A DNA stretch of 64,000 nucleotides from Blastocatellia bacterium (GTDB lineage Bacteria; Acidobacteriota; Blastocatellia; Pyrinomonadales; Pyrinomonadaceae): assembly GCA_003168335.1 (NCBI GenBank), contig PMSM01000010.1:458001-522000 (forward strand), written 5' to 3'. Shown piece after piece: positions 1 through 64,000 of the stretch. Both the position numbers and the translations under genes were made by a program. The notes below the pieces were generated by a model. It was not told the origin of the DNA, did no database searches, and was given only the letters and a program-made list of their open reading frames with translations. The first letter of the stretch is position 1. Each line of letters opens with the position of its first letter.

Positions 1-81
1 CACACCACCTATTGGGGATAGGTTTTGCCGAAATCGAGGACAAAAGTGGGCTTTAAGCCGCAATAAGGATGCGAGCAACTA

Positions 82-217
82 ATTTTCCGACTTTAATTCC
101 GCCCGATCAGCAGAAGTGGGGTTAGCGCGGATGTTCATTTTCCGACTTTAGTCGCGGGCCGGTCATTATGGTGGACGCAAAATCAACAACTTACGACGCT
201 TTCATTTTCCGACTTTA
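82..217. repeat. Three direct copies of a 14-base motif
   Basis: The motif ATTTTCCGACTTTA occurs at 82-95, 137-150 and 204-217, all in the same orientation, with 41 and 53 bases between copies. The spacings are not multiples of three, so this is not a repeated peptide. Several spaced copies of one motif beside a gene-free edge resemble the multiple transposase-binding sites at the ends of IS21-like or Tn7-like elements. That reading is inference, because the rest of such an element would lie left of the window. The 1-266 stretch contains no gene that I can support. Confidence 0.6.
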
Positions 218-266
218 ATTGGGCTTAACATCATCATCAACCGCGAACCAAACGAGGCCTGGATGC

Positions 267-1220
267 TCAGCTAAAGCGACTGTTCATCCACCAGTCAATC
301 GTCAAGCGCAACCCGTCCTCAAGGCTGACTTGCGGATTGTATCCAAGCAGCGCGCGCGCGCGGTTCAAATCAGCCAGGCTATCGCGCACGTCGCCGGTTC
401 GCGAAGGAGCATATTCGGCCTGCACGTCCGCACGGCCGGTGAGCTTTTTCATCATTTCAAAAACCTCATTTATCGTCACGCGTTCGCCATTGGCAATGTT
501 GATTACCTGGCCCACGGCTGAGCCGGACTCCGCAGCGCGAAGATTAGCGTCCACGACATTTGAGATATATGTGAAGTCGCGGGATTGTTCACCGTCACCA
601 TAAATGACTGGTTGCTTCCCGTTCAGAAGCGCGTCCATAAAGCGGGAAATGACCCCCGAGTATTGCGAGCCTGGATCCTGACGCGGGCCGAACACGTTGA
701 AATAGCGCAGCGACACAGTTTCGAGCCCATAGACTAGACTGAAAACCTGACAATAGTATTCGCCCACCAGCTTGGCCACTGCGTACGGTGATAAAGGATC
801 CGGCCTCATGGCTTCACGTTTGGGCAACTCTGGTTGATCACCATAGGCCGAACTTGACGCTGCATAGACCAGCCGGCGGACCTTTTTATCTCTGGCAGCA
901 AGCAATAATGAAAAGGTAGCGTTGACGCTAGCCTCGTGTGTTTCCGCAGGCGCGGCCACTGAGCGCGGTACCGATGGAATAGCGGCTTCGTGAAAAACCA
1001 GCTCGACATCCTGGAGGGCACGACTTACTGCTTTCTGATCAGTGAGACTGGCCTGAATGAAATCAACATCGCCGCCAATCTCGGCTACATTCTCGCGATA
1101 GCCGGTTGATAGGTCGTCAATTATACGAACGCGTACTCCGCGGTCGATTAGTGCTGCGGCTATGTGGGACCCGATAAAGCCCGCGCCGCCGGTAACTAGA
1201 GCTACTCCAGAGAGGGGCAT
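267..1220 (-). CDS. NAD-dependent nucleotide-sugar 4-epimerase (extended SDR)
   Basis: A 317-residue extended short-chain dehydrogenase. The N-terminal Rossmann motif GGAGFIGSH is at residues 11-19, an Asp pair follows the second strand (about 35-36), the active-site Ser is near 123-124, and the catalytic pair is Tyr146/Lys150 in YAVAK. The segment after it (RYFNVFGPRQ) and the RDFTYI motif fit UDP-glucose/UDP-GlcNAc 4-epimerases of the GalE/WbpP/TviC group; exact substrate specificity cannot be read. Length is normal for the family. It lies 8 bases downstream of the UDP-glucose dehydrogenase gene on the same strand, so the two probably form an operon making UDP-uronic acid or related sugars for surface polysaccharide. 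The ATG start has a weak AGG-containing ribosome site. Confidence 0.9.
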   Translation of the reverse strand: MPLSGVALVTGGAGFIGSHIAAALIDRGVRVRIIDDLSTGYRENVAEIGGDVDFIQASLTDQKAVSRALQDVELVFHEAAIPSVPRSVAAPAETHEASVNATFSLLLAARDKKVRRLVYAASSSAYGDQPELPKREAMRPDPLSPYAVAKLVGEYYCQVFSLVYGLETVSLRYFNVFGPRQDPGSQYSGVISRFMDALLNGKQPVIYGDGEQSRDFTYISNVVDANLRAAESGSAVGQVINIANGERVTINEVFEMMKKLTGRADVQAEYAPSRTGDVRDSLADLNRARALLGYNPQVSLEDGLRLTIDWWMNSRFS

Positions 1221-1228
1221 TGAATGGC

Positions 1229-2527
1229 CTATCGTCCGACTCCAACGTATTGAAAACCCATTTCACGCATGTCAGTTGGCTCGTAGATATTGCGTAAGTC
1301 GGCAATCCTGGGAACCTTCATCAATCCCCGGATGCGTTCCATGTCCAGGGCGCGGAATTGATTCCACTCCGTCATAAAGACAAGTGCGTCAGATCCGGTA
1401 GCGGCCTGGTATTCGTCGTCCGCGTATTCGATTTCTGGTAAGACCTTGCGCGCTTCTTCCCTGGCGACCGGGTCGTAGGCGCTCACTTTGGCACCACGCT
1501 CGACCAATCCGCGAATTATGTCAACCGACGGGGCATCTCTCATGTCGTCGGTTTCCGGCTTAAATGCCAATCCCAGTACGGCAATTCGCTTTCCGCTCAA
1601 GCCTCCCACCAGGTTTTCAATCTTAGGAACCATGGCGAGCCGTTGCTGATAATTCACCTCGATCACAGCATCAACGATCCGAGTTGGAGACGAGAATTGT
1701 CGGGCGATGGCTGACAGGGCGAGTGTGTCTTTGGGAAAACACGACCCACCGAAGCCGGGCCCCGGGTGGAGAAATTTGCTGCCAATCCTACGGTCCATGC
1801 CAATTGCCCGGGCGACTTCGTGGACATCGCAACCGACCTTTTCGCAAAGGTTCGCAATCTCGTTGACGAACGAGATCTTCGTGGCCAGGAAAGCATTCGC
1901 GGCATACTTGATCAATTCCGCCCCTTCAAGCGAGGTAATCACGAAGGGTGTTTCGATCAAGTAGAGAGGACGGTAGAGATCACGCATTATGGCGATCGCG
2001 CCCTCGTCGCTACCGCCTATCACAACGCGGTCTGGTCGCATGAAGTCACTAATCGCGGCGCCTTCTCGCAGGAATTCCGGATTCGACACCACACTGAAGT
2101 CAACAGGTTTCGGCTGATGGTCGCGGATTAAGGACATTAGGTGTTTGCCAGTACCCACTGGAACTGTGGACTTGGTAGCCACCACTTTGTAGCTATCCAT
2201 GTGCTCTGCAATTTTCCGTGCTGCTTCTTCGACGTAGGAAAGATCTGCGGACCCATCGGCTGCGGGTGGAGTGCCGACCGCGAGGAAGATTACCAGGGAC
2301 TGTTCAATGGCTGACTGGCTATCGGTAGTAAACCGAAGCCGCCCCGCCTGGAGGTTTTTTTTGACGAGTTGGTCGAGGCCTGGCTCGTAAATTGTCGTCT
2401 TGCCCAGAGCCAGCCGGCCTATTTTCTCGGCATCCACGTCGACGCAAGTAACATCCACGCCGAACTCTGCAAAGCATGCCCCAGTAACTAGTCCCACATA
2501 ACCGGAGCCAATAACGGCAATGTGCAT
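1229..2527 (-). CDS. ugd: UDP-glucose 6-dehydrogenase
   Basis: Oxidises UDP-glucose to UDP-glucuronate with two NAD+. The frame opens upstream at 2566, but the family N-terminus MHIAVIGSGYVG begins at 2527, which I take as the start (432 residues). Seen: GSGYVG NAD-binding loop at residues 7-12, the conserved Lys in AELIKYAANA (about 207), and the catalytic Cys near residue 263 in the signature GFGGSCFPKD. The C-terminal domain (LGLAFKPETDDMRDAPS) is intact. Length and all key residues are normal. It is the first gene of a two-gene minus-strand operon with the downstream epimerase, so it likely feeds exopolysaccharide or capsule synthesis encoded further left. Confidence 0.95.
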   Translation of the reverse strand: MHIAVIGSGYVGLVTGACFAEFGVDVTCVDVDAEKIGRLALGKTTIYEPGLDQLVKKNLQAGRLRFTTDSQSAIEQSLVIFLAVGTPPAADGSADLSYVEEAARKIAEHMDSYKVVATKSTVPVGTGKHLMSLIRDHQPKPVDFSVVSNPEFLREGAAISDFMRPDRVVIGGSDEGAIAIMRDLYRPLYLIETPFVITSLEGAELIKYAANAFLATKISFVNEIANLCEKVGCDVHEVARAIGMDRRIGSKFLHPGPGFGGSCFPKDTLALSAIARQFSSPTRIVDAVIEVNYQQRLAMVPKIENLVGGLSGKRIAVLGLAFKPETDDMRDAPSVDIIRGLVERGAKVSAYDPVAREEARKVLPEIEYADDEYQAATGSDALVFMTEWNQFRALDMERIRGLMKVPRIADLRNIYEPTDMREMGFQYVGVGR

Positions 2528-2660
2528 TCGCTTGCTCTTACCTGATCGGAATCCGGCCTTAACCAAAATTTACGGGCCACGCGCGCCAGTGACGCGTGAC
2601 CCGCAAAGTTGTACTCAAATGCCGCGCGACCTGCGCGCCACCAGCCGAATTGGGCTTTAG

Positions 2661-3377
2661 TTACTTAGTCGGACTGACTACGGTGACTGCGCCACCGAAG
2701 TTCAGATCGTTGTTATGCGTCGTCGCGATAATCGCTGCGGCAATGGCACCACCAGCTGCCAGTAACAGCGCAGCCAAAGCGGTCCCGCTCAGATGGCCAA
2801 AGTTATCAGCCTTCGTAAGGCGCGTGCAGCGCGTTCCCGGCTGCGGAGTGCCGGCAGATTCCGAAGTTCCGGCCGCAACCGCTTTCGTCTTTCCGGCTGC
2901 TCGTAATTCGACCAGCCCCCCCTGAGACGCGACGATCATGTTGCCGCATTCAACGTCGACCATAAACGTGGCCGCCTGTTGTGCGTCAGCCACCGCGGCT
3001 CCGTCTTTCGCGGTAACGATCGCCGAAATACCTGCCAGCGTCGCGACCTGAATTCGGCCCGCCTCAAGCGAGGCTGAAATATTCGCGTCATTAAAACTAA
3101 GTTTGACGCTCGTGTTCGGGAACAACTCAACGCGACCAAGCTTTCCAAGGCTAATGGTCGCACTGCTATTCGCCCCGGTTGCAACTACGCCGTCAGAGAA
3201 AACAGAGGCGCCCGAGATGGCAGCCTGACCGTTAACGGTGACTTGCCCGGAAACCGAAAGCTCGCCCGACGCTGCTTTCTGCCCCGGCGTTGCCAGTGCC
3301 ACCATTGAGTAAACGCTTAACACGGCAACCGCGGCACAGAATGCGATAGACTTACGGCTCCAAGTTCTGCTAATCAT
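2661..3377 (-). CDS. Exported FecR-like protein with C-terminal membrane segment
   Basis: About 238 residues. An N-terminal signal peptide (basic MISRTWSRKS, then a hydrophobic stretch ending near VALA) is followed by a beta-rich region. The pattern around residues 60-110 (ISLGKLGRVELFPNTSVKL, then LEAGRIQVA) resembles the FecR/LysM-associated domain that senses or scaffolds in the periplasm. Near the C-terminus, GTALAALLLAAGGAIAAAIIA forms one membrane segment, leaving a short tail. Two ATG codons are adjacent; the GGGAGG ribosome site is 5 bases from the second (3377) and only 2 from the first (3380), so I prefer 3377. The function is not known. It stands alone, divergent from nothing nearby, upstream of the sugar operon on the same strand. 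Confidence 0.7.
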   Translation of the reverse strand: MISRTWSRKSIAFCAAVAVLSVYSMVALATPGQKAASGELSVSGQVTVNGQAAISGASVFSDGVVATGANSSATISLGKLGRVELFPNTSVKLSFNDANISASLEAGRIQVATLAGISAIVTAKDGAAVADAQQAATFMVDVECGNMIVASQGGLVELRAAGKTKAVAAGTSESAGTPQPGTRCTRLTKADNFGHLSGTALAALLLAAGGAIAAAIIATTHNNDLNFGGAVTVVSPTK

Positions 3378-3788
3378 CATTTCCTCCCGTACAAGTGAAC
3401 AAGTTTTGTGGAAGCGCGCTACGATTTACTAATAGTCTCGCAGTAAACGGAAATTCGTATTCCCGTCTCGACTCAACACTCTCGCACGCGCGAGACACTT
3501 AAAAAAGAAAGCATGCCGGACTAAGTTAACGCGCTTTAGTCTTGCTTGTTTTACACGAACTCCGGCCCTTATGTCAACAAATAACCCTTGATCCCAAAGA
3601 CTAAAGCCACAGTATTAGCTAGCTTTTGGGGAAGATAACACGCGGCTGTGCGCCTGTAAAGAGCTTTTTTCCCCAATGCTGTCAAGATTCTGTGTTTTCT
3701 GGTCTCGCCCGAGTAGGCCACAGGCTAAGTTGAAGCTGCTACAAATAAAGAGGGAAACTCCCTGGCCCCGTCTTAAACTAAGGCAATC
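3378..3788. other. Gene-free stretch of about 410 bases
   Basis: No open frame with coding character is visible. The part next to 3377 should hold the promoter of the FecR-like gene on the minus strand, but I cannot point to convincing -35/-10 boxes. The right end contains a terminator-like hairpin (3740-3763), listed separately. The middle is A/T-rich compared with neighbouring genes. Confidence 0.5.
3740..3763 (-). terminator. Weak rho-independent terminator on the minus strand
   Basis: Read on the minus strand, AGGGA-GTT-TCCCT forms a short hairpin followed by CTTTATTTGTA. It starts 26 bases after the stop codon of the 3789-4376 gene, the place expected for its terminator. The stem is only five pairs, so it is a weak call. 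Confidence 0.4.
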
Positions 3789-4376
3789 TTACTTGGGAAC
3801 GGCCCGACGAGGTCGCGTGGCGGTCTGTCCTACACGCTGACCGTCTGCCACGCCAGGACCGGCTGACGATGTAGCCGGATCTTTCCCCTGTCGCTGGATT
3901 AGCTCTGCCTGCTCATAGGGATCCAGACGGGCGAAGAGGTAGAAGACCTCACCGGAGCGCACAGCTGCCAGGAACTTGAATTTGTTGGCAACTATTTCGT
4001 CTGCCCGCAGGGTTGTGGGTTTGGGCGGTTTCTCGAAAAGGATGCCAAACTCGTCCGGGGTCACCGCTTCAAGCTCGGGCACGTAGTCGTTTCCACTTTG
4101 CCGCACCAGCCGAATCGCCATCTGTCGCAGCGCGCGAATCCGACTCAAGTTCCGCCGGTAATACGCGGCGGTAATTTCTCGTCTACTGCCTCGATCATCT
4201 ACGACCTCCTGCTCATTGCTGAGGTAGGCCAGGTATGCGCGCATGACCGGCCCAAACTCTGAGCCAGAGTCGCCTTTTGAGGGCACGGTCGAACGCTGAG
4301 CGATCGCTACTCCGCTCAGCAACAACAGAATCGATAGCAAGACGAACAAACGCGACAAGCTAATTACGCCAGGCAT
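3789..4376 (-). CDS. Exported protein of unknown function
   Basis: 195 residues from the chosen start. The frame is open to 4424, but the Met at 4376 begins a proper signal peptide (MPGVISLSRLFVLLSILLLL, cleavage near AIAQ) and has a GAGG site about 9 bases upstream. The mature part is rich in Arg and charged residues (about 40-120 predicted helical), with a proline-rich patch EKPPKPTT and a low-complexity C-terminus. I do not recognise a family. It is divergent from coaBC, with the two starts about 180 bases apart. Confidence 0.65.
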   Translation of the reverse strand: MPGVISLSRLFVLLSILLLLSGVAIAQRSTVPSKGDSGSEFGPVMRAYLAYLSNEQEVVDDRGSRREITAAYYRRNLSRIRALRQMAIRLVRQSGNDYVPELEAVTPDEFGILFEKPPKPTTLRADEIVANKFKFLAAVRSGEVFYLFARLDPYEQAELIQRQGKDPATSSAGPGVADGQRVGQTATRPRRAVPK

Positions 4377-4556
4377 GGAACATACCTCAGCATGGTTTGG
4401 ATTTCTTCTGGCCACCAGTTGCATAGATCCAGATCGACGGACTACTTTAGCTCACGAAAGCGTCTGCGGGCCAGTTGTGATGGCCGAGATTCTATTCCCA
4501 CCCCGATCTCGCTGTATTGCACGAGTAATTCAGCGATGTTACATTTCAATTTCAAG

Positions 4557-5894
4557 ATGAGTGACAAGCAGACCGAGCAAGAGTTCTCAGGAAACCGAGT
4601 GGCACTCGGCATCACTGGAGGGATCGCGGCATTCAAAGCAATCGAAGTGCTGCGCGGCTTGCAGCGTGCCGGTTGCGAGGTGCGAGTCACCATGACGAAG
4701 CACGCCTGCGAGTTCATTCAGCCGCTGACCTTTCGGGCTCTCTCCGGGTCATACGTACTTGTCGACGATTACGCCCCGGACAATCCTGACCCGATCGCCC
4801 ACATCACTTTTTCCCAGACGGTCGATTTGTTCATCATCGCGCCGGCGACGGCGAACACGCTGGCCAAATTGGCCAACGGAGTGGCCGATGATTTTCTCAC
4901 CTCGACCTACCTGGCGTGTACTGCTCCCGTGCTGGTAGCACCAGCCATGAATACGGTGATGTGGCGGCACCCGGCAACGCAACGGAATTTGCAAAAGCTG
5001 CGTGACGACGGTGTCCATCTGATCGACCCTGACGAGGGGGAGATGGCCTGCGGCACCATCGGCCCCGGCAGACTCAGCGAGCCCGAAAACATCGTCTCGG
5101 CCGCGCTCGAGCTGCTACGACAGCAGAATAGGCGAACAGCCCTTGAGCCTCACCACAGTGGGGAGACTTTTGGCCGGGTCGCGCCAGCCAGAAGTCGGTC
5201 TGCGGACCTGAGCGGTGAGCGATTCCTGATCACAGCCGGGGCAACGCGCGAACCGATTGATCCGGTTCGCTTCATTTCAAATCGTTCTTCAGGCCGAATG
5301 GGGTTCGCGCTCGCCGAGGCCGCCCGCGACCGAGGCGCGGACGTCACGATCGTGGCAGGCATAACCAGCGTCGACTCACCTGGCGGCGTGCGGCTGGTTC
5401 GCGTTAGCTCTGCCGAAGAAATGCGCGTCGCGGTCGCCGAAGAAGTAAGCGCCGCAACGATCTTCATGGCGGCGGCTGCAGTATCTGATTATCGAGCAAA
5501 GGTAAAAGCCAATACCAAAATCAAAAAGTCGGACGCCTCGATGGAATTGAAGCTCGAACGCACGGCCGACATCCTGGGCGAAGTCGCGAAAGCGCGAACC
5601 AATGGCCAGCTGCTGATCGGATTCGCGGCGGAGACAAATGACTTACTGGCGCACGCCCGCGAAAAGCTGGACAACAAAGGCCTGGACGCAATAGTTGCCA
5701 ACGACGTGTCGCGCAAAGATGCCGGATTTGATTCAGAAAACAATGCGGTCGTCATTCTGCTTCGCGACGACCCGCAGCCCATCGAGTTGCCGCTGATGTC
5801 CAAGCTTGAAACCGCCCATCGAATTCTTGATGAGGTGGTAAAGTTGCGCCGCGCCAGGATCGCCAGCAAAGCTGCGGCGACCGAGACGGTGTAG
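4557..5894 (+). CDS. coaBC: Bifunctional phosphopantothenoylcysteine decarboxylase / phosphopantothenate-cysteine ligase
   Basis: Catalyses two steps of coenzyme A synthesis: ligation of cysteine to 4'-phosphopantothenate and decarboxylation to 4'-phosphopantetheine. The frame is open from 4392, but the protein family starts at [20 protein letters not shown], so I use 4557 (445 residues). The N-terminal FMN-dependent decarboxylase shows GITGGIAA, the [14 protein letters not shown] motif, APAMNTVMW, and the substrate-recognition Cys in [12 protein letters not shown]. The C-terminal ligase half (from about residue 215) shows [22 protein letters not shown] and later VSDYR and IGFAAET. All motifs are present. 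It is followed 9 bases later by the uracil-DNA glycosylase gene and then priA, a run of housekeeping genes on the plus strand. Confidence 0.96.
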
Positions 5895-5903
5895 AACCAA
5901 GCC

Positions 5904-6782
5904 ATGAATGCTGATTCGACCACAACCGAACTGCTCGACTTGCTGGCAGAGTCACGAGAGTACACAAAGTATTTTGGAGAGCTGGGAGTCGAAACCATCG
6001 CTTTATCAAACGACCGCGTCGCTTCGGAATCTTCCATAGCGTCGCGCGCAGCTGCTTCCTCCGGCACCGACGTACCGCGCAAGTTACCGGTAAGATTAGA
6101 ACTTCCGCAGCCGGCATTGCGTCCGCCGGCAGCCGATGTCGCCAAATCGGCGTCGCCTGGTTCCCTGTTCGGCGAACTCGCCGCGCCTCAAACTACGTTC
6201 GCCCAATCCACCGAACGCCTCGAGGATGTGTGGCGCGACATTGGCGATTGCACCCGCTGCGGTTTGTGTGAAGGACGCACCCAGGTCGTCAACACTTTTG
6301 GAAATCAAAAAGCGCGTTTGATGTTTGTAGGGGAAGCTCCCGGCGCCGATGAAGACGCGCAGGGCAGGCCGTTCGTCGGCCGCGCCGGACAACTGCTTAC
6401 CAAGATCATTGAAGCGATTGGCTTGAAGCGGGAAGATGTGATCATCGGCAACGTCAATCGTTGCCGGCCACCGGGCAATCGGCAGCCGACCCTCGAGGAA
6501 GCTGCAATCTGCCGGCCATTTCTATTTCGTGAGATCGCCGCCGTCAAACCCGATGTGATCGTCGTAATGGGAAATACTGCTGTGCGAAACCTGCTGGAAG
6601 TACGCGAAGGCATCACCCGGGTACGCGGAAAGTTTCAGGACTTTCGCGGCATTAAGGTCATGCCAACGTTCCATCCGGCCTATTTGCTGCGCGACCCATC
6701 AAAGAAACGCGAGACATGGGAAGACCTGAAGAAAGTCCGAGACTATCTCGACAATCTTCCACCAGGGACTCACGAACCGTAA
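5904..6782 (+). CDS. Family 4 uracil-DNA glycosylase with N-terminal extension
   Basis: Removes uracil from DNA in base-excision repair. The catalytic domain spans about residues 108-285 of 292. Four Cys with family 4 spacing for the 4Fe-4S cluster are visible: C116 and C119 (CTRC), C187 (NRCRPPGNR) and C203. Motif 1 is [17 protein letters not shown] (143-159), and the second active-site loop is HPAYLLR. The first 100 residues are a poorly conserved, probably disordered Ala/Ser/Pro-rich extension starting with a short helix ([16 protein letters not shown]). Such extensions occur in family 4 enzymes of several phyla. It is closely linked to coaBC (9-base gap) and precedes priA by 69 bases. Confidence 0.92.
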
Positions 6783-6851
6783 CGATCCTACTTTCATCGT
6801 GACGCGGTTTCGCGCTAACCTTCCGCTCGCGAACTGAAACTACGCCCTCCG

Positions 6852-9347
6852 ATGACCTCTACCGTCCCAGCTTCGAATCAACCTGTTCCGCATTACGCTC
6901 AGGTCGCGGTTCCGGTCCATCTCGCCAAAACTTTTACCTACCGCTTGCCGCCGGCCATTCAGCGGGCGGCGCGGGTCGGCTCCCGCGTGATGGTTCAGCT
7001 CGGCACCAAACCGGTGACTGGCTACATCGTCGCGCTGCTTCCCCGCTTGCGATCCGGCACCAGCCTGATCGAATCGGAGATCAAGTGGGTCCAGGAATTG
7101 CTGGACGCTGATCCGCCGCTGACTTCCGAGGTGCTCGAGATCACGCGTTGGGTCGCCGATTACTATGCGGCGCCCTGGGGCGAAGTGATGCGCGCCGCGC
7201 TGCCGGCCGGAATCAACACAACTGTCGAACAGACCGTGTCGATCACCGCGCCAGGACGCCAGGCGCTTTCGGATCTCGAGAGAGGGAGCACCGTCAGAAC
7301 TAACGCGCTACGGTTGCTGGCCGACGAAGGCGAGTTTGAGCTGGATGCTTTTTGTTTACGAATTGGCGCCGCGAAAACTCCGCAGTGGTTGCGAGAGATG
7401 GAAGCTGAAGGCTTGATTGAGCGGTCTTATCGAACTCGTTCGACAGTTACCCGCGCGAAGCGACGCAAAGCAGTCCGCCTCGTCACATCTGACTTAGCCG
7501 CGGCACCGGCCGGCGATAAACGGGTGACTCAAGCGCAGCAACGCGCTATCGAAGTGCTGCGCGCCAATCAGAACGCAATGGCGGCCAGCGATCTAATCAA
7601 GACGGCGAAGGTGAGCGAGTCGGTCGTCCGCACGCTGGCGAAGAAAGGCGTCGTTGAAGAATTCGCAGAAGATGTTCGGCGCGATCCCCTGTCCCGAGCA
7701 GAGCTGCCGAACCCGGAAGTTTTCAAGCTGACCAGCGCGCAAGCCGGCGCCCTGCAATCTATTGCAAAGCGTCTGAGCGAAAAAGTCTTTGCGACTCTGC
7801 TGCTGCATGGCGTTACCGGCAGCGGCAAAACCGAAGTTTACATTCGCGCCATGCAAGCCGCGCTCGATCTGAATCGCGGGGCAATGATGCTGGTGCCGGA
7901 GATTGCACTGACGCCGATACTCTCGCGACGCTTGCGAGCTCACTTCGGCGGGCGAATCGGGATTTTTCATTCCTCCCTGTCTAAAGGCGAACGCTTCGAC
8001 GAATGGTCTCGTCTGCGTAGCGGCGAGGCGCGGGTCGTGTTGGGCACCCGCTCGGCGGTTTTTGCGCCGGTCCGGAATCTCGGCGTGATCATAATTGACG
8101 AAGAGCAGGACGCTTCGTACCGGCAAGAGGAATCTCCTTTCTATCACGCCCGCGATACGGCCATCGTGAGGGCGCAGAAAGAATCCGCAGTCATCGTGTT
8201 GGGTTCGGCCACGCCTTCGCTGGAATCATTTCATAACGCCCAGGCTGGGAAGTATGAGTATTTGCTTCTACCCGAACGGGTGGCTAATCGCCCGCTCGCC
8301 CGGGCTGAGATGATCGACATGCGCGAGGTTTTCGCTCGCCGAAAGAAGCCGGCCATCTTCTCGGATGAACTATTGAAGGCGATCGAAGAAACGCACGCGC
8401 GTCGCGAGCAGTCGATAATCCTTTTGAATCGTCGTGGCTACTCGAGCTTTGTTCTGTGTCGCTCTTGCGGCGAATCGATCAACTGTCCCAATTGCGACGT
8501 CACGCTCACGTACCATCAGAGCGATCGCACGCTGATCTGCCATTATTGCAATCATCATCAGCGGGCACCGTCACAGTGTCCCGCCTGCGCCAGCAAGTAC
8601 ATCTATTACGTGGGCGAAGGGACCGAACAAATCGAGGAACTTCTGCGCCAGCGTTTTCCCACTTTGCGCATTGGACGAATTGATCGCGACACCAAGACAC
8701 GCCGGCACCAGTTTGAAAAGACTCTGCTTGATTTCGCCAAGGGCGAGCTGGATCTGCTGGTCGGGACCCAGATGCTGGCAAAGGGACACGACTTTCCGAA
8801 CGTCACTTTAGTTGGCGTGGTCTCAGTCGATGCGGGATTGGCGCTGCCCGACTTCCGAGCTGCCGAACGGGCCTTTCAACTAATCACACAGGTTGCCGGC
8901 CGCGCCGGACGCGGCGATTTGCCTGGCCGCGTTTTGATTCAGACTTATCATCCGCATCACTACGCCCTGCGTCATGCCTGCGCGCAGGACTATCGCGGAT
9001 TCTATGACGAAGAAATTCGCCATCGGCGCAATCACGGCTATCCACCTTTTGTGGCGCTGGCCCTGGTCCTGGTGCGTCACAAAGACGCGACGCGAGCTAA
9101 CGCGATTGCGCTTCAACTGCGAACTGCGCTGGTTGCAGCCAACTGCGATCACGCTTGTCGCATACTGGGGCCCGCCCCGGCGCCCTTCGCGCGGCTGCGC
9201 GGAGAGCATCGCGTGCAATTGCTGATCAAATCGCGCAGCCGGAAACAAATGCGCGCCGTGATCGATTCGTCCCTGCAGCAACTTGAGAAAGCTGGGCAGG
9301 ATTTGCGTCCGGTGACGCTGGAGATCGATCCGGTAAGCATGATGTAG
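6852..9347 (+). CDS. priA: Primosomal protein N' (replication restart helicase)
   Basis: An 831-residue superfamily 2 DNA helicase that reloads the replisome at stalled forks. Domain order is complete: N-terminal 3'-DNA-binding domain (AQVAVPVHLAKTFTYRLP), a winged-helix part (about 150-270), helicase lobe 1 with Walker A GVTGSGKT near 320 and IIDEEQDASY near 415, a zinc-binding insertion with paired Cys at about 535-583 (CRSC, CPNC, CHYC, CPAC), and helicase lobe 2 with GTQMLAKGHDF and QVAGRAGRGD. Length is slightly above the E. coli protein. The ATG lies 69 bases after the glycosylase gene without a strong ribosome site. Confidence 0.96.
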   Translation: MTSTVPASNQPVPHYAQVAVPVHLAKTFTYRLPPAIQRAARVGSRVMVQLGTKPVTGYIVALLPRLRSGTSLIESEIKWVQELLDADPPLTSEVLEITRWVADYYAAPWGEVMRAALPAGINTTVEQTVSITAPGRQALSDLERGSTVRTNALRLLADEGEFELDAFCLRIGAAKTPQWLREMEAEGLIERSYRTRSTVTRAKRRKAVRLVTSDLAAAPAGDKRVTQAQQRAIEVLRANQNAMAASDLIKTAKVSESVVRTLAKKGVVEEFAEDVRRDPLSRAELPNPEVFKLTSAQAGALQSIAKRLSEKVFATLLLHGVTGSGKTEVYIRAMQAALDLNRGAMMLVPEIALTPILSRRLRAHFGGRIGIFHSSLSKGERFDEWSRLRSGEARVVLGTRSAVFAPVRNLGVIIIDEEQDASYRQEESPFYHARDTAIVRAQKESAVIVLGSATPSLESFHNAQAGKYEYLLLPERVANRPLARAEMIDMREVFARRKKPAIFSDELLKAIEETHARREQSIILLNRRGYSSFVLCRSCGESINCPNCDVTLTYHQSDRTLICHYCNHHQRAPSQCPACASKYIYYVGEGTEQIEELLRQRFPTLRIGRIDRDTKTRRHQFEKTLLDFAKGELDLLVGTQMLAKGHDFPNVTLVGVVSVDAGLALPDFRAAERAFQLITQVAGRAGRGDLPGRVLIQTYHPHHYALRHACAQDYRGFYDEEIRHRRNHGYPPFVALALVLVRHKDATRANAIALQLRTALVAANCDHACRILGPAPAPFARLRGEHRVQLLIKSRSRKQMRAVIDSSLQQLEKAGQDLRPVTLEIDPVSMM

Positions 9348-9399
9348 CCTGCAAATCACAAGGGTAACAGTCTTCGTGGCCAAACCAGGTCAACCTGTG

Positions 9400-9512
9400 G
9401 CTGGGAGCGCGGACGTCTCGTCCGCACAGCGCCGCAAGCGCTCAAGATCTTTTCGGATTGACTAATCTTCGCGCTACGCGCTCAGTGCGGACGAGACGTC
9501 CGCAATCCCAGC
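9400..9512. repeat. MITE-like inverted repeat, copy A
   Basis: A 113-base element whose ends are inverted: GCTGGGAGCGCGGACG at the left, and its near complement ending CCGCAATCCCAGC at the right. Inner palindromes (GGACGTCTCGTCC-like; CGCGCTACGCGC) suggest a folded structure. Related copies are at 33942-34069 and, as a half, at 20018-20044. It carries no gene and sits between priA and lpxD, within what would be an upstream extension of the lpxD frame. Confidence 0.7.
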
Positions 9513-9583
9513 GAAAGCGCAGCCTCTGGCCTTCCAAAGTCGAGGCGTGCGCAGATCTAAGCGAATGCGATAAACTCACGACC

Positions 9584-10624
9584 ATGAAACTTTCCGAACT
9601 CGCCGCTCAAACCGGCGCGCGCTGTGCTCTGGGCGACGCTGATATCGAAATAGAAGGGGCCGCCGGACTCGAGCAGGCCGGACTGGGCCAGGTAGCCTTT
9701 CTGTCCAATCCGCGTTACGCCTCACGGGTGGAAACGACCGGGGCGTCGGCGATTTATGTCGGCGAGGACGTCGAAGTGGCGCGCGCAGACATCGCTGTAT
9801 TGCGCGCAAAAGATCCATATCTGGCGTTCACCCGGGCATTGATTCTCTTTAATCCCAGGAAGGCGTTTGCGCCAGGGGTTCATCCTTCAGCGGTGATTGA
9901 TCCAACCGCAAGCATCTCTGACAGCGCCTTCATTGCCGCCCACGTGGTCGTCGACCGACACGCAAAGATTGGCGAGCGAGTCCAACTTCATGCCAACGTG
10001 ACCATCGCCGACAATGTCACCGTCGGTGATGATTCGGTGGTCCATTCGGGCGTGGCGATTCGCGAGAACTCGCTGCTGGGAAGCCGTGTGATCGTTCACA
10101 ATAACGCGGTCATTGGCAGCGACGGTTTTGGGTTCGCTAAAGACGAAGAGCGCCGTTGGTTGAAAATTCCGCAGACCGGCCGCGTGGTGATCGAAGACGA
10201 CGTTGAGATTGGCGCCGGCACCACGATCGATCGGGCTTCGACCGGCGAGACGCGCATCAAACGGGGCGCCAAGCTCGACAACCTGATTCAGATCGGCCAC
10301 TCGTGCGCTGTCGGCGAAGATGCTCTATTATGTGCGCAAGTCGGAATGGCCGGCAGTTCCCGCGTCGGCGATCGGGTTATTCTTACCGGGCAGGTGGGAA
10401 TCGGCGGACACATCACAGTTGGTGACGACGCGATTCTTTATCCGCAGAGCGGGGTTCCGAATGATGTAGCAGCCGGCGAAGTGCTGGTCGGCACTCCGGC
10501 ATTTGAAGTGAGCGCTTTCTGGCGCGCGATCGCAGTTTTCAAGAAACTTGGCGACCTGCCAAAACGAATCCGGGCTTTGGAAAAGAGACTGGATGAGATC
10601 GAGAAGTCAAAATCCCAGGAGTGA
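9584..10624 (+). CDS. lpxD: UDP-3-O-(3-hydroxyacyl)glucosamine N-acyltransferase
   Basis: Third step of lipid A synthesis: transfer of a hydroxyacyl chain from ACP to the 2-amino group of UDP-3-O-acyl-glucosamine. The frame is open from 9458, but the upstream part runs through repeat A and the family start is MKLSELAAQTGA, so I use 9584 (346 residues). The N-terminal uridine-binding domain occupies residues 1-100, followed by a left-handed beta-helix of hexapeptide repeats (VIDPTASISDSAFIA onward). The signature GSDGFGFA and the catalytic His at about 239 in QIGHSC are present. The C-terminal helical tail is intact. Together with lpxC at 32965 it shows that the host makes LPS. Confidence 0.95.
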   Translation: MKLSELAAQTGARCALGDADIEIEGAAGLEQAGLGQVAFLSNPRYASRVETTGASAIYVGEDVEVARADIAVLRAKDPYLAFTRALILFNPRKAFAPGVHPSAVIDPTASISDSAFIAAHVVVDRHAKIGERVQLHANVTIADNVTVGDDSVVHSGVAIRENSLLGSRVIVHNNAVIGSDGFGFAKDEERRWLKIPQTGRVVIEDDVEIGAGTTIDRASTGETRIKRGAKLDNLIQIGHSCAVGEDALLCAQVGMAGSSRVGDRVILTGQVGIGGHITVGDDAILYPQSGVPNDVAAGEVLVGTPAFEVSAFWRAIAVFKKLGDLPKRIRALEKRLDEIEKSKSQE

Positions 10625-10634
10625 CGAGCCGCGC

Positions 10635-10775
10635 ATGTCGCGAGAAGAAACCAGGAGCGCGTTCCTGTTCTGGTTTTTCTGGTCAGCCTATGTTTGCTTG
10701 TCAGCTATTCTAATCGCTTCGCTGCTCACCGATTGGCCCGAATTTCTTCACAGCCAGAGCGCATACTTCAGGTAA
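10635..10775 (+). CDS. Possible small single-span membrane protein
   Basis: A 46-residue frame starting MSREETRSAF directly after lpxD. It contains one strongly hydrophobic stretch (LFWFFWSAYVCLSAILIASLL). A GGAG sequence lies roughly 15 bases upstream of the ATG, which is too far for a good ribosome site. The end overlaps the 3' end of the convergent SDR gene by 8 bases. It is plausible as a real membrane microprotein, but nothing proves translation. Confidence 0.3.
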   Translation: MSREETRSAFLFWFFWSAYVCLSAILIASLLTDWPEFLHSQSAYFR

Positions 10776-11517
10776 TCGCACCACCGTCAACAATCACCAC
10801 TTCACCGTTCATGAACGAGTTGCGATCGCTCACCATGAAGGCGGCGAACTCTGCCAACTCTGATGGACGGCCCTGGCGGCCGGCCGAGGCCCAGAAGTCA
10901 TGCATCTGGAGCAGCCGCTCAGGAAGCTGGTGCGCCAGATCGGTATCGAAGATTCCCGCGGCAATCGCGTTCACGCTGACGCCAAAGGTGCCGGCCTCTC
11001 GCGAGAGGCATTTGGTAAAGCCAATCATCGCCGCTTTGGAAGTTGCGTAGTGGACGGCGGTCGGCAGCGCGCGCATGGCGCCAATCGAAGTGATGTTCAG
11101 GATCTTTCCTTTGCGCTGCCGGATCATTTGTTTGTAGATGGGCTTGGTCACTGCAAACAGGCTGCCGACGTTCGTGCCAATCACTTCGTCCCACGCGCGG
11201 TCGGTGGTGGTGGCAAAGTTGTCGCCGCGATTGATGGCGGCATTGTTGACCAGGATATCGATGCCACCCCATTCAGTGACGAGTTCCCTGGTCAGATGTT
11301 TCATGCCGAAACGATCAGTGACGGATACTTTGAACGAGTGCGCCCGGCGGCCGTGCGCTTCGATTTTTTGCCGCACTTCGTCCGCCAGGTCGTCGCGCGA
11401 ACCATAATTGAACGCCACGTCGGCGCCTTCGCGCGCAAACACCTCGCACAGCGCCGCGCCGATGCCGCGCGTGCCGCCGGTTATGAACGCCCGCTTTCCT
11501 TCGAGTAAGAGGCTCAC
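10768..11517 (-). CDS. SDR family oxidoreductase, FabG-like
   Basis: 249-residue classical short-chain dehydrogenase. Cofactor loop TGGTRGIG at residues 13-20, NNAA at 91-94, catalytic Ser144, Tyr157 and Lys161 (YATSK), and a C-terminal VDGGAIT typical of FabG-type 3-oxoacyl-ACP reductases. An NADP preference is plausible, but the substrate cannot be fixed from sequence. It is separated by about 130 bases from the glycosyltransferase gene upstream on the same strand, and may serve lipid metabolism with it; this is inference. Its 3' end overlaps the putative small membrane ORF. Confidence 0.88.
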   Translation of the reverse strand: MSLLLEGKRAFITGGTRGIGAALCEVFAREGADVAFNYGSRDDLADEVRQKIEAHGRRAHSFKVSVTDRFGMKHLTRELVTEWGGIDILVNNAAINRGDNFATTTDRAWDEVIGTNVGSLFAVTKPIYKQMIRQRKGKILNITSIGAMRALPTAVHYATSKAAMIGFTKCLSREAGTFGVSVNAIAAGIFDTDLAHQLPERLLQMHDFWASAGRQGRPSELAEFAAFMVSDRNSFMNGEVVIVDGGAIT

Positions 11518-11649
11518 TCTTTACCATCTCCTCTGCGACAGGCCAAATGCACTGCCGGTCTTCTGCTCGGGATCTAGAGCTGGAACAAAACGGAGATTAG
11601 AACGCGAAGCGGGTGCGACAGTCAAGACCAGCGACCGGCGTCGACCGAC

Positions 11650-12882
11650 TCAGGCAACTGCGCTCTCAACCAGCGGCTCCGGAGCGGGCAAGTTCTCTTC
11701 AGCGCGCGGCGGCACGGGAATCAGGGCTGTGATCTCTTCGACGATACGCCTGGTAGCGTTTGGAATGGCCACGCTAATGGTGGCCGCGCGCATGGCCGCA
11801 TAGTGCTTCGAATCTTCAATCATGCGATGCACCACGGGCACGACGTCCGAAGCACGTTGCAGCAACACGGCCGCTCCGCTCTTGACGATCAAGTTGACCG
11901 TGCCGGCTTCCTGCGGCATCGGTTGGGTGGTGCCGTCGGCGATGATCGGGACGCGACAACTCAAGGCTTCGAAGGTACTCAAACCGCCGAGCTTCGAAAT
12001 CATTACGTTGGCTGCGCCCAGCAATTTTTCAACCTCGTCTGAGTAGCCGATCACTTTGACCGGGAACCTGGCTTCCGCCGCCAGCGATTCCGCTTCGCTC
12101 CTCAAGGCCTCGTTCTTGCCCGCCAGGAAGATCGCCTGCACGTCCAATTCACCGCGGATCAACTCACGGAAGATTTGCGGGATATTGCCGCCACCTTCCC
12201 AGCCGGCGTTCAAGAACACGGTAAATTTCTCGGCGTCGAGACCGAGCGCGGTGCGCGCTACTCGGGCTGCCTGATCACCCGGAAACGAGAACTTTGGATG
12301 AACCGGCATGCCGGAAATCTTGATGCGTTCCGGCGCTATGCCATAGTCGATCAACTGCCGGCGCGCTTCCTCGCTGGCAACGAGATAGAGAGTCACATCA
12401 TCGCAGGCCCAGCCCTTCCAAAAACCATAGTAGGGATCAGTGACGACGGTAACGAGCGGGATGCGTTCCGCCAGGCCCATCTCTTTAAGCACGCGGGCAA
12501 AAATGTGCTGCGTCAGTGGATGCACGCTGACGACGATATGAGGACACCAGCGCTCGAAGAGTCCGCGCACATAAACGATGCTGCGGGCATGGAAGAACTC
12601 GCGCGTCTCGGGCCGGACGAGGTTGAGGGCCCAGAAATAGTATTTCATCCAGTGCTGTTTGTGGCGCAGCAGCCAGTTGTAGAGGCGCACCATTCTGGCG
12701 GCAATCGCCGCCGACTCTTCGACCGCGCGGACGACGCGAATCGCGTAAGACTCGCCTTTAACAAAGCTCTCGATGCCGGCCACGATGGCAGCCGCTGCCG
12801 AGCGGTGGCCACCGCCGGTGTCCGAAGAGATGATCAGGATTTTGGGGGCGTTGGGGTTCATTAACAGTCGCGATTTGATCAA
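11650..12882 (-). CDS. MGDG-synthase-like glycosyltransferase (GT28)
   Basis: About 410 residues. The N-terminal half has ILIISSDTGGGHRSAAAAI (residues 15-33), the diagnostic motif of monogalactosyl/monoglucosyl-diacylglycerol synthases. The C-terminal GT-B lobe has FLNAGWEGGG and the nucleotide-sugar motif GGLSTFEALSCRVPII near residue 297. The family transfers a sugar to a lipid acceptor at the inner face of the membrane. The frame begins at a TTG (12882) that overlaps the TGA stop of the upstream radical SAM gene (TTGA), suggesting coupled translation. The ATG at 12861 (MNPNAPKIL) is the alternative start, without a clear ribosome site. The last 25 residues are low-complexity. Sugar donor and acceptor are unknown. 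Confidence 0.85.
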   Translation of the reverse strand: MIKSRLLMNPNAPKILIISSDTGGGHRSAAAAIVAGIESFVKGESYAIRVVRAVEESAAIAARMVRLYNWLLRHKQHWMKYYFWALNLVRPETREFFHARSIVYVRGLFERWCPHIVVSVHPLTQHIFARVLKEMGLAERIPLVTVVTDPYYGFWKGWACDDVTLYLVASEEARRQLIDYGIAPERIKISGMPVHPKFSFPGDQAARVARTALGLDAEKFTVFLNAGWEGGGNIPQIFRELIRGELDVQAIFLAGKNEALRSEAESLAAEARFPVKVIGYSDEVEKLLGAANVMISKLGGLSTFEALSCRVPIIADGTTQPMPQEAGTVNLIVKSGAAVLLQRASDVVPVVHRMIEDSKHYAAMRAATISVAIPNATRRIVEEITALIPVPPRAEENLPAPEPLVESAVA

Positions 12883-14045
12883 GCTCTAACTGTAACTCCG
12901 TCCGCTTGTGGTTCCGTTTGTTTGTCGAATTCCCGGCGCGCTTTCTTCATCTCGCGCTCCAGTTTCTTGATCTGGATCAAGTGCTTCGGGTTGAAAGGCA
13001 GGGACGGGTAATAGCAATTCGATTCATGGGTGCAGAAGCAGCCGTCGGCCGCCTGTTTCCGCCGCGCCTTCATCGCCGGCGACAGCCAGAGCCCCTGAAA
13101 GTCCCAATTGTGATCGCGCAGGTTGCCGATCGGCGCCAGATTTTCGCACGACGACAGCGTACCTTCATCGTAGATGACCGCACCCGCCGTGCCCGCGTAA
13201 CAAGTCAATTGCGCCGCTTGCGTCTCCTGAGTCTTGGCGATCAAGCCATGCATATAAATATCGATGGCAGCTTTGAAGTAGCCGGCCTTGCCGCCATAGT
13301 TGTTCTTGATCGCTGCGTGACGCGAATCATCGTCGATCAGCTGGGCCAGTTTGGCGTAGCGACTATGATCGATATCCAGCTCGATGGGATCGGCTGACGG
13401 CGGCCGAATGTAATTAAAGTTAACTTTGTCCGGCTTCAGATCGTGTTTCAGAAAATCGTACCACTCGAAGATCGTGTCCTGGTTGGAGTGCATAAAGCAG
13501 GTGCATGTTTGAACGTCGAGGCGCGGGTACTCTTTCTTAATCGCCTGTAGTTCGTGCGCAGTATCGATGGCAATCGTCCACGATCCCGGTTTCTGTCGAA
13601 TCTTGTCATGCTGATCCTGCAACCCGTCGATGCCCATCGCAACCGTGACGTTAAGGTTCGGACACTCTTCCAGAATGCGTGTGATGTCAGGAAAGATCCG
13701 CTTCTGAATCTGACCGTTCGACATCAGGTAGACCGATTCGAGATTGTTGTGCCGATAGAACGAATTGACGATCTCCGGCAGGTCTTTGCGGGTGAAAGGC
13801 TCGCCGCCGGCAAGTATCAGCACGCCGAGATTCCCACCGAGAGTTTCAGCGATGCGATCGATCTCCTGCGTCTTCATTTGCAGTTTCTTGCGCGGACGAT
13901 CATCAAGCTCATCCGTGAAGAAACAATGCGTGCAACGCATGTCGCACACCGACGTAACCAGGATATTAAGTAAGACCGGCGCGAATGGTTGGCCAGTAGC
14001 CAGCTTGGCGTAACGCTTCAGTAATTCTCTGGTTGTATAGTCCAT
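12879..14045 (-). CDS. Radical SAM protein with SPASM-like C-terminus
   Basis: 388 residues. The SAM-cluster motif is C34-x3-C38-x2-C41 (CDMRCTHC), followed by a second conserved segment GGEPFTRKDL. The C-terminal third holds further Cys (CYAGTAGAVI, SSCENLAPIGN, CFCTHESNCYY) in a layout like SPASM/twitch auxiliary-cluster domains. Such enzymes modify peptides, lipids or small molecules; the substrate is unknown. It is directly upstream of, and overlaps by 4 bases, the lipid glycosyltransferase gene, so a shared lipid-modifying role is a reasonable inference. Hopanoid- and lipid-associated radical SAM proteins are known in other bacteria, but I cannot assign this one to them. Confidence 0.85.
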   Translation of the reverse strand: MDYTTRELLKRYAKLATGQPFAPVLLNILVTSVCDMRCTHCFFTDELDDRPRKKLQMKTQEIDRIAETLGGNLGVLILAGGEPFTRKDLPEIVNSFYRHNNLESVYLMSNGQIQKRIFPDITRILEECPNLNVTVAMGIDGLQDQHDKIRQKPGSWTIAIDTAHELQAIKKEYPRLDVQTCTCFMHSNQDTIFEWYDFLKHDLKPDKVNFNYIRPPSADPIELDIDHSRYAKLAQLIDDDSRHAAIKNNYGGKAGYFKAAIDIYMHGLIAKTQETQAAQLTCYAGTAGAVIYDEGTLSSCENLAPIGNLRDHNWDFQGLWLSPAMKARRKQAADGCFCTHESNCYYPSLPFNPKHLIQIKKLEREMKKARREFDKQTEPQADGVTVRA

Positions 14046-14070
14046 TATTGCCTCAGGCGGATTCTAGCAT

Positions 14071-14106
14071 GATAGGTCCTATAGGTCGTATACGTCTCAT
14101 ACGTTT
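14071..14106. repeat. Four degenerate 9-base tandem units
   Basis: Successive units GATAGGTCC, TATAGGTCG, TATACGTCT and CATACGTTT fill the gap between two minus-strand genes. Similar units occur at 15477-15508 on the other side of the response-regulator gene. Confidence 0.55.
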
Positions 14107-14114
14107 TCTATCGT

Positions 14115-15464
14115 TTACCCCCTCGCATTAATCCCCAGCGCGCGCATGCGGCGATAGAGGTGACTGCGATCGATGCCCATCAATTCGGCGGCGCGCGAGA
14201 CGTTCCCGCCCGCTTCATCGAGTTTGCGCTGGATGAATTCGCGATGATAGGCATCGCTGGCTTCTTTGAACGAAGGAAAACGATATGAGGATGCCGGCGG
14301 CTCTTCGTCGCCGAAAGCCGGCAGATCCTTGACCCCGACTTTGTGAGGCTGGTGCATGATCATCACTCGCTCTATCGTATTTCTCAGCTCGCGCACATTG
14401 CCCGGCCAGGAGTATCGCTGCATGGCTTCGATTGCTTTGCCGTCGAAGCGTTTCGGCTTCTTGCCGTGAGCTTTCGCGAAATGTTGATTGAAGTGATCGA
14501 TCAGCAGCGGGACGTCCTCCAGACGATCGCGCAGCGGCGGCACCTCGAACGGAATCACGTTCAGACGAAAGAAGAGATCGCTGCGGAAAGTCCCCTTCTC
14601 GATCTCTTCGTCCAGCCGCTTGTTCGTGGCCGCGATCACTCGCACGTCCACGCTGACCGGCGTGTTGCTGCCGACCGGCTCGAAGCGTTGCTCTTCCAGC
14701 ACGCGCAGGACTTTCGCCTGCACGTTCGGACTCATGTCTGACACTTCGTCGAGAAAGAGCGTGGCGCCGTCGGCAATTTCGAACTTCCCTTTCTTGGCCG
14801 TTGTCGCGCCCGTGAACGAGCCTTTGACGTGACCAAAAAGTTCCGACTCGATCAGTTCTTCCGGGATTGCCGCGGAGTTGACTTCGATGAACGGCGCCGC
14901 CGCTCGCCGCGACTGAGCATGGATCGCGCGGGCGACCAGTTCCTTGCCGGCGCCTGATTCTCCCGAGATCAAAACGCGGCCATCAGTCGGAGCGACCACG
15001 GTGATCTGTTTGCGCAGCGCGCGCATCCCCACCGACTCGCCGACCATCGCGTACTCGGCCTTTAGCTCGGCAGACATCTCTTCATTAGAGCGCTCGAGTT
15101 GTCTCTGCCGCAGAGCGTTGCGGACGGTGAGCACAGTCTTTTCGATCGACAGTGGCTTCTCGATAAAGTCGAACGCGCCAAGCTTCGTCGCCCGCACAGC
15201 CGTTTCCACATTGCCATGCCCGGAAATGATCACCACCGCGGCGTCGCAGTTTGAATCGCGCATCTGACTCAAGGTTTCCAGGCCGTTTATTCCCGGCAAC
15301 CAGACGTCCAGCAGGACGCACCCGTAGGCGCGGCGGGCAATCGCCTTCAGACATTCTTCCCCGGTCGCGACCGCATCGGCACTGAAGCCTTCGTCGCGCA
15401 GCACAGCGCTCAGCGTTTCGCGAATACCGCGTTCGTCATCAACAATCAGGATCGATTCAGGCAT
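14115..15464 (-). CDS. Sigma-54-dependent response regulator, NtrX/NtrC type
   Basis: 449 residues in three domains. Receiver domain 1-120 with acidic pocket DDE near 9-11 and phospho-acceptor Asp53 in LLDVWLPG. AAA+ domain about 140-380 with Walker A GESGAGKE near 167 and the sigma-54 contact loop GSFTGA, plus Walker B-like LFLDEVSDM. C-terminal Fis-type helix-turn-helix (GGNVSRAAELMGIDRSHLYRRMRALG). It activates promoters with RpoN. The gene is followed upstream, same strand, by a large NtrY-like kinase (55-base gap), which should be its partner. Targets are not evident. Short 9-base repeats flank the gene on both sides. Confidence 0.93.
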   Translation of the reverse strand: MPESILIVDDERGIRETLSAVLRDEGFSADAVATGEECLKAIARRAYGCVLLDVWLPGINGLETLSQMRDSNCDAAVVIISGHGNVETAVRATKLGAFDFIEKPLSIEKTVLTVRNALRQRQLERSNEEMSAELKAEYAMVGESVGMRALRKQITVVAPTDGRVLISGESGAGKELVARAIHAQSRRAAAPFIEVNSAAIPEELIESELFGHVKGSFTGATTAKKGKFEIADGATLFLDEVSDMSPNVQAKVLRVLEEQRFEPVGSNTPVSVDVRVIAATNKRLDEEIEKGTFRSDLFFRLNVIPFEVPPLRDRLEDVPLLIDHFNQHFAKAHGKKPKRFDGKAIEAMQRYSWPGNVRELRNTIERVMIMHQPHKVGVKDLPAFGDEEPPASSYRFPSFKEASDAYHREFIQRKLDEAGGNVSRAAELMGIDRSHLYRRMRALGINARG

Positions 15465-15476
15465 AACTCGTTCGAG

Positions 15477-15508
15477 AATAGGTCGAATAGGTCCTAATAT
15501 GACCTATC
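15477..15508. repeat. 9-base AATAGGTCS units plus an inverted copy
   Basis: AATAGGTCG and AATAGGTCC stand in tandem at 15477-15494, followed by TAATATGACCTATC, which contains the same core in inverted orientation. It lies in the 55-base gap between the kinase and response-regulator genes and resembles the units at 14071-14106. Confidence 0.5.
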
Positions 15509-15519
15509 TCAACAACTGA

Positions 15520-17913
15520 CTACTGACCACTGACAGTCGGCAATTCAATCACAAATCTCGCGCCGTGCGGCACGTTAGCCTCTGCATAGACGCGTCCGCC
15601 GTGTTCAGTGATGATTCGCGCCACGATGGCCAGGCCCAGCCCGGTGCCTCGTCCGCGCGTGGAAAAGTAAGGTTGGAACAGCCGCTTGAAATCTCCGGCC
15701 GGAATTCCTTCGCCCGTGTCTTCGACGGTGGCGACTAATAGGTCGCGGCTCGCATCATGTCTGGTCTTGATTGTCAGGCCACGCTCGGCCGGCATGGCCG
15801 CGAGCGCCTCCAGCGCATTGTCGGTCAAATTCACGAATACTCGCTTTAGTTGTTCCGTGTCCAGCATCGCCGGCGGCAACTGATCGTCGAGCATCAGCTG
15901 CAGTTCGACGCCATCCAAACGGTCCGCGTAAAGCTGCTCCGCCTGCCTGATAACTTCGTTCAGATCGCCCGGCTCCATCCGCGGGGTCGGCATCCGCGCG
16001 AAACGGGAAAACTCGTCGACCAGAGCTTTTAAGCCCGCAACTTCGCGCGTGATCGAGGTCGTGCATTCCTCAACCACCCTGGTAAGCTCTTCGCGATTTT
16101 CTTCAGTCAGGACAAAGGGCTCTGCCCCGTTTCCACCGTTGCCATTCGCTGAGTCTGCTTCCGACGTCTCCGTCGAGCTATCAAACCCGGTCGCATCCAC
16201 TACCGGGCTGCCCGCCTGGGGACCCCGGTCCGCTCCCGGTACTGATCCATTGATGCGCACTCGGAAATTGCGCGCAATCCGTTCCGCCGAAAGTTGGATC
16301 GGCGTCAGCGGGTTCTTAATCTCGTGGGCGATCCGGCGCGCTACTTCGCTCCAGGCGGCGGCCCGCTGGGCGGACAGCAATTCAGAAAGATCTTCGATCA
16401 CGAGCACTACGCCGCGACCATCGCCCGACGGCCCCCTCAACGCGGTCGCGGTAAGGGCCACCGGGATTGCACCGCCGACCGCGCCACGCGTCAATTGACT
16501 CTGCTCTGCCGCACGGCCGGCGCGGCGCGCGCGCCGTAACAGGCGCTCCAGCGCAACCCGATCCTCACTGCTCAACAGAGTCGTCAGCTGGGCCCGGGCC
16601 GGAGGCGCCTCGCTCAGTTTCAATATTGATACGGCCGCGGTGTTTATGGTCGTAACACAGTCGTCTTGATCTAGCGACACTACGCCGGTCGAAAGCGACT
16701 CGAGCACCGTCTCGATATAGTTCCGGCGCTCTTCGAGGGCCAGGTTCTTTTCCCTTAGCGCGGTGGCGCCGTCTTCGATGTGACGCCGGTTCTCATCAAG
16801 TTCGGCGGTCATTTGATTGAACGATTCAGCCAACAACGCCAGCTCGTCGTCAGCAATCGTGTCAACTCGGTGTGAAAGATTGCCGCGGGCAACTTCCTTG
16901 GAAGCTTCAGCCAGCGATCTGATGGGAGCAGCCAAACCGCGAGCGAGGTGTATCGCCACCCAGGTCGAAGCAAACAGCAGCAGCAAGGTCATGAGTCCGA
17001 GAGTTGAAAGTCCGAGCAAACGGACCTTGCGTTGTCTTTGCAGCAAGTGCTGATACTCACGTTGAGAGCCGGCGATCGTGTCGTTGACGTCGGTGTCGCC
17101 GAGGCGATGCGGCACAAGTATCAGGCGCAAGTTCCCGGTCAAAGGTACTGCAGCAAGATCGAATCCTTTGCCGTCGGCTAGTGTTTCGCTTGCCTGCGCC
17201 TTTGGATCGCGCGCGCCTTGCAAAACTGCGTTCAGCTCTTCACGCTGCGACTGTGGCACGGCTCCTTCGCTGCGCGCCACCACCTCTCCGTTATCTGAGA
17301 TGATCGCGATGGCCGATATCTCTCCGGTCGAGGCCAACTGATCCAGCGTTGTTTGCCACTCCGGCTGCGGTCTGGCTTTAATTGCGGTCGCCAGTAGCGC
17401 CGCGGTTTCGCGCAGATGTTCATTCTGAGCGGCCAGACTATCGCGTTGCTGCTCGCGCACTTGCTCGACGATGTTCTCAGGCAGGCGGCCCATCCATTTT
17501 TCGATCGAGCGGTTGAGGAACAGATACGAGAACGCCGCCATGGCCGCGATGGGCAGCAGACTCAGTCCGATAAAATAGACCAACAGGCGGGTTTGAATTC
17601 TCGATCCAAGTTGACGCTCGCGTCGTTCGCGGCGCAGCTTCAGCAAGCTGCGCAGCAGAATGAAACTGAAGACGATAAACGCGCCAAAATTAAGCGAGGA
17701 GAGCGCGTAAAGCAAAAGCGTATCTGAGCCCGTCTCAGGCGGCACCACCGATCCGAGGTTGAAGAGTTGCTGGGCGACGATGATCGCGAGTAAGACGGCA
17801 ACAATGCCGGCCAGGAGCCAGGGCACAGTTCTACGGCTCCGACGCCTTGGCGTCCCCTCGTCGATCTTAACGGATTGATTTCTGGCTTTGCTCACGTAAA
17901 GCGGTTGGCCCAA
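15520..17913 (-). CDS. NtrY-like sensor histidine kinase
   Basis: 797 residues. Four predicted membrane segments: about 30-50, 65-90, 108-130 and a last one near 300-320. A periplasmic region lies between the last two. It is followed by a HAMP domain (about 325-375), a PAS-like segment (EERRNYIETVLESLSTGVVSLD), the phospho-acceptor box with His near 529 in HEIKNPLTPIQLSAERI, and a HATPase domain with N box NLTDNALEAL and G boxes EDTGEGIP and GRGTGLGLAI. A loop of about 60 residues with low-complexity sequence interrupts the region after the H box. Architecture and gene order match the NtrY/NtrX pairs. The frame starts at TTG (17913); GTG at 17895 is an alternative, and neither has a clear ribosome site. 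Confidence 0.9.
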   Translation of the reverse strand: MGQPLYVSKARNQSVKIDEGTPRRRSRRTVPWLLAGIVAVLLAIIVAQQLFNLGSVVPPETGSDTLLLYALSSLNFGAFIVFSFILLRSLLKLRRERRERQLGSRIQTRLLVYFIGLSLLPIAAMAAFSYLFLNRSIEKWMGRLPENIVEQVREQQRDSLAAQNEHLRETAALLATAIKARPQPEWQTTLDQLASTGEISAIAIISDNGEVVARSEGAVPQSQREELNAVLQGARDPKAQASETLADGKGFDLAAVPLTGNLRLILVPHRLGDTDVNDTIAGSQREYQHLLQRQRKVRLLGLSTLGLMTLLLLFASTWVAIHLARGLAAPIRSLAEASKEVARGNLSHRVDTIADDELALLAESFNQMTAELDENRRHIEDGATALREKNLALEERRNYIETVLESLSTGVVSLDQDDCVTTINTAAVSILKLSEAPPARAQLTTLLSSEDRVALERLLRRARRAGRAAEQSQLTRGAVGGAIPVALTATALRGPSGDGRGVVLVIEDLSELLSAQRAAAWSEVARRIAHEIKNPLTPIQLSAERIARNFRVRINGSVPGADRGPQAGSPVVDATGFDSSTETSEADSANGNGGNGAEPFVLTEENREELTRVVEECTTSITREVAGLKALVDEFSRFARMPTPRMEPGDLNEVIRQAEQLYADRLDGVELQLMLDDQLPPAMLDTEQLKRVFVNLTDNALEALAAMPAERGLTIKTRHDASRDLLVATVEDTGEGIPAGDFKRLFQPYFSTRGRGTGLGLAIVARIITEHGGRVYAEANVPHGARFVIELPTVSGQ

Positions 17914-18008
17914 ACAATGGAATCACGCGAGCCGAAAGTTTAGCACACCAGAACCCGGGTAGCTCGCTCATACTGATCGCTGAAACTCATTCGATTCGTC
18001 CGCAGATT

Positions 18009-18097
18009 CCGCAGATTACACAGAATGCGAAAGAACGAGAAATTGAGGTCGCAATAATCGAGGAGGATGTGCTCTGCGTAATCTGTGTAATCTGCGG
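18009..18097. repeat. Inverted repeat with 16-base arms
   Basis: CCGCAGATTACACAGA at 18009-18024 is the exact reverse complement of the sequence at 18082-18097, with 57 bases between. The pair fills the gap between the divergent kinase and CPBP protease genes. It looks like a dispersed non-coding repeat rather than an operator. Confidence 0.6.
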
Positions 18098-18147
18098 ATA
18101 ATCGCCTCCCTTGGTGCCGAAGGTGAGGGGACGGGCAAAATGCTAGA

Positions 18148-19128
18148 ATGCCGCGACCTATCGAGGGCCAAGTGGAAGCCTATAACTTTTTCATCAATAA
18201 AGAGGGGCACCTCCGCAGCGGGTGGCGGCTGGCGATTTTCGTCGTCGCCTTCATGGTCTGCACTCAGTTAAGCCAGGCACTTTTGTTTTGGGGCTTGGCA
18301 GCGGCGCTTCACCGCAGTGCGCTCGATCTGGCGAACAGCAACTGGGGCTTTGTCGCCGGGCATGGATCGATTCTGTCTTCCGCGGCGCTGGTAGGTTGGG
18401 CGTGCGGGGCTTTGCTCGAAGAGTTGCCCTTTCGCGCGTTGGGATGTACTCCGCATCGCGGCTGGCTCAAGAACCTCGGGCTCGGATCAATGCTGGGCGC
18501 CGCGACACTTTTCCTCGCGGCCATTTTGGCGACGGCAACTCGCGGCATTCATTTCCGTTTCGATCCCGCCGGCGCGGGCCCAATCGGCGAGACATTAGCA
18601 TTGTCGGCTCTGGTCTTTGTGTTCGCGGCGGCGGCTGAAGAAATGCTTTTCCGCGGCTATCCGTTGCAGACGTTGACGCGCGCGAATCTCGCCTGGCTCG
18701 GCGTCCTGCTGACATCGGTTCCATTCGCCGCGGTCCATCTGAACAATCCGCACGCCGTTCCCGGCTTCACGTTTGTGAACACAGCGTTGGCTGGTGTTTG
18801 GCTGGCCGTCGCGTACCTGAGGACGCGAAGTTTGTGGTTGCCGCTGGCCCTGCATTGGTCCTGGAATTGGGCCCAGGCATCTCTGCTCGGTCTGCCGGTC
18901 AGCGGCATCGAGCGAATTGCGCCAGCGCCTTTGTTGCAAGCGATGAACGCGGGGCCCGACTGGTTGACCGGTGGCGCATACGGGATCGAAGGAGGCGCAG
19001 CCTGCACCGCGGCGCTGCTGATCTCGACTTTGGTCATTTGGCGCACGAAACTATTCGCGCGGGCTGACGTAACAGGCGGGCAAGCGCGGAGCAAAGTCAT
19101 GCCTGCGGCGAACGAAGGCCGATCCTGA
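18148..19128 (+). CDS. CPBP family intramembrane metalloprotease (CAAX protease-like)
   Basis: 326 residues with about eight hydrophobic segments. The three family motifs are present: EEMLFRGYPLQTL near residue 163 (Glu pair and Arg), FAAVHLNNP near 197 (metal-binding His), and LALHWSWNW near 236 (second His). The family cleaves prenylated or other membrane substrates in eukaryotes, and in bacteria is tied to bacteriocin immunity and protein processing; the substrate here is unknown. The N-terminus carries a short sequence NFFINKEGHLRSGWR before the first membrane span, common in acidobacterial members. The start ATG has no strong ribosome site. Confidence 0.85.
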   Translation: MPRPIEGQVEAYNFFINKEGHLRSGWRLAIFVVAFMVCTQLSQALLFWGLAAALHRSALDLANSNWGFVAGHGSILSSAALVGWACGALLEELPFRALGCTPHRGWLKNLGLGSMLGAATLFLAAILATATRGIHFRFDPAGAGPIGETLALSALVFVFAAAAEEMLFRGYPLQTLTRANLAWLGVLLTSVPFAAVHLNNPHAVPGFTFVNTALAGVWLAVAYLRTRSLWLPLALHWSWNWAQASLLGLPVSGIERIAPAPLLQAMNAGPDWLTGGAYGIEGGAACTAALLISTLVIWRTKLFARADVTGGQARSKVMPAANEGRS

Positions 19129-19253
19129 CGCCAAGCCCAGTCCCGAAAAGCTGCGCGAACCAATTGCCGCCGAGGCGTTGGCTGTTAACACTCTCTCCAC
19201 GATTCCCGTCTTAGCCATGTCAGACAAAGGCAAAGTCCGACAAATTTCAGTTT

Positions 19254-19340
19254 CCCCTCTCCCGGCTGGGAGAGGGGTTAGGGGAGAGGGCCTGACGCAT
19301 ACAAGCCCCCACCCCAACCCTCCCCCAGCGGGGGAGGGAG
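19254..19340. repeat. Pair of C/G-rich palindromes (CTCTCCC repeat)
   Basis: CCCCTCTCCCGGCTGGGAGAGGGG-like palindrome at 19254-19277 and a second, CCCTCCCCCAGCGGGGGAGGG-like, at 19318-19338, joined by a G-rich then C-rich stretch. This is a common dispersed intergenic element in many GC-rich genomes. It lies upstream of the sigma factor gene and explains why the open frame reaching to 19178 should not be read as coding. Confidence 0.65.
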
Positions 19341-19405
19341 ATTGCAGACCAAACAGACCAAAGTCTAGCGGACATCAAACCGGGAATTTCACCAGAGGCG
19401 CAGAG

Positions 19406-19996
19406 ATGTTAGAGGCTGAATCAACCGCAGACATGCTGTTCATGACTCAACCATTCAGCGCGCCTGAAGCAATAGAGCAACCGCTCGAAGTAACGTTGGT
19501 TAAGGCGGTGCTGAGCGGCGAGCGCGATCGATTCGCGCGGTTGTACGAAATGTACGCGCCGCTGGTCCACGGAATCCTGCTGGCGCGAGTGCCCCGTGGT
19601 GAGGTCGATGATCTGGTGCAGGACATCTTTCTGCTCGCGCTAAGAAAGCTGCACACACTGCGCGACGCCGCGGCCTTTGGTCCCTGGATCGCAATGATTG
19701 CGCGCAACCGCGCGATGGATTTCTATCGCAGCTCGCGCGAAACCGTCGAAGTCACCGAACAGATGGCGATCGAGCGACCACCAAACAGGACCGCCAGAGA
19801 AACTCTGGATTTGATTTGCAGATTGCCGGAAGCGTATCGCGAAACGCTGGTTTTGAGATTCGTCGAAGGAATGACCGGACCGGAGATCGCCGCGCGCACC
19901 GGACTGACCCCGGCGTCAGTGAGAGTCAACCTGCACCGCGGCATGAAATTGTTGCGCGAAAAGATCGGGGCCAGTCCCAGAGAACGTACCGTTTAG
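19406..19996 (+). CDS. ECF-type RNA polymerase sigma factor
   Basis: 196 residues from the ATG at 19406, which has AGAGG six bases upstream; the frame upstream passes through a non-coding repeat. Region 2 is clear (RFARLYEMYAPLVHGILL, then DDLVQDIFLLALRKL and WIAMIARNRAMDFYR). Region 4 follows (LPEAYRETLVLRFVEGMTGPEIAARTGLTPASVRVNLHRGMKLLRE). It should direct RNA polymerase to a regulon including its own operon. The next gene encodes a membrane protein in the anti-sigma position, then two DUF4252 proteins and a VWA protein. A hairpin between this gene and the next could adjust expression within the operon. Confidence 0.92.
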   Translation: MLEAESTADMLFMTQPFSAPEAIEQPLEVTLVKAVLSGERDRFARLYEMYAPLVHGILLARVPRGEVDDLVQDIFLLALRKLHTLRDAAAFGPWIAMIARNRAMDFYRSSRETVEVTEQMAIERPPNRTARETLDLICRLPEAYRETLVLRFVEGMTGPEIAARTGLTPASVRVNLHRGMKLLREKIGASPRERTV

Positions 19997-20044
19997 AGGC
20001 GGGCTACTGCCCGCCTATGCGGACGGGACGTCCGCGCTCCCAGC
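19997..20044. repeat. Hairpin plus half-copy of the GCTGGGAGCGCGGACG element
   Basis: Directly after the sigma factor stop codon comes a perfect palindrome AGGCGGGC-TACT-GCCCGCCT (19997-20016). It is followed at 20018-20044 by one end of the MITE-like family, GCGGACGGGACGTCCGC then GCTCCCAGC. The element ends right next to the ribosome site of the next gene. There is no T-run, so it is unlikely to be a simple terminator. Confidence 0.6.
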
Positions 20045-20059
20045 GAGGAGATGGAAACT

Positions 20060-20635
20060 ATGGAAGACAATTATCTTTGGGATCGTTCAGGTGAGCCGGA
20101 TCCTGCGGTTCAAAAGCTCGAAGAGATTCTCGGCACGCTGCGATATCAACCGCAGGCACTGGAGATTCCGCGGCACATCCAGGCCGGACGGAGCAGTTTC
20201 GCTCCCGCACTGGCGATTGCCGCGGCGCTGGCTTTGTTCGCGGTCCTTCTGGGTCTGTGGTTTGGTTTCCATCGCCGTCAAACCACGCCGGCTCTGGCAG
20301 CAAAGCATGATTCGCAAATCGATCGGCAAGTAAAAGCTCCACCGCCTCCGCCGCAGCCAGGTCCCGGCAACGAGCCTGCGACGGTTCAGAACCCGAAGCC
20401 CACGGTCGTTGAAAAGCGTAGCGCGGTGCCGCGCAATCTTCTGGCTGCCCGCGACCAGAGCCGCACCCCTCGCACGGAAATTCGCGAGCCTGGGTTAACG
20501 TCACAGGAACTAGCTGAGAAGGAACAGGTGCTGGTAGCGCTGCGTCTGGTCAGCGCCAAGCTCAACCTCGCGCAGCGAAAGACGCAGGGCGGCCCTCAGC
20601 TCAACACAATTCGCAATCAACATAAGATGGGATGA
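20060..20635 (+). CDS. Single-span membrane protein in anti-sigma position
   Basis: About 191 residues. Two ATGs compete: the first (20051) abuts GAGGAG with no spacing, while 20060 sits 9 bases from it and begins MEDNYLWDRSGEPDPAVQKLEE, a motif typical of acidobacterial sigma-linked membrane proteins. A cytoplasmic N-terminus (about 1-48) precedes one membrane span (FAPALAIAAALALFAVLLGLW), then a proline-rich linker (PPPPPQPGPG) and a helical C-terminal part. No zinc-finger HxxxCxxC is visible, so it is not a classic ZAS anti-sigma factor. Position after the sigma gene suggests, but does not prove, that it controls that sigma factor. Confidence 0.75.
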   Translation: MEDNYLWDRSGEPDPAVQKLEEILGTLRYQPQALEIPRHIQAGRSSFAPALAIAAALALFAVLLGLWFGFHRRQTTPALAAKHDSQIDRQVKAPPPPPQPGPGNEPATVQNPKPTVVEKRSAVPRNLLAARDQSRTPRTEIREPGLTSQELAEKEQVLVALRLVSAKLNLAQRKTQGGPQLNTIRNQHKMG

Positions 20636-20642
20636 AAGAACT

Positions 20643-21215
20643 ATGAAACAACTCTTCCAAACTACCTGGAAACTTGCGCCGGTCTTAATGCTGCTGCTCG
20701 TCGGCAGCGCGATTGGGGCCAGGGCGCAGGGCGCTAAGTTGCAGATGGATCAGCTCGACTTTCTCGCCAACAAGGCGAGTGAAACCGTCGACGTCAAGCT
20801 CGACGAGCGGCTGATGCAAACGACCGCCAAGTTCTTCTCGGGCAAAGATTCCGACGACGCCGAGATCAAGGCAGTGCTCAAAGGCATAAAGGGGATCTAC
20901 GTCAAGAGCTTCACCTTCGAAAAGGAAGGCGAGTATTCGCAGGTCGAGGTCGACTCAGTGATGTCGCAGCTTCGCGGCAGCACCTGGAGCAAGATCCTAA
21001 CGGTGAAAAGCAGGAAGGACGGCGACAACGTCGAGGTCTATCTGAATATGACGGGCGATCAGATTGGCGGCCTGGCCGTGCTCAGCATCGAGCCGAAAGA
21101 ATTCACCATCGTAAACATCGTCGGACCAATCGACCTGGAGAAACTCACCAAGCTGGAAGGTCAGTTCGGCGTGCCGGATCTCGGCATCGAGAAGGACAAG
21201 ACCAAGAAGCAATAG
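20643..21215 (+). CDS. DUF4252 domain-containing exported protein, paralog 1
   Basis: 190 residues with a signal peptide (LAPVLMLLLVGSAIGARAQG) and a DUF4252-like body: an N-terminal helix (LDFLANKASETVDVKLDERLM), a middle with LKGIKGIYVKSFTFEKEGEY, and a C-terminal beta part ending in short Lys-rich sequence. DUF4252 proteins are small periplasmic or outer-membrane proteins often encoded beside ECF sigma factors; function is unknown. It begins 7 bases after the membrane partner gene and 9 bases before the second DUF4252 gene, so all are in one operon. Confidence 0.85.
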   Translation: MKQLFQTTWKLAPVLMLLLVGSAIGARAQGAKLQMDQLDFLANKASETVDVKLDERLMQTTAKFFSGKDSDDAEIKAVLKGIKGIYVKSFTFEKEGEYSQVEVDSVMSQLRGSTWSKILTVKSRKDGDNVEVYLNMTGDQIGGLAVLSIEPKEFTIVNIVGPIDLEKLTKLEGQFGVPDLGIEKDKTKKQ

Positions 21216-21224
21216 GCAGCCGCG

Positions 21225-21776
21225 ATGAAGACAAAGATCAAAATCGCCGGATTAGTCATGGCGTTAGTAATCATCGCCGGGCCGTTCCGCGTGCGGGCAA
21301 GCGGCGATGGCTTTAATGATGTCGTGAAGATGATCGAGCAGTTCTATCACGTCAAGCACCAGAGCATCCCGTTGCTGGCGCGGGCCGGGATGAAAGCCGT
21401 GAGCACTGCGGCGCGAATCAAAGGCGGTGACTACAAGCGTCTGGCTGAAGCCGGCAGCGTGCGGGTAGCGTTCTTTGAAGATCAAAACTTTGATTCGCGT
21501 GGCCAGATCTCCACCTTCAAAACATCAATGCGGACGACGCTCGAGGGAGACTGGTCACCATTGGTACAGACGCTGGCGCCGAAAAACGAAGAGCAGACAT
21601 ACCTTTTCATTCGCGATGCCGGCGCCAAGTTTCATGTCCTGGTGGTTACCATCGAACGCCGCGAAGCCACCGTCGTTCAGGCCACGGTATCGCCGGAAGT
21701 GCTGGCTCAGCTAATGAAAGATCCGAACGAAATGGGCAAGACCCTTACGGAAGATGCAACTATTAACGACAACTAA
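21225..21776 (+). CDS. DUF4252-like exported protein, paralog 2
   Basis: 183 residues, signal peptide (IAGLVMALVIIAGPFRVRAS). The body follows the same plan as the preceding gene (FNDVVKMIEQFYHVKHQSIPLLARAGMKAVSTAARI, then a charged middle and a beta-rich end) but is clearly diverged, so the two are old paralogs or a functional pair. The first half carries His/Lys-rich residues absent from paralog 1. It is followed 54 bases later by the VWA gene. Confidence 0.75.
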   Translation: MKTKIKIAGLVMALVIIAGPFRVRASGDGFNDVVKMIEQFYHVKHQSIPLLARAGMKAVSTAARIKGGDYKRLAEAGSVRVAFFEDQNFDSRGQISTFKTSMRTTLEGDWSPLVQTLAPKNEEQTYLFIRDAGAKFHVLVVTIERREATVVQATVSPEVLAQLMKDPNEMGKTLTEDATINDN

Positions 21777-21830
21777 CGCTGTGTCAGAAGCCCGACCGCG
21801 AGGGAGGGCTCAGCAACAGGAGCGATCAAA

Positions 21831-23228
21831 ATGAACACATCAAACGAATCTCACGCAAAGGCACAAAGCCGCAAAGTTAGTTTCATCAAACTCTCTCTCC
21901 GTCTCTTCGGGCGCTGTGGCCTCGGCGCGGTTGTCTTTCTAACTCTGTTCATCGTCCCCGCGGCCTCGGCCCAGGAAGCCGCCGAAACCATTCGGGTGCG
22001 CACGCGAGTCGTCTTTATGGACGCGCTGGTCAAAGACAAGCAGACCGGAATTGCGATCTCTGATCTCAAGCCGGAGAATTTCGAGGTGTTTGACGACGGC
22101 CAGCTGCGCGCCATCTCTTACTTTACGCGCGAAGGTCAGGCCCGCAAGCCTCTCGCTATTGTCATGATCCTGGACCTGCGCGATGACGGCGCCGGGCGCT
22201 TTCTGAAACGCGAAGAAGTTCGTAAAGCGATCGTCGAAGAATTAGCCAAACTCCCGCCGGGAGATGAAGTGGCAATCCTGGCGATCAATTTGAACAGCGT
22301 CGATGACAAGACCGCCGCGATCAGAAATGGGAAAGCCATGTGGCTTACCGAATTTACCCGCGATCCAGCCCAGTTTGAGGCCGCTTTGGCCCGCATTCCG
22401 GCATTGGTCGCCCCCGCGCCGGAGACGGGCGAGACTGATGCGTCTAAACACGATCAGAAAAATCCTGCCAGAGAGGGCAGCGCCAGCGTGATGGTGAACT
22501 CTGACGCGGACAAAAACGCGACGAAAGATTCTTCTGAAGCAAAGTCAAAAGACAACGACGTTCTTGAAACTGAGACGATTAAGGGAAAGAACGGAGCTGT
22601 CATAACTCGCACGATCAGGAAAGATGGATCGGTTAACGTCAAACGCGTGAGCAAAGACGGCAAGGTCGCGATTCAGTTAGACAATATTTATGACATGGCC
22701 GGGGCGACCCGCGACGCGACCCACCTGGCTGATGAAAAGCGTCCCAACTCTCAAGCCGCCATCATCTGGTTGTCAGACGGCATCGCGCCAATCTTTTACG
22801 AGGACCGGGACGCCACGGAACAAATTCTGCTCCGGCAAAACGCGATCTTTAACACGCTGACAGTGGACATGCGAACGCTTTACAAGTTTCTCCTGCCTTT
22901 CGGTCAGCCGCTCATCGGATGGACCGGCCTAAGCCTGGCCGGAAGTGCGAAGCGTCTGGCCCAACAAAGCGGCGGTGAAGCCGTCCACGTCGGCCGCGTC
23001 AGCGACTATGGCTCGGGTCTCGCAAAGATTATCGGCAATCTTACCGCGCGGTACAGTCTGGGCTTTGCGCTCGGTGAACAGGAAAAAGACGACGGGCGCA
23101 TGCACGAACTCGGCGTGCGGGTGAAAGCGCTCGACGCCAAGGGTAAACAGCGAAAGCTGGACGTAAGTTCGCGCCGCGGCTACTACCTGCCGAAGGGCGA
23201 CGCGGACCAGGCAGCAGCCAACAAGTAG
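21831..23228 (+). CDS. VWFA-related acidobacterial exported protein
   Basis: 465 residues. A long N-region precedes the hydrophobic core of the signal peptide (LGAVVFLTLFIVPAASAQ). The VWA domain begins with FMDALVKDKQTGIAISDLKPENFEVFDDGQ and AIVMILDLRDDGAG, the pattern of the TIGR03436 family that is expanded in Acidobacteria; the usual DxSxS metal site reads DLRDD, so metal binding may differ. Residues about 200-285 form a charged, low-complexity insertion. The C-terminal part is conserved (YSLGFALGE, RKLDVSSRRGYY). It is likely a cell-surface or periplasmic protein, and the last gene of the sigma operon. RBS GGAG lies upstream of the ATG. Confidence 0.88.
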   Translation: MNTSNESHAKAQSRKVSFIKLSLRLFGRCGLGAVVFLTLFIVPAASAQEAAETIRVRTRVVFMDALVKDKQTGIAISDLKPENFEVFDDGQLRAISYFTREGQARKPLAIVMILDLRDDGAGRFLKREEVRKAIVEELAKLPPGDEVAILAINLNSVDDKTAAIRNGKAMWLTEFTRDPAQFEAALARIPALVAPAPETGETDASKHDQKNPAREGSASVMVNSDADKNATKDSSEAKSKDNDVLETETIKGKNGAVITRTIRKDGSVNVKRVSKDGKVAIQLDNIYDMAGATRDATHLADEKRPNSQAAIIWLSDGIAPIFYEDRDATEQILLRQNAIFNTLTVDMRTLYKFLLPFGQPLIGWTGLSLAGSAKRLAQQSGGEAVHVGRVSDYGSGLAKIIGNLTARYSLGFALGEQEKDDGRMHELGVRVKALDAKGKQRKLDVSSRRGYYLPKGDADQAAANK

Positions 23229-23325
23229 CGCCCGCCCCATCAAAAAAGTAGAATGAAGCTTCGTTAGCGGCCAGGTGACTTTGCGCGTCAGGCAATCGTG
23301 CCAGACGCGTTGGTCACGAATCGTT

Positions 23326-23703
23326 ATGAAGCTTTTCACCATCGAAGAAGCCAATTCCCTGCTACCCAGCGTGCGGCCAATCGTAAAGTCGATTCAGAGG
23401 TCGCATCGCCGTCTCATCTCATTTCAAACGACAGCGAAGCACGCCGCCGCGGGCGCCGAGCGTGGCGGCGGAGGCATGGCGCGGGGACCGCAGTACGCGC
23501 GTCTTCTGGTTGACTTGTCTCTGGGGGCCGGTCAATTGGAAAGCCTGGGCGTGCAACTGAAAGACTACTCGCAGGGACTAATTGATTTTCCCTCGATGCG
23601 CGATGGCCGCGTTGTCCTGCTCTGTTGGCGGGCCGACGAAGGTGATCAGCTCGAATGGTGGCACGACCTCGAAGCTGGATTCGGCGGCCGGCAGCCTCTC
23701 TAG
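23326..23703 (+). CDS. DUF2203 family protein
   Basis: 125 residues from the ATG at 23326; the frame opens at 23275, but MKLFTIEEANSLLPSVRPIV is the family N-terminus. DUF2203 signatures are seen: SLLPSVRPIV, the central GLIDFPSMRDGRVVLLCWR, and DEGDQLEWWHDLEAGFGGR. The middle contains a glycine-rich loop (AERGGGGMARG) that is less usual. Function of the family is unknown. The gene is monocistronic, about 100 bases after the VWA gene. Confidence 0.85.
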   Translation: MKLFTIEEANSLLPSVRPIVKSIQRSHRRLISFQTTAKHAAAGAERGGGGMARGPQYARLLVDLSLGAGQLESLGVQLKDYSQGLIDFPSMRDGRVVLLCWRADEGDQLEWWHDLEAGFGGRQPL

Positions 23704-23708
23704 CGCCT

Positions 23709-23819
23709 CAGACTTTAGTCTGTGACACATGCAACTCCAACGCCGACCGCCCTCTATGCCACCAAAGCCAACCTCAAGCCCTGCTATATTTTCTCGTTGA
23801 CGACTTAAAGTAAAGTCTG
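23709..23819. repeat. Inverted repeat CAGACTTTA ... TAAAGTCTG
   Basis: CAGACTTTA at 23709-23717 and its exact complement at 23811-23819 bracket about 93 bases downstream of the DUF2203 gene. The left arm is itself part of a small palindrome (CAGACT-TT-AGTCTG). It looks like a small dispersed non-coding element. Confidence 0.45.
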
Positions 23820-23981
23820 ATACCATCTGGCTCGACTAATGAAGCGGGCTGGGGCTAGCTTGGATCGTTGCCCGTGCCCTGGTTTGATTTGCTGAGCTGA
23901 CTGACGCCTTTGACGGATGCAAGCTGGCCACGTCGCTCATGATGAAAACTCAGATACTGCCCCGTATCTCTTTCACGATCC

Positions 23982-25019
23982 ATGATGCAAGAACCTCTAC
24001 CGAATTCGTCCATCAAAAAAGTCATGACCGACAGTAGACTCGTCGAAGGTCTTTGCGACGAACCACTGAATCCGGCCGGGCAAAAGCAGCAAAGCTCTAC
24101 CTTGATCGAATTTCCCGGCACGACGCGGCCGGTGCCGGAGTGGCGCAAGCAGTTGAGTCAGCGAGTCCGTGAGGTCCAGGAGCGCCGCGCGCGCGAAGCC
24201 TCCGAAGAGGCAACCGCAGCACAGGAAGCCGGCATGGTTTCGTGTGCGCTGCCGTCTGCTCAACTCGAGCTGGTTCCCGATCTTGCACAACCGGTGATGA
24301 ATCCGATCGTCTCAAAGGCGCTCGAACGCCTGGAGCGAGCGCGGCGCCCTGATCAAATCGTAACCGGATTCGCCGCTGCTGCTACTGCCCCGGCCTTCGA
24401 GCCGGTGGCCGACATCATTTCCGAACCGGAAGTTAGCGATCCCAAAACGGTCGAAACAAAACCAAAACTTACAGTCGTCGCTCCTTCAAAGCCGAAGACC
24501 GAACCGGCTGAACGCAAGCGAGTGCGGGTGATTTCCGATAAAGTTGAAGACGTCGCGTTGTCTTACCTCGAAACGTGTTTGTCGGTGCCGGCAATCGCTG
24601 CCGATCCCAGCCACGAGAGCGCCGGGTTTGGTCGTCGAACTATCGCCGGAAGTTTGGATCTCGCCTTAGTAGCGTTGCTGGCGGCGCCTTTTGCCGCGGC
24701 GATCGAATTTGCTGACGGTGACTGGTTTGACCCGCGCATAATTGGCCTGATGACCGGTATCACGCTAGTTTTGATGTTTGCTTATCTCACCGTTTCGATT
24801 GCGCTAACGGGACGAACCCTGGGGATGAAGATAGTCTCGCTGCGAACCATCGACACGCGGACGGGCTTGATTCCAACCGGCGGCCAGTCGATCAAGCGCG
24901 CGCTCGGTTACATCTTCGCCCTGGCCGTGCTTGGTCTGGGAATCCTCTACGCGTTTGTCGACCCCGATCGTCGCACTATCTATGATCGTTTTTCGAAGAC
25001 CATCGTGATTCACGATTAG
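23982..25019 (+). CDS. RDD family membrane protein with long cytoplasmic N-terminus
   Basis: 345 residues. The first 200 are hydrophilic and probably disordered (Glu/Ala/Pro-rich, QERRAREASEEATAAQEAG, then KPKTEPAERKRVRV). From about 215 an RDD domain begins: GFGRRTIAGSLDLALVALLAAPFA (with the Arg and Asp that name the family), a second span around LMTGITLVLMFAYLTVSIALTGRTLGMKI, and a third near RALGYIFALAVLGLGILYAF followed by DPDRRTIYDRFSKT. RDD proteins may act as transporters or ion antiporters; the role is unknown. It ends just before a good terminator at 25050-25084. Alternative later Met starts exist. Confidence 0.8.
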   Translation: MMQEPLPNSSIKKVMTDSRLVEGLCDEPLNPAGQKQQSSTLIEFPGTTRPVPEWRKQLSQRVREVQERRAREASEEATAAQEAGMVSCALPSAQLELVPDLAQPVMNPIVSKALERLERARRPDQIVTGFAAAATAPAFEPVADIISEPEVSDPKTVETKPKLTVVAPSKPKTEPAERKRVRVISDKVEDVALSYLETCLSVPAIAADPSHESAGFGRRTIAGSLDLALVALLAAPFAAAIEFADGDWFDPRIIGLMTGITLVLMFAYLTVSIALTGRTLGMKIVSLRTIDTRTGLIPTGGQSIKRALGYIFALAVLGLGILYAFVDPDRRTIYDRFSKTIVIHD

Positions 25020-25049
25020 GGCTGGGAGCGCGCAGAATCATTTGTTGAA

Positions 25050-25084
25050 AAGGCGAAGGCTACGGCTTTCGCCTTCTTGCTTTT
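25050..25084 (+). terminator. Rho-independent terminator after the RDD gene
   Basis: AAGGCGAAGGC-TACG-GCTTTCGCCTT stem-loop (one mismatch) followed by CTTGCTTTT. It starts 30 bases after the stop codon. The 10 bases before it (GCTGGGAGCG at 25021) match the end of the MITE-like family. Confidence 0.75.
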
Positions 25085-25124
25085 CGGGCCAGCATCCCGC
25101 TGCCCTTTGTGCTAATTTCGGCCG

Positions 25125-26594
25125 ATGGACGACCAAACAATCAAAGACGTGGTCGCGGAAATTGAGCCGCTGCTGGTAGGGCGCGCCCCGGGAAAAATCT
25201 TTCAACTCTCTGCCATGTCGCTGGTGATCGATTTTCGCCTGCGCGATCACGGCGACCTTTTCATCAGCGTCGAGCCGGCGCAGCCCAGAATGTATCTGAT
25301 CAAGCGACGGGTTCGCGATCTGGAAAAGCAAAGCATTCCGCTGACTCAATTCGCTCAGGGATTAAGGAAGGAGCTATCGGACACTACAGTCCGATCGATA
25401 AGCAAGGACCCTGATGACCGAATTGTCCGGTTTCACTTCTCCGGCACAGACGAATTAGGACAGGACCAGGAGCGCGAGATGATCGCTCAGTTGACCGGGC
25501 GCGCAGCGAACTTGTTTCTGATTGATCGGCAGGGCGTCATTACTAATCAAGCTCGCGCCGGGAAAGGTCCCGGTCAAAAGACAGGCGACGCGTATCAGAA
25601 ACCACCGGCGACCGGCGGACGACCAGCAACGGCAGATGGCGAGCTGCCCAAAACGATTCGCAGCGGGGCGTCGGCTTCCGCAGCCGCGGATGCTTACTTC
25701 ACTTCTCTGCTGGTTGAGCAGGCCTTCGCCAACCGGGCCGGCGCCGTGCGCGCCGAACTGCGCAAGAAGATCACGCACCAAAAGAAGCTCCTCAAACAAC
25801 TTGAACAAGACCTGGCAAGCCATGCTGGGGCCGATCATCACAAACACCTTGGCGATCTCTTGCTGGCAAATCTAAGTACTGCTAAACGAGAAGGACAGCG
25901 AGTTGTATTAGTCGATTATTTTGCGGATGATGCGCGCTCTGTTGAGATTGAAATTGACGAACAATCAACGCTTCCGGAAGAAGCCTCGCGCCGGTTTGCC
26001 CTGTACTCGCGTTCAAAGCGTGCGGTGAAACAAATAACGACTCGGCTCGAAACGGTCCGGGCCCAACTTGATGCACTGAACTCGCGATACGAGTCTCTGG
26101 AAAAGATCATCACCGAGCGTGACGAGGCGGCGCTGGACAAGTTTACCGCAGCGTCGGCACCGCGTGCTTTGTCAGTACCGCCTGCGTCAGCGGGCGGGTC
26201 AAGGCGAAAGCCTGAAAAAAAGATCCCCGGCACGCGTCGTTACATTTCGTCCGATGGTTTCGAAATTCTGGTGGGTCGCGCAGCGCGCGATAATGACTTT
26301 CTGACTTTCAAAGTGGCCAAGCCGAATGACCTCTGGCTGCACGCGGCTGACTATGGTGGATCGCACGTCGTCGTCCGCAACGCCACTCGCAAAGACGTTC
26401 CCCATCGCACCATCATCGAAGCAGCGCAACTCGCCGCTCAATTTTCGCAGGCGCGCAAAGATCCAAAGGTTGACGTGCATTACACCCAGCGCAAGTTCGT
26501 TTCCAAATCGAAAGGCGCCGCGCCCGGACTAGTGCGCCTGACCCGCTTCAAGAACATTATTGTCGAACCGAAGGAGGCCGCGGAACGCGCCTGA
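25125..26594 (+). CDS. rqcH: NFACT family protein, RqcH-like
   Basis: 489 residues. The N-terminal NFACT-N domain starts MDDQTIKDVVAEIEPLLVG and PGKIFQLS, followed by a region of helices with coiled coil (about 205-345: KKITHQKKLLKQLEQDLAS; ITTRLETVRAQLDALNSRYESLEKI). The C-terminal NFACT-R domain (DUF814) is clear: ILVGRAARDNDFLTFKVA, NDLWLHAADYGGSHVVVRN, VHYTQRKFVSK. RqcH binds stalled 50S-peptidyl-tRNA complexes and adds C-terminal alanine tails in ribosome quality control. The protein is about 80 residues shorter than the Bacillus one. Between domains is a Pro/Ala-rich insertion (KKTGDAYQKPPATGG-like, about 145-180). Confidence 0.88.
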   Translation: MDDQTIKDVVAEIEPLLVGRAPGKIFQLSAMSLVIDFRLRDHGDLFISVEPAQPRMYLIKRRVRDLEKQSIPLTQFAQGLRKELSDTTVRSISKDPDDRIVRFHFSGTDELGQDQEREMIAQLTGRAANLFLIDRQGVITNQARAGKGPGQKTGDAYQKPPATGGRPATADGELPKTIRSGASASAAADAYFTSLLVEQAFANRAGAVRAELRKKITHQKKLLKQLEQDLASHAGADHHKHLGDLLLANLSTAKREGQRVVLVDYFADDARSVEIEIDEQSTLPEEASRRFALYSRSKRAVKQITTRLETVRAQLDALNSRYESLEKIITERDEAALDKFTAASAPRALSVPPASAGGSRRKPEKKIPGTRRYISSDGFEILVGRAARDNDFLTFKVAKPNDLWLHAADYGGSHVVVRNATRKDVPHRTIIEAAQLAAQFSQARKDPKVDVHYTQRKFVSKSKGAAPGLVRLTRFKNIIVEPKEAAERA

Positions 26595-26628
26595 ATGAGC
26601 GTAAGCAGGACCGGGGAAGTAGCCCGTA

Positions 26629-26776
26629 TCAGGGTAATCCCAGCGGCAACTCAACCCGAAACGTCGTGCCCTTCCCCGGCTCGCTTTCAACTTCGATATT
26701 TCCGCCGTGCAGGTCGATGATTTGTCTGACGGTTGATAGACGCAAACCTGTGTTTTCGTGGTAAAGACGGGTTCGG
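26629..26776 (-). pseudogene. Broken second copy of a histidine-kinase 3' end
   Basis: Read on the minus strand this encodes [16 protein letters not shown], then [20 protein letters not shown], matching the ATPase-domain end of the intact kinase at 27584-29377 ([16 protein letters not shown] and so on). The DNA at 26642-26746 aligns with 27588-27692 with about nine mismatches by eye. Upstream, the codons for EPVFTTK are in a different frame, and about five bases are missing next to the G box, so it cannot be translated through. Beyond 26776 similarity is lost. It is a remnant of a duplicated kinase gene. Confidence 0.85.
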
Positions 26777-26812
26777 ACTTTAGATCGATCGCGGACACCA
26801 GGGCTCCGCGCG

Positions 26813-27408
26813 TCAGAGTTTTCGCTCTCGTTTCTTCTCAGCCTGGAGCGCTTTCATAAGGCCTTTGCCGCGAAACTTGCCACGACTCTCCTTAACATGA
26901 AAGCCAATCTGACGTTGGGTTGATTTCTGCGGACTCAAAAGCTGTCGAATCGCCTCGAAGATTACTTGAATCCGTTCATCGTGAGAGGCAATTCGCCGCT
27001 CCAGTTCTCCCAGCTTTTCAGCGAGTTGGCGATTCGACGCCAGCATTTCTCTTAGACGTAAAAACGCCCTCACAACGAACACGCTTGTTTCAACTGCGCG
27101 GTCGCTATTCAGGACATTAGCCAACATGATCGCACCATGCTCGGTGAACGCGTAAGGCAGAACCGGAGAAAACTTTAACCGGGCAAGGTGGTCACAATTT
27201 GTGACCACTTCACTCTTCTCCATTTTGTTGAGTCGAAACATGAAGTCTTTAGGGAAGCGCTTTCGATTGCGCTTCACTGCCTGGTTTAGCGCTTTCGTCG
27301 CAACACCGAATCGGCGAGATCAGCATCTACGATCACACGATGGCCGCGAATGAACAGAATCAGGTTCTCAATTCGCTCCGGGGGAATCAAGGTTTGGCTC
27401 TTGCTCAT
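26813..27408 (-). pseudogene. Frameshifted ORF6N-domain gene
   Basis: The N-terminal part is encoded from the ATG at 27408: MSKSQTLIPPERIENLILFI then RGHRVIVDADLAD, which is the start of ORF6N proteins. After codon 33, about four bases are missing compared with the expected LADLYGV, so the frame ends at a TAA (27286-27288). The other frame resumes with GVATKALNQAVKRNRKRFPKDFMFRL and runs to 26813 with the rest of the domain (LPYAFTEHGAIMLANVLNSD) and a coiled-coil tail. ORF6N/KilA-N type proteins are phage- and toxin-linked DNA-binding proteins. A programmed frameshift is possible but no slippery sequence is evident. The gene sits between two copies of a kinase 3' end. Confidence 0.85.
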
Positions 27409-27583
27409 TTCTCAACCAGCAACTTCCAACTTCGGTTCATCGAGCATCCAAAGCACGCGAGATGAGAGCGGAACTCGTCATGCTAGCCCAAATTGTAACA
27501 GGAATTACTAGTCGAATTGCGAGCGATTGAAGGACTCCGGCTAACCCGTAGATGCTGCGATCAATAAGCTTCACTGCAACTTC

Positions 27584-29377
27584 TTAAAGCGGCAACTCAA
27601 TCCGAAACGTCGTTCCCTTCCCCGGCTCGCTTTCAACTTCAATGCTGCCGCTGTGCAGGTCGATGATTTGTCTGACGATTGATAGACCCAAACCCGTGCC
27701 GCGTTTCTTGGTCGTAAAGAATGGCTCGAACAGACGGGCCTGCGTCTTTCGATCCATGCCACTTCCTTGATCAGTGATCACGATGCGCACCCGGTCGCCG
27801 TGCATTCGGCCGGGCGCTTCTATCGACTTTGGCCTGGAATCGGTCTCGACCAGTTCCGTTGAGATCTGCACCGGCGACTTTGCTCCGCTGGCGTCGATGG
27901 CATTGCCGATCAGGTTTACAAAGACCTCGCGCAATTGTTCGTCGTCCCAATTGCCGATGATTGTGTCAGGTGCGTAGTCCTTTACCACCGGCGTCTCTTT
28001 CTCCTGCACGCGATCGGCCACCAAATCGAGGCTCGAATCAATCAGCTCGTGGAGGTCAGATTCTGAAGCGTCCAACTGGCGCCGCCGCGAAAACTGGGTC
28101 ACATCTACCACGAGTTTGTTGAGGTGATGAATGCCGCGTTCGACCAATCCGATCGTCTTTAACCCCTCTTCGTTGACCGTATATTCGCGCAGCATTTCAA
28201 CTCCCAGCCGGATGCTGCCCAGCGGGTTTCTAATCTCGTGCGCCAGTTGGGCTGCGGCTTCGCCCACCGCCGCCAGCGCCTCACTGCGACGCAACGCGGC
28301 TTCGGATTTCGCCGCATCCGTCACATCCACGAGTGTCAGGATCTGGCCGTGCTCGCCGTCGATCTCCAGCGGTGACGAATAGACATCAAAGGCGTGCTCA
28401 GCCCCATCCTCGGCCAAATGCCACCGGCCGCGATACGTCGCCGCCTCGACGTGGGAAGCAGTGGCAACTTCCAGCAACTTAACGCCCTCGGGCGACCCAA
28501 CTGGATCATGAATAGACGAACCGATCGTTGCCTGGGGGAAGATGCGCAGGAACGCCCGGTTCGCGCTGCGAATGCGATCTCGTCGATCGATCGCGGCGAT
28601 GGCACTGACCATCCCTTCCAGCATTTGATTGCTGAACTCACGCTCGCGGCGCAGCGCTTCGGTACTCTGCTTCGTCTGGCGGAATCGACGCTGCACCTGC
28701 CAGATGGTGGCCACGGCAACCGCCAAACCCGCTAACAGCGCGAACAGATTCCACGTGCGAATCGATCGAGTCGCCGCCTTCTGCATCGCGTCAGCTCGAA
28801 CAAATACCTGTTGCTCTTCGCTCGCCGAATCCTGGATGAGCTCATTTAGTTCGGCGTCCGCATCGCGAAACTTCGCAAAACCCTCCTGCGAATATCGATT
28901 CTTGTCTTTCGTAATTTCGAGATGGCCGGCGAGATCGTCGCGGAACTTGTGCCACTTTGGCAAATCTGCAAGCGGCGCATGATCCAGTTGCGCCAAAAGA
29001 TTGGTCACCTCGTCACGCGCCGAAGCCAGACGCAAATCGAAGGGCGGGGTCAGCTCGTGGCGGGCATCTGCTTCCATGCGCTTACGCGCTTCGTGGTCCA
29101 GTTTCGTAAGTCCGACGCGAAGTTGCAGCAGCAACCCTGCCTTAACCGCGTGAGCATGTTCGGCCTCGAGAGCATTGCGGCTGGTGTCTTCCAGCCGACG
29201 CACGCTCAAGCTGCCCAGGACCCAAATGAGTAGCAGCAAGAGCGCGAAGCCGGAGACCAGCGGCGCGAGAGTGGGATCGAGTCGCGGCTCTTTCTTGCCG
29301 CTGGCGGCCGGCGGAACAATCCGTCGATAGACGACCTCGCCGTCTGACTCTTGGGTTGGTTTCTGCTGAGTAGACAT
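27584..29377 (-). CDS. Membrane sensor histidine kinase with PAS domain
   Basis: 597 residues. One membrane span near 36-58 (LVSGFALLLLLIWVLGSLSV), a periplasmic helical region to about 210, and a second span (LFALLAGLAVAVATIWQV). Then a PAS domain (about 250-350), an H box with phospho-acceptor in AQLAHEIRNPLGSIRLGVEM near 383, and an ATPase domain with NLIGNAIDAS, DQGSGMD and KRGTGLGLSI. The gene stands without a response regulator next to it (orphan). The C-terminus ends FRIELPL; a damaged second copy of that end lies about 1 kb downstream. The start ATG is followed by a polar 30-residue N-terminus. Confidence 0.9.
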   Translation of the reverse strand: MSTQQKPTQESDGEVVYRRIVPPAASGKKEPRLDPTLAPLVSGFALLLLLIWVLGSLSVRRLEDTSRNALEAEHAHAVKAGLLLQLRVGLTKLDHEARKRMEADARHELTPPFDLRLASARDEVTNLLAQLDHAPLADLPKWHKFRDDLAGHLEITKDKNRYSQEGFAKFRDADAELNELIQDSASEEQQVFVRADAMQKAATRSIRTWNLFALLAGLAVAVATIWQVQRRFRQTKQSTEALRREREFSNQMLEGMVSAIAAIDRRDRIRSANRAFLRIFPQATIGSSIHDPVGSPEGVKLLEVATASHVEAATYRGRWHLAEDGAEHAFDVYSSPLEIDGEHGQILTLVDVTDAAKSEAALRRSEALAAVGEAAAQLAHEIRNPLGSIRLGVEMLREYTVNEEGLKTIGLVERGIHHLNKLVVDVTQFSRRRQLDASESDLHELIDSSLDLVADRVQEKETPVVKDYAPDTIIGNWDDEQLREVFVNLIGNAIDASGAKSPVQISTELVETDSRPKSIEAPGRMHGDRVRIVITDQGSGMDRKTQARLFEPFFTTKKRGTGLGLSIVRQIIDLHSGSIEVESEPGKGTTFRIELPL

Positions 29378-29409
29378 TGAATCTTCCTGGCCTCATTCAA
29401 AAGGACATT

Positions 29410-29849
29410 GAGAATTGAAAAGTGCAAATTGCAAATTGCAAATTTCTAAGCCTTCTTTTCTTTTCGCGTCTTTGTGGTAACTATCGATTGGGCGATGATG
29501 TTGCATAGCTGATTGAATTCATCAAGCAACTCACCCATTCGACGCTCCGGAAGCATTTCCGTTTTGATGATAAGACGGATCCAACAACGGGACTCGCGCG
29601 ACTCTTTCAGACCAATGCTGAGCTTGTGAACGAAGTCCGCGCGACTTTCGGCTGCGCAAGCTTCTTCGTAATTTGGCGCAGGTGAAGTCCCGCTGCGTAC
29701 CAGTTGACCTCCGATGTGTCGGCCCATTCGCGTGTCCGGCAAAGCATCAACAACCGTGCCGACCCGAGCGGCGAAGTTTATTAGTCGTTCGATCAGCTCA
29801 TCCGATGTCACGATTGTTCCCCTGGCGCAGTTTGCACTTTGCAATTCTC
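29410..29849. mobile_element. S23 protein cassette bounded by 22-base inverted repeats
   Basis: The left end at 29410-29431 reads GAGAATTGAAAAGTGCAAAT-TG; the right end at 29828-29849, read on the minus strand, is GAGAATTGCAAAGTGCAAAC-TG. Two of 22 bases differ. Between them lies only the four-helix-bundle gene. The left end also has three tandem TGCAAAT units. It looks like a small non-autonomous unit placed between the kinase and polA. Whether it moves is inference. Confidence 0.55.
29446..29811 (-). CDS. Four-helix bundle protein (23S rRNA intervening-sequence type, S23)
   Basis: 121 residues from a GTG at 29811 preceded by AGGGGA; the frame continues upstream only into a repeat. Features of the S23 family: LIERLINFAARVGTVVDALPDTRMGRHIGGQLVRSGTSPAPNYEEA, then SRADFVHKLSIGLKESRESRCWIRLI and the C-terminal helix with FNQLCNIIAQSI. 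Such proteins are found both inside 23S rRNA insertions and as free genes scattered in genomes. The structure is a pentamer of four-helix bundles in known members; function is unclear. No rRNA gene lies here. Confidence 0.85.
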   Translation of the reverse strand: MTSDELIERLINFAARVGTVVDALPDTRMGRHIGGQLVRSGTSPAPNYEEACAAESRADFVHKLSIGLKESRESRCWIRLIIKTEMLPERRMGELLDEFNQLCNIIAQSIVTTKTRKEKKA

Positions 29850-29872
29850 ATTCTTCAATTTGCAATTCCCAG

Positions 29873-32617
29873 TCAGTGCTTCGCGTCCATCCAATTATCG
29901 CCGATGCCGGTTTCAGCTACCAGTGGAACATCGAGTTGGACTGCGTGCTCCATCTCACGCTTTAGTGTCCGGGCAACTTTGTCGGCTTCGTTGGCCGGAC
30001 ATTCGACGAGCAGCTCGTCATGAATCTGCATCAGGATTTTCGCGTTCAGGCCTTCGCGACGAAAAGCATCCTCGACGTGCAGCATCGCAATTTTCACGAT
30101 GTCACTGGCGGTACCCTGAATCGGCATGTTGATAGCTTCGCGCTCAGCCGCGCGCCGGATGTTCGCGTTGCGGTCGTTGATTCCGGCCAGCGGACGAATG
30201 CGCCCATACAGCGAACGCACCAGCCCCTGCTCGCGCGCCTGCACCGGAATCTCTTCCATGTATCGCCGCACGCCTTTGTAGGTCGCATAGTAATCGTCAA
30301 TGACTTTGCGCGCTTCCTGACGCGTGATGCCGACCCGCTGTGACAAGCCCCAGGGCTCGATCGCATAAGCGATCGCGAAGTTCACGATCTTGGCAGAGCG
30401 TCGCGCTGCTTTCAATTCTTCGTCGGTCCTGGCGTTGAAGACCAACCGCGCGGTGCGGTCATGAATGTCTTCGCCTTTCTGAAAAGCGTCGAGCATCACT
30501 TCATCGCGCGTGATGTGCGCCAGCAGACGCAATTCAAGTTGCGAATAATCCGCGGAGATAAGTTTGTTGCCCGGCGAGGCGACGAAGGCGCGCCGGATCC
30601 GGCGGCCCAATTCCGTGCGAATCGGAATGTTCTGCAAATTCGGATCACTCGACGAAAGTCTGCCCGTGGCGGCGACCGTTTGATTAAGCTGCCCATGGAT
30701 TCGGCCGTCGGCGGCGATTTGGTGAGGCAACGCGTCGGTATAGACGCTCTTCAGCTTGTCCAGTTCACGATACTCAATGATTAGCCGCGGGAGTTCGTAG
30801 GTTTGGGCCAACTCTTCGAGCACTGCTTTACTGGTCGAAACGCGGCCGGTGGAAGTCTTGCGTCCGGAAACTATGTTCAGAGCCTCAAAGCATTCGGCCA
30901 CTTGTTTGGGCGAGTTGATGTTGAATTCGCGACCGGCGAGCTGGCAGATTTTGTCGGTGAGCTTCGCCAGCTCTGCACCGAGGTGGCGCGACAATTCATT
31001 CAGCACTTCTGTATCGACGCGGATGCCGGCCTGCTCCATGCGGTAAAGCATGGGCGCCAGCGGCAATTCAATCTCGTTATAAATGCTGCCGAGCTCTTTC
31101 TCGTCAATTCGCTGGTGCAGGACCCGCGCAACTTGCGCCGTCAAATCCGCAACTTCCGCAGCTTGCCATCCGGTTTCGCTCCAGCCTTCGTAGGGCGGGC
31201 CGCCGCTTTCCGCGCCCACGGTCTCGTGCGCCAGATCGGTCAACTCGTACTTGCTGCGCGTCGGATCGAGAACATAAGCGGCGATCAGCGTGTCGTCAGT
31301 CACGCCCGCCAACTCGACACCGAGCGGCGTGAGTAACGCGGTGGCCCTCTTCAGATCGTGAACGGATTTCTCGATCAATCCATTACTCAGCAACTCCCGC
31401 ATTGCCGCCAGTGCCGCTTCTTTTCCTTCGGCAAAACTATCAAGGTCTACGAACGCTGACCTGCCCGGGTGCGGCGCGAATGCCAAGCCACGAGCAGGCC
31501 CATCATGCATGCCCTGCTGCTGGCCCGCGCCCGGTGGCGACGAATTCGCAATGGCCAACCCGATATGCTCCGCCTGCCACAATTGTTGAATCAGACTGTC
31601 GAGCTCGGCCTTATTGCGGACCAGTGAATACTTGCGCTCGCCGGCGACCTTCGCCGTTGCTACGGCGCCGTCAGCAAATTCATTCGTGAGGGCGGTGAAA
31701 TCCAGTTCGCGAAATAGCTCGTAAGCCGCGGCGCGATCGGGCGGGCGCCTTTCCAGTTGATTCAAGTCGAGATGTACGTCGACATCAATCCTGATCCGCG
31801 CCAGCTCGCGCGATTTGCGAATCAGCTCGGCGTTGTTTCGCAGAGACTCGCGATAGGTTTTGTGTTTGACCTCTTCCGAGTGCTCGAGCGCGTTTTCAAT
31901 CGAACCGTAGTTTTGAATCAGTTGCACCGCGCCCTTCGCGCCAATGCCGGGCGCGCCGGGAATGTTGTCCACCGCATCACCCATCAGTCCCAGCAGATCG
32001 ACAACCTGGGCCGCGGTCACTCCAAACTTCTTTTCAACCCAGGCTTCGTCACACCATTCAATCGGGGGCACTGGTTCTTTGCGTTTGATGACCTGCGAAT
32101 TCTGTCGCATGCAAACGATCAAAGGATCGCGCACCAACTGGCACATGTCCTTGTCGTTGGAAACGATGACTGCCTGCAGTCCCTGCTCTGCGGCCTGGAC
32201 CGCGAGCGCTCCAATTACGTCATCGGCCTCGAATCCGGGCACGCTGATCAGCGGTACGTTGTAGGCTTCACACAGCCGTCGGATGTAAGGCAGTTGCGAA
32301 GCCAGATCGTCGGGCATCTGCTGCCGGTTGGCTTTGTATTCGCTGAACGTCTCGTGGCGAAAAGTTTTTTCGCCTGATTCAAAGATGGCGGCGATGTATT
32401 TTGGCTGCTCGTCAGCAATCAGCTTTCGCAGCATATTGGTAAAGATGAAGACGGCCTGCGTGACCTGACCCGTCGAATTGGCCAGCGGCGTCGCGCGATT
32501 GGCCATCGGCGCATAGAAAGCGCGAAAGATATGCGACATCGAGTCGATGAGAAAGACTCGTTCAGCCGGCTCAGTCCCGGCAGGGGGCCTCTTCTGTGGC
32601 ATTATGCCGTCGATCAT
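29873..32617 (-). CDS. polA: DNA polymerase I
   Basis: About 914 residues: 5'-3' exonuclease (about 1-290; ALAVQAAEQGLQAVIVSNDKDMCQL, GVTAAQVVDLLGLMGDAVDNIPGAPGIG), a middle 3'-5' exonuclease-like domain (about 310-520) and a polymerase domain. Motif A is SADYSQLELR, motif C is MQIHDELLVE. The exonuclease middle domain lacks the first acidic DxE motif (the site reads GLAIANSS), so proofreading is probably absent. Motif B (O helix) is RRSAKIVNFAIAYAIEPWGL, with Ala where FG and YG glycines are usual. The frame opens at a TTG (32641); ATG codons at 32617 and 32602 are alternatives and the true start is uncertain. It follows the S23 cassette on the same strand. Confidence 0.94.
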   Translation of the reverse strand: MIDGIMPQKRPPAGTEPAERVFLIDSMSHIFRAFYAPMANRATPLANSTGQVTQAVFIFTNMLRKLIADEQPKYIAAIFESGEKTFRHETFSEYKANRQQMPDDLASQLPYIRRLCEAYNVPLISVPGFEADDVIGALAVQAAEQGLQAVIVSNDKDMCQLVRDPLIVCMRQNSQVIKRKEPVPPIEWCDEAWVEKKFGVTAAQVVDLLGLMGDAVDNIPGAPGIGAKGAVQLIQNYGSIENALEHSEEVKHKTYRESLRNNAELIRKSRELARIRIDVDVHLDLNQLERRPPDRAAAYELFRELDFTALTNEFADGAVATAKVAGERKYSLVRNKAELDSLIQQLWQAEHIGLAIANSSPPGAGQQQGMHDGPARGLAFAPHPGRSAFVDLDSFAEGKEAALAAMRELLSNGLIEKSVHDLKRATALLTPLGVELAGVTDDTLIAAYVLDPTRSKYELTDLAHETVGAESGGPPYEGWSETGWQAAEVADLTAQVARVLHQRIDEKELGSIYNEIELPLAPMLYRMEQAGIRVDTEVLNELSRHLGAELAKLTDKICQLAGREFNINSPKQVAECFEALNIVSGRKTSTGRVSTSKAVLEELAQTYELPRLIIEYRELDKLKSVYTDALPHQIAADGRIHGQLNQTVAATGRLSSSDPNLQNIPIRTELGRRIRRAFVASPGNKLISADYSQLELRLLAHITRDEVMLDAFQKGEDIHDRTARLVFNARTDEELKAARRSAKIVNFAIAYAIEPWGLSQRVGITRQEARKVIDDYYATYKGVRRYMEEIPVQAREQGLVRSLYGRIRPLAGINDRNANIRRAAEREAINMPIQGTASDIVKIAMLHVEDAFRREGLNAKILMQIHDELLVECPANEADKVARTLKREMEHAVQLDVPLVAETGIGDNWMDAKH

Positions 32618-32673
32618 AGGGTTGTGCTTTCGAGGTGTCAATCAGAGTGTCAATCTGTGATGCGGTAGTCATG

Positions 32674-32748
32674 CGATCCACTAAATCACACGAAACGGCA
32701 CGAAACACGGGGGTTGGTTCGAGTCATTTCGTGTCAGTTCGTGGATCG
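32674..32748. repeat. Inverted repeat CGATCCAC ... GTGGATCG
   Basis: Arms at 32674-32681 and 32741-32748, with secondary complementarity inside (ACACGAAA and TTTCGTGT). It fills part of the roughly 350-base gene-free gap between the divergent polA and lpxC genes (32618-32964). The remainder of that gap has no gene I can support and should hold their promoters. Confidence 0.5.
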
Positions 32749-32964
32749 CTTGTCTGTGGTCATCAGCAATCTCGTTAGTCGCACACTCTTTCAGCAGCCG
32801 GCCAGGTTAGGACTGTGAGGCGATCTGGTGGCAGCTCTGCCGCGCTGTGCGCCCAAGGTCGTGGCGGCTCCGCCACAAGAGCGATCACAACGGTGCGCTT
32901 TTGCTACTACTCTGGAAGGCATGAAGATTGCACCAACAGTTGCGCTCAGTTCCAGTTCTCGCGA

Positions 32965-33897
32965 ATGAAGCCAACAAAGCCATCAAGCGCACGGCAAACC
33001 ACACTGGCCTCGGCCGTAGAAGCAAAAGGCATCGGTCTGCACACTGCGGTCCCGGTCCAGGTACGGCTGATGCCGGCCGAGCCCGACACCGGCTATGTCT
33101 TCCGTCGCACGGATCTCGGAGGCTTTGAGATCCCGGCTACGGTCGAATCAGTCGCGCATTGCAGTTACGCGACGACACTGATGCGAACCGGCGTGATGCT
33201 CTCGACCGTTGAGCATTTGCTGTCGGCCTTGCGTGGATGCGGCGTCGACAACGCCTACATTGAAGTCGATAACCTGGAAGTGCCGATTATGGACGGCTCA
33301 GCAGAAGCCTTCGCAGAGATGATCGAAAGCGCGGGCCTCGTAGACCAGCCCACGGCGCGGCGCGCTCTGCTGGTGCGAGAAAAAGTGTCAGCCGTCTCCG
33401 GCAACCGGCGCATCAGCATCGAGCCCGCCGATGCTTACGAGATCGATTGCCTGATCGACTTTCCGCATCCGCTTATCGGCGTCCAGCATCGCTCAGTGAC
33501 GCTGGATAACGGTTCCTTTGCGCGTGATATCGCGTCCGCCCGCACGTTTGGATTTATCGCAGAGGTCGAAGCCTTGCGGCGGGCGAATTTGATTCGCGGC
33601 GGTTCACTTGATAATGCGATTGTGTTGACGAAGCACGGCATGTTGAATGAAACAGGTCTGCGCTTTTCCGATGAATTCGTGCGTCACAAGATTCTGGACA
33701 TCATTGGAGACCTGGCGCTACTGGGCATGACCCTGCTGGGCCGGGTGACGGCAGAGCGCAGCGGACACCTGCTCCACGCCGCGCTGATGGCCGCCCTGCT
33801 CCGGAATCGCGCCGCCTGGGAGATCGTTGATTTGCCTGCGCCTCACTTGCATTCCGATAGGGAAACGGTAGCGCCAGTTTCCACTTACACATCCTGA
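32965..33897 (+). CDS. lpxC: UDP-3-O-acyl-N-acetylglucosamine deacetylase
   Basis: The committed step of lipid A synthesis, a zinc amidase. The frame opens at 32815 but the family N-terminus with KGIGLHTAVPVQVRL belongs to the ATG at 32965 (310 residues). Zinc and catalytic residues are visible: His in STVEHLLSALRG (about 79), the pair in HKILDIIGDLAL (about 241 and 245), and the general acid His in SGHLLHAAL (about 268). The motif MDGSAEAF is intact. The fused FabZ domain seen in some phyla is absent. It stands alone, divergent from polA. Confidence 0.94.
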   Translation: MKPTKPSSARQTTLASAVEAKGIGLHTAVPVQVRLMPAEPDTGYVFRRTDLGGFEIPATVESVAHCSYATTLMRTGVMLSTVEHLLSALRGCGVDNAYIEVDNLEVPIMDGSAEAFAEMIESAGLVDQPTARRALLVREKVSAVSGNRRISIEPADAYEIDCLIDFPHPLIGVQHRSVTLDNGSFARDIASARTFGFIAEVEALRRANLIRGGSLDNAIVLTKHGMLNETGLRFSDEFVRHKILDIIGDLALLGMTLLGRVTAERSGHLLHAALMAALLRNRAAWEIVDLPAPHLHSDRETVAPVSTYTS

Positions 33898-33941
33898 CTG
33901 CCGCTACCTAAGCTCAGACTTAAAACTGTGGGTCCGTTGAT

Positions 33942-34069
33942 GCTGGGAACGCGGACGTCCCGTCCGCACCGCGCCAGAGGCGCGAACTCGTATCCAAGTC
34001 CACGAAATCGCAGCTGCTCATTCTTTCGCGCTTCGCGCTCAATGCGGACGGGACGTCCGCGCTCCCAGC
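33942..34069. repeat. MITE-like inverted repeat, copy C
   Basis: 128 bases with ends GCTGGGAACGCGGACGTCC at 33942 and the inverted GGACGTCCGCGCTCCCAGC ending at 34069; the inner part differs from copy A (9400-9512) but also contains a GCGC palindrome (TTCGCGCTTCGCGC). It lies in the gene-free stretch between lpxC and the following gene (33898-34214), which otherwise shows nothing. Confidence 0.7.
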
Positions 34070-34214
34070 AATATTGGCTTGCTGGTTTTGAAAACTCCGA
34101 CGGGCGCCGTCAGGTTCCGCACTCGCCGCCCTCTCTGCTAAAATCAAATCCGACAAACGCTTTGCAGGATATTGGCATCCAAGGCTGCGATTACTTTTTT
34201 GGAGGCATTCTGAT

Positions 34215-35195
34215 TTGACTAAACATCGCGTAACACTCGCCCTGCTTTTCGGTCTGGCTTTGGCCTTCTCTGCCTCTTCGCGCCTGCAGGCGCAACCCCA
34301 AAACGGCACCGCCGTTCAGGAAACCGAAGATGCGGTTAAGGTCACTACCTACAAGCGATTCGTTGATAATCGCGAGCCGAATCCGGGAGTCGCGTACCAG
34401 GCCGCAAAGGATTACATGGTGCGCTACGGTAAGGAAGATGATCAGTACACGCGTTATTTGAAACAATGGATTACCGCGTTCGAAAAAGACGAGCGTCAGG
34501 ACGCGCTGTTGCGGGCGATCTATGGCGAGAAAAATTACGCCGGCGGTTTCGCCATGGCGAAACGAGTCATGGCGGACGATCCCGAAGACGTTAAATCGCT
34601 GATCGCTCTTGGCTATGGCGGCTATCTCGCCACCACGAACGCCAAGAACGAGACGTTCAATGCCGACTCAGAACGTTACGCTCAAAAAGCGATTCAGTTG
34701 CTTGAGAGCGGCAAGGCCCCGGATGCGTGGGAGCCATTCAGGAATAAGGAAGACGCGCTCGCCTCTTTACATTACGCGATCGGCTTTAACGAATTGAAGC
34801 TACGTCCCGAAGAAGCGATTGGACGCTTCATCAAAGTCACCCAGATTGATAGCGATCTAAAGAAGACTCCGTCGACTTACTATTTGCTCGCGGTCGCGTA
34901 CGAGCAAGGGCCGTACAAGAGACTTTCCGCGGACTATACAAAGCGCTTCGCGGATCAACCTGAAACTCCTGAGAGCAAAGCGGCGCTGGAAAGTCTGAAC
35001 AAGGTCATGGATCTCATCATCGATGCCTATGCGCGCGCGGTGGCTCTCGCCGGCACCGATCCGCAACACCAGGCGAAGAAAGCTGAATGGACCAAGCGAC
35101 TAACCGACCTCTATAAGTTTCGGCATCAGAACTCTGACGCCGGGCTGAACGAGTTCGTGGCCGGCGTCCTGGTGAAGCCACTCCCTCAGCCATAG
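34215..35195 (+). CDS. Exported repeat-type (TPR-like) protein of unknown function
   Basis: 326 residues. It starts at TTG (34215), 9 bases after a strong GGAGG. A signal peptide (VTLALLFGLALAFSASSRLQA) is followed by helical repeats: YKRFVDNREPNPGVAYQAAKDYM, FAMAKRVMADDPEDVKSLIALGYGGYLAT, and RYAQKAIQLLESGKAP. Later segments (ALHYAIGFNELKLRPEEAIGRFIKVTQI) are consistent with TPR helices. I recognise no named family beyond this. It is probably periplasmic. Downstream is a short inverted repeat at 35224-35286. Confidence 0.75.
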   Translation: MTKHRVTLALLFGLALAFSASSRLQAQPQNGTAVQETEDAVKVTTYKRFVDNREPNPGVAYQAAKDYMVRYGKEDDQYTRYLKQWITAFEKDERQDALLRAIYGEKNYAGGFAMAKRVMADDPEDVKSLIALGYGGYLATTNAKNETFNADSERYAQKAIQLLESGKAPDAWEPFRNKEDALASLHYAIGFNELKLRPEEAIGRFIKVTQIDSDLKKTPSTYYLLAVAYEQGPYKRLSADYTKRFADQPETPESKAALESLNKVMDLIIDAYARAVALAGTDPQHQAKKAEWTKRLTDLYKFRHQNSDAGLNEFVAGVLVKPLPQP

Positions 35196-35223
35196 GTGAT
35201 TCCAGGTTGAATAACTGGTGTAC

Positions 35224-35286
35224 AGAGTACCGACTTCAGTCGGGCTTTTATTAAGCCACAAAAACCCCAACTGAAGTTGGTACTCT
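35224..35286. repeat. Inverted repeat AGAGTACCGACTTCAGTCGG
   Basis: AGAGTACCGACTTCAGTCGG on the left and its near complement CCAACTGAAGTTGGTACTCT on the right, about 20 bases apart. It lies just after the TPR-like gene and could act as a transcription stop, but there is no clean T-run after it. A dispersed element is equally likely. Confidence 0.5.
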
Positions 35287-35362
35287 AAACGCCTGTTAAC
35301 CTGGGACACATGTTGCCTTGACAAGCAATTTCTAATAGTTAGAATCGAATCTCTTTGAAAAA

Positions 35363-35437
35363 GCGGGAGTAGCTCAGTGGTAGAGCATCGCCTTGCCAAG
35401 GCGAGGGTCGCGAGTTCAAATCTCGTCTCCCGCTCCA
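35363..35437 (+). tRNA. tRNA-Gly (anticodon GCC)
   Basis: Full cloverleaf: acceptor arms GCGGGAG/CTCCCGC, D arm GCTC..GAGC, anticodon stem TCGCC/GGCGA with loop TTGCCAA, T arm GCGAG-TTCAAAT-CTCGT, discriminator T and an encoded CCA. Confidence 0.95.
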
Positions 35438-35565
35438 ATCTCAGGAATGAGGGCGGAACGATAAGGCCGAAGCGAAGGCAAAAGGGGAAGGCTGGCTCAG
35501 ACTTTTTCCTTTTACTTTTGCTTTTGAGCTTCATCCTTCCGCCTTTTTCCTTTATGCTCACAGAT

Positions 35566-35640
<75 letters not shown>

Positions 35641-35798
35641 AATTTCTCAACAACTTACAAGCAGTCACCAACTTCAAGTAAATTCTCACTGTGGGGACTT
35701 TTGTGGGGGGCCTTTGACGGTTTGAGGTCTTGGAAGACCGCCCGCACGACGAACAACCGTCGAAGGTTCGTGAGGTGCGAAGCGCCGACATTCAATAG

Positions 35799-35958
35799 CC
35801 CCGACCGTCAGGTCGGGGTATCAATCTCCCAATCAAAACAACGAGGCCCGAAGGGCCGATATGAATTCATGCCGGTCCTTCGGACCTCTCTGATTATTTG
35901 AAAACATCTGTACCACGACCTAACGGTCGTGGCTATTGCATGACGGCCCTGCGGGCCG
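35799..35958. repeat. Cluster of five REP-like hairpins
   Basis: Short GC-rich palindromes at 35799-35818 (CCCCGACC/GGTCGGGG), 35845-35857 (GGCCC/GGGCC), 35874-35886 (GGTCC/GGACC), 35913-35932 (CCACGACC/GGTCGTGG) and 35944-35958 (CGGCCC/GGGCCG). The stretch 35641-36015 has no gene; the hairpins are its only clear structure. The spacing of 16-26 bases and the loop types resemble REP sequences moved by RAYT transposases, none of which is in the window. Confidence 0.7.
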
Positions 35959-36015
35959 ACACCAAAGCAATGAGCAGTACCGGGCTGTCCTGACAGGTCT
36001 CTATAATGGGATGAG

Positions 36016-37158
36016 TTATGACGCCGCGACTAAAATGAACGCGAGCGCGGTACCAAAGGCCAACAATGGAACAGCCCATGATAGGTAAACAAAAATCTGC
36101 TCTTGAACATATCTCCCAAAGAGCCGCATCGGAACGTTGTAACGATAGAGCAGGACTACTACAGCCAGACCAAGACCAAGGGCCATATAGTTCAGACCAA
36201 ACAATCGGGTGACCGTGTTATCACCTTTGGCCACGGAACCATACACTGCGTTGATCGTGAAGTTGAGGGCAATTACCGCGAATAAGCCACCGACAATGAT
36301 ATTGCCCAACTCAAAGGTATCGATCACGAACTCTCCCGCTTCGGTGCTGTTCATCCAAATGGCCAGCATGGGGATCAAAAGCGCGGCCAGGAGCGGAATG
36401 AAAACCGGTACGACGACCTTGGCGGAGTCCCTCGCTACCGCAAGCCCCACGACCAGACCTGAGTGAAACTCTCCATACCAACCTGGCTGCGTGTATCTCT
36501 TGATGTTGACGAGGCCAGGAGTCCACCCAGCGATGGAGAGGTCTTGTGCCGAACGGCTGAAGTCGATGTCCTCTTGTAAGACCACGAGCGAGGCCTCGCC
36601 AGTGGTTTCACGGCTCACGGTGATCTCGACGCCGAGCGTCTGTTTATCAAACGGAAAGGCACCAGAGTCGATGGGGATAGTAAACTGCCCGGTAGTGCGT
36701 TGCATCACCTCGACCCAGCCGCTGGGGAAGATGCGGAGGCCGGTTGTTTGATCCGATTGGGATTCTTTGAGGTTGGTTAAGGCGACCCGCGGGACCCAAA
36801 CCTCTTTCAGCTTCTGGTCAGCCTTTGGGCCTCTGTACTCTTGAAAGCCGCGTGGGGTTGTTTCTGCGGGGTAGCGCAGGCGAGGGTCCTCCCAGCGGAG
36901 CCGCATATCGACAGTGCCGTTGAAGGTGCCTGCGTTATCATCAAAGGCAGTTATGTTTTGAAAGTAGAGCCCCACCCGCACCATCACCGGAAGCCCCTTC
37001 CCGAGCGGCAGGCTGGTGAGGTCTTGTGTTGGTGGCTGACCCTCTGGTTGAACGTTGAGGCGCTGACCGCCGGCCGGCAGAGCGGTGCTCTTCGGCGGCG
37101 ATTGCCCGGCGGCGATTTGTGCAACCAGGAGCAAGAGCAAGACAGTAAAGATTCTCAT
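36016..37158 (-). CDS. Prokaryotic pentameric ligand-gated ion channel (Pro-loop receptor)
   Basis: 380 residues with a signal peptide (1-18) and a beta-sandwich ligand-binding domain: VMVRVGLYFQNITAFDDNAGTF, VDMRLRWEDPRL, WVPRVAL, then the Pro-loop signature GAFPFDKQTLGVEI near residue 170. Four membrane spans follow: M1 (VVPVFIPLLAALLIPMLAIWM), M2 (FELGNIIVGGLFAVIALNFTI), M3 (LNYMALGLGLAVVVLLY) and M4 (YLSWAVPLLAFGTALAFILV). The Glu before M2 suggests cation selectivity, by comparison with GLIC. The family forms homopentamers in the inner membrane of some bacteria. Its ATG overlaps the stop of the upstream Cache protein gene (ATGA), so the two are translationally coupled. Confidence 0.88.
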   Translation of the reverse strand: MRIFTVLLLLLVAQIAAGQSPPKSTALPAGGQRLNVQPEGQPPTQDLTSLPLGKGLPVMVRVGLYFQNITAFDDNAGTFNGTVDMRLRWEDPRLRYPAETTPRGFQEYRGPKADQKLKEVWVPRVALTNLKESQSDQTTGLRIFPSGWVEVMQRTTGQFTIPIDSGAFPFDKQTLGVEITVSRETTGEASLVVLQEDIDFSRSAQDLSIAGWTPGLVNIKRYTQPGWYGEFHSGLVVGLAVARDSAKVVVPVFIPLLAALLIPMLAIWMNSTEAGEFVIDTFELGNIIVGGLFAVIALNFTINAVYGSVAKGDNTVTRLFGLNYMALGLGLAVVVLLYRYNVPMRLFGRYVQEQIFVYLSWAVPLLAFGTALAFILVAAS

Positions 37159-38282
37159 TGAGTCTCCTTCCTGCTGGCGCTGCGCAGCTCCTCGTATTGT
37201 TGCGCGAGGCCCTTGAGCTCGTCACACAGCACGTCGGGTTCAGGGATCTCGCCGCTCTGGTCTCCGGTCGAGAGCATGGCGAAGCGAGAGGTGATGACCT
37301 CCAGGGGGCGCAGCAGGGTTCCGCGAATGATGATGAGCGTGACGCCAGCCAAAAGGACAATCGAGAAGAGCGCAATCAGAGCTTGCCAAACGAAAGCGCG
37401 CCCCCTGGAAGAGCGAGAGGCGCTGAAATCGCTGGTGGCCGCCACCATGCCGATGACCTCCCCGGCGCCGTTTCGCAGAGGCACCAACACGATGCCGTAA
37501 GTCACTCCGTGGGCTTCGCGGGTATATTGAGTGTTCTCCGTGGTGTTGAGATCTTTGTCTGAAACGAGCGACTGAAAGACGGCGGCGTTGGTCGAATGAA
37601 AGCGGATGAATTTACCGACGCGATTCTGGTCGCTGAAGACGCCGGAATCGATGCCCTTGGCAAATTCATGGAGAGACGTTTCGTCGATAAAGACGGCCAT
37701 CTCGATGTTATAGGTGTTCTTCAAGTTATCAAGTACGTCCTTGAAGGCGATACCAACTTCAAAGCTGCCGATATGTTTCTCTTGCGGATCAAACATGGGA
37801 ACCACGCCAAAGATAGCCGGGCCAGAGCGAGCGATGGCGAAGCCCTTGCGAGAGATTTGGTCGCGGTTCACGGCGACGACCATGGGTCGAAACTTGCTGA
37901 GGTCATCGCCAAAGTCCTCGGGAGCATTCAGACGCAGGAAGGAGGTCGCGGGCAGCGAGTGGAATTGGGCCTGATCGACGCCGTACTTCTCCTTCTGCTC
38001 GGTGAACATTTTTGAATACTCAGCCAGAAGGCCGGCGCGATCCCGGGCAGCGAAGAGCGCGCGTGTCCTCGGGAGATCAGCGATCAGAGCGGCGCGAGCC
38101 AGGGCCCGATCTTCGGCGCCCTCGAGGTTGGAAGCGACGATAGAGTGCATGAGGGAAAACTGCTTCTCTTCAACAGATGAAATCATCCTGGTAAAGAGAA
38201 GGCTTGAGATGATTGAGGCCGCGACAACTACGAGAGCTATCGCGCTGATCAAGACGAGCGGTGCGCTGCGACGAAACTTCAT
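37155..38282 (-). CDS. Cache-type periplasmic sensor with membrane anchors and no output domain
   Basis: 375 residues: N-terminal span (about 8-30), a large periplasmic domain to about 290, second span (FVWQALIALFSIVLLAGVTLIIIRG), then a HAMP-like tail (LLRPLEVITSRFAMLSTGDQSGEI) and a short coiled end. The periplasmic part resembles double-Cache sensors of chemoreceptors and kinases (MVVAVNRDQISRKGFAIARSGPAIFGVVPMFDPQ; HIGSFEVGIAFKDVLDNL). No kinase, methyl-accepting or cyclase domain follows. A strong AAGGAG lies 6 bases before the ATG. Downstream, coupled by a 4-base overlap, is the ion channel gene, which makes the channel the likely effector; this is inference. Confidence 0.82.
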   Translation of the reverse strand: MKFRRSAPLVLISAIALVVVAASIISSLLFTRMISSVEEKQFSLMHSIVASNLEGAEDRALARAALIADLPRTRALFAARDRAGLLAEYSKMFTEQKEKYGVDQAQFHSLPATSFLRLNAPEDFGDDLSKFRPMVVAVNRDQISRKGFAIARSGPAIFGVVPMFDPQEKHIGSFEVGIAFKDVLDNLKNTYNIEMAVFIDETSLHEFAKGIDSGVFSDQNRVGKFIRFHSTNAAVFQSLVSDKDLNTTENTQYTREAHGVTYGIVLVPLRNGAGEVIGMVAATSDFSASRSSRGRAFVWQALIALFSIVLLAGVTLIIIRGTLLRPLEVITSRFAMLSTGDQSGEIPEPDVLCDELKGLAQQYEELRSASRKETQ

Positions 38283-38616
38283 AGAGACTCCTTAGTTGAT
38301 TAAGGATATGGTTGAACCGAGAACAGTACTATTCGATCGAATTCAATTCCGTGAAATATGCAAATCACACGAGGTCGAGTGATTCCGGAACGCCAGCTGA
38401 GCGTCGAACATGTATTCTACAGTGAAAGTGCGAAATAAGAGCGCCGCTTAGAGTGAAAATGGCGCGGCGTTAGGTAGCCCGCGACGCGAGCCGATCATTC
38501 ATTGCACGAAAACGGAATCGCGACGACGCGGCGTGAAGGGTCCGCCAACCTGGGTACGCTCGGGCGGAACGACACTCCGCCACCCCGATGTCGGACCTGT
38601 TCAGGGGCGGAATCCA
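38283..38616. other. Gene-free stretch of about 330 bases
   Basis: The left side should carry the promoter of the Cache-channel operon (minus strand). The rest shows no coding frame; a GC-rich part (38530-38610) contains repeated GGCGGAA/CCGCC strings and may be a degenerate dispersed repeat. Confidence 0.4.
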
Positions 38617-39036
38617 TTAGGACTTCGCTTTCTTCGAAGGTTTCGACTTGCCAGAACTGTTGACGGCGACCGCTTGGCGAACGAGCGCCTTGAAGGCGCA
38701 CTCGTCAACTTCTTCTCCTTCGTGGATGTCGATCGCGCGGCGTACGTTTCCATCGAGACTCGAGTTGAAGAGACGAGCCGGATCCTTCAGAGACGCGCCC
38801 TTGGCGAAGGTAAGCTTCACGACATTCTTGTAGGATTCGCCAGTGCAGATGATGCCGTCGTGCGACCAAACCGGAGTGCCCATCCACTTCCACTCCTCGA
38901 CGACGTCCGGGTCTGCTTCCTTGATGAGCTGGCGCATTCTGCTGAGGGTTTCCCCGCGCCAGTCCCCGAGTTCGGCGATTCTTTTCGAGATGAGCTCCGA
39001 TGCTGACTGGCCTTGGCTCGCATCCGACTTTTTCAT
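38617..39036 (-). CDS. DUF1801 family protein
   Basis: 139 residues, cytoplasmic. DUF1801/YdhG-like pattern: [18 protein letters not shown]-type motif ([25 protein letters not shown]), then [59 protein letters not shown]. The C-terminus is Lys/Ser-rich. The family has an iron-chaperone-like fold but no firmly established general function. The gene stands alone on the minus strand, downstream of a different transcription unit. Confidence 0.85.
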
Positions 39037-39244
39037 GTTCTCATCCTAGAGAAGTTCCAGATAAATTTCACTATACATTAGTATTTCGGGAATTAGCATA
39101 GGCTTGACTGGCGGGTAGTGGGGGTAAAGTTACCTTACCCCACCACCGCGATTCTGGATTCGTTGACATCGCAAAGGGTTGGGTATAGCTTGCAAATAAA
39201 GGAGTCCCCTATTCTGTTGGGTCTTGGATTATGGAGGTGCGAGA

Positions 39245-39733
39245 TTGAAAAGGCTCATTGTCCTGCCGATGTTGATTTTGGCGGTGGCCTCAATCGCCAG
39301 AGCCCAGGATCCGTGTCCTACATGCAACAAAATTTATGAGGAGATACGTGGTCCATCGCAGGCAGTAGATGACAACCGGTGGCGTCCACGGCGAGGAGCT
39401 CCATCCTTCGCCCTGTACATGCGCTTTGATGCGTCGGTTGCAGTCACCAACGATACCGCCAAAAAGATCAAGCAGATCACCTGGGAAACCAGCTTGATCA
39501 ATACTGCGACAATGACAACTATTGCGACCTACACGTTGGTGACGCGTAAAAAGATCGCTCCGCACGAAGTCGTCACTCTCAAAAAGAAGGTCGAGGTACC
39601 GCTCGACCCAGGAGTGATCTCGGCCAACCAGACAAACCAGGTCAAACGTGGAGTTCCCAACGTGATTCGGACGGAACAGGTAAGTAAGATAAGAGAGATC
39701 GAATACGCTGACGGGTCAGTAAGCACGCCTTAG
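39245..39733 (+). CDS. Exported protein of unknown function
   Basis: 162 residues from a TTG at 39245 with GGAGG 7 bases upstream; the earlier TTG (39224) would put extra residues before the signal peptide. Signal peptide: KRLIVLPMLILAVASIARA. The mature part begins with a CPTC pair (DPCPTCNKIYEEI) and then a beta-rich domain (FALYMRFDASVAVTNDTAKKIKQITWETSLI; TYTLVTRKKIAPHEVVTLKKKVEVPL). This looks like an immunoglobulin-like or similar beta-sandwich. I recognise no family. It is in a single-gene unit. Confidence 0.7.
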   Translation: MKRLIVLPMLILAVASIARAQDPCPTCNKIYEEIRGPSQAVDDNRWRPRRGAPSFALYMRFDASVAVTNDTAKKIKQITWETSLINTATMTTIATYTLVTRKKIAPHEVVTLKKKVEVPLDPGVISANQTNQVKRGVPNVIRTEQVSKIREIEYADGSVSTP

Positions 39734-39939
39734 TTTGATTTAGAGCCACACAAATACCCCCGCTACCGCAGCAATTTGCCGAGTGCTGCACCGGCTAATC
39801 TGATCGTTGGATTCGACTTTGTTGCTAAACTTGCCCGATCAACTCGGACGTCGAACCATGACGGCGGTTCAAGCATCTGATAGTCTATCCAAACAAGGGC
39901 AACCTCACCAGAGGTTTCGCCGAACCAAATTTAGCAGGC

Positions 39940-40881
39940 ATGAAGTATTTCAGCATTCACATCGCGGTACTGTTTGTCGCGCTCGCAGCTATACTCGCTA
40001 TTGCATCGTTTGAAGCCCGCGGACAATCTCCAAGAGCGCCCAAAGCTGAGTCGCGCGTGAAGCCTACTGTCCTGATAAAGGATGGCCGCGATGACTCTGC
40101 CGGCAAGGGCGCATCCACTGCCTCTGCCATCAGTCCTGCTGCGGCGCTCAACGCCGTGCTCCGCAATGACCTTACCTGGACGTTCGGCGGCAAGCAGCAG
40201 CGCGGTTGGTATCTCTACACTCCGCTCATCAGCCACATGCTCAACACCGAAGGGGATGCGACTTCCAACGGTTTTGCCTTTGCACTCGCTCGCTGGCAGG
40301 AACACTCCGGCTTAAAGCCGAGTGGCGTTCTTGACGAAGAATCGCTCAACGCGATGGTCTCTGAGTGGCAGCGGCGGCGGCTTAAGAACCGCACTGATGC
40401 GCAACCTAACCAGCTCGTCACCGCTCCTGCTTCCGACTTTTACGACCCCGAGCGATTAGCAGAACTCCGTCAGGTTGAGCGCGAGACTTATGCAGCGTAC
40501 CAGCGAATGGTTGCGGCCGCGATCGCCGATCCATCGCTGGCTCTGGCGCGCGCTGCGGGGGGCGGACTTGCGCCCGCGGAAAAGTACTTGAAGATCATTT
40601 CCGCTTTCCGCTCGCATGAATACCAGGATCAGTTGCGGCGCCAGTCGCCACAGGCGGGCCGGGCCGGACTCGCCGTCAACAGTCCGCACTTTACCGGCCG
40701 TGCCCTCGATCTCTACGTAGGCGGTGAACCCGTAGATACCAAAGATTCAAACCGCGCCCTTCAGGTTCAGACGCGGGTCTACCAGTGGCTCGTTCGCAAT
40801 GCTGAGCGCTTCGGCTTCCGTCCTTACTGCTACGAACCGTGGCATTGGGAGTACGTAGCCGCGGAAAGCAGAGAGCAGTAG
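39940..40881 (+). CDS. M15-family D-alanyl-D-alanine carboxypeptidase-like protein
   Basis: 313 residues, signal peptide (IAVLFVALAAILAIASFEARG). The N-terminal half contains a peptidoglycan-binding-like segment (FALARWQEHSGLKPSGVLDEESLNAM). The C-terminal VanY/M15B domain shows the zinc motifs: ISAFRSHEYQDQL, NSPHFTGRALDLY (His and Asp) and the final YEPWHWEYV (Glu and His). It should trim peptide stems of peptidoglycan in the periplasm. It is the last ordinary GC-rich gene before the accessory island. Confidence 0.85.
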   Translation: MKYFSIHIAVLFVALAAILAIASFEARGQSPRAPKAESRVKPTVLIKDGRDDSAGKGASTASAISPAAALNAVLRNDLTWTFGGKQQRGWYLYTPLISHMLNTEGDATSNGFAFALARWQEHSGLKPSGVLDEESLNAMVSEWQRRRLKNRTDAQPNQLVTAPASDFYDPERLAELRQVERETYAAYQRMVAAAIADPSLALARAAGGGLAPAEKYLKIISAFRSHEYQDQLRRQSPQAGRAGLAVNSPHFTGRALDLYVGGEPVDTKDSNRALQVQTRVYQWLVRNAERFGFRPYCYEPWHWEYVAAESREQ

Positions 40882-41193
40882 GTAGGACGGAGCAAGCTGA
40901 TCGCGTTTTCCGAATCTCGGTGTCAATCGAATACTACCGTGACCAGGCGATCTTCATTCACTTCTCTATGAAGGGAACGGCGGGTCGAGAGCACAGTGTT
41001 TCTGAAGACGGGATCAATCCAGTGAAGGAAACTCAAGCAGGTCAGGACAAGCTACGGAGCCACGTGGATTTGCCTCCGATTGCCGAATTCGTCGAGCTGG
41101 TCAAGGCGACGGACGAGGAGGTAGTGGGCTAAATCTGTGTTGCTGGACAAAAAATATTTTTGGGCCTGTTTTTCGGCGAAATCTGCGAAAGAT
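40882..41193. other. Gene-free junction at the left border of the accessory island
   Basis: No supported gene. A plus-strand frame (VSIEYYRDQAIFIHFSMKGT and on, to 41132) is open but has no start with a ribosome site or recognisable domain; it may be a decayed fragment. From about 41130 the base composition becomes richer in A/T. Confidence 0.35.
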
Positions 41194-41772
41194 CTACAAC
41201 GTGAGTCCAGCTAGCGCGGGATACCTTTCGATCATGTGACCGGGAATTACAATCTGCCATTCTTTGTGGCGTGATCTTTCTCTATGGATTTTTAAGGCTC
41301 TAGCAAATATATCGTTCGCTTCTTTCGCAGTAATGCCATTTACCGAGCTTAATTGTTCGATTGCCTGATTACCGCGTTGAGCAATTGATCCTTTACCCGT
41401 GGCGCTCTGTCGAAAACCTACCTCAAGCGCAGCGCCTGGGTGTAATACGAAATTACAGTCACGACATGCTAATGCGAAATCGCTAAGCGTGGCAGTATGG
41501 TTTTGATCGTCGTAGTTCCAAACCTCATGACAGATCATCCCTTTTCCATTGTCGTATTGCTTTGTGCAGTAATCGCAGATGCCAGAGACGGCGTCGATCA
41601 CTTCTTGGCGAATCGTACGCCAGGCTTTGCGCTTGGTGCCGAGCACTTGGCACACACTTCGGTTCCATAGTGGGACGGGAACCATAGCAGGCTTCAAGAT
41701 TCGTTTTGGTTCTAGCATGCGCGCATGATGGCGTACGGGATTCAGAGGTTCTAGTGACGAGTAACGCGTCAT
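41194..41772 (-). CDS. HNH-like nuclease domain protein
   Basis: 192 residues from the ATG at 41772 (frame opens at a TTG, 41805; another Met at 41718 would give 175). The central region has CDYCTKQYDNGKGMICHEVWNYDD, followed by LACRDCNFVLHPG: paired CxxC motifs around His residues as in zinc-containing HNH endonucleases. The C-terminal part (GITAKEANDIFARALKIHRERS, WQIVIPG) is helical. Such proteins are common in mobile and defence regions. No neighbouring methylase is seen. The substrate is unknown. Confidence 0.65.
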   Translation of the reverse strand: MTRYSSLEPLNPVRHHARMLEPKRILKPAMVPVPLWNRSVCQVLGTKRKAWRTIRQEVIDAVSGICDYCTKQYDNGKGMICHEVWNYDDQNHTATLSDFALACRDCNFVLHPGAALEVGFRQSATGKGSIAQRGNQAIEQLSSVNGITAKEANDIFARALKIHRERSRHKEWQIVIPGHMIERYPALAGLTL

Positions 41773-42319
41773 TCTGGATCGCCCAATAGGTTGAGGTTCC
41801 AGCAACCATCCCGCGCGGTCTATCTCGCCTTTCAGGAAACGTTCGCCATTGCCCGAAGGTTATCAGCCGTGCCAGCGACCCGCAAGCACAATCACACAGC
41901 TCTTGAAGCGGGCTCTCTGTTTTCGGAACACCCAAAGGGCAAAAGAAAACAGGGCGCAGTGAGTTAGAAGCCTGTTTAGTGCATTGTAGAAAGCAGATGA
42001 AATTTGATTTATGGTAGCCGTTTGAATAGCATGGCACCGCGCCCGCCTCCCCGGTGGGCGAAGTGGTCGCGTGGGGTGAGGACACGTGGCCTGAGGGCGG
42101 GGCTTGTGGGAGGGCCTCGCCCGCTTTCTTTTGTGGTTTGGGGCGTGAAGAGAGATGGGCAGGTCCCGGGCCTCAGGGTCCCACGCTTTCGCGCTGCTGC
42201 CTTACGAAAGGGCTTCATCTATGAAGGTTCTTCTTATTGGCGAGCTGAGGTTGTTCCCACGCATACCTGCCAAATTCTTGTTAACCACTTTTTTCTTTTG
42301 GTTTTAAGTGAGGCTAGTC
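41773..42319. other. Gene-free 550-base stretch with a strand-biased GC-rich core
   Basis: No frame has coding character. Between about 42045 and 42200 the plus strand is strongly G-rich (repeated GTGGGG, GAGGGCGGGG, GGGAGGG). CCTGAGG at 42090-42096 can pair with CCTCAGG at 42171-42177, and nested complementarity exists inside. It could be a structured RNA or a decayed transposon end; neither is shown. No terminator is obvious before the DUF3800 gene. Confidence 0.35.
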
Positions 42320-43099
42320 ATGAATAGTTCCTATGTTGCATATGTCGATGAAGCGGGAGACGACGGTTGTACTCCGAAGAGTTCAGAGTGGTTGATTCTT
42401 TCGGCGGTTGTAACTAATAAGGCAACCGATGCTCGTACGTTGAAGACTGTTTTTGACTCGAGCCGGTTAGTGCTCAACAAGTCTGAGCAGAAACCATTTC
42501 ACTTTCGCAGGCTTCCTCATCATCAAAGAGTTCCTTATGTTTCGCAAATAGCGGGAGCGCCTGTGGCGGCGATTACCGTATTGGTAAACAAACAGTCAGT
42601 CTGGAGGGATAGATTTAGCGATCGGCACAGGTTATATCACTATGCGATTCGTTTACTGGTGGAACGAATCTCCTGGTTGTCTCGTGACCGAAATGGCACG
42701 ATTAGCGAACTGATGCTTTCGACTCGGCGTGGCTTGTCTTCCTCGGCGGTTCGGGAGTACCTGGATTCGCTACTCGCAAATCCTAAACCAAGCAGTGCGC
42801 GTGCGAATGAAGTCAGGATAGCTCCCGGTACAATGGAACGTACGAAAGTATTTACTTTCGAAAACGAAGAGATGTTGGGTCTACAAATGGCGGATGCGGT
42901 AGCGTCGGGATTCTACAATGCAGTTGAGGCAAGATATGGATTTATTGAAGCTCGGTACGCCCGGATGCTGAAGCCGATCGTCTATAACTATCGCGGGCGG
43001 TACCGAAGCTATGGGCTAAAGTTTTTTCCGCCGCCGGCAGAGAAGTTAATTGAAACAGACCCACGTCTAAAGTGGGTAGTTGAAGACTACTCGAAGTAA
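42320..43099 (+). CDS. DUF3800 domain-containing protein
   Basis: 259 residues from the ATG at 42320, preceded by GTGAGG at a proper distance (a GTG at 42308 is in frame). DUF3800 signatures: N-terminal YVDEAGDDG, a long alpha/beta middle with FHFRRLPHHQRVPYV, and the C-terminal MLGLQMADAVASGFYNAVE. The fold is related to RNase H-like enzymes and family members often sit in prophages and defence islands; activity is unproven. Codons here are richer in A/T than in genes left of 41 kb. It is a single gene, 45 bases from the convergent XRE regulator gene. Confidence 0.8.
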   Translation: MNSSYVAYVDEAGDDGCTPKSSEWLILSAVVTNKATDARTLKTVFDSSRLVLNKSEQKPFHFRRLPHHQRVPYVSQIAGAPVAAITVLVNKQSVWRDRFSDRHRLYHYAIRLLVERISWLSRDRNGTISELMLSTRRGLSSSAVREYLDSLLANPKPSSARANEVRIAPGTMERTKVFTFENEEMLGLQMADAVASGFYNAVEARYGFIEARYARMLKPIVYNYRGRYRSYGLKFFPPPAEKLIETDPRLKWVVEDYSK

Positions 43100-43144
43100 G
43101 CAACCTCTGTGTTGAAGCGGTTTTGGAATGTTAAGTTACGAAGA

Positions 43145-43396
43145 TTAGGTTTTCGGCAGCTTCAGATCGTCGTCAATAAGCACGTCAGTAGAGATTCCCG
43201 CGAGGCGAGCGTATTTGAGCAGAATCGGCAAGGGTGGCTCTCTCGTCCCCAACTCATATTGCGACACCGCAGAATAATCGACTTTCAACCCTAAGCTCCT
43301 ACTCATTTCCGTCTGAGACATCCCCAGGATCTCAACGCGAATTGCCCGTAGTTTCTTGCCCAGGTACTTAGGCTTCGGCCGGGCTTTCGATCCCAT
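43145..43396 (-). CDS. XRE-family helix-turn-helix regulator
   Basis: 83 residues. A HTH_3 domain covers about residues 12-72: LGKKLRAIRVEILGMSQTEMSRSLGLKVDYSAVSQYELGTREPPLPILLKYARLAGIS. Good AGGAGG ribosome site 9 bases before the ATG. The protein is all DNA-binding domain with a short tail (VLIDDDLKLPKT). Two palindromes upstream (43443-43503) are candidate operator sites. It may regulate itself and the divergent gene at 43676. Confidence 0.85.
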   Translation of the reverse strand: MGSKARPKPKYLGKKLRAIRVEILGMSQTEMSRSLGLKVDYSAVSQYELGTREPPLPILLKYARLAGISTDVLIDDDLKLPKT

Positions 43397-43442
43397 CAGT
43401 TATTACCTCCTGATGGATGAGAAAGCTTGTTGTTGTGTCTAT

Positions 43443-43503
43443 GGGCAATTGCCCTTAGAATGGGCGACGCGGAAGAGGAAGCCCGGACAATACACGCTGT
43501 CCG
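43443..43503. promoter_or_regulatory. Two palindromes upstream of the XRE regulator
   Basis: A perfect palindrome GGGCAATTGCCC (43443-43454) and a second one CGGACA...TGTCCG (43484-43503, 8-base spacer) lie 47 and 88 bases upstream of the regulator start, between it and the divergent gene at 43676. They are plausible operators for the XRE protein. The functional link is inference. Confidence 0.4.
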
Positions 43504-43675
43504 AGCGAAGGTCATTACCTGGTGTGACCTCGCGCCTGATACATAGACCGGTTCGGTTCATAGAATATGGGAGTGTTGCGAAGTAAGCAATGCTCGCTTA
43601 AGCAACAACCGGCCATGAAACTAGCGAGGTATCACCTAGTCAGTCGCTTCCCGACAGAATCTCGGAGGTCGCCTC

Positions 43676-44344
43676 ATGCCTAAGGAAGATAAACCAAGAC
43701 GCTTCACGAATCTCGCAATAGCCGGCAGAGCCAGAGTCAAAGATCTGTTCGAATCGTTTCGACGCCATTTCAAGAGCGAGCGCGACTCAACGACTACATT
43801 TAGAAGTTTCCTTTGCGTTGCCGCGATTCTCGGAATACTTCCCCTAACGGTGCTTCAATCGCAAAAGCCTGTCGACGAATGCCAGGATGTTCAAAAGCAC
43901 ATCAAGAAAGAGCAGGATCGCTTCAAAGGCACTACCACGGTCCGGCTCGATGAAATGTTACTGAGTGAGAAAGTCCTTCAAGGGGAAAAACTGACGCTTC
44001 AGATTGAAGTGACATTTAGCAGTGAGAAAGAAAGCAAGCCTAAGAATGTAAAACTGATATTCAAATCACAAGGCCCGCGTCTTCGGCTCTATCAAGGACA
44101 AGAGGCGATTTTTCTGGCCGATGGGAACAGAATTAGATCCATCACCGCGACAGACGACGTAGCAGATCAATTTGGCATGAGTACGCGGTTCGAAAAAAAG
44201 AATGTCGTTATCGCATACGAGGATTTGGTAAGGATTGCAAACGCTGAGAGCGTTGAAATGCAACTAGGTGCCGTAGAGATCAAGTTCGATCGGAAAGTTC
44301 TTAAGGCTCTACACGGTTTCATGTCATGCGGTTTCAAAACATGA
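43676..44344 (+). CDS. Membrane-anchored protein of unknown function
   Basis: 222 residues. Basic N-terminus (1-45), one membrane span about 48-65 (FLCVAAILGILPLTVLQS), then an exported domain with Cys (DECQDVQKHIKKEQDRFKGTTTVRLDE) and a beta-rich pattern (KLTLQIEVTFSSEKES; KNVKLIFKSQGPRLRLYQGQEAIFLADG). It resembles no family I can name. Divergent from the XRE regulator and followed after 20 bases by a lipoprotein gene, probably one operon. Confidence 0.65.
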   Translation: MPKEDKPRRFTNLAIAGRARVKDLFESFRRHFKSERDSTTTFRSFLCVAAILGILPLTVLQSQKPVDECQDVQKHIKKEQDRFKGTTTVRLDEMLLSEKVLQGEKLTLQIEVTFSSEKESKPKNVKLIFKSQGPRLRLYQGQEAIFLADGNRIRSITATDDVADQFGMSTRFEKKNVVIAYEDLVRIANAESVEMQLGAVEIKFDRKVLKALHGFMSCGFKT

Positions 44345-44364
44345 GAGATTAATAGGTTCACGAA

Positions 44365-44817
44365 ATGAACGCTGCTCTCGAGGAAAATCCTTCCACGCTC
44401 TTGCGAGTTATGGTCGTTGTTGCAGCTGTTACCGTGCTCGCATTGGCCGTTAGTTGTGGCTTTCGAAAGAAGCCCTCCAAGGTTGTCGAGGATCTAATTC
44501 GGACAACCGAGCGTGGGGAGATCGACCAGGCTGCGGGCTTTATGTCTCAGGGATTCGTTAGCCGCCGGGGTATCGACACAATCAAGGAAAGCTTTCGTGA
44601 GGCCGCGCTCTGGATAAGGAACGACGGCGGGGTTAAGGCCATCAAGGTCTTGAAGGATGATAGCGTCGGTGACGTAGCCGAGGTCACTGTACAAGTGACG
44701 CGAGGTGGTGGGGATTCGTCAGTCGTTTATTACAAGCTGATCTGGGAGAAGGGTGACTGGAAGATTGATGACGTAGCGAGTGATCCCACATCGCCTGCCC
44801 CTTCCGCTACCCCCTGA
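44365..44817 (+). CDS. Lipoprotein with NTF2-like (DUF4878-type) domain
   Basis: 150 residues. A membrane segment ends in a lipobox-like LAVSC, then FRKKPSKVVEDLIRTTERGEIDQAAGFMSQGFVS and a C-terminal beta sheet KAIKVLKDDSVGDVAEVTVQVTRGGG, YYKLIWEKGDWKIDDV. This layout (helices, then curved sheet ending with W-K-I) is that of DUF4878/NTF2-like lipoproteins. The C-terminus is Pro-rich. Its last 11 bases overlap the 3' end of the convergent IS1-like transposase gene, so an insertion may have trimmed or supplied the tail. Confidence 0.65.
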   Translation: MNAALEENPSTLLRVMVVVAAVTVLALAVSCGFRKKPSKVVEDLIRTTERGEIDQAAGFMSQGFVSRRGIDTIKESFREAALWIRNDGGVKAIKVLKDDSVGDVAEVTVQVTRGGGDSSVVYYKLIWEKGDWKIDDVASDPTSPAPSATP

Positions 44818-45763
44818 GTAAGTCTTTAATGTCCCAGATCGTGTCCGTGATTCCAGCGGCCATCGCGGGAGTACAACGAAGTGATGAGTGGATGCGGCAG
44901 AAGTTGTAATAGGCAAAATAGAGTGCGAGCGCAGATCTGAGATTCTCCCACTTCTTGCTGAAGGTAATAGTCAGACGGGTATAGCGTCGCATGGCAGTGC
45001 GAATGTTTAGGTTCTGGCGTTCGACGTGTGATGTGCAGATGCGTTCAGGATTCGGATTGCCCCACAGGGGGGTTGGTATCGCCTCCTTAATTCTGCTTGG
45101 CGAGTATCTTTGCTGGTCCTCGGGTGCGAGCGGAGTTTGATAAATCTTAACGAGCTGAGCGTAGCTGGAGCGAGTACCCAGGGCGTAGGCAATTGCGGCC
45201 GGATACGGAGGAAAACCGTCGGTCGTGATTTGAATTATGTTGGTTGTTCCATCAAGGGCATCGAAAACCTTCTCTACGAAACTGACCGTGTCGGTTTCTG
45301 TGCGTCTGCCGAGATGCCAGGTGAGAAGTAACTTTGTGTCGCGTTCAAAGGCGGTGAAGCAATAGGCATCGCCGATTCGATCATTATGTAAGTTTCGTCG
45401 AGTTTTTTGTTTTTCTTTCATGAAGCAGAAGGTCCAGATTTCATCGAACTGCAGATCATGACAAAGGACCTTGCGCATTCGGCGGTTCATGAGGTCCTCG
45501 CAGCGCTGGCCAGCGAAGTGGAGTAAAGACTGAATTGTATCCTTGTGGACATCGGTAACTCGCTGGAGTGAGCGAATGGAACTACCTTCAACCAGCCAAT
45601 TCAGTATGTTTAGCGCCTTCTTTTCCGATAGATACATATTGCCGAGTAGCTTTTCGCGATACTCCTGGAAGGTCTTAGAGCATTTGTTACAGCGGTAGCG
45701 CTGATTGCCCTTGCGGTCCTTTCCGAACTTCTTGGCTTTGATCTGACAGTTATGACACGTCAC
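44807..45763 (-). CDS. IS1-like family transposase
   Basis: About 318 residues from the GTG at 45763; the same frame is open to an ATG at 45982, but that extension crosses a hairpin and looks non-coding. N-terminal zinc ribbon (TCHNCQIKAKKFGKDRKGNQRYRCNKC), then a helix-turn-helix-like part (SIRSLQRVTDVHKDTIQSLL), and DDE catalytic residues in LQFDEIWTF, TTDGFPPY and HVERQNLNIR, followed by FYNFCRIH-like YYNFCRIHSSL. Single-frame IS1 relatives are found in several phyla. I find no convincing terminal inverted repeats; the stop lies inside the end of the neighbouring lipoprotein gene. The domain is intact, so activity is possible. Confidence 0.85.
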   Translation of the reverse strand: MTCHNCQIKAKKFGKDRKGNQRYRCNKCSKTFQEYREKLLGNMYLSEKKALNILNWLVEGSSIRSLQRVTDVHKDTIQSLLHFAGQRCEDLMNRRMRKVLCHDLQFDEIWTFCFMKEKQKTRRNLHNDRIGDAYCFTAFERDTKLLLTWHLGRRTETDTVSFVEKVFDALDGTTNIIQITTDGFPPYPAAIAYALGTRSSYAQLVKIYQTPLAPEDQQRYSPSRIKEAIPTPLWGNPNPERICTSHVERQNLNIRTAMRRYTRLTITFSKKWENLRSALALYFAYYNFCRIHSSLRCTPAMAAGITDTIWDIKDLLRG

Positions 45764-45933
45764 AGTGTGAGCCTTGCCTTTCGTACGCGAGGGGCTCACA
45801 ATGACTTTTGCAGAGATCGGATGCGAGCAATCGCGTCTGGTTTTTAAGGGCTCTGACAGTCGGGTCACACCAACTGTTGGAGCCTTTTCGTTTCTTGTTG
45901 CTATCCGCTTTATTTCTGGGGCAGGACAAAAGG

Positions 45934-45959
45934 GGGGAAGGCAGGGGCGCGCCTTCCCC
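45934..45959 (-). terminator. Hairpin terminator after the 46068-46577 gene
   Basis: On the minus strand: GGGGAAGGC-GCGCCCCT-GCCTTCCCC followed by CCTTTTGTCC. It is about 110 bases after the stop of the upstream minus-strand gene. The T-run is short, so efficiency is uncertain. It lies in the gene-free gap 45764-46067, where nothing else is seen. Confidence 0.4.
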
Positions 45960-46067
45960 TCCAGGTTTACGTTGGGGAACATGGTGGTGGCCCACGATTA
46001 TGAACACCGTAATTCGAGCCGTGGCGCATATGCGCGCCTCCTTTCCAATAACGAAGAAAATCAGGAG

Positions 46068-46577
46068 TCAATGTGAGCTTGCAGTTGCGGCTGACTGCGC
46101 GGACTTAACGAGTCGCAATGGCGTGATGGGGTTTTGCCCTGGGGTGGTGATGAAGAACTTCTTTCCTTCTTTTACGACCATACCTTTCTTCCGAAGTTTG
46201 CCGAGAATGGTGGTGAGATAGCTCCGATCGATCTCGGTGCCGTTGGATGACATTAAGCTCATGATTTCGTCGGCATCCAGGCCTGTCTCGCTATGTTCCT
46301 GGAGCAGCCTGATCACTACGTGACTTTTGCCTTCGACCACCTTTTGCGCGCGCTTACTCGGTGAGCTTAGTTCCTTTTTCAGCTCGGAAATTCTCTGATA
46401 GGCACGTTTGACGGCGGGATCGTCGAATCCGGTCTGAAGGTATCGTCGTGCAGCTTGAAATTCGGCTTCGATCTGTTTTTTGGTTTGATCGAGCTTCTTG
46501 TATTGCACAGCGAGTTCGACTATTTGGTGAACCAGAGCCTCGCAGCGCGACGCTATTTCTTGATAAATGCGATCCAT
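46068..46577 (-). CDS. Coiled-coil / winged-helix protein
   Basis: 169 residues, no membrane segment. First half is helical (VHQIVELAVQYKKLDQTKKQIEAEFQAARRYL, then AYQRISELKKELSS) with heptad character; the second half has a winged-helix pattern (VVIRLLQEHSETGLDADEIMSLMSSNGTEIDRSYLTTILGKLRKKGMVVKEGKKFFIT). It is likely a DNA-binding regulator or accessory protein. A GGGGG stretch precedes the ATG by about 9 bases. Divergent from the sigma-like module at 46759; it might control it. Confidence 0.65.
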   Translation of the reverse strand: MDRIYQEIASRCEALVHQIVELAVQYKKLDQTKKQIEAEFQAARRYLQTGFDDPAVKRAYQRISELKKELSSPSKRAQKVVEGKSHVVIRLLQEHSETGLDADEIMSLMSSNGTEIDRSYLTTILGKLRKKGMVVKEGKKFFITTPGQNPITPLRLVKSAQSAATASSH

Positions 46578-46758
46578 TTCACAAACCCCCTAGTCAATTG
46601 AGCCGGAACGATTTACGCGTTGTTGCGTATTTTCCTATTGCCCGTACTCGTGGCGGCTGGTAACTTCACAGCGCGCTTCATATACATAGGGTGGTTCTGC
46701 GAGCAAAAAGTACGAAGGTTTTTTCTTGAGGCGACAAAAGAGTTGATTTAGATGGGAT

Positions 46759-47310
46759 ATGAGCGACTCTCGCAACTTTGATCCGACGGACCCTGGTTTT
46801 TACAAGAGCCAGTTTGCTAAAAGATTGCGAGCCGTCGCTAATGAGTTATTCGAATGGAAGAATTACGGTGATTATTCTCCGGATGATTTAGTCAGTGATA
46901 CGCTTAGGCGGTGCGTTGAAGAGAATTGGTTGGAACGCAACGACATTAGGAACCCGAGAGCGTATACCGTCGGGGCGATGCGCCACATTTTTTATCACAA
47001 GTTGCCAGAGTTAAAGAGATTTGTTTCCGGGAAAGAAGTCGACTTGGCAACCATTGATTTCCCTGACAGATCGGACGATGCCCGAGAGCGCTTAGAAATA
47101 GAATCGATCGTAAAGGCGTTACAGGCATATTTTCCGGATGATAAGCGGATGCGCCTCTTCATTCGGCTTAAGTATGGCGAAGGCCTGAAGCGCCGGCAGA
47201 TTGCCGAGGAAATGGGAATAGAGCCTCGCGAGGTTACAGACTTTGATCGCAGGCGAAAATATCGCCTTCCGGATTCTTTAATATTGAAGTTGTTTGGGAA
47301 AGTGATGTGA
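46759..47310 (+). CDS. ECF-like sigma factor of the accessory island
   Basis: 183 residues. Region 2-like: YSPDDLVSDTLRRCVEENW, then NPRAYTVGAMRHIFYHKLPEL. Region 4-like: FPDDKRMRLFIRLKYGEGLKRRQIAEEMGIEPREVTDFDRRRKYRL. Similarity is moderate, so the assignment is to sigma-70 family, ECF type, without subgroup. It is the first gene of a tight group: its stop overlaps the next start (GTGA), and that gene in turn overlaps the protease gene. No anti-sigma with membrane span is present, unlike the 19406 operon. Confidence 0.75.
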   Translation: MSDSRNFDPTDPGFYKSQFAKRLRAVANELFEWKNYGDYSPDDLVSDTLRRCVEENWLERNDIRNPRAYTVGAMRHIFYHKLPELKRFVSGKEVDLATIDFPDRSDDARERLEIESIVKALQAYFPDDKRMRLFIRLKYGEGLKRRQIAEEMGIEPREVTDFDRRRKYRLPDSLILKLFGKVM

Positions 47311-47768
47311 TCGATCCAGATATGAAGGAGAAAGAAGAATCACTTACCGGGGCTGAGATAGCAAAATTGGCCCGCAGAATTTTCGGCCCGGAGGAAGAAT
47401 GGGACGACGCGGCGGCAGACTTTGTCTTGCGGCTGTACGGTATTAATCCCGGTGATCGGGATGATGAAATTGCTTACGTCATTAAATTGATAATGACGGT
47501 GATCGAAGGGCGAAAAGAGCAAGGGAAAGATATACCTCCGGCACTGTTGACGGTTTTGCAGAAGCTAACGGCTGAGAGAGATAGAGATCCTCGAATCAAA
47601 GAGGCGCAGACTGAAGTAGAAAAGGCTTTGCGAGCTGGTGCTGGCGCAGGTCCAAGAGTGGTTAGGAATCTGCGACGCAAGGAAAACCTTTCGAAAGAGG
47701 ATGAAGAGATCTTAAAGGACCTTGAGGCTAAGCTGCTTTCAACCGTAAAGAGCAAAGACAACAAATGA
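47307..47768 (+). CDS. Acidic helical protein with FGPEEEWDD motif, paralog 1
   Basis: 153 residues from GTG at 47307 (Met at 47322 is an alternative). The first 60 residues contain LTGAEIAKLARRIFGPEEEWDDAAADFVLRLYGINP, nearly repeated in the convergent gene at 48502-48780 (LTGAEIAQLARKLFGPEEEWDDTEADFVLRLFGINP). The rest is charged and helical (KEEQGKDIPPALLTVLQKL; RRKENLSKEDEEILKDLEAK). No known family is recognised. It sits between a sigma-like factor (4-base overlap) and an ImmA/IrrE protease (4-base overlap), so it could be a sigma regulator or a protease substrate. Confidence 0.7.
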   Translation: MIDPDMKEKEESLTGAEIAKLARRIFGPEEEWDDAAADFVLRLYGINPGDRDDEIAYVIKLIMTVIEGRKEQGKDIPPALLTVLQKLTAERDRDPRIKEAQTEVEKALRAGAGAGPRVVRNLRRKENLSKEDEEILKDLEAKLLSTVKSKDNK

Positions 47769-48508
47769 GTCTCAGCCCCGAATATTATGCTAAGGCGCTG
47801 CTGCGCACACTCAATATTCAGCAGCCGGTTTTATTAGAGGAGGTGGCTGGGAGGATCGGTCTGCAAATTGACGAGGTCAACTCGAGTGGATTCGATGGCG
47901 CGTTGCTACGGATAGCCGGGCGGCCTGACGGAATCATTGGCGTGCGAAAAACTATTCGTGAGAAGGAGCGTAAGAGATTCACGATCGCTCATGAGATCGG
48001 ACACTACGTGTTACCAGGCCATGATGCGGAGAATCCGTATTGTGACGCAGACGATCTTGTGGCGATTGGAAAAGAGGCGGAGAAGTTTGAACGAGCGGCA
48101 AACAAATTCGCGGCGGAGTTCTTGTTGCCTTCTCAGGCCGTGAGACGAATTGTGCGTAGATTAGGAATCTCTTTTGGGACAATCAGGTTTGTCGGCAAGC
48201 AGTTTGAAGTGTCGATTACGGCGGCCGCAGTTCAATGTGTCAAAGTAGCTGATAACGGTATGTTGGTGATGAGTAAGCGAGGAAGAGTTAAGTCGTTCGA
48301 GAAGGGCCAAAACTTTGGCGGTTATGTTGAAATGGGCGAGCTTCCGGCGGGTAGTTTGGCTGCGCAGTTAGGCAGCAAACAGCGCGAGAAAAGGGGCACG
48401 GTAAATGCGAGCGTTTGGCTTGGTCCCGGCTATGAGGAGTATCGAATGACGGAACACTCGATTTGGATGCCGAAGTATGAGCGCATTTTGACGTTACTCG
48501 TTCACTGA
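47765..48508 (+). CDS. ImmA/IrrE family metallo-endopeptidase
   Basis: 247 residues. Zinc-protease signature HEIGH (about 76-80) inside RFTIAHEIGHYVLPGH, with the third ligand region ERAANKFAAEFLLPSQAV about 35 residues on. A C-terminal extension from about 165 is beta-rich (GMLVMSKRGRVKSFEKG; NASVWLGPGYEEYRMTEHSIWM). ImmA/IrrE proteases cleave repressors or anti-factors, as in ICEBs1 and Deinococcus DNA-damage control. The ATG overlaps the stop of the upstream gene (ATGA). The usual XRE partner is replaced here by a sigma-like factor and the FGPEEEWDD protein. Its 3' end overlaps the convergent paralog gene by 7 bases. Confidence 0.88.
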   Translation: MSLSPEYYAKALLRTLNIQQPVLLEEVAGRIGLQIDEVNSSGFDGALLRIAGRPDGIIGVRKTIREKERKRFTIAHEIGHYVLPGHDAENPYCDADDLVAIGKEAEKFERAANKFAAEFLLPSQAVRRIVRRLGISFGTIRFVGKQFEVSITAAAVQCVKVADNGMLVMSKRGRVKSFEKGQNFGGYVEMGELPAGSLAAQLGSKQREKRGTVNASVWLGPGYEEYRMTEHSIWMPKYERILTLLVH

Positions 48509-48780
48509 TCTGTGCGTTTTTCCTCGAACTTTGCCAGTAGAGCGAGGAGAGATTGGGGGATTTCTTTGCTATTGTCGCGCATTCTTTGGATTACCCGTTT
48601 CAGAAGATTTATGGGGTAAGCGTTTTCATCTTCACTATCGGGGTTGATTCCAAAGAGCCTAAGTACGAAATCGGCCTCGGTGTCGTCCCATTCCTCTTCT
48701 GGACCAAATAGCTTTCTGGCAAGTTGCGCGATTTCTGCGCCGGTGAGCTGCTCCCGATCGTGAGACTCATTTTGTGACAT
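48502..48780 (-). CDS. FGPEEEWDD protein, paralog 2
   Basis: 92 residues. LTGAEIAQLARKLFGPEEEWDDTEADFVLRLFGINP aligns with the N-terminal part of the protein at 47307-47768; the C-terminus is shorter (NLLKRVIQRMRDNSKEIPQSLLALLAKF, similar to the IPPALLTVLQKL stretch of paralog 1). It is convergent with, and overlaps by 7 bases, the ImmA/IrrE gene. Two paralogs flanking the protease in opposite orientation suggest a functional set rather than chance. Function unknown. Confidence 0.7.
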   Translation of the reverse strand: MSQNESHDREQLTGAEIAQLARKLFGPEEEWDDTEADFVLRLFGINPDSEDENAYPINLLKRVIQRMRDNSKEIPQSLLALLAKFEEKRTDQ

Positions 48781-48924
48781 TGCAGACTCTAACCTCCGAT
48801 GAATTTACGTTTCGCTTGCCACCTTTTCCACTGGCCGGCCGAAGGTGACGACGTTAATTCGCCTCTCTGTTTTTCTGGGATCGCCGAGAGGCGGTGAGAT
48901 GCTGGTCAATGGAGTTAACACCTT

Positions 48925-50622
48925 ATGAGCAGTGACGATGGGATCTTGCGTCTAATCGAGGTCTATGTGCCTGAGGCGGATACGTGTGCGTTTCATCTTG
49001 ATGAATCAGGCGCGCGCATTCTTGATTTCGTTAACGACGCTTCAGAAGCGGAGTGTGATCGTTATCTAAATGCTGCGCTAGATGTGAAAGTCATTCCTTA
49101 TGGTGGTTTGCTGTACGTGTGCCATGCGTTTGAATCAGGCTCCTGGAACGACGCTCCAGTTAACTACTACTCTGATGAAGTGCTGTATCAGAACTTGATT
49201 GATTCTCAACCTAAGCAACTCGCCCTAACGATTGAGGTCATCGACCTTGCCAAGAAAAATCGCATCGCTTGTCGAGAAGCCCGGTTAAACGAGGAAATGA
49301 CGGCGACGCTTCTCCGTGTGTTGCAAGCTCAAAGGAAACGTGGACTCGATGAGCTAATGGCAATTGAAAGTTTGGGAGAGCCGGGAGAGATGCTTCATTT
49401 GATCTCGCAGCCAGGCATACCCGAGATTCAAGAGATCAAGGTCGACTCGGACGCGAGAACCGTCCAAGTGCGGGCTGACATGACTCCTCCTAGAGAGAAG
49501 AATGAGCCCCGAGCCCGTTGGATTCTCAGAAGTCTGGAGCGATTTCCAACCGTTGATTTCCGCCTTTATTCAGAGATGGCGGCTTTCACAATCGCAGTAG
49601 GAGAAAAACCCGAATGGCGACATTGCTTCTTTCCAGTGGGCGAGGTTATTGCTACTGAGCTGGAACGGACTGAAGACCAGTTGCGGCAACAGCTAATTGA
49701 ATTAGGGGCAGACCCTGATGAGAACGAAGATTATATTCAAGAAACAATTGACGGTTTTGGAGATCAGACGTACGCGTTTACAAATTTCGCGGTGGTGCTT
49801 AATTGGCATCCATCACAGGGCGTTTATAGGTTTGATCAAGGAATACTAAAGAACCTGTATCTCACAACGCTGCCGATACATCTGGATCCGACGATTCTCA
49901 CAAGACTGCCCGAGTATTGCGTCTATGTAGAGACACCCGGCCTCGCTACAGAAAACGGGGAGTGCCTGCATGGATTCTTCGCGATGATTGAAAGTCTAGC
50001 TTGGGATGATTCCGACAATTCCGAATATTTGAGCTATTGCTATCTTAGTTTGGATCATGGGCCTCCGGACCGTCTGGGCACGTCTCGGGTTCTTAGACTC
50101 AATCTAAGCAAACCAACGTTGAAGGATGCAGTCGAAACGTTGTCAGAGATAGATCCAGACAGCGGCCTTTGGCGGTCTCGGCTGGACCTACAGGCTTGGA
50201 TAACTCCATTACTTTCTCAACTCTTGTACATTTGCAGCACTGAACCTGAAATACGATCCGGTTCTGACCCACAACGGCAGCCGACACGTCCGATACCGAA
50301 GAAAACCAGGAAGGGATACAAGCTCTTTCCGCCGACGTCAGCTACGGTATGGGAATGTGGTTGGAGAACCGGTGCCGCAATTCGTTTCGACAGAAGTCGA
50401 CAAGAAGCGCTACAGAGCGCGATGGGTGAGGGCAGACGTTCTCCGAGGGGTCATGTGCGACGTGCTCATTGGCATGTATTCTACGCGGGGCCAAAAGATT
50501 CGCAGACACGCGAGATCAGATTGCATTGGCTTTCGATGATCAATGTGAACTTGAATATGAAGAGTGATCGGCCAACGGTTATTCGACCTGTCAAGCAAGA
50601 CTCGGTTATTAACCCAAGTTGA
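48925..50622 (+). CDS. Large protein with AcrVA2-like C-terminus
   Basis: 565 residues, no membrane span. The N-terminal 300 residues are alpha/beta without a motif I recognise. The end contains KLFPPTSATVWECGWRTGAAIRFDR, then PRGHVRRAHWHVFYAGPKDS and a closing LHWLSMINVNL...RPTVIRPV. From memory, this resembles the C-terminal region of proteins annotated as AcrVA2 family, an inhibitor of Cas12a first found in Moraxella. The viral version is much shorter, and the chromosomal relatives may do something else. GC content is low as elsewhere in the island. No CRISPR-Cas locus is in the window. Confidence 0.6.
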   Translation: MSSDDGILRLIEVYVPEADTCAFHLDESGARILDFVNDASEAECDRYLNAALDVKVIPYGGLLYVCHAFESGSWNDAPVNYYSDEVLYQNLIDSQPKQLALTIEVIDLAKKNRIACREARLNEEMTATLLRVLQAQRKRGLDELMAIESLGEPGEMLHLISQPGIPEIQEIKVDSDARTVQVRADMTPPREKNEPRARWILRSLERFPTVDFRLYSEMAAFTIAVGEKPEWRHCFFPVGEVIATELERTEDQLRQQLIELGADPDENEDYIQETIDGFGDQTYAFTNFAVVLNWHPSQGVYRFDQGILKNLYLTTLPIHLDPTILTRLPEYCVYVETPGLATENGECLHGFFAMIESLAWDDSDNSEYLSYCYLSLDHGPPDRLGTSRVLRLNLSKPTLKDAVETLSEIDPDSGLWRSRLDLQAWITPLLSQLLYICSTEPEIRSGSDPQRQPTRPIPKKTRKGYKLFPPTSATVWECGWRTGAAIRFDRSRQEALQSAMGEGRRSPRGHVRRAHWHVFYAGPKDSQTREIRLHWLSMINVNLNMKSDRPTVIRPVKQDSVINPS

Positions 50623-50782
50623 TAGGAAGTTTTTGATTTCTCACAAACGGAATGGTTACGGCTACAGGAAGAATTGGTTTTCCCGTGGTTCTTAGCGGTT
50701 GAGATCACCAAATTTCAGATATTATAGCTCTCATTTGTGAGATCTCTACTAGTTCGCCTCTCGCGTTCTCGATTGTTAACAC

Positions 50783-51253
50783 ATGCACCCCAAGAACGAA
50801 CAATATCCGGATGCGCAGTCCCAACCGTGGAACTACCGCTTTGAAATGGTAAACACTGCCGTGGACGTTCTCAGTCGGTTCTCCAATGAACTGAGCGGAT
50901 GCACGCCGCCTGACATTCCAGCGAATCTCCCTAACGTCAGTGGCTGGACTATGAGATTCGATGGCTTGGGCGAATATGGCAGTCATGTCCCAACATCTCG
51001 CCTGCAATCGCTCGCGAAACATCTCAATGCCCCGATCAAAGATATTCGGGCGTATATTGATCGTTGGGAACAGCTTGTGTCGAAGATCGACCCGCTTCTG
51101 CGAACGTTTGAAATTATGCCTGGCGACGAGGACACCCTTGATTGCGTGCGTGTTCTTCTGGATCGGACTATATATGCGCAAGAACTTGTTGTCGGTCAGT
51201 TGAATGATCGCCAAGAACGCGGCGAACAAATCGTTGCACCGCAGTGCGGATAG
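50783..51253 (+). CDS. Hypothetical protein
   Basis: 156 residues, soluble, helical (NTAVDVLSRFSNELSG; LQSLAKHLNAPIKDIRAYIDRWEQLVSKIDPLLRTFEIM). No family recognised. A long minus-strand frame overlaps it almost completely, but the plus frame has better amino-acid composition. There is no obvious ribosome site before the ATG. It lies 160 bases after the 565-residue gene, same strand. Confidence 0.45.
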   Translation: MHPKNEQYPDAQSQPWNYRFEMVNTAVDVLSRFSNELSGCTPPDIPANLPNVSGWTMRFDGLGEYGSHVPTSRLQSLAKHLNAPIKDIRAYIDRWEQLVSKIDPLLRTFEIMPGDEDTLDCVRVLLDRTIYAQELVVGQLNDRQERGEQIVAPQCG

Positions 51254-51363
51254 CCTTTTTCTCAAGTTGCTTCGTGCGGCCAGGGTTGAATGTAATCGCG
51301 CGCCCGGTCAACTTAGGGGGCGCTTGTGTGCTCCTATGCTTAAGTGTTTAGTCAGGAGATCCT

Positions 51364-51681
51364 ATGACGGTCAAACTAACCCTTGATGCGATTGAACGAA
51401 TGGTAAAGGCTTGCGAGAGTTCGTCGGAAACTAAGCGTCTTCAAATCTACGCAACTACCAAAGTTCTTACTGACGAACTGGCGGAGTACGCCGAATCTCA
51501 CGGTTTGCCACACGGCTACATTCGCGAAAAAATCGTCGACCTATTGTCGGCTTGTCGAGGACTCGCTTATCTTGAAGACCGAGGTAGTCGTGACGACAGT
51601 TGGTACACAGTGCAGGCGTACGGAGCGCTACAAAGCCTTTCATCGCCACTTTGCTTCAACGTCAGATCGTCCTCCGCTTAA
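51364..51681 (+). CDS. Hypothetical small protein
   Basis: 105 residues. Good AGGAG at 7 bases from the ATG. Helical N-terminus (LDAIERMVKACESSSETKRLQIYATTKVLTDELAEYAE), then HGYIREKIVDLLSACRGLAYL. The C-terminus is Ser-rich. No family recognised. Confidence 0.5.
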   Translation: MTVKLTLDAIERMVKACESSSETKRLQIYATTKVLTDELAEYAESHGLPHGYIREKIVDLLSACRGLAYLEDRGSRDDSWYTVQAYGALQSLSSPLCFNVRSSSA

Positions 51682-51741
51682 CTGCCGACGCGCGCCAACC
51701 AATTTCTTGGAGGCGAGCCGTGATAGCGTGTTCCGCACTCG

Positions 51742-52374
51742 GTGAACGAGCTTCAGATGGCAAATCCAAAGCTTACTTTAGTACGCCAGCAACCTGAGAC
51801 GTCCATCATTGCCCTTTCCTGGCTTGAACCTGACAAACCACCCCACGACAGTTTCTCCAAAATTGAGGACCCCTTCCTCTTTTTAAGGGTGATGGCAGTT
51901 CCAGAGGAAGGGGACCCACTGTCATTTGAGCTGCCTTGCCCAGAGCCTGCTACTCCCGTAATTATTCCAGTGCCGACGACCACTGCTCATGCATACGTCT
52001 TGTCGGTTGATCACACCACGCCTATCGAAAATGAAGCCGCATATCTGGTCACAATCAAGCGTCATGCTCGTTTTGGGATGAATTGGCGAGAGCTTGGGTT
52101 TTGTATAGGCGCTGAGATGGTTGGTTTCAATCAGTTCGTTGGGAGAGTTGAAGGTCGACTAGCGGGACTTTTACCTTGCGCGGAACTTGCAATGCTAAAC
52201 GTCCCTTCGCTAACGGAGTTTTATTCGCAAGAACTCGAAAAGGCACTGAAGCAGGATCCGAACCAAGAAGTGGACGAAAATGAATTGCGTCATTTCTTGG
52301 AAGACGGGCCGGCTGTTTGGATTCCTTGGTCGACTTTGAGGATGAAGCAAACGGGATTGGCCAACTTGCTTTGA
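51742..52374 (+). CDS. Hypothetical protein
   Basis: 210 residues if the GTG at 51742 is used, 205 from the ATG at 51757. Soluble, mixed alpha/beta, with Pro-rich parts (PLSFELPCPEPATPVIIPVP) and a helical end (LTEFYSQELEKALKQDPNQEVDENELRHFLED). Ends WSTLRMKQTGLANLL. No family recognised. Same strand as its neighbours, with A/T-rich codons. Confidence 0.5.
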   Translation: MNELQMANPKLTLVRQQPETSIIALSWLEPDKPPHDSFSKIEDPFLFLRVMAVPEEGDPLSFELPCPEPATPVIIPVPTTTAHAYVLSVDHTTPIENEAAYLVTIKRHARFGMNWRELGFCIGAEMVGFNQFVGRVEGRLAGLLPCAELAMLNVPSLTEFYSQELEKALKQDPNQEVDENELRHFLEDGPAVWIPWSTLRMKQTGLANLL

Positions 52375-52437
52375 AAAAGGCCTTGCCTGTGAAGTGCTTG
52401 GCTCAAAAAGCCACAATGTTGTGTTCCGATGATCATC

Positions 52438-52677
52438 TCACACACCGGAGGGCCAGTTTTCGGGCATAAGCTCTATTATCACGCGGTCAATGTATCGTTG
52501 GCCTGTATACGACTCCTGGTGTTGTCTAACAATCCTCAAGCGACCATTGCTTTCGTATTGTCTTAAGGACGAAATTGTCCCTTTGAAAGCCTCCAAGTCT
52601 TGCCCTCCACGAGGCCCAATTGTCATTTGACCACCGCCGCGCTGCGCGAACTGATCCAGCTCTTGTTCTAGTGTCAT
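52438..52677 (-). CDS. Hypothetical small protein
   Basis: 79 residues from the ATG at 52677, which has AGAGG at a good distance; the frame is open further up to 52755 only through a TTG. Sequence: MTLEQELDQFAQRGGGQMTI then charged helical part ending VIIELMPENWPSGV. It is the only minus-strand frame in this part of the island that has a ribosome site. Function unknown. Confidence 0.45.
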   Translation of the reverse strand: MTLEQELDQFAQRGGGQMTIGPRGGQDLEAFKGTISSLRQYESNGRLRIVRQHQESYTGQRYIDRVIIELMPENWPSGV

Positions 52678-52982
52678 GCCGCCTCTGCCAGGAAACGCCG
52701 GTTCAATTCCGAACTCGCGCGTTGATTGGATAACTAGACAGATATTGTGACACAAGACTTTGCAAAGTGCTTTGTCATAACATCCGCCTCGTGATGGGTC
52801 TTAAGTCGGTCCGCAGCTCATGGTGCTTTCCTTGTTGACCTTAAGTCACACCTCGTGAGTGTCATCTCTTAGTCTTTCGCTTAAGATCGCGATTTTCCCG
52901 CTGAAATCACCGAAAGGCAGACGCGCATAGCGTTTGCACAGCCGTGCTTGACGGGACCGCGTGAACCGCTCCCACACTACCG

Positions 52983-53327
52983 ATGTGTCGAAAACTGCCA
53001 AAAACCGCCACCCGAAAAACTAAACCTAAGTCAACTGATAAGGTAGTAGATATGCCGTTGAAAAATCCGGTAGCGCCAAAATTCGGTGAATGGCTACTTT
53101 ACTTAATGCCGCGTCAAGAGCGACTGGAGTTTTCTCGTGAGTTAACGAGCGACTATAGAGAAGCCATCCGAAAGTTTGGTCTATTTGGCGCAGATATGAC
53201 TTTCTATCTAAGGATTGGTATTTGTTTCTGGCCACGGATACGACGATCATTGGTTTACGGAGCCGGAATTACCGCGGGCATTAAGTTACTATTGTCATTT
53301 GTCAGCATAATCGCCAGGAATTCTTGA
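52983..53327 (+). CDS. Small protein with C-terminal membrane segment
   Basis: 114 residues (or 91 from the ATG at 53052, which has AAGG upstream). The stretch GEWLLYLMPRQERLEFSRELTSDYREAIRKFGLFGADMTFYLRIGICFWPRIRRSL resembles the small 'prefix'-type domain found in front of acidobacterial permeases and kinases (PxxxRxxLxxDLxxEYxE ... FG ... WPxxRR). The last 25 residues are a membrane span. Here the domain is free-standing. Function unknown. Confidence 0.5.
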   Translation: MCRKLPKTATRKTKPKSTDKVVDMPLKNPVAPKFGEWLLYLMPRQERLEFSRELTSDYREAIRKFGLFGADMTFYLRIGICFWPRIRRSLVYGAGITAGIKLLLSFVSIIARNS

Positions 53328-53378
53328 TACAGTACCCTGCCAATACGAACGATTTAAGATTGTAAGGGTTCGATAGTT

Positions 53379-53825
53379 ATGGGACTTGTCATGTCAATTC
53401 TTTCCTTGATTGTTTCAGCCTTAGCAGTTCTCATCTCCTATGTTCTCTTTCGCAGAGCGCAAATTGCGAACATCACGCCCGTGCTGGTGTTCACTCGTCG
53501 GTCGGAAGCTGTTTGGCAGATTGAAAATGTAGGACGAGGACCCGCGCTATCAGTTGCTGTGGGAGACAAGGAAGAAAGCGGAAAATGGAGATGGAGTGTC
53601 AGATGTTATCCAATTGCGGCCGGGGCTAAAATTCAAGTGCCCTGGCCGAGCCCTGGAGATGAACTAATGACTTCATACAAGGATATTAAAGGTAACGCCT
53701 ATTCAACCCTTTGCAGTATGAGTGAAAATGTTTTTTATGAAAAGAATATGTTTCCTGATTTGAAGCCAATAACAGATGAATATAGTTTGGCGGCAATTAT
53801 AGAGAGCTATAGGCGAATATTCTGA
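53379..53825 (+). CDS. Membrane-anchored hypothetical protein
   Basis: 148 residues. One N-terminal span (about 5-25, SILSLIVSALAVLISYVLF) followed by a cytoplasmic or exported beta-rich part (ITPVLVFTRRSEAVWQIENVGRGPALSVAVG). Low-GC codons. The spacing to the previous gene (51 bases) and to the next (177 bases) gives no strong operon signal. No family recognised. Confidence 0.5.
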   Translation: MGLVMSILSLIVSALAVLISYVLFRRAQIANITPVLVFTRRSEAVWQIENVGRGPALSVAVGDKEESGKWRWSVRCYPIAAGAKIQVPWPSPGDELMTSYKDIKGNAYSTLCSMSENVFYEKNMFPDLKPITDEYSLAAIIESYRRIF

Positions 53826-54002
53826 GTCGCGCGAACCGCGGAGTCGAATGATGGAAGCTGTCAAAAGGGGAAAAGAACTCACTTGGAGAATATAGGTTCA
53901 CAGATAGCGGCCGGCGCTACTATCTTGGCGCAGGTTATCAAAACATTATCTGAGTACTTCGGACAATGCAGTTCAGTCGCAGATTGAAGGACGAAAAAAA
54001 GC

Positions 54003-54983
54003 ATGAATTACGATATTGAACTTGAGCACCCAACGGGACGAATAGGATCATTAACGATTGTTAAGAATCCTGAACAACTTCAGGGAGCGCGGACTGTGTC
54101 CGGGTTTGAGATAAGTGTGCCGGCGACCATAACGCTTCGAGTTCGACCGAAACTTGAACCAATGCTGATCGTGCGTAACTTGCGCGGAAAAGTATTTGTC
54201 AAGATTGAAAATGGCTCGTTATTGAATGTTGGTTATCTTAGTAACGATGACAGGCACATCGCGGGTATTACAGACGGAGAAGGCTACGATCATTCGTCCG
54301 ATATCCGATTGGAATGGAGAGGGACCTTTGCTGATCTTGCTTATATCGAGAAGCTTAGGAACGGACAAACTCCAAAGCTGCAAATGTGGTTGGAGGGCGA
54401 GTGGTCTTTTCTGATCCGCAACGAAATCGATGTCACTGACGAACAATGGAATCAATTAGCCGACCCGCAGCGTCGCCGACTTAACGAATTGATATCTTTT
54501 AGAATTCCTACCGATACTCAGCGCTTGGTCAGCAGGCACGGATACATCGAAGTACCGTACCCTCGCGAGGTTTGGATTGATCTTGTGAGAAAACTTGGTG
54601 TCGGGGAGAATGTCCTTGTTGAGGTGCCTCTGCCTAAAAGCCCTCCTGATCCGTGGACTGGAGTCTGGAGTGCTCTGGTTAACGCCCGCAATGCGTTCGA
54701 GCAAGGAGGAAGCTCCGGCTGGCACGGAACAGTAAACTCGGTACGTTTAGCTCTGGAACGATGGCGCGCTATTGAGCAAGAGAATCCAGGTGCAGGATGG
54801 AAGGTGCCGAGTGTTCCTGATCGAGAATCCAGAACGAAAAAAGAACGCCTAGATGCCCTTCGCTGGTACTTGATGCAGACAGCGCATCTCGGTCCACATA
54901 GTGAGGCCGAAGAATGGTCGAGAGATGATGCCCTACTGATGCTTTCGACCTTGTCAGGGTTGTTAGCGGTGCGAAAACCATAG
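54003..54983 (+). CDS. Hypothetical protein of the island's right end
   Basis: 326 residues. The first 170 residues are beta-rich (IGSLTIVKNPEQLQGARTVSGFEISVPATITLRV; MLIVRNLRGKVFVKIENG; LQMWLEGEWSFLI), the last 130 are helical with a HEPN-like flavour (WSALVNARNAFEQGGSSGWHGTVNSVRLALERW; RLDALRWYLMQTAHLGPHSEAEEWSRDDALLMLSTLSGLLA). The helical-half comparison is tentative. It is the last low-GC gene; composition changes abruptly 20 bases later. Confidence 0.55.
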   Translation: MNYDIELEHPTGRIGSLTIVKNPEQLQGARTVSGFEISVPATITLRVRPKLEPMLIVRNLRGKVFVKIENGSLLNVGYLSNDDRHIAGITDGEGYDHSSDIRLEWRGTFADLAYIEKLRNGQTPKLQMWLEGEWSFLIRNEIDVTDEQWNQLADPQRRRLNELISFRIPTDTQRLVSRHGYIEVPYPREVWIDLVRKLGVGENVLVEVPLPKSPPDPWTGVWSALVNARNAFEQGGSSGWHGTVNSVRLALERWRAIEQENPGAGWKVPSVPDRESRTKKERLDALRWYLMQTAHLGPHSEAEEWSRDDALLMLSTLSGLLAVRKP

Positions 54984-55000
54984 TGAATCAGCGAAGATGA

Positions 55001-56434
55001 GTGGCCTTCCGGTTAATGGCGTGCCATAGACTTGATTCAGCAACACAGATTTGGCCCACTACCGACGAGGACGCAGACCACCGCTTGCCGCTCGTGGAGC
55101 AGGCCGCCCCGGTCTTGTATGCGGCGGCGACTAGTTCAGCGGATGAGAGGGAGTCACTCGCCGAGAAAATCGAGCGCTGGCGGTATCAACGACTAAACAA
55201 GTACGGTCCCCGGCTCTCAGCGAACGAACGGCGGCTCATCGCCGTGCTCGATTTGGCTACCAGCAAGATTTTGCAAGGTCACCCGCGGCCACCCAAGGCG
55301 CCACGAGCTGCCATTCATTCGGGCGCGTGCTCCGAGAGCCAATTGGATAAAGGGACGCGATCGAGCGATTTTGCCGGGTTCGAGGCGGTTTTGGATCCTC
55401 ACGTCCCTCTGGAAGAGATCGCGCGGGAAGCAGCCGTGGTGACCTTGCGCCACTTTCGTTCTCTGCCATCCGAGGCGACGCAGCGAACGGCGCGGAATGA
55501 CGAACTTGCACCTCGTGGAGTAACGCCGCGGTGGCGGATGCGACTCTATGCGCCACTCTACTTGTCGAACTACTGCGTGAATCATTGTTTGTACTGCGCT
55601 TTTCGATTTCCCAACGAACTGGATCGCGTTCACTTGAGCGTGGACGAGGTGATCGCCGGGGCCGAAGTCCTTCGCACCCAGGGCCACCAGCATCTGTTGG
55701 TGGTGGCCGGCGATTTCCCGAAACTCACCTCTACTGATTACCTGGTGACGATCATTCGGGAGCTGGTGGCACGCGAATTCAGCGTCGCCGTGGAAGTGGC
55801 CGCGCAAGGCACCGTGTCCTACGCGAAGATGGTGCGAGCAGGTGCGCGCGGTGTCACGCTTTATCAGGAGACCTATCAGGAGGAACTCTACAGCCGGTTG
55901 CATCCGCGTGGTCCGAAGCTATGGTTCGACTGGCGATTGGAAGCGCCGGAGCGCGCCGCAGAGGCAGGCATGAAACGACTCGGACTGGGCATCCTCGTCG
56001 GCTTGGCTGATCCGGCGCTCGACATTCGCTGCCTGGTTCGACACGGCCGGTATCTGCTCGATCGATTTCCTGAAGTCAAGCTGGCGTTCAGCTTGCCCCG
56101 CATTCACGAAGCACCGGATGGCTTTAAGTCGGGTGTCGCCGTGGACGACGAAACATTTATCCGGCTGTACTGCGCCCTTCGGTTTTCATTTCCCACCGCA
56201 GACCTGGTCCTTTCGACGCGCGAACCACGTTCGCTGCGCGATCGGCTCGCCAGGATATGCATCACTCAAATGAGCGCGGGCAGTTGCACCGCACCGGGCG
56301 GCTATACCGGAATCGAAAACGGTTCACACACGCGGGAACAGTTCCCCGTCTTCGATCACCGAACCACTTCGCAAGTGGCCGACGCACTCGAGCGGTCGGG
56401 ATTTGATCTGAGCTGGGATGGCCACGACGATTAG
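55001..56434 (+). CDS. ThiH/HydG-type radical SAM enzyme
   Basis: 477 residues from GTG at 55001. The SAM-cluster motif is in YAPLYLSNYCVNHCLYCAF (C-x3-C-x2-C). Further family motifs are TLYQETYQEELYSRLHP, AFSLPRIHEAP and ITQMSAGSCTAPGGY. In thiamine synthesis ThiH splits tyrosine to dehydroglycine and p-cresol; HydG uses tyrosine to make CO and cyanide. The C-terminal cluster Cys set of HydG is not seen, so a ThiH-like tyrosine lyase is more likely. The first 110 residues (before FEAVLDPHVPLEEIA) have no clear counterpart. No thi or hyd gene is adjacent, so the pathway is open. It is the first GC-rich gene after the island. Confidence 0.8.
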   Translation: MAFRLMACHRLDSATQIWPTTDEDADHRLPLVEQAAPVLYAAATSSADERESLAEKIERWRYQRLNKYGPRLSANERRLIAVLDLATSKILQGHPRPPKAPRAAIHSGACSESQLDKGTRSSDFAGFEAVLDPHVPLEEIAREAAVVTLRHFRSLPSEATQRTARNDELAPRGVTPRWRMRLYAPLYLSNYCVNHCLYCAFRFPNELDRVHLSVDEVIAGAEVLRTQGHQHLLVVAGDFPKLTSTDYLVTIIRELVAREFSVAVEVAAQGTVSYAKMVRAGARGVTLYQETYQEELYSRLHPRGPKLWFDWRLEAPERAAEAGMKRLGLGILVGLADPALDIRCLVRHGRYLLDRFPEVKLAFSLPRIHEAPDGFKSGVAVDDETFIRLYCALRFSFPTADLVLSTREPRSLRDRLARICITQMSAGSCTAPGGYTGIENGSHTREQFPVFDHRTTSQVADALERSGFDLSWDGHDD

Positions 56435-56516
56435 GCGTGAAGGACGATGTCGTAAGCTCGGCTTGCTTCAACCGAAAGTCGGGGACGGGGAGAGGGCCAG
56501 CTACCTGAGACAAGGC

Positions 56517-56537
56517 GGCGGGATTCTCAGTCTCGCC
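56517..56537. repeat. Hairpin GGCGGGA ... TCTCGCC after the first radical SAM gene
   Basis: Stem of six to seven pairs with a TTCTCAG-like loop, followed by GCTTTGTT. An almost identical hairpin stands after the second radical SAM gene (58081-58101). It may act as terminator or be part of a small repeat family. Confidence 0.5.
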
Positions 56538-56636
56538 GCTTTGTTGGCTGCCGGCCAGATCAGTGATAATAAAGGCGGCGCCCCCTGGTAAGAAGAAAGA
56601 CAAACCGCAGATTTCTGATCACGAGTGAGTGGACCC

Positions 56637-58028
56637 ATGCGACTATATCTGATCAATCCCCGCAACCCGCTTGTCAGCATCGTCAACGTGAAGGAAAGCC
56701 GCTGGAACCGCTACCGCGTCTGGAAGCCGCTCAGCCTGATGGTTCTGGCGGGCCTGACCCCGCCGGAGTGGGAAATCTCGATCTTTGACGAAAACCTGGG
56801 CGTGCCGGACTATGCGTCGATGCCGCGGCCGGACCTGGTGGGCATCACCGCTTTCACCTCGCAGGCGAACCGGGCCTATGAAGTGGCCGCTCACTTCCGG
56901 GGTCTGAGCGTGCCTGTCGTCATGGGCGGCATTCACGCAACCATGTGCCTCGACGAGGTTATGGAGCATGTGGACTCGGTCGTTACCGGGGAGGCCGAGG
57001 CCATCTGGCCGCAGGTCCTTCGGGACACCCAGGTTGGCAGCCTGAAGCGCCGGTATGACGGCGGGCTAGCCGAGATAAAGGATGTCCCGCTGGCCCGTCA
57101 TGATTTGCTGCCCACGGGATACGCCTGTGGTGCCGTTCAGACCACACGCGGCTGTCCACTCAACTGCAGCTTTTGCAGCGTGACGGCGTTCAACGGTGCC
57201 CAGTACCGGCAGCGCCCCATTCCCGATGTCGTGCGGGAATTCCAGTTGGTCCGCGAGAAACGTGTACTGGTGGTGGACGATAACCTCATCGGCACGCGTC
57301 GTGACCACATCGCCCGCGCCAAGGACCTGTTCCGGGCTCTGGCGCAGGCGAACCTTCATAAGGAGTGGGTTGCCCAAGTTACCATCAACTTCGCCGATGA
57401 CGAGGAACTCCTGACGTTGGCCGCGAGGGCCGGGTGTCGCGGCGTCTTCATCGGCTTTGAATCGCCAACGCCGGCAGGGCTGCGGGAGCTCGGTAAAAAA
57501 TTCAACCTTCTGAAGAGTCGCGACTTCCGCGACTCGGTGAAGCGCATCCAGCGTCACCATATTATGGTTGTGGGATCCTTTATCATCGGTCTGGACATAG
57601 ACGAGCCGGGCATCGGCAGACGTATCGCCGAGGCGGCCAGCCAGTACGGCGTCGATAGTCTCAACGCGCTGTTTCTGACGCCATTCCCGGGCACGCGGCT
57701 CTGGGACCGGATGAAATCGCAGGATCGCATCGCCCTCGATGCTTTCCCCGGCGACTGGAAATACTACACGCTGACCTTCCCTGTGGCCCGGTATAAGCAT
57801 TTCTCTGTGGACGGCATCATCGAAGAAATGATCTCCTGCGACCGGACGTTTCTATCCACGCCGCGGATTCTGCGCCGGGTGTGGAGCAGCGTATGGCAGC
57901 GCCGCCAGCCGCTGATTACCCTGGTGGGCAATCTCTCATTCAGGAAGAATTCCCGGCTGAGCCGCAAAGTATTCGCGGACTTCAAACGTCAGCGGGGCAT
58001 TGGGCACGATTTGGCGCGGGGAATGTGA
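56637..58028 (+). CDS. B12-binding-domain radical SAM protein
   Basis: 463 residues from the ATG at 56637 (GTG at 56625 also in frame). The N-terminal cobalamin-binding-like domain is at about 1-150 (MRLYLINPRNPL, PLSLMVLAGLTP, DLVGITAFTSQ, VVMGGIHATM). The radical SAM domain follows with TRGCPLNCSFCSV (C-x3-C-x2-C near 165-172) and later GFESPTPAGL and SFIIGLDID. The C-terminus ends with a basic helical tail. Classic B12 ligands (DxHxxG) are not seen, as is common in this subgroup. It probably modifies a lipid, sugar or peptide; no substrate can be named. It lies in the same direction as, and about 200 bases after, the ThiH-like gene. Confidence 0.82.
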   Translation: MRLYLINPRNPLVSIVNVKESRWNRYRVWKPLSLMVLAGLTPPEWEISIFDENLGVPDYASMPRPDLVGITAFTSQANRAYEVAAHFRGLSVPVVMGGIHATMCLDEVMEHVDSVVTGEAEAIWPQVLRDTQVGSLKRRYDGGLAEIKDVPLARHDLLPTGYACGAVQTTRGCPLNCSFCSVTAFNGAQYRQRPIPDVVREFQLVREKRVLVVDDNLIGTRRDHIARAKDLFRALAQANLHKEWVAQVTINFADDEELLTLAARAGCRGVFIGFESPTPAGLRELGKKFNLLKSRDFRDSVKRIQRHHIMVVGSFIIGLDIDEPGIGRRIAEAASQYGVDSLNALFLTPFPGTRLWDRMKSQDRIALDAFPGDWKYYTLTFPVARYKHFSVDGIIEEMISCDRTFLSTPRILRRVWSSVWQRRQPLITLVGNLSFRKNSRLSRKVFADFKRQRGIGHDLARGM

Positions 58029-58491
58029 GGGAAACCATCTCGATTGTCGCGGTGAAGTTCCTCTTCTTCGGGCGAAGTAAGGCGAGATTCTCGGTCTCGC
58101 CGCTTTGCTGTTTCGCTCGCGCATCGTAGCGGATCTCCAGAAGGCAATCTCCGCGTGAGCGGCGTTGCTGGCCGCAGAACTCGCGTGGTCACCTGAGCGC
58201 ACGAGTGCAGAGATCAGCCTTTACCAGGATTACACTCAATTTCCTTCCGGGACAAAGTTCTTTCTCTCAACTCCACCCGTTGAATCGACGGCCAACGATC
58301 ACACCCTCGCGGAACTCCGCACTTTTCTCCGCAACCATGGAATGTCGGTGGCAGGAGAAAAGCGCGTCTTACGAAGGATCATGAAACGGATCTCAATATT
58401 GCTGCCGGCGGGCTCTGGAGGGCAAAACCCGGGAACTATAACCTACAAGCAAGATGAGCTTCCCACTGGCAACTTCAATCAACATGATCGA
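58029..58491. other. Gene-free stretch between the radical SAM gene and the membrane protein
   Basis: About 460 bases. It contains the hairpin at 58081-58101. A plus-strand frame at 58165-58518 is open but has no ribosome site or domain and overlaps the 3' end of the convergent membrane protein gene; I do not call it a gene. Confidence 0.45.
58081..58101. repeat. Hairpin GGCGAGA ... TCTCGCC after the second radical SAM gene
   Basis: Perfect seven-pair stem with TTCTCGG loop, followed by GCTTTGCTGTTT, a fair terminator for the plus-strand gene. It matches the hairpin at 56517-56537 in 19 of 21 bases by eye. Confidence 0.55.
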
Positions 58492-60303
58492 CTACTCCTC
58501 ACGAGGGGTTGTCCGTGATGGGTTGGGAGAAAGCCTCATTCGCGTTTTGAAATATCCGAGATATATCGTCTGAGAAAACACGACAACGAGACAGGCGAGA
58601 CTGATAATCTGGCCCCAAAGCTCCGCCCCGCTCCGCCTCAGGCGCAACTGAACTTGATGATCTCCGGGAGGCACCCGAAGACTGAGCAGTCCGTCCGGCT
58701 CAGAAGGGCTGAGCGTCAAGCTGTCCGGTTCGCCAGCCAGTTGCGCGGTCCAGTAGGGATAATAAAACTGAGGCACGATGAGCGTCACGCCGGTCGAGGT
58801 CTCGACGTGCAAGTCGATCTCCCTCGGTTTGCGCGCATTAATCTGGGCGCGACCGGTTCCGTTGATGATGACTGGTTCCGGCTCATGTTCCGCGGAACTG
58901 CCGGCTCGGTTCAGAAGCGATTCCATGTCTCTCGTCATCAACTGATGCCAGAGATTCTCATCCACAGACAATTCCCAGTCCACATCGGCCATTGATCTAT
59001 TCCACCGTGGTCGATATTCGGCCGCGTCTCTGCTCTGTGCGATCTCTTCTTTCCGCTCGTTGATGTCATGCTGATTTGGATTCGTTTGCGGAAATACCTT
59101 CCATGCTTTCCAAACCGTCGGAGGAATCCAGACCAGGATCAGCAACAAAGCCACCGCGCTAACTATTGTGAGTGATGAAGAGCTACTCTTTCTTATTGAA
59201 GAGATGGCCAGCGCCAAAAGAGCGGCAGTTGCCAGGCAAACGGTGGTGTTGAATCTCCACGGGAACTGGAGCTTTTGCAGCACCGGAATTGCCGCCCAGA
59301 CAGGTTTGCTAAGCTCGGTCATCATCAACACGCTGGTGATTACTACCGCGTACCAAAAGCCGGCCATCTTTTTACGCTGAGGGTCGCAAGTGGATCGATT
59401 GATCAGAAAGGCGCAAGTTGCAATTAGTAACATGTCCGCAACCAGCAAGGCCATGGTCAACTTGTCTTCCTCCCACAACGACAGCTTTGCGAAAAACAAC
59501 CAATTCTGGTACGAGAAGTAGCCCGTGCTGATTCTGCTCAGCAGGACAAATTGTTGAGTCGTCATGGCCGGCAGCAAATAAATCGCAGCCAGACCAACAC
59601 CCAACATCGCGGCCCCTGACGTGACGCTCAGCATTTTCAATTTTCTCTTTTTCGGCGCCAGACAGATGACATAGCAGAACAGTAGCGCAGAGAAGATGAG
59701 CGTGGTCGGCAGATGAGTCATAATCAGCAGCCCATAGCTAACTGCCAGGCCGAGTTGAGCGAATCTATGGCCGGAGATTATTCGGTGCGTGAAATATAGA
59801 ATCAGAGGCATCCAGACAAAGGTCCAGTACTCTGCAAACGAAGCGCGCACGTAAAGGTCGGCGGCTAAGTGGTAAGGCATAGCCATGTAAAGAATGGCAG
59901 CCACTAAAGCTGAGTTTGGATCGGCCAGGTTCTTGAGCCACAGATAAGCAGTAAGACCGGAGGCCACCAACGCCACAGAGGCCAACACGCCAAGCTGATG
60001 CCACCCACCAGGATCATTCGGGAAAAGCGGCCGCAGCATACTCGTGAAAAAGTAGGGCACGGGTGGATAAAAGAAAAAGACGGGACTACCGAGGCCGCCG
60101 TTCATCCCCATCAGCCAGCGCGGATACAGATCGCCCATCCAAAGCTGTTTGGAAAAGTGGCTGTACCAGGCGGCATGAAACCCGGCATCGTCACCCAGAA
60201 AGGGAAGACCGAAGATGAGGACTGGCAGCGTGAGAACAAGCCCCGCTCCGGTGATCGTAACGAGATGTGTTGCCTTCATCTCTTTGGGAACACTCTCGCT
60301 CAA
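58492..60303 (-). CDS. Multi-pass membrane protein (PTPS-related membrane domain)
   Basis: 603 residues with about ten to twelve hydrophobic spans and a hydrophilic C-terminal domain. The motifs GDDAGFHAAWYSHFSKQLWMGDLYPRWLMGMNGGLGSPVFFFYPPVPYFFTS and AILYMAMPYHLAADLYVRASFAEYWTF match the membrane family labelled '6-pyruvoyl-tetrahydropterin synthase-related' (a GT-C-like fold, despite the name). It may be a glycosyltransferase acting on lipid-linked sugars. The last 170 residues form a beta-rich soluble domain (DLHVETSTGVTLIVPQFYYPYWTAQL). The frame starts at TTG (60303); the ATG at 60279 is an alternative. It is convergent with the radical SAM gene. Confidence 0.75.
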   Translation of the reverse strand: MSESVPKEMKATHLVTITGAGLVLTLPVLIFGLPFLGDDAGFHAAWYSHFSKQLWMGDLYPRWLMGMNGGLGSPVFFFYPPVPYFFTSMLRPLFPNDPGGWHQLGVLASVALVASGLTAYLWLKNLADPNSALVAAILYMAMPYHLAADLYVRASFAEYWTFVWMPLILYFTHRIISGHRFAQLGLAVSYGLLIMTHLPTTLIFSALLFCYVICLAPKKRKLKMLSVTSGAAMLGVGLAAIYLLPAMTTQQFVLLSRISTGYFSYQNWLFFAKLSLWEEDKLTMALLVADMLLIATCAFLINRSTCDPQRKKMAGFWYAVVITSVLMMTELSKPVWAAIPVLQKLQFPWRFNTTVCLATAALLALAISSIRKSSSSSLTIVSAVALLLILVWIPPTVWKAWKVFPQTNPNQHDINERKEEIAQSRDAAEYRPRWNRSMADVDWELSVDENLWHQLMTRDMESLLNRAGSSAEHEPEPVIINGTGRAQINARKPREIDLHVETSTGVTLIVPQFYYPYWTAQLAGEPDSLTLSPSEPDGLLSLRVPPGDHQVQLRLRRSGAELWGQIISLACLVVVFSQTIYLGYFKTRMRLSPNPSRTTPREE

Positions 60304-60765
60304 AACGGTAGGCGACGTTGTTCAAATTCGAAAGCCACGTTGTGGTTTTTTATCATACTCTGCCAACCCATCGGAAGGCTACCAATCGAAGTTCCGAAGC
60401 AGGCCGGTCAAGTTTGGTGATCATCATGGCCCGATGCTTCTCGCCTGTCTGCAAAAAAGGGATGGCTGTAAGTATTTAAATGCCGGATGATATTTTCGAT
60501 ATGGACCGGTGATTGGGGCTAAAGCAGCAGCTTGAAGAGTGAGATCGTCGACCGATAAGATGAGTATGCATGGGTTGATCTAATCTGACATCGTCGTTGT
60601 GTTTCCTGGCGTTTAGTCCGGGGCTGGATCTCGCCATCAGGCCCCCAACAAATAACCTTACCGACAGAAAGATCTCGATCGAGTCGCTCGGTGACGGCGG
60701 GTACGCACCAGCTCAAGCTCCGCTGGCGGTTTACAATCAAAAGGATTATTGATAGAAGAAGAAAG
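60304..60765. other. Gene-free divergent region before the efflux operon
   Basis: About 460 bases between divergent genes, without a supported frame. It must hold the promoters of the membrane protein gene and of the efflux operon; no operator-like palindrome stands out. Confidence 0.4.
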
Positions 60766-61965
60766 ATGCCGGAGAAACGGTTTTCCAAAACACTTCGTTT
60801 CGTTTTGATCGTGGCCGTGGCTCTCGTGGGCGGTTTTCTCATCTATTGGCTCCTAATCCGCCAGCCTCCAATTCCGCACAACATCATCGCGCTGAGTGGC
60901 CGGATCGAAGGGGACAATTCTACTATCAGCGCCAAGACTTCGGGCCGTATCCGCGAGATACGAGTACGCGAAGGCGACACAGTCAAGGCCGGAGATGTGA
61001 TTGCCTTGCTCGACGACGAGCAAGCGGTCGCGCGCGAACAGCAAGCGCAATCGGCGACTCAGGCGGCGGAAACGCGAATCACGCATGCGCAAGAACAGAT
61101 CGGGGTATTGAGGGAGCAGCTCAAGCAAGCGAGCATAACGGTGGAACAAGCGAAGCTGGATGCGGAAGGGCGCGTCCGTCAGGCTGAAGCCCAAGTTGCG
61201 TCCGCGGAAGCCAATCTTGCGCAAGCGCAAGCCGGGTACGAACAAGCTCTCTATGATGCAGACAAGTTCAGCCGGCTGGCGAAGTCCGGTGACGTGTCCG
61301 ATCGCCAGCGCGAACAGGCGCACACTAATGCCGAAGCGCAGGCGGCCATCGTTCAGTCGGCGAAGAAACAGGTGGTGGCGGCGCGCGGAGCGCTTACCGC
61401 CGCGCGCGCAAACCTCAAGAATCCGTCGATACGATCGTCTCAAGCCGCCGCGATCGATAAGCAGATTGCCCAGGCTCAGTCTGACGTCACGGCGGCGCGA
61501 GCCGACAACGACCGCACGCACGCGCAGCTGAAAGAGTCGCAAGCCAATCGCGCCGATCTAACTGTAGTCGCGCCATTCGAAGGCACCATTGCGACGCGCA
61601 CAGCCGAGCCGGGAGAAGTGGTTCAGGCCGGAACTGCGATCGTGACCATGCTTGACCTCAGCAAGGTTTACCTGCGCGGATTCGTTCCTGAGGGCGACAT
61701 CGGCCGCGTCAAGCTGGGACAACCGGCCCGCATCTATCTCGACTCAGACCCCCGGCATCCCATCGACGCCTCGATTTCGCGCATCGATCCTGAAGCGTCG
61801 TTCACCCCGGAAAACACTTACTTCCGCGACGAACGTGTCAAGCAAGTCGTCGGCGTCAAACTACTGATCAAGAATCCAACTGGATCCGCAAAACCGGGCA
61901 TGCCGGCGGATGGCGAAATCCTGGTCGAGGGTGAGAGTTGGCCGAAAGACACGGGACGACGATGA
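60766..61965 (+). CDS. HlyD/YbhG-type membrane fusion protein
   Basis: 399 residues from the ATG at 60766, preceded by AGAAGAAAG; the frame is open to 60691 but upstream residues are basic and pre-membrane. One N-terminal span (FVLIVAVALVGGFLIYWLLI), lipoyl half-motif ALSGRIEGDNSTISAKTSGRI, long coiled coil (about 80-270, many QAQ/AEA heptads), then the second lipoyl half VVAPFEGTIATRTAEPGEVV and a beta-barrel end (VYLRGFVPEGDIGRVKLGQPARIYL). It connects an ABC transporter to an outer-membrane channel. It overlaps the next gene by ATGA. Homologs in E. coli are in the ybhGFSR operon. Confidence 0.9.
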   Translation: MPEKRFSKTLRFVLIVAVALVGGFLIYWLLIRQPPIPHNIIALSGRIEGDNSTISAKTSGRIREIRVREGDTVKAGDVIALLDDEQAVAREQQAQSATQAAETRITHAQEQIGVLREQLKQASITVEQAKLDAEGRVRQAEAQVASAEANLAQAQAGYEQALYDADKFSRLAKSGDVSDRQREQAHTNAEAQAAIVQSAKKQVVAARGALTAARANLKNPSIRSSQAAAIDKQIAQAQSDVTAARADNDRTHAQLKESQANRADLTVVAPFEGTIATRTAEPGEVVQAGTAIVTMLDLSKVYLRGFVPEGDIGRVKLGQPARIYLDSDPRHPIDASISRIDPEASFTPENTYFRDERVKQVVGVKLLIKNPTGSAKPGMPADGEILVEGESWPKDTGRR

Positions 61966-63953
61966 GTACAACCGGGACACCCATCGCCACTAGAGGCGTG
62001 GTGCCAGGGCCACCGCTTTCAATTCTGGAGTCGCCTACACCTGCTATTCGCGTTCGCGGTCTGCGAAAAGTCTATCGTTCAATCGAAGCTGTGCGCGGGA
62101 TCGACCTCGAAGTCCAGTCCGGCGAGATCTTCGGGCTGATTGGACCAGACGGAGCCGGCAAGACTTCGTGCTTTCAAATTCTCGGTGGCGTGATGCAACC
62201 AACCGCGGGTGAAGCGATCATGCTGGGCAAATCGGCGCGCGAGGCGCGGTCTTATGTCGGCTATCTAACTCAGGTGTTCAGTCTCTATCACGATCTCAGC
62301 GTGGCGGAGAATCTGCGTTACATGGGCGAGTTGCGGCGCTTGTCCAATGAACAGATCGAGCGGCGGGGGCGGCGTTACCTCGAAATGTTCGGCATGGATC
62401 GATTCAGCCACCGGCTCGCAGGAAAACTGAGCGGCGGCATGAAGCAAAAGCTCTCACTCGCCTGCGCGCTAATCATCGAACCGAAGATCCTGCTGCTCGA
62501 TGAACCAACCACGGGGGTCGATCCCGTCTCACGTCGCGAATTCTGGGATGCGCTGGCAAATCTTTCGAGCGAGGGGATCACGATCGTCATCGCCACGCCT
62601 TACCTTGATGAAGCCGAGCGTTGTACCCGCGTCGCGTTAATGCACGAAGGCCGCATTCACCAAACCGGCACGCCGCGTGAGTTGCGCGACCGTCTCGGTT
62701 TACAGCGACTGGTAGTGCACGCGTCGCAACTGAGCCGCGCTGAAGATTTGCTTGACTTGACCGCGGGCATCGACGATGCGCAACGCTTTGGCGATCGACT
62801 GGACGTCATGGTGAAAGACGCGAGCGCCGGCGAGAAGCTGACTCGCGAAACGTTGAGCAAAGCCGGAATTGCCATTGAGAAGATCGTGGTTGCGGCACCC
62901 ACTCTGGAGAATACTTTTGTCGCGCTTTTGCGCCATATCGAAGATGAAATCAGGGCATCGCCGTTTCCCGCCCAGCGCGAATTTCAAAAGCGCCCACCCG
63001 GCGCAAATGCGATTGGCGCGCGGAATCTGACTAAGAGCTTCGGTGACTTTAACGCTGTGAAAAACGTAAGCCTCGAAGTCAAGTACGGCGAGATCTACGG
63101 CTTGCTGGGGGCGAATGGCGCAGGCAAGACGACCACCATCAAGATGCTTTGCGGGTTACTCGAGCCCACCAGCGGTGAGGCCGAGCTGGCTGGTGAAACC
63201 GGCTCGCTGCGGTCCGGATTTGTGCGGCAGCGCGTCGGTTACATGTCGCAGAAGTTTTCTCTCTACGACGATTTGACGATTGAGGAGAATCTCGATTTCT
63301 TTGCCGGCGTCTATCAAGTGCCGCTCGGGGAGCGCGCCGAGAAAAAGCGCTGGGTGTTGTCGTTTTCCGGGCTGCAAGGCCGCGGCGATCAAATGACCGG
63401 CAGCCTTCCTGGGGGCTGGAAGCAACGCGTCGCATTCGGCGCGGCGGTGATGCATGAGCCAAGCGTGGCCTTTCTTGATGAACCAACTTCCGGAGTTGAC
63501 CCGCTGGCCCGGCGCGCCTTCTGGAAGATGATCAATAGCTTTGCCGATCGGGGAATGGCGATTCTGGTTACGACGCACTATCTTGAAGAAGCCGAGCAGT
63601 GCAATCGTCTGGGCTTGCTGGTCTCTGGCGAATTGGTGTCCCAGGGAACGCCGTCTGGATTGAAAGCCGCTCAAAAAGGGCGTCTGCTCGAGTTCATTAC
63701 TGATGCTCCGCAACGCGCCAACAACCTGCTCAAAGACGCGTTGGATCACTGGCGCGTCTCGCTCTTTGGAGACCGTCTGCACGTCGTGGTTGACGAAGAT
63801 CCGGAGGCGGGAATCAAGCGCATCAGCGAACTTTTGCGAGCAGCGAACATCCGCGTAAGTCGCGCTTACGAAGAGGCATTTTCATTGGAAGACGTTTTCA
63901 TCGCCGAGGTCGCCCGAGCGCGAGAGCAAGGTAAGGTGAGCGGCGACGATTGA
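61962..63953 (+). CDS. Dual-ATPase ABC transporter subunit, YbhF-like
   Basis: 663 residues from the ATG at 61962 (overlapping the HlyD stop; the earlier TTG is not needed). Two ATP-binding domains: the first has Walker A GPDGAGKT near 60 and signature LSGGMKQ; the second has GANGAGKT near 382 and LPGGWKQ. The switch His is present in the second half (TTHYLEEAE), but the first half reads ATPYLDEAE, so the first site may be weak. The gene is followed by GGAGG at 63956, so a permease gene (YbhS/YbhR-like ABC-2) should start just past the window edge. Function by analogy: multidrug or cation efflux. Confidence 0.9.
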   Translation: MSTTGTPIATRGVVPGPPLSILESPTPAIRVRGLRKVYRSIEAVRGIDLEVQSGEIFGLIGPDGAGKTSCFQILGGVMQPTAGEAIMLGKSAREARSYVGYLTQVFSLYHDLSVAENLRYMGELRRLSNEQIERRGRRYLEMFGMDRFSHRLAGKLSGGMKQKLSLACALIIEPKILLLDEPTTGVDPVSRREFWDALANLSSEGITIVIATPYLDEAERCTRVALMHEGRIHQTGTPRELRDRLGLQRLVVHASQLSRAEDLLDLTAGIDDAQRFGDRLDVMVKDASAGEKLTRETLSKAGIAIEKIVVAAPTLENTFVALLRHIEDEIRASPFPAQREFQKRPPGANAIGARNLTKSFGDFNAVKNVSLEVKYGEIYGLLGANGAGKTTTIKMLCGLLEPTSGEAELAGETGSLRSGFVRQRVGYMSQKFSLYDDLTIEENLDFFAGVYQVPLGERAEKKRWVLSFSGLQGRGDQMTGSLPGGWKQRVAFGAAVMHEPSVAFLDEPTSGVDPLARRAFWKMINSFADRGMAILVTTHYLEEAEQCNRLGLLVSGELVSQGTPSGLKAAQKGRLLEFITDAPQRANNLLKDALDHWRVSLFGDRLHVVVDEDPEAGIKRISELLRAANIRVSRAYEEAFSLEDVFIAEVARAREQGKVSGDD

Positions 63954-64000
63954 TTGGAGGCGAGGAACATTTTTCACTTGTCAGTTTCTGAACTCCCTCT
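63954..64000 (+). other. Start region of the next gene, cut by the window end
   Basis: Directly after the YbhF-like stop comes GGAGGCGAGGAAC, a strong ribosome-site-like sequence, then ATTTTTCACTTGTCAG. An ATT or TTG start would be needed for a permease gene, and the window ends 30 bases later. Confidence 0.3.

Follow-up and report, generated by a model that had tools for sequence, protein, structure and literature searches.

A divergent AcrVA2/FinQ-family protein with an added N-terminal region in a foreign-looking island of a Blastocatellia bacterium

The Locus and Its Low-GC Surroundings

The window analyzed here is a 64,000-nucleotide stretch of a Blastocatellia contig that extends at least to position 522,000; the assembly totals 5.16 Mb in 14 contigs and is 96.6% complete. 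At 48,925–50,622 on the plus strand it contains an ORF with an ATG start, encoding a 565-residue protein that consists of an orphan N-terminal region and a complete AcrVA2/FinQ-type domain. A GGAG found by eye 10 nt upstream of the ATG (48,911–48,914, plus strand) is a possible ribosome-binding site. The ORF is present in a single copy in its own genome, where two additional matches have E 0.18 and 0.59.

A sequence-only reading had placed the gene in a low-GC island, and this is borne out: GC is 0.495 in 41,000–54,500, its approximate limits, versus 0.57 for the remaining window. In 1-kb steps, GC is 0.44–0.53 inside the island, about 0.60 just outside it on both sides, and 0.52–0.57 again beyond 57.5 kb. 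The island encodes few recognizable genes besides an IS1-type transposase (44,807–45,982, minus strand; Pfam DDE_Tnp_IS1, E 1.2e-6, above cut-off). These include a DUF3800 protein, a sigma-70/ECF-like small protein (46,759–47,310, plus strand; NCBIfam TIGR02937, E 1.5e-7, below cut-off), and a CapP-like M78 metallopeptidase (47,765–48,508, plus strand; PADLOC capP, E 1.1e-48; Pfam Peptidase_M78), which is separated from the 565-residue ORF by an opposite-strand ORF (48,502–48,780, minus strand). None of the 18 ORFs scanned around the gene matches a conjugation family.

The segment at 46,759–48,780 encodes the sigma-like protein, a 153-residue orphan, the CapP-like peptidase and, in inverse orientation, a short relative paralogous to that orphan; the two ORFs preceding the CapP-like gene have no PADLOC match. 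Relatives of the ORF at 47,307, the CapP-like gene, the inverted ORF at 48,502, and the ORF at 44,365–44,817 recur in another genome of the same genus (G001, locus L202), over a 14-kb stretch that contains no AcrVA2-like match. Because the orphan, the CapP-like gene and the inverted ORF recur there without such a match, they are probably a module separate from the 48,925–50,622 gene, and this may be a regulatory module of CapP type in which the partner is a different one.

The gene flanking the island on the left (39,940–40,881) is present in all seven genomes of the genus, including the one studied here, while the gene on the right (55,001–56,434) occurs only in the latter (one of seven). Near the left-flank gene in three genus genomes, the 29 other window proteins tried have no match, bar one weak alignment at 23% identity. 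The flank genes in these seven genomes gave no empty site and so define no insertion site.

A Complete AcrVA2-Type Domain

The 565-residue protein matches a single entry among the 177,635 distinct sequences of the PDB set at E ≤ 10 in a phmmer search, the anti-CRISPR protein AcrVA2 of Moraxella (7ci1; E 3.2e-14, query residues 293–543). It also matches phrog_6160, a PHROGs family of unknown function (E 3e-35), although this 322-position profile covers only residues 280–544 of the protein (profile positions 69–319). A profile built from 106 other members of the family scores 228 bits over residues 190–559. A second alignment, A2, comprises 107 rows (the query plus 106 of 121 non-redundant family ORFs); the profile made from it, query included, matches AcrVA2 at E 1.3e-55 over residues 3–319 of 323, and all 107 of its rows, the query among them, match phrog_6160.

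The predicted structure agrees. AlphaFold2 with A2 gives block pLDDT values of 75–97 over residues 190–540, except for 65–68 at about 361–390. The top PDB match of the model by Foldseek is AcrVA2 (E 1.9e-16), and superposition on 7ci2 with VIA yields Z 26.4 with an rmsd of 3.3 over 300 of 313 residues, the next unrelated entry reaching Z 4.7; VIA matches to residues of about 77–150 and about 193–297 have Z 4.7 or less. The AcrVA2 fold occupies residues 193–542 (49,501–50,550, plus strand; VIA against 7ci2, and Foldseek). From the significant AcrVA2 match and the superposed fold, the protein holds an entire AcrVA2-type protein and not just a 120-residue motif.

The sequence-only reading had named AcrVA2 on the basis of C-terminal motif pieces (residues 479–490, GWRTGAAIRFDR; 508–523, RGHVRRAHWHVFYAGP; 533–543, LHWLSMINVNL), and the kinship it named is confirmed by the 7ci1 and phrog_6160 matches, the A2 profile, and the Foldseek and VIA results. 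Its division of the protein into a 120-residue AcrVA2-like C-terminus and 440 other residues is not upheld, as most of the 440 are AcrVA2-like too and the addition amounts to about 185 residues. In the NCBIfam search that it proposed, the protein has no match above curated cut-offs, yet neither do the Mcat5 protein, Enterobacter FinQ and the Y11 protein, so that no NCBIfam model fits the AcrVA2 near-twin or FinQ either. In Pfam, the query, Mcat5 and Enterobacter FinQ are likewise without a match above cut-off.

The protein of phage Mcat5 (L017) is a near-twin of AcrVA2 (426 bits to 7ci1, residues 1–321) and is 23.9% identical to the query. ORF43 of Shewanella phage vB_SbaS_Y11, annotated as AcrVA2, belongs to the same family and has the same core motif as the query; the available text of PMC10846135 describes modelling and docking of this protein but no cell assay. 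Relatives beyond Moraxella were noticed in 2020, when proteins of huge phages were found to cluster with AcrVA2 (PMC7162821, text available in part). The query is like AcrVA2 in its whole fold, its significant sequence match and its core motif, and differs from it in having about 185 extra N-terminal residues, in having no Cas12a or Cas1 match in its genome, in lying within low-GC DNA on a large contig and not in a recognized prophage, and in falling outside the AcrVA2 set of the family tree.

FinQ Belongs to the Same Family

The plasmid fertility inhibitor FinQ also matches 7ci1, both as the Enterobacter protein (L193, 361 residues; E 7.8e-16) and as the R621a protein (L194, annotated as 259 residues; E 2.5e-11). 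The 106-member profile scores 208 bits for Y11, 200 for R621a FinQ, 193 for Enterobacter FinQ, and 215 for Mcat5, the last value not being independent, as a 98%-identical sequence (L175) is inside the profile. The FinQ matches to 7ci1 and these scores place FinQ in the AcrVA2 family. The query resembles FinQ of the IncI plasmid R621a and of Enterobacter in the family profile and the core motif, with identities of 23.3% and 24.1% to the two proteins. Unlike the query, FinQ has no comparable N-terminal addition (the open frame in R621a is 364 residues), and it is an IncI plasmid protein, while the 18 ORFs around the query lack a conjugation family. Two E. coli plasmids (L015, L192) have a finQ gene close to blaCMY that is annotated as 260 residues, shorter than the 364-residue frame of R621a.

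In the literature library searched, no paper names both "FinQ" and "anti-CRISPR", although an earlier statement may exist in the Marino preprint, and the available portions of two fertility-inhibition papers (PMC8744291, PMC5696584) do not mention AcrVA2. Within the searches made, the protein is of a known kind, with an apparently new two-part architecture and an apparently new link to FinQ.

Distribution and Gene Neighborhoods

At E ≤ 1, tblastn finds 715 plasmid records and 89 phage records, weak matches included. Among the 60 plasmid matches listed, 33 are annotated as FinQ (H26, H28, H30–H60), 31 of them with identical scores; FinQ excepted, the listed matches, 60 each from plasmids and phages, are mostly called "hypothetical protein", and the phage matches include the AcrVA2-annotated protein of Y11. 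Large Erwinia and Dickeya phages (235–275 kb) have weak family matches (H77–H120), most of those listed lying at about 190–208 kb; for one such phage, Special G, two records give the annotation "putative protein FinQ".

When the query alone served as the probe, no match in genome or viral contigs was confirmed; alignment A1 instead yielded 79 genome loci (from the best 80 of 130 confirmed) and 80 viral loci (the best 80 of 107). All 159 loci drawn from these two best-80 sets contain a family ORF. The 121 non-redundant family ORFs have a median length of 348 residues, with 84 at 280–360. Members occur in plasmids, phages and genomes of ten phyla, judged by record names and with many metagenome assemblies among them.

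Of 60 near genomes, including that of the query, five contain a family match at E ≤ 0.001: the query's own, G048, G040 (four matches), G042 (a partial match), and G021, whose match (E 1.6e-4) has three internal stops. Its occurrence is therefore sporadic, like that of cargo. The four matches in G040, a genome of the same class, are spread over three contigs (L005, L008, L009, L010).

A conserved partner gene was sought and rejected, since the commonest neighbor cluster occurs in only 12 of 121 loci, and none of the 58 neighbor clusters lies within 300 bases of the member in more than three of 121. By eye, the sequences of the commonest clusters look like integrases, ParA proteins and resolvases. 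On a Thioflavicoccus plasmid, the member (L014:4794–5834) lies one small gene past BREX genes (PglZ, brxL) and adjoins a gene with a reverse-transcriptase domain.

A Near-Invariant Core and Variable Docking-Pocket Positions

Residues 510–517, HVRRAHWH (50,452–50,475, plus strand), correspond to a near-invariant HxRRxHWH core of the 107-row alignment, in which H510, R512, H515, W516 and H517 are found in 98–99% of rows and R513 in 93%. G522 and W535 are likewise present in 98–99%, and W294 and G350 are invariant. HxRRxHWH with G522 and W535, defined here from A2, serves as a family criterion. The query retains the HxRRxHWH core, G479, G483, R487, G522 and W535, and departs from strongly conserved residues at five positions, namely K228 (W in 91%), H295 (R in 93%), D321 (P in 99%), Y331 (W in 93%) and M538 (P in 93%).

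Ten peptide-pocket residues of the Y11 protein have been named by docking in the accessible part of PMC10846135. At these positions, which derive from docking and not from the 7ci2 coordinates, and for which the Y11 numbering was verified on the sequence and the loop alignment is unsure, the query keeps two residues (G345, L429), differs at six, and has gaps at two. The positions are mostly variable across the family, and the AcrVA2 near-twin Mcat5 itself keeps only one of ten. We infer from this conservation pattern a common working core with a changing target surface.

A tree was computed by a quick method with SH-aLRT support only, leaving 54 of 116 inner branches open. One starred set contains Mcat5, Y11, L089 and L175, and a second contains three FinQ-type sequences; both are long-stemmed. 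ORF43 of Y11 clusters with Moraxella and Acinetobacter sequences; the query does not, and forms a long branch elsewhere, of unsure place and in no starred set. Because the method warned that long branches join in this tree, among them the query to L164 and FinQ to L146, we assign no sister group to the query.

The N-Terminal Region

The extra N-terminal region (codons 1–185; 48,925–49,479, plus strand) is coding by codon use, and its fold is not confidently predicted (pLDDT 38.7 alone, and 29–62 by blocks before residue 190 in the full model). Of 297 genomes drawn from the phylum, only the query's own gives a match at E ≤ 0.01, the other 296 having none; the plasmid search gave one chance-level match (E 4), and no viral contig was confirmed by a method sensitive to close relatives only. 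The idea that the region duplicates the family domain was rejected, and it matches none of 12 extended family ORFs.

Extensions of at least 60 residues were tested for coding potential in 13 other members, 12 N-terminal and one C-terminal. Nine of the N-terminal extensions are not best in frame, that of L156 is tied, and those of L022 and L054 are best by 0.08 and 0.15, the L054 margin being at, not above, the threshold; the margin for the query is 0.27, in a similar, not identical, test. As most tested extensions fail the coding score, lists of extended members by ORF are overstated, and few other members seem to carry a genuine one. The sole pass among the 13 is the C-terminal extension of L026:7887–9563, from a Bacillota MAG, in which the family domain and a tyrosine recombinase domain (residues 363–540; Pfam Phage_integrase, E 3.9e-30) share one reading frame, either as a fusion or as read-through of two genes. 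The extension of L054:6242–7786, from a Burkholderiales MAG, comprises about 160 N-terminal residues, has a borderline coding score and does not match that of the query.

We conclude that the 48,925–50,622 ORF encodes a divergent AcrVA2/FinQ-family protein with an extended N-terminus and the family domain at residues of about 190–560, carried as cargo in a foreign-looking island.

Cas12a and CRISPR

As the sequence-only reading had suggested, the 96.6% complete genome was examined for Cas12a. TIGR04330 has no match in it at E ≤ 10, while other hosts of the element may hold Cas12a; Cas1 (PF01867) also has no match there, with control matches in nine of 14. TIGR04330 matches none of 75 carrier genomes (the query's own plus scans of 50 and 24), the 74 others being of unstated completeness and including many metagenome assemblies; as a control, it gave no match within the 50- and 24-genome scans and, elsewhere, one above cut-off in 149 genomes of a class (1403 bits). 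For these reasons we do not class the query as an anti-CRISPR protein. The suspicion of the earlier reading, a wider family around the motif that may have another role, is supported, as that family includes FinQ, and Cas12a is found in none of the 75 carrier genomes nor Cas1 in the query's own.

Possible Mode of Action

According to the available text of a review (PMC13131331), AcrVA2 causes translation-dependent decay of Cas12a mRNA via the N-terminal LSKT residues of Cas12a, in a manner that depends on the amino acids of the target, not on promoter or codons, and by degradation machinery that the review calls unknown. A meeting report, available in part (PMC12908700), adds that AcrVA2 also causes degradation of Cas9 and Cas12f transcripts when these enzymes are tagged. 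By analogy, the query may be a mobile-element silencer that combines AcrVA2-like nascent-peptide sensing with mRNA loss and has a target other than Cas12a, a reading to which we give about even odds (0.5). On this model it would act in trans, binding the N-terminal peptide of one particular protein during its synthesis, and this binding would lead to loss of the corresponding mRNA. The target gene would be one carried by a rival element or by the host itself. A variable surface, here perhaps together with the extra N-terminus, would select it, and the HxRRxHWH/G522/W535 core would do a common job such as contacting the ribosome, RNA or a host nuclease. The lack of a conserved partner gene fits such a stand-alone factor. 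Nascent-peptide-triggered mRNA loss could explain both the AcrVA2 and the FinQ phenotypes, since the multiple tra transcription ends reported for FinQ could also reflect mRNA loss. The five departures from family-conserved residues and the long branch of unsure place count against it, and at 23–24% identity to Mcat5 and FinQ the fold may be shared without the mechanism.

Alternatively, the protein could be a steric blocker that binds its target, from a rival element or the host, as a completed protein and leaves the mRNA unaffected. Canonical Acr proteins act by steric blockade, and AcrVA2 has been crystallized with an internal Cas12a peptide (residues 618–634) distinct from the N-terminal LSKT (both from the available text of PMC13131331). 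We regard this as unlikely, because in the sources as available AcrVA2 and FinQ, the two members with a reported phenotype, both lower mRNA, and because the core is much better conserved than the docking-pocket positions, a difference that would be needless for a pure binder.

Somewhat less probable still is a transcription termination factor acting on particular operons, as FinQ has been described: the available text of PMC8744291 cites 1989 work in which FinQ ends tra transcription at multiple sites, independently of Rho, and thus presents FinQ as a transcription terminator and not an mRNA-decay factor, which also weighs against silencing by mRNA decay. Residues 482–552 align in VIA with small chains of ribosome entries, one of these entries being an RNA polymerase–ribosome expressome, but the values (Z 2.2–2.8) are noise by VIA's own note, and we treat the likeness as such. 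The dependence of AcrVA2 on target amino acids rather than promoter or codons likewise argues against termination.

We give a similarly low probability to a true start at the in-frame ATG of M186 (49,480–49,482, plus strand), which would leave an ordinary 380-residue member joined to an upstream 185-codon remnant of a different gene. M186 lies near the beginning of six of ten aligned relatives, which start around query residues 183–201, and the region upstream is the one that is without relatives in the phylum, plasmid and viral searches. Codons 1–186 are nevertheless stop-free, with a coding-type position bias (GC 0.62/0.35/0.52 by codon position) and frame 0 the best of six by the host codon table (0.13 versus −0.15 for the runner-up); none of 5000 mononucleotide shuffles is stop-free, and the possible ribosome-binding site precedes the first ATG, with none seen by eye upstream of M186. 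Least probable is a functionless, decaying remnant of a past mobile element, to which the long branch, the five departures and the IS1-type transposase among few recognizable genes would be suited, as 565 codons are open with their codon bias kept and the conserved core residues are intact.

Implications for the Family

The placement of AcrVA2 and FinQ in one family suggests a common, testable mode of gene silencing. More tentatively, and with somewhat greater doubt than for the query itself, the two may be tips of a large mobile-element family that silences chosen genes via the nascent N-terminus and destroys their mRNA, with lineage-specific targets; the added module of the query would then serve target choice or recruitment of the decay machinery. 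If AcrVA2 and FinQ share a mechanism, the 1989 fertility-inhibition results and the recent anti-CRISPR results become one question, and it may be asked whether a nascent Tra peptide is sensed by FinQ. If this is true, a family whose listed members, apart from FinQ, are mostly annotated as "hypothetical protein" would be a set of sequence-specific gene silencers, and caution would be due before inferring, from any given homologue, a conflict with type V CRISPR.
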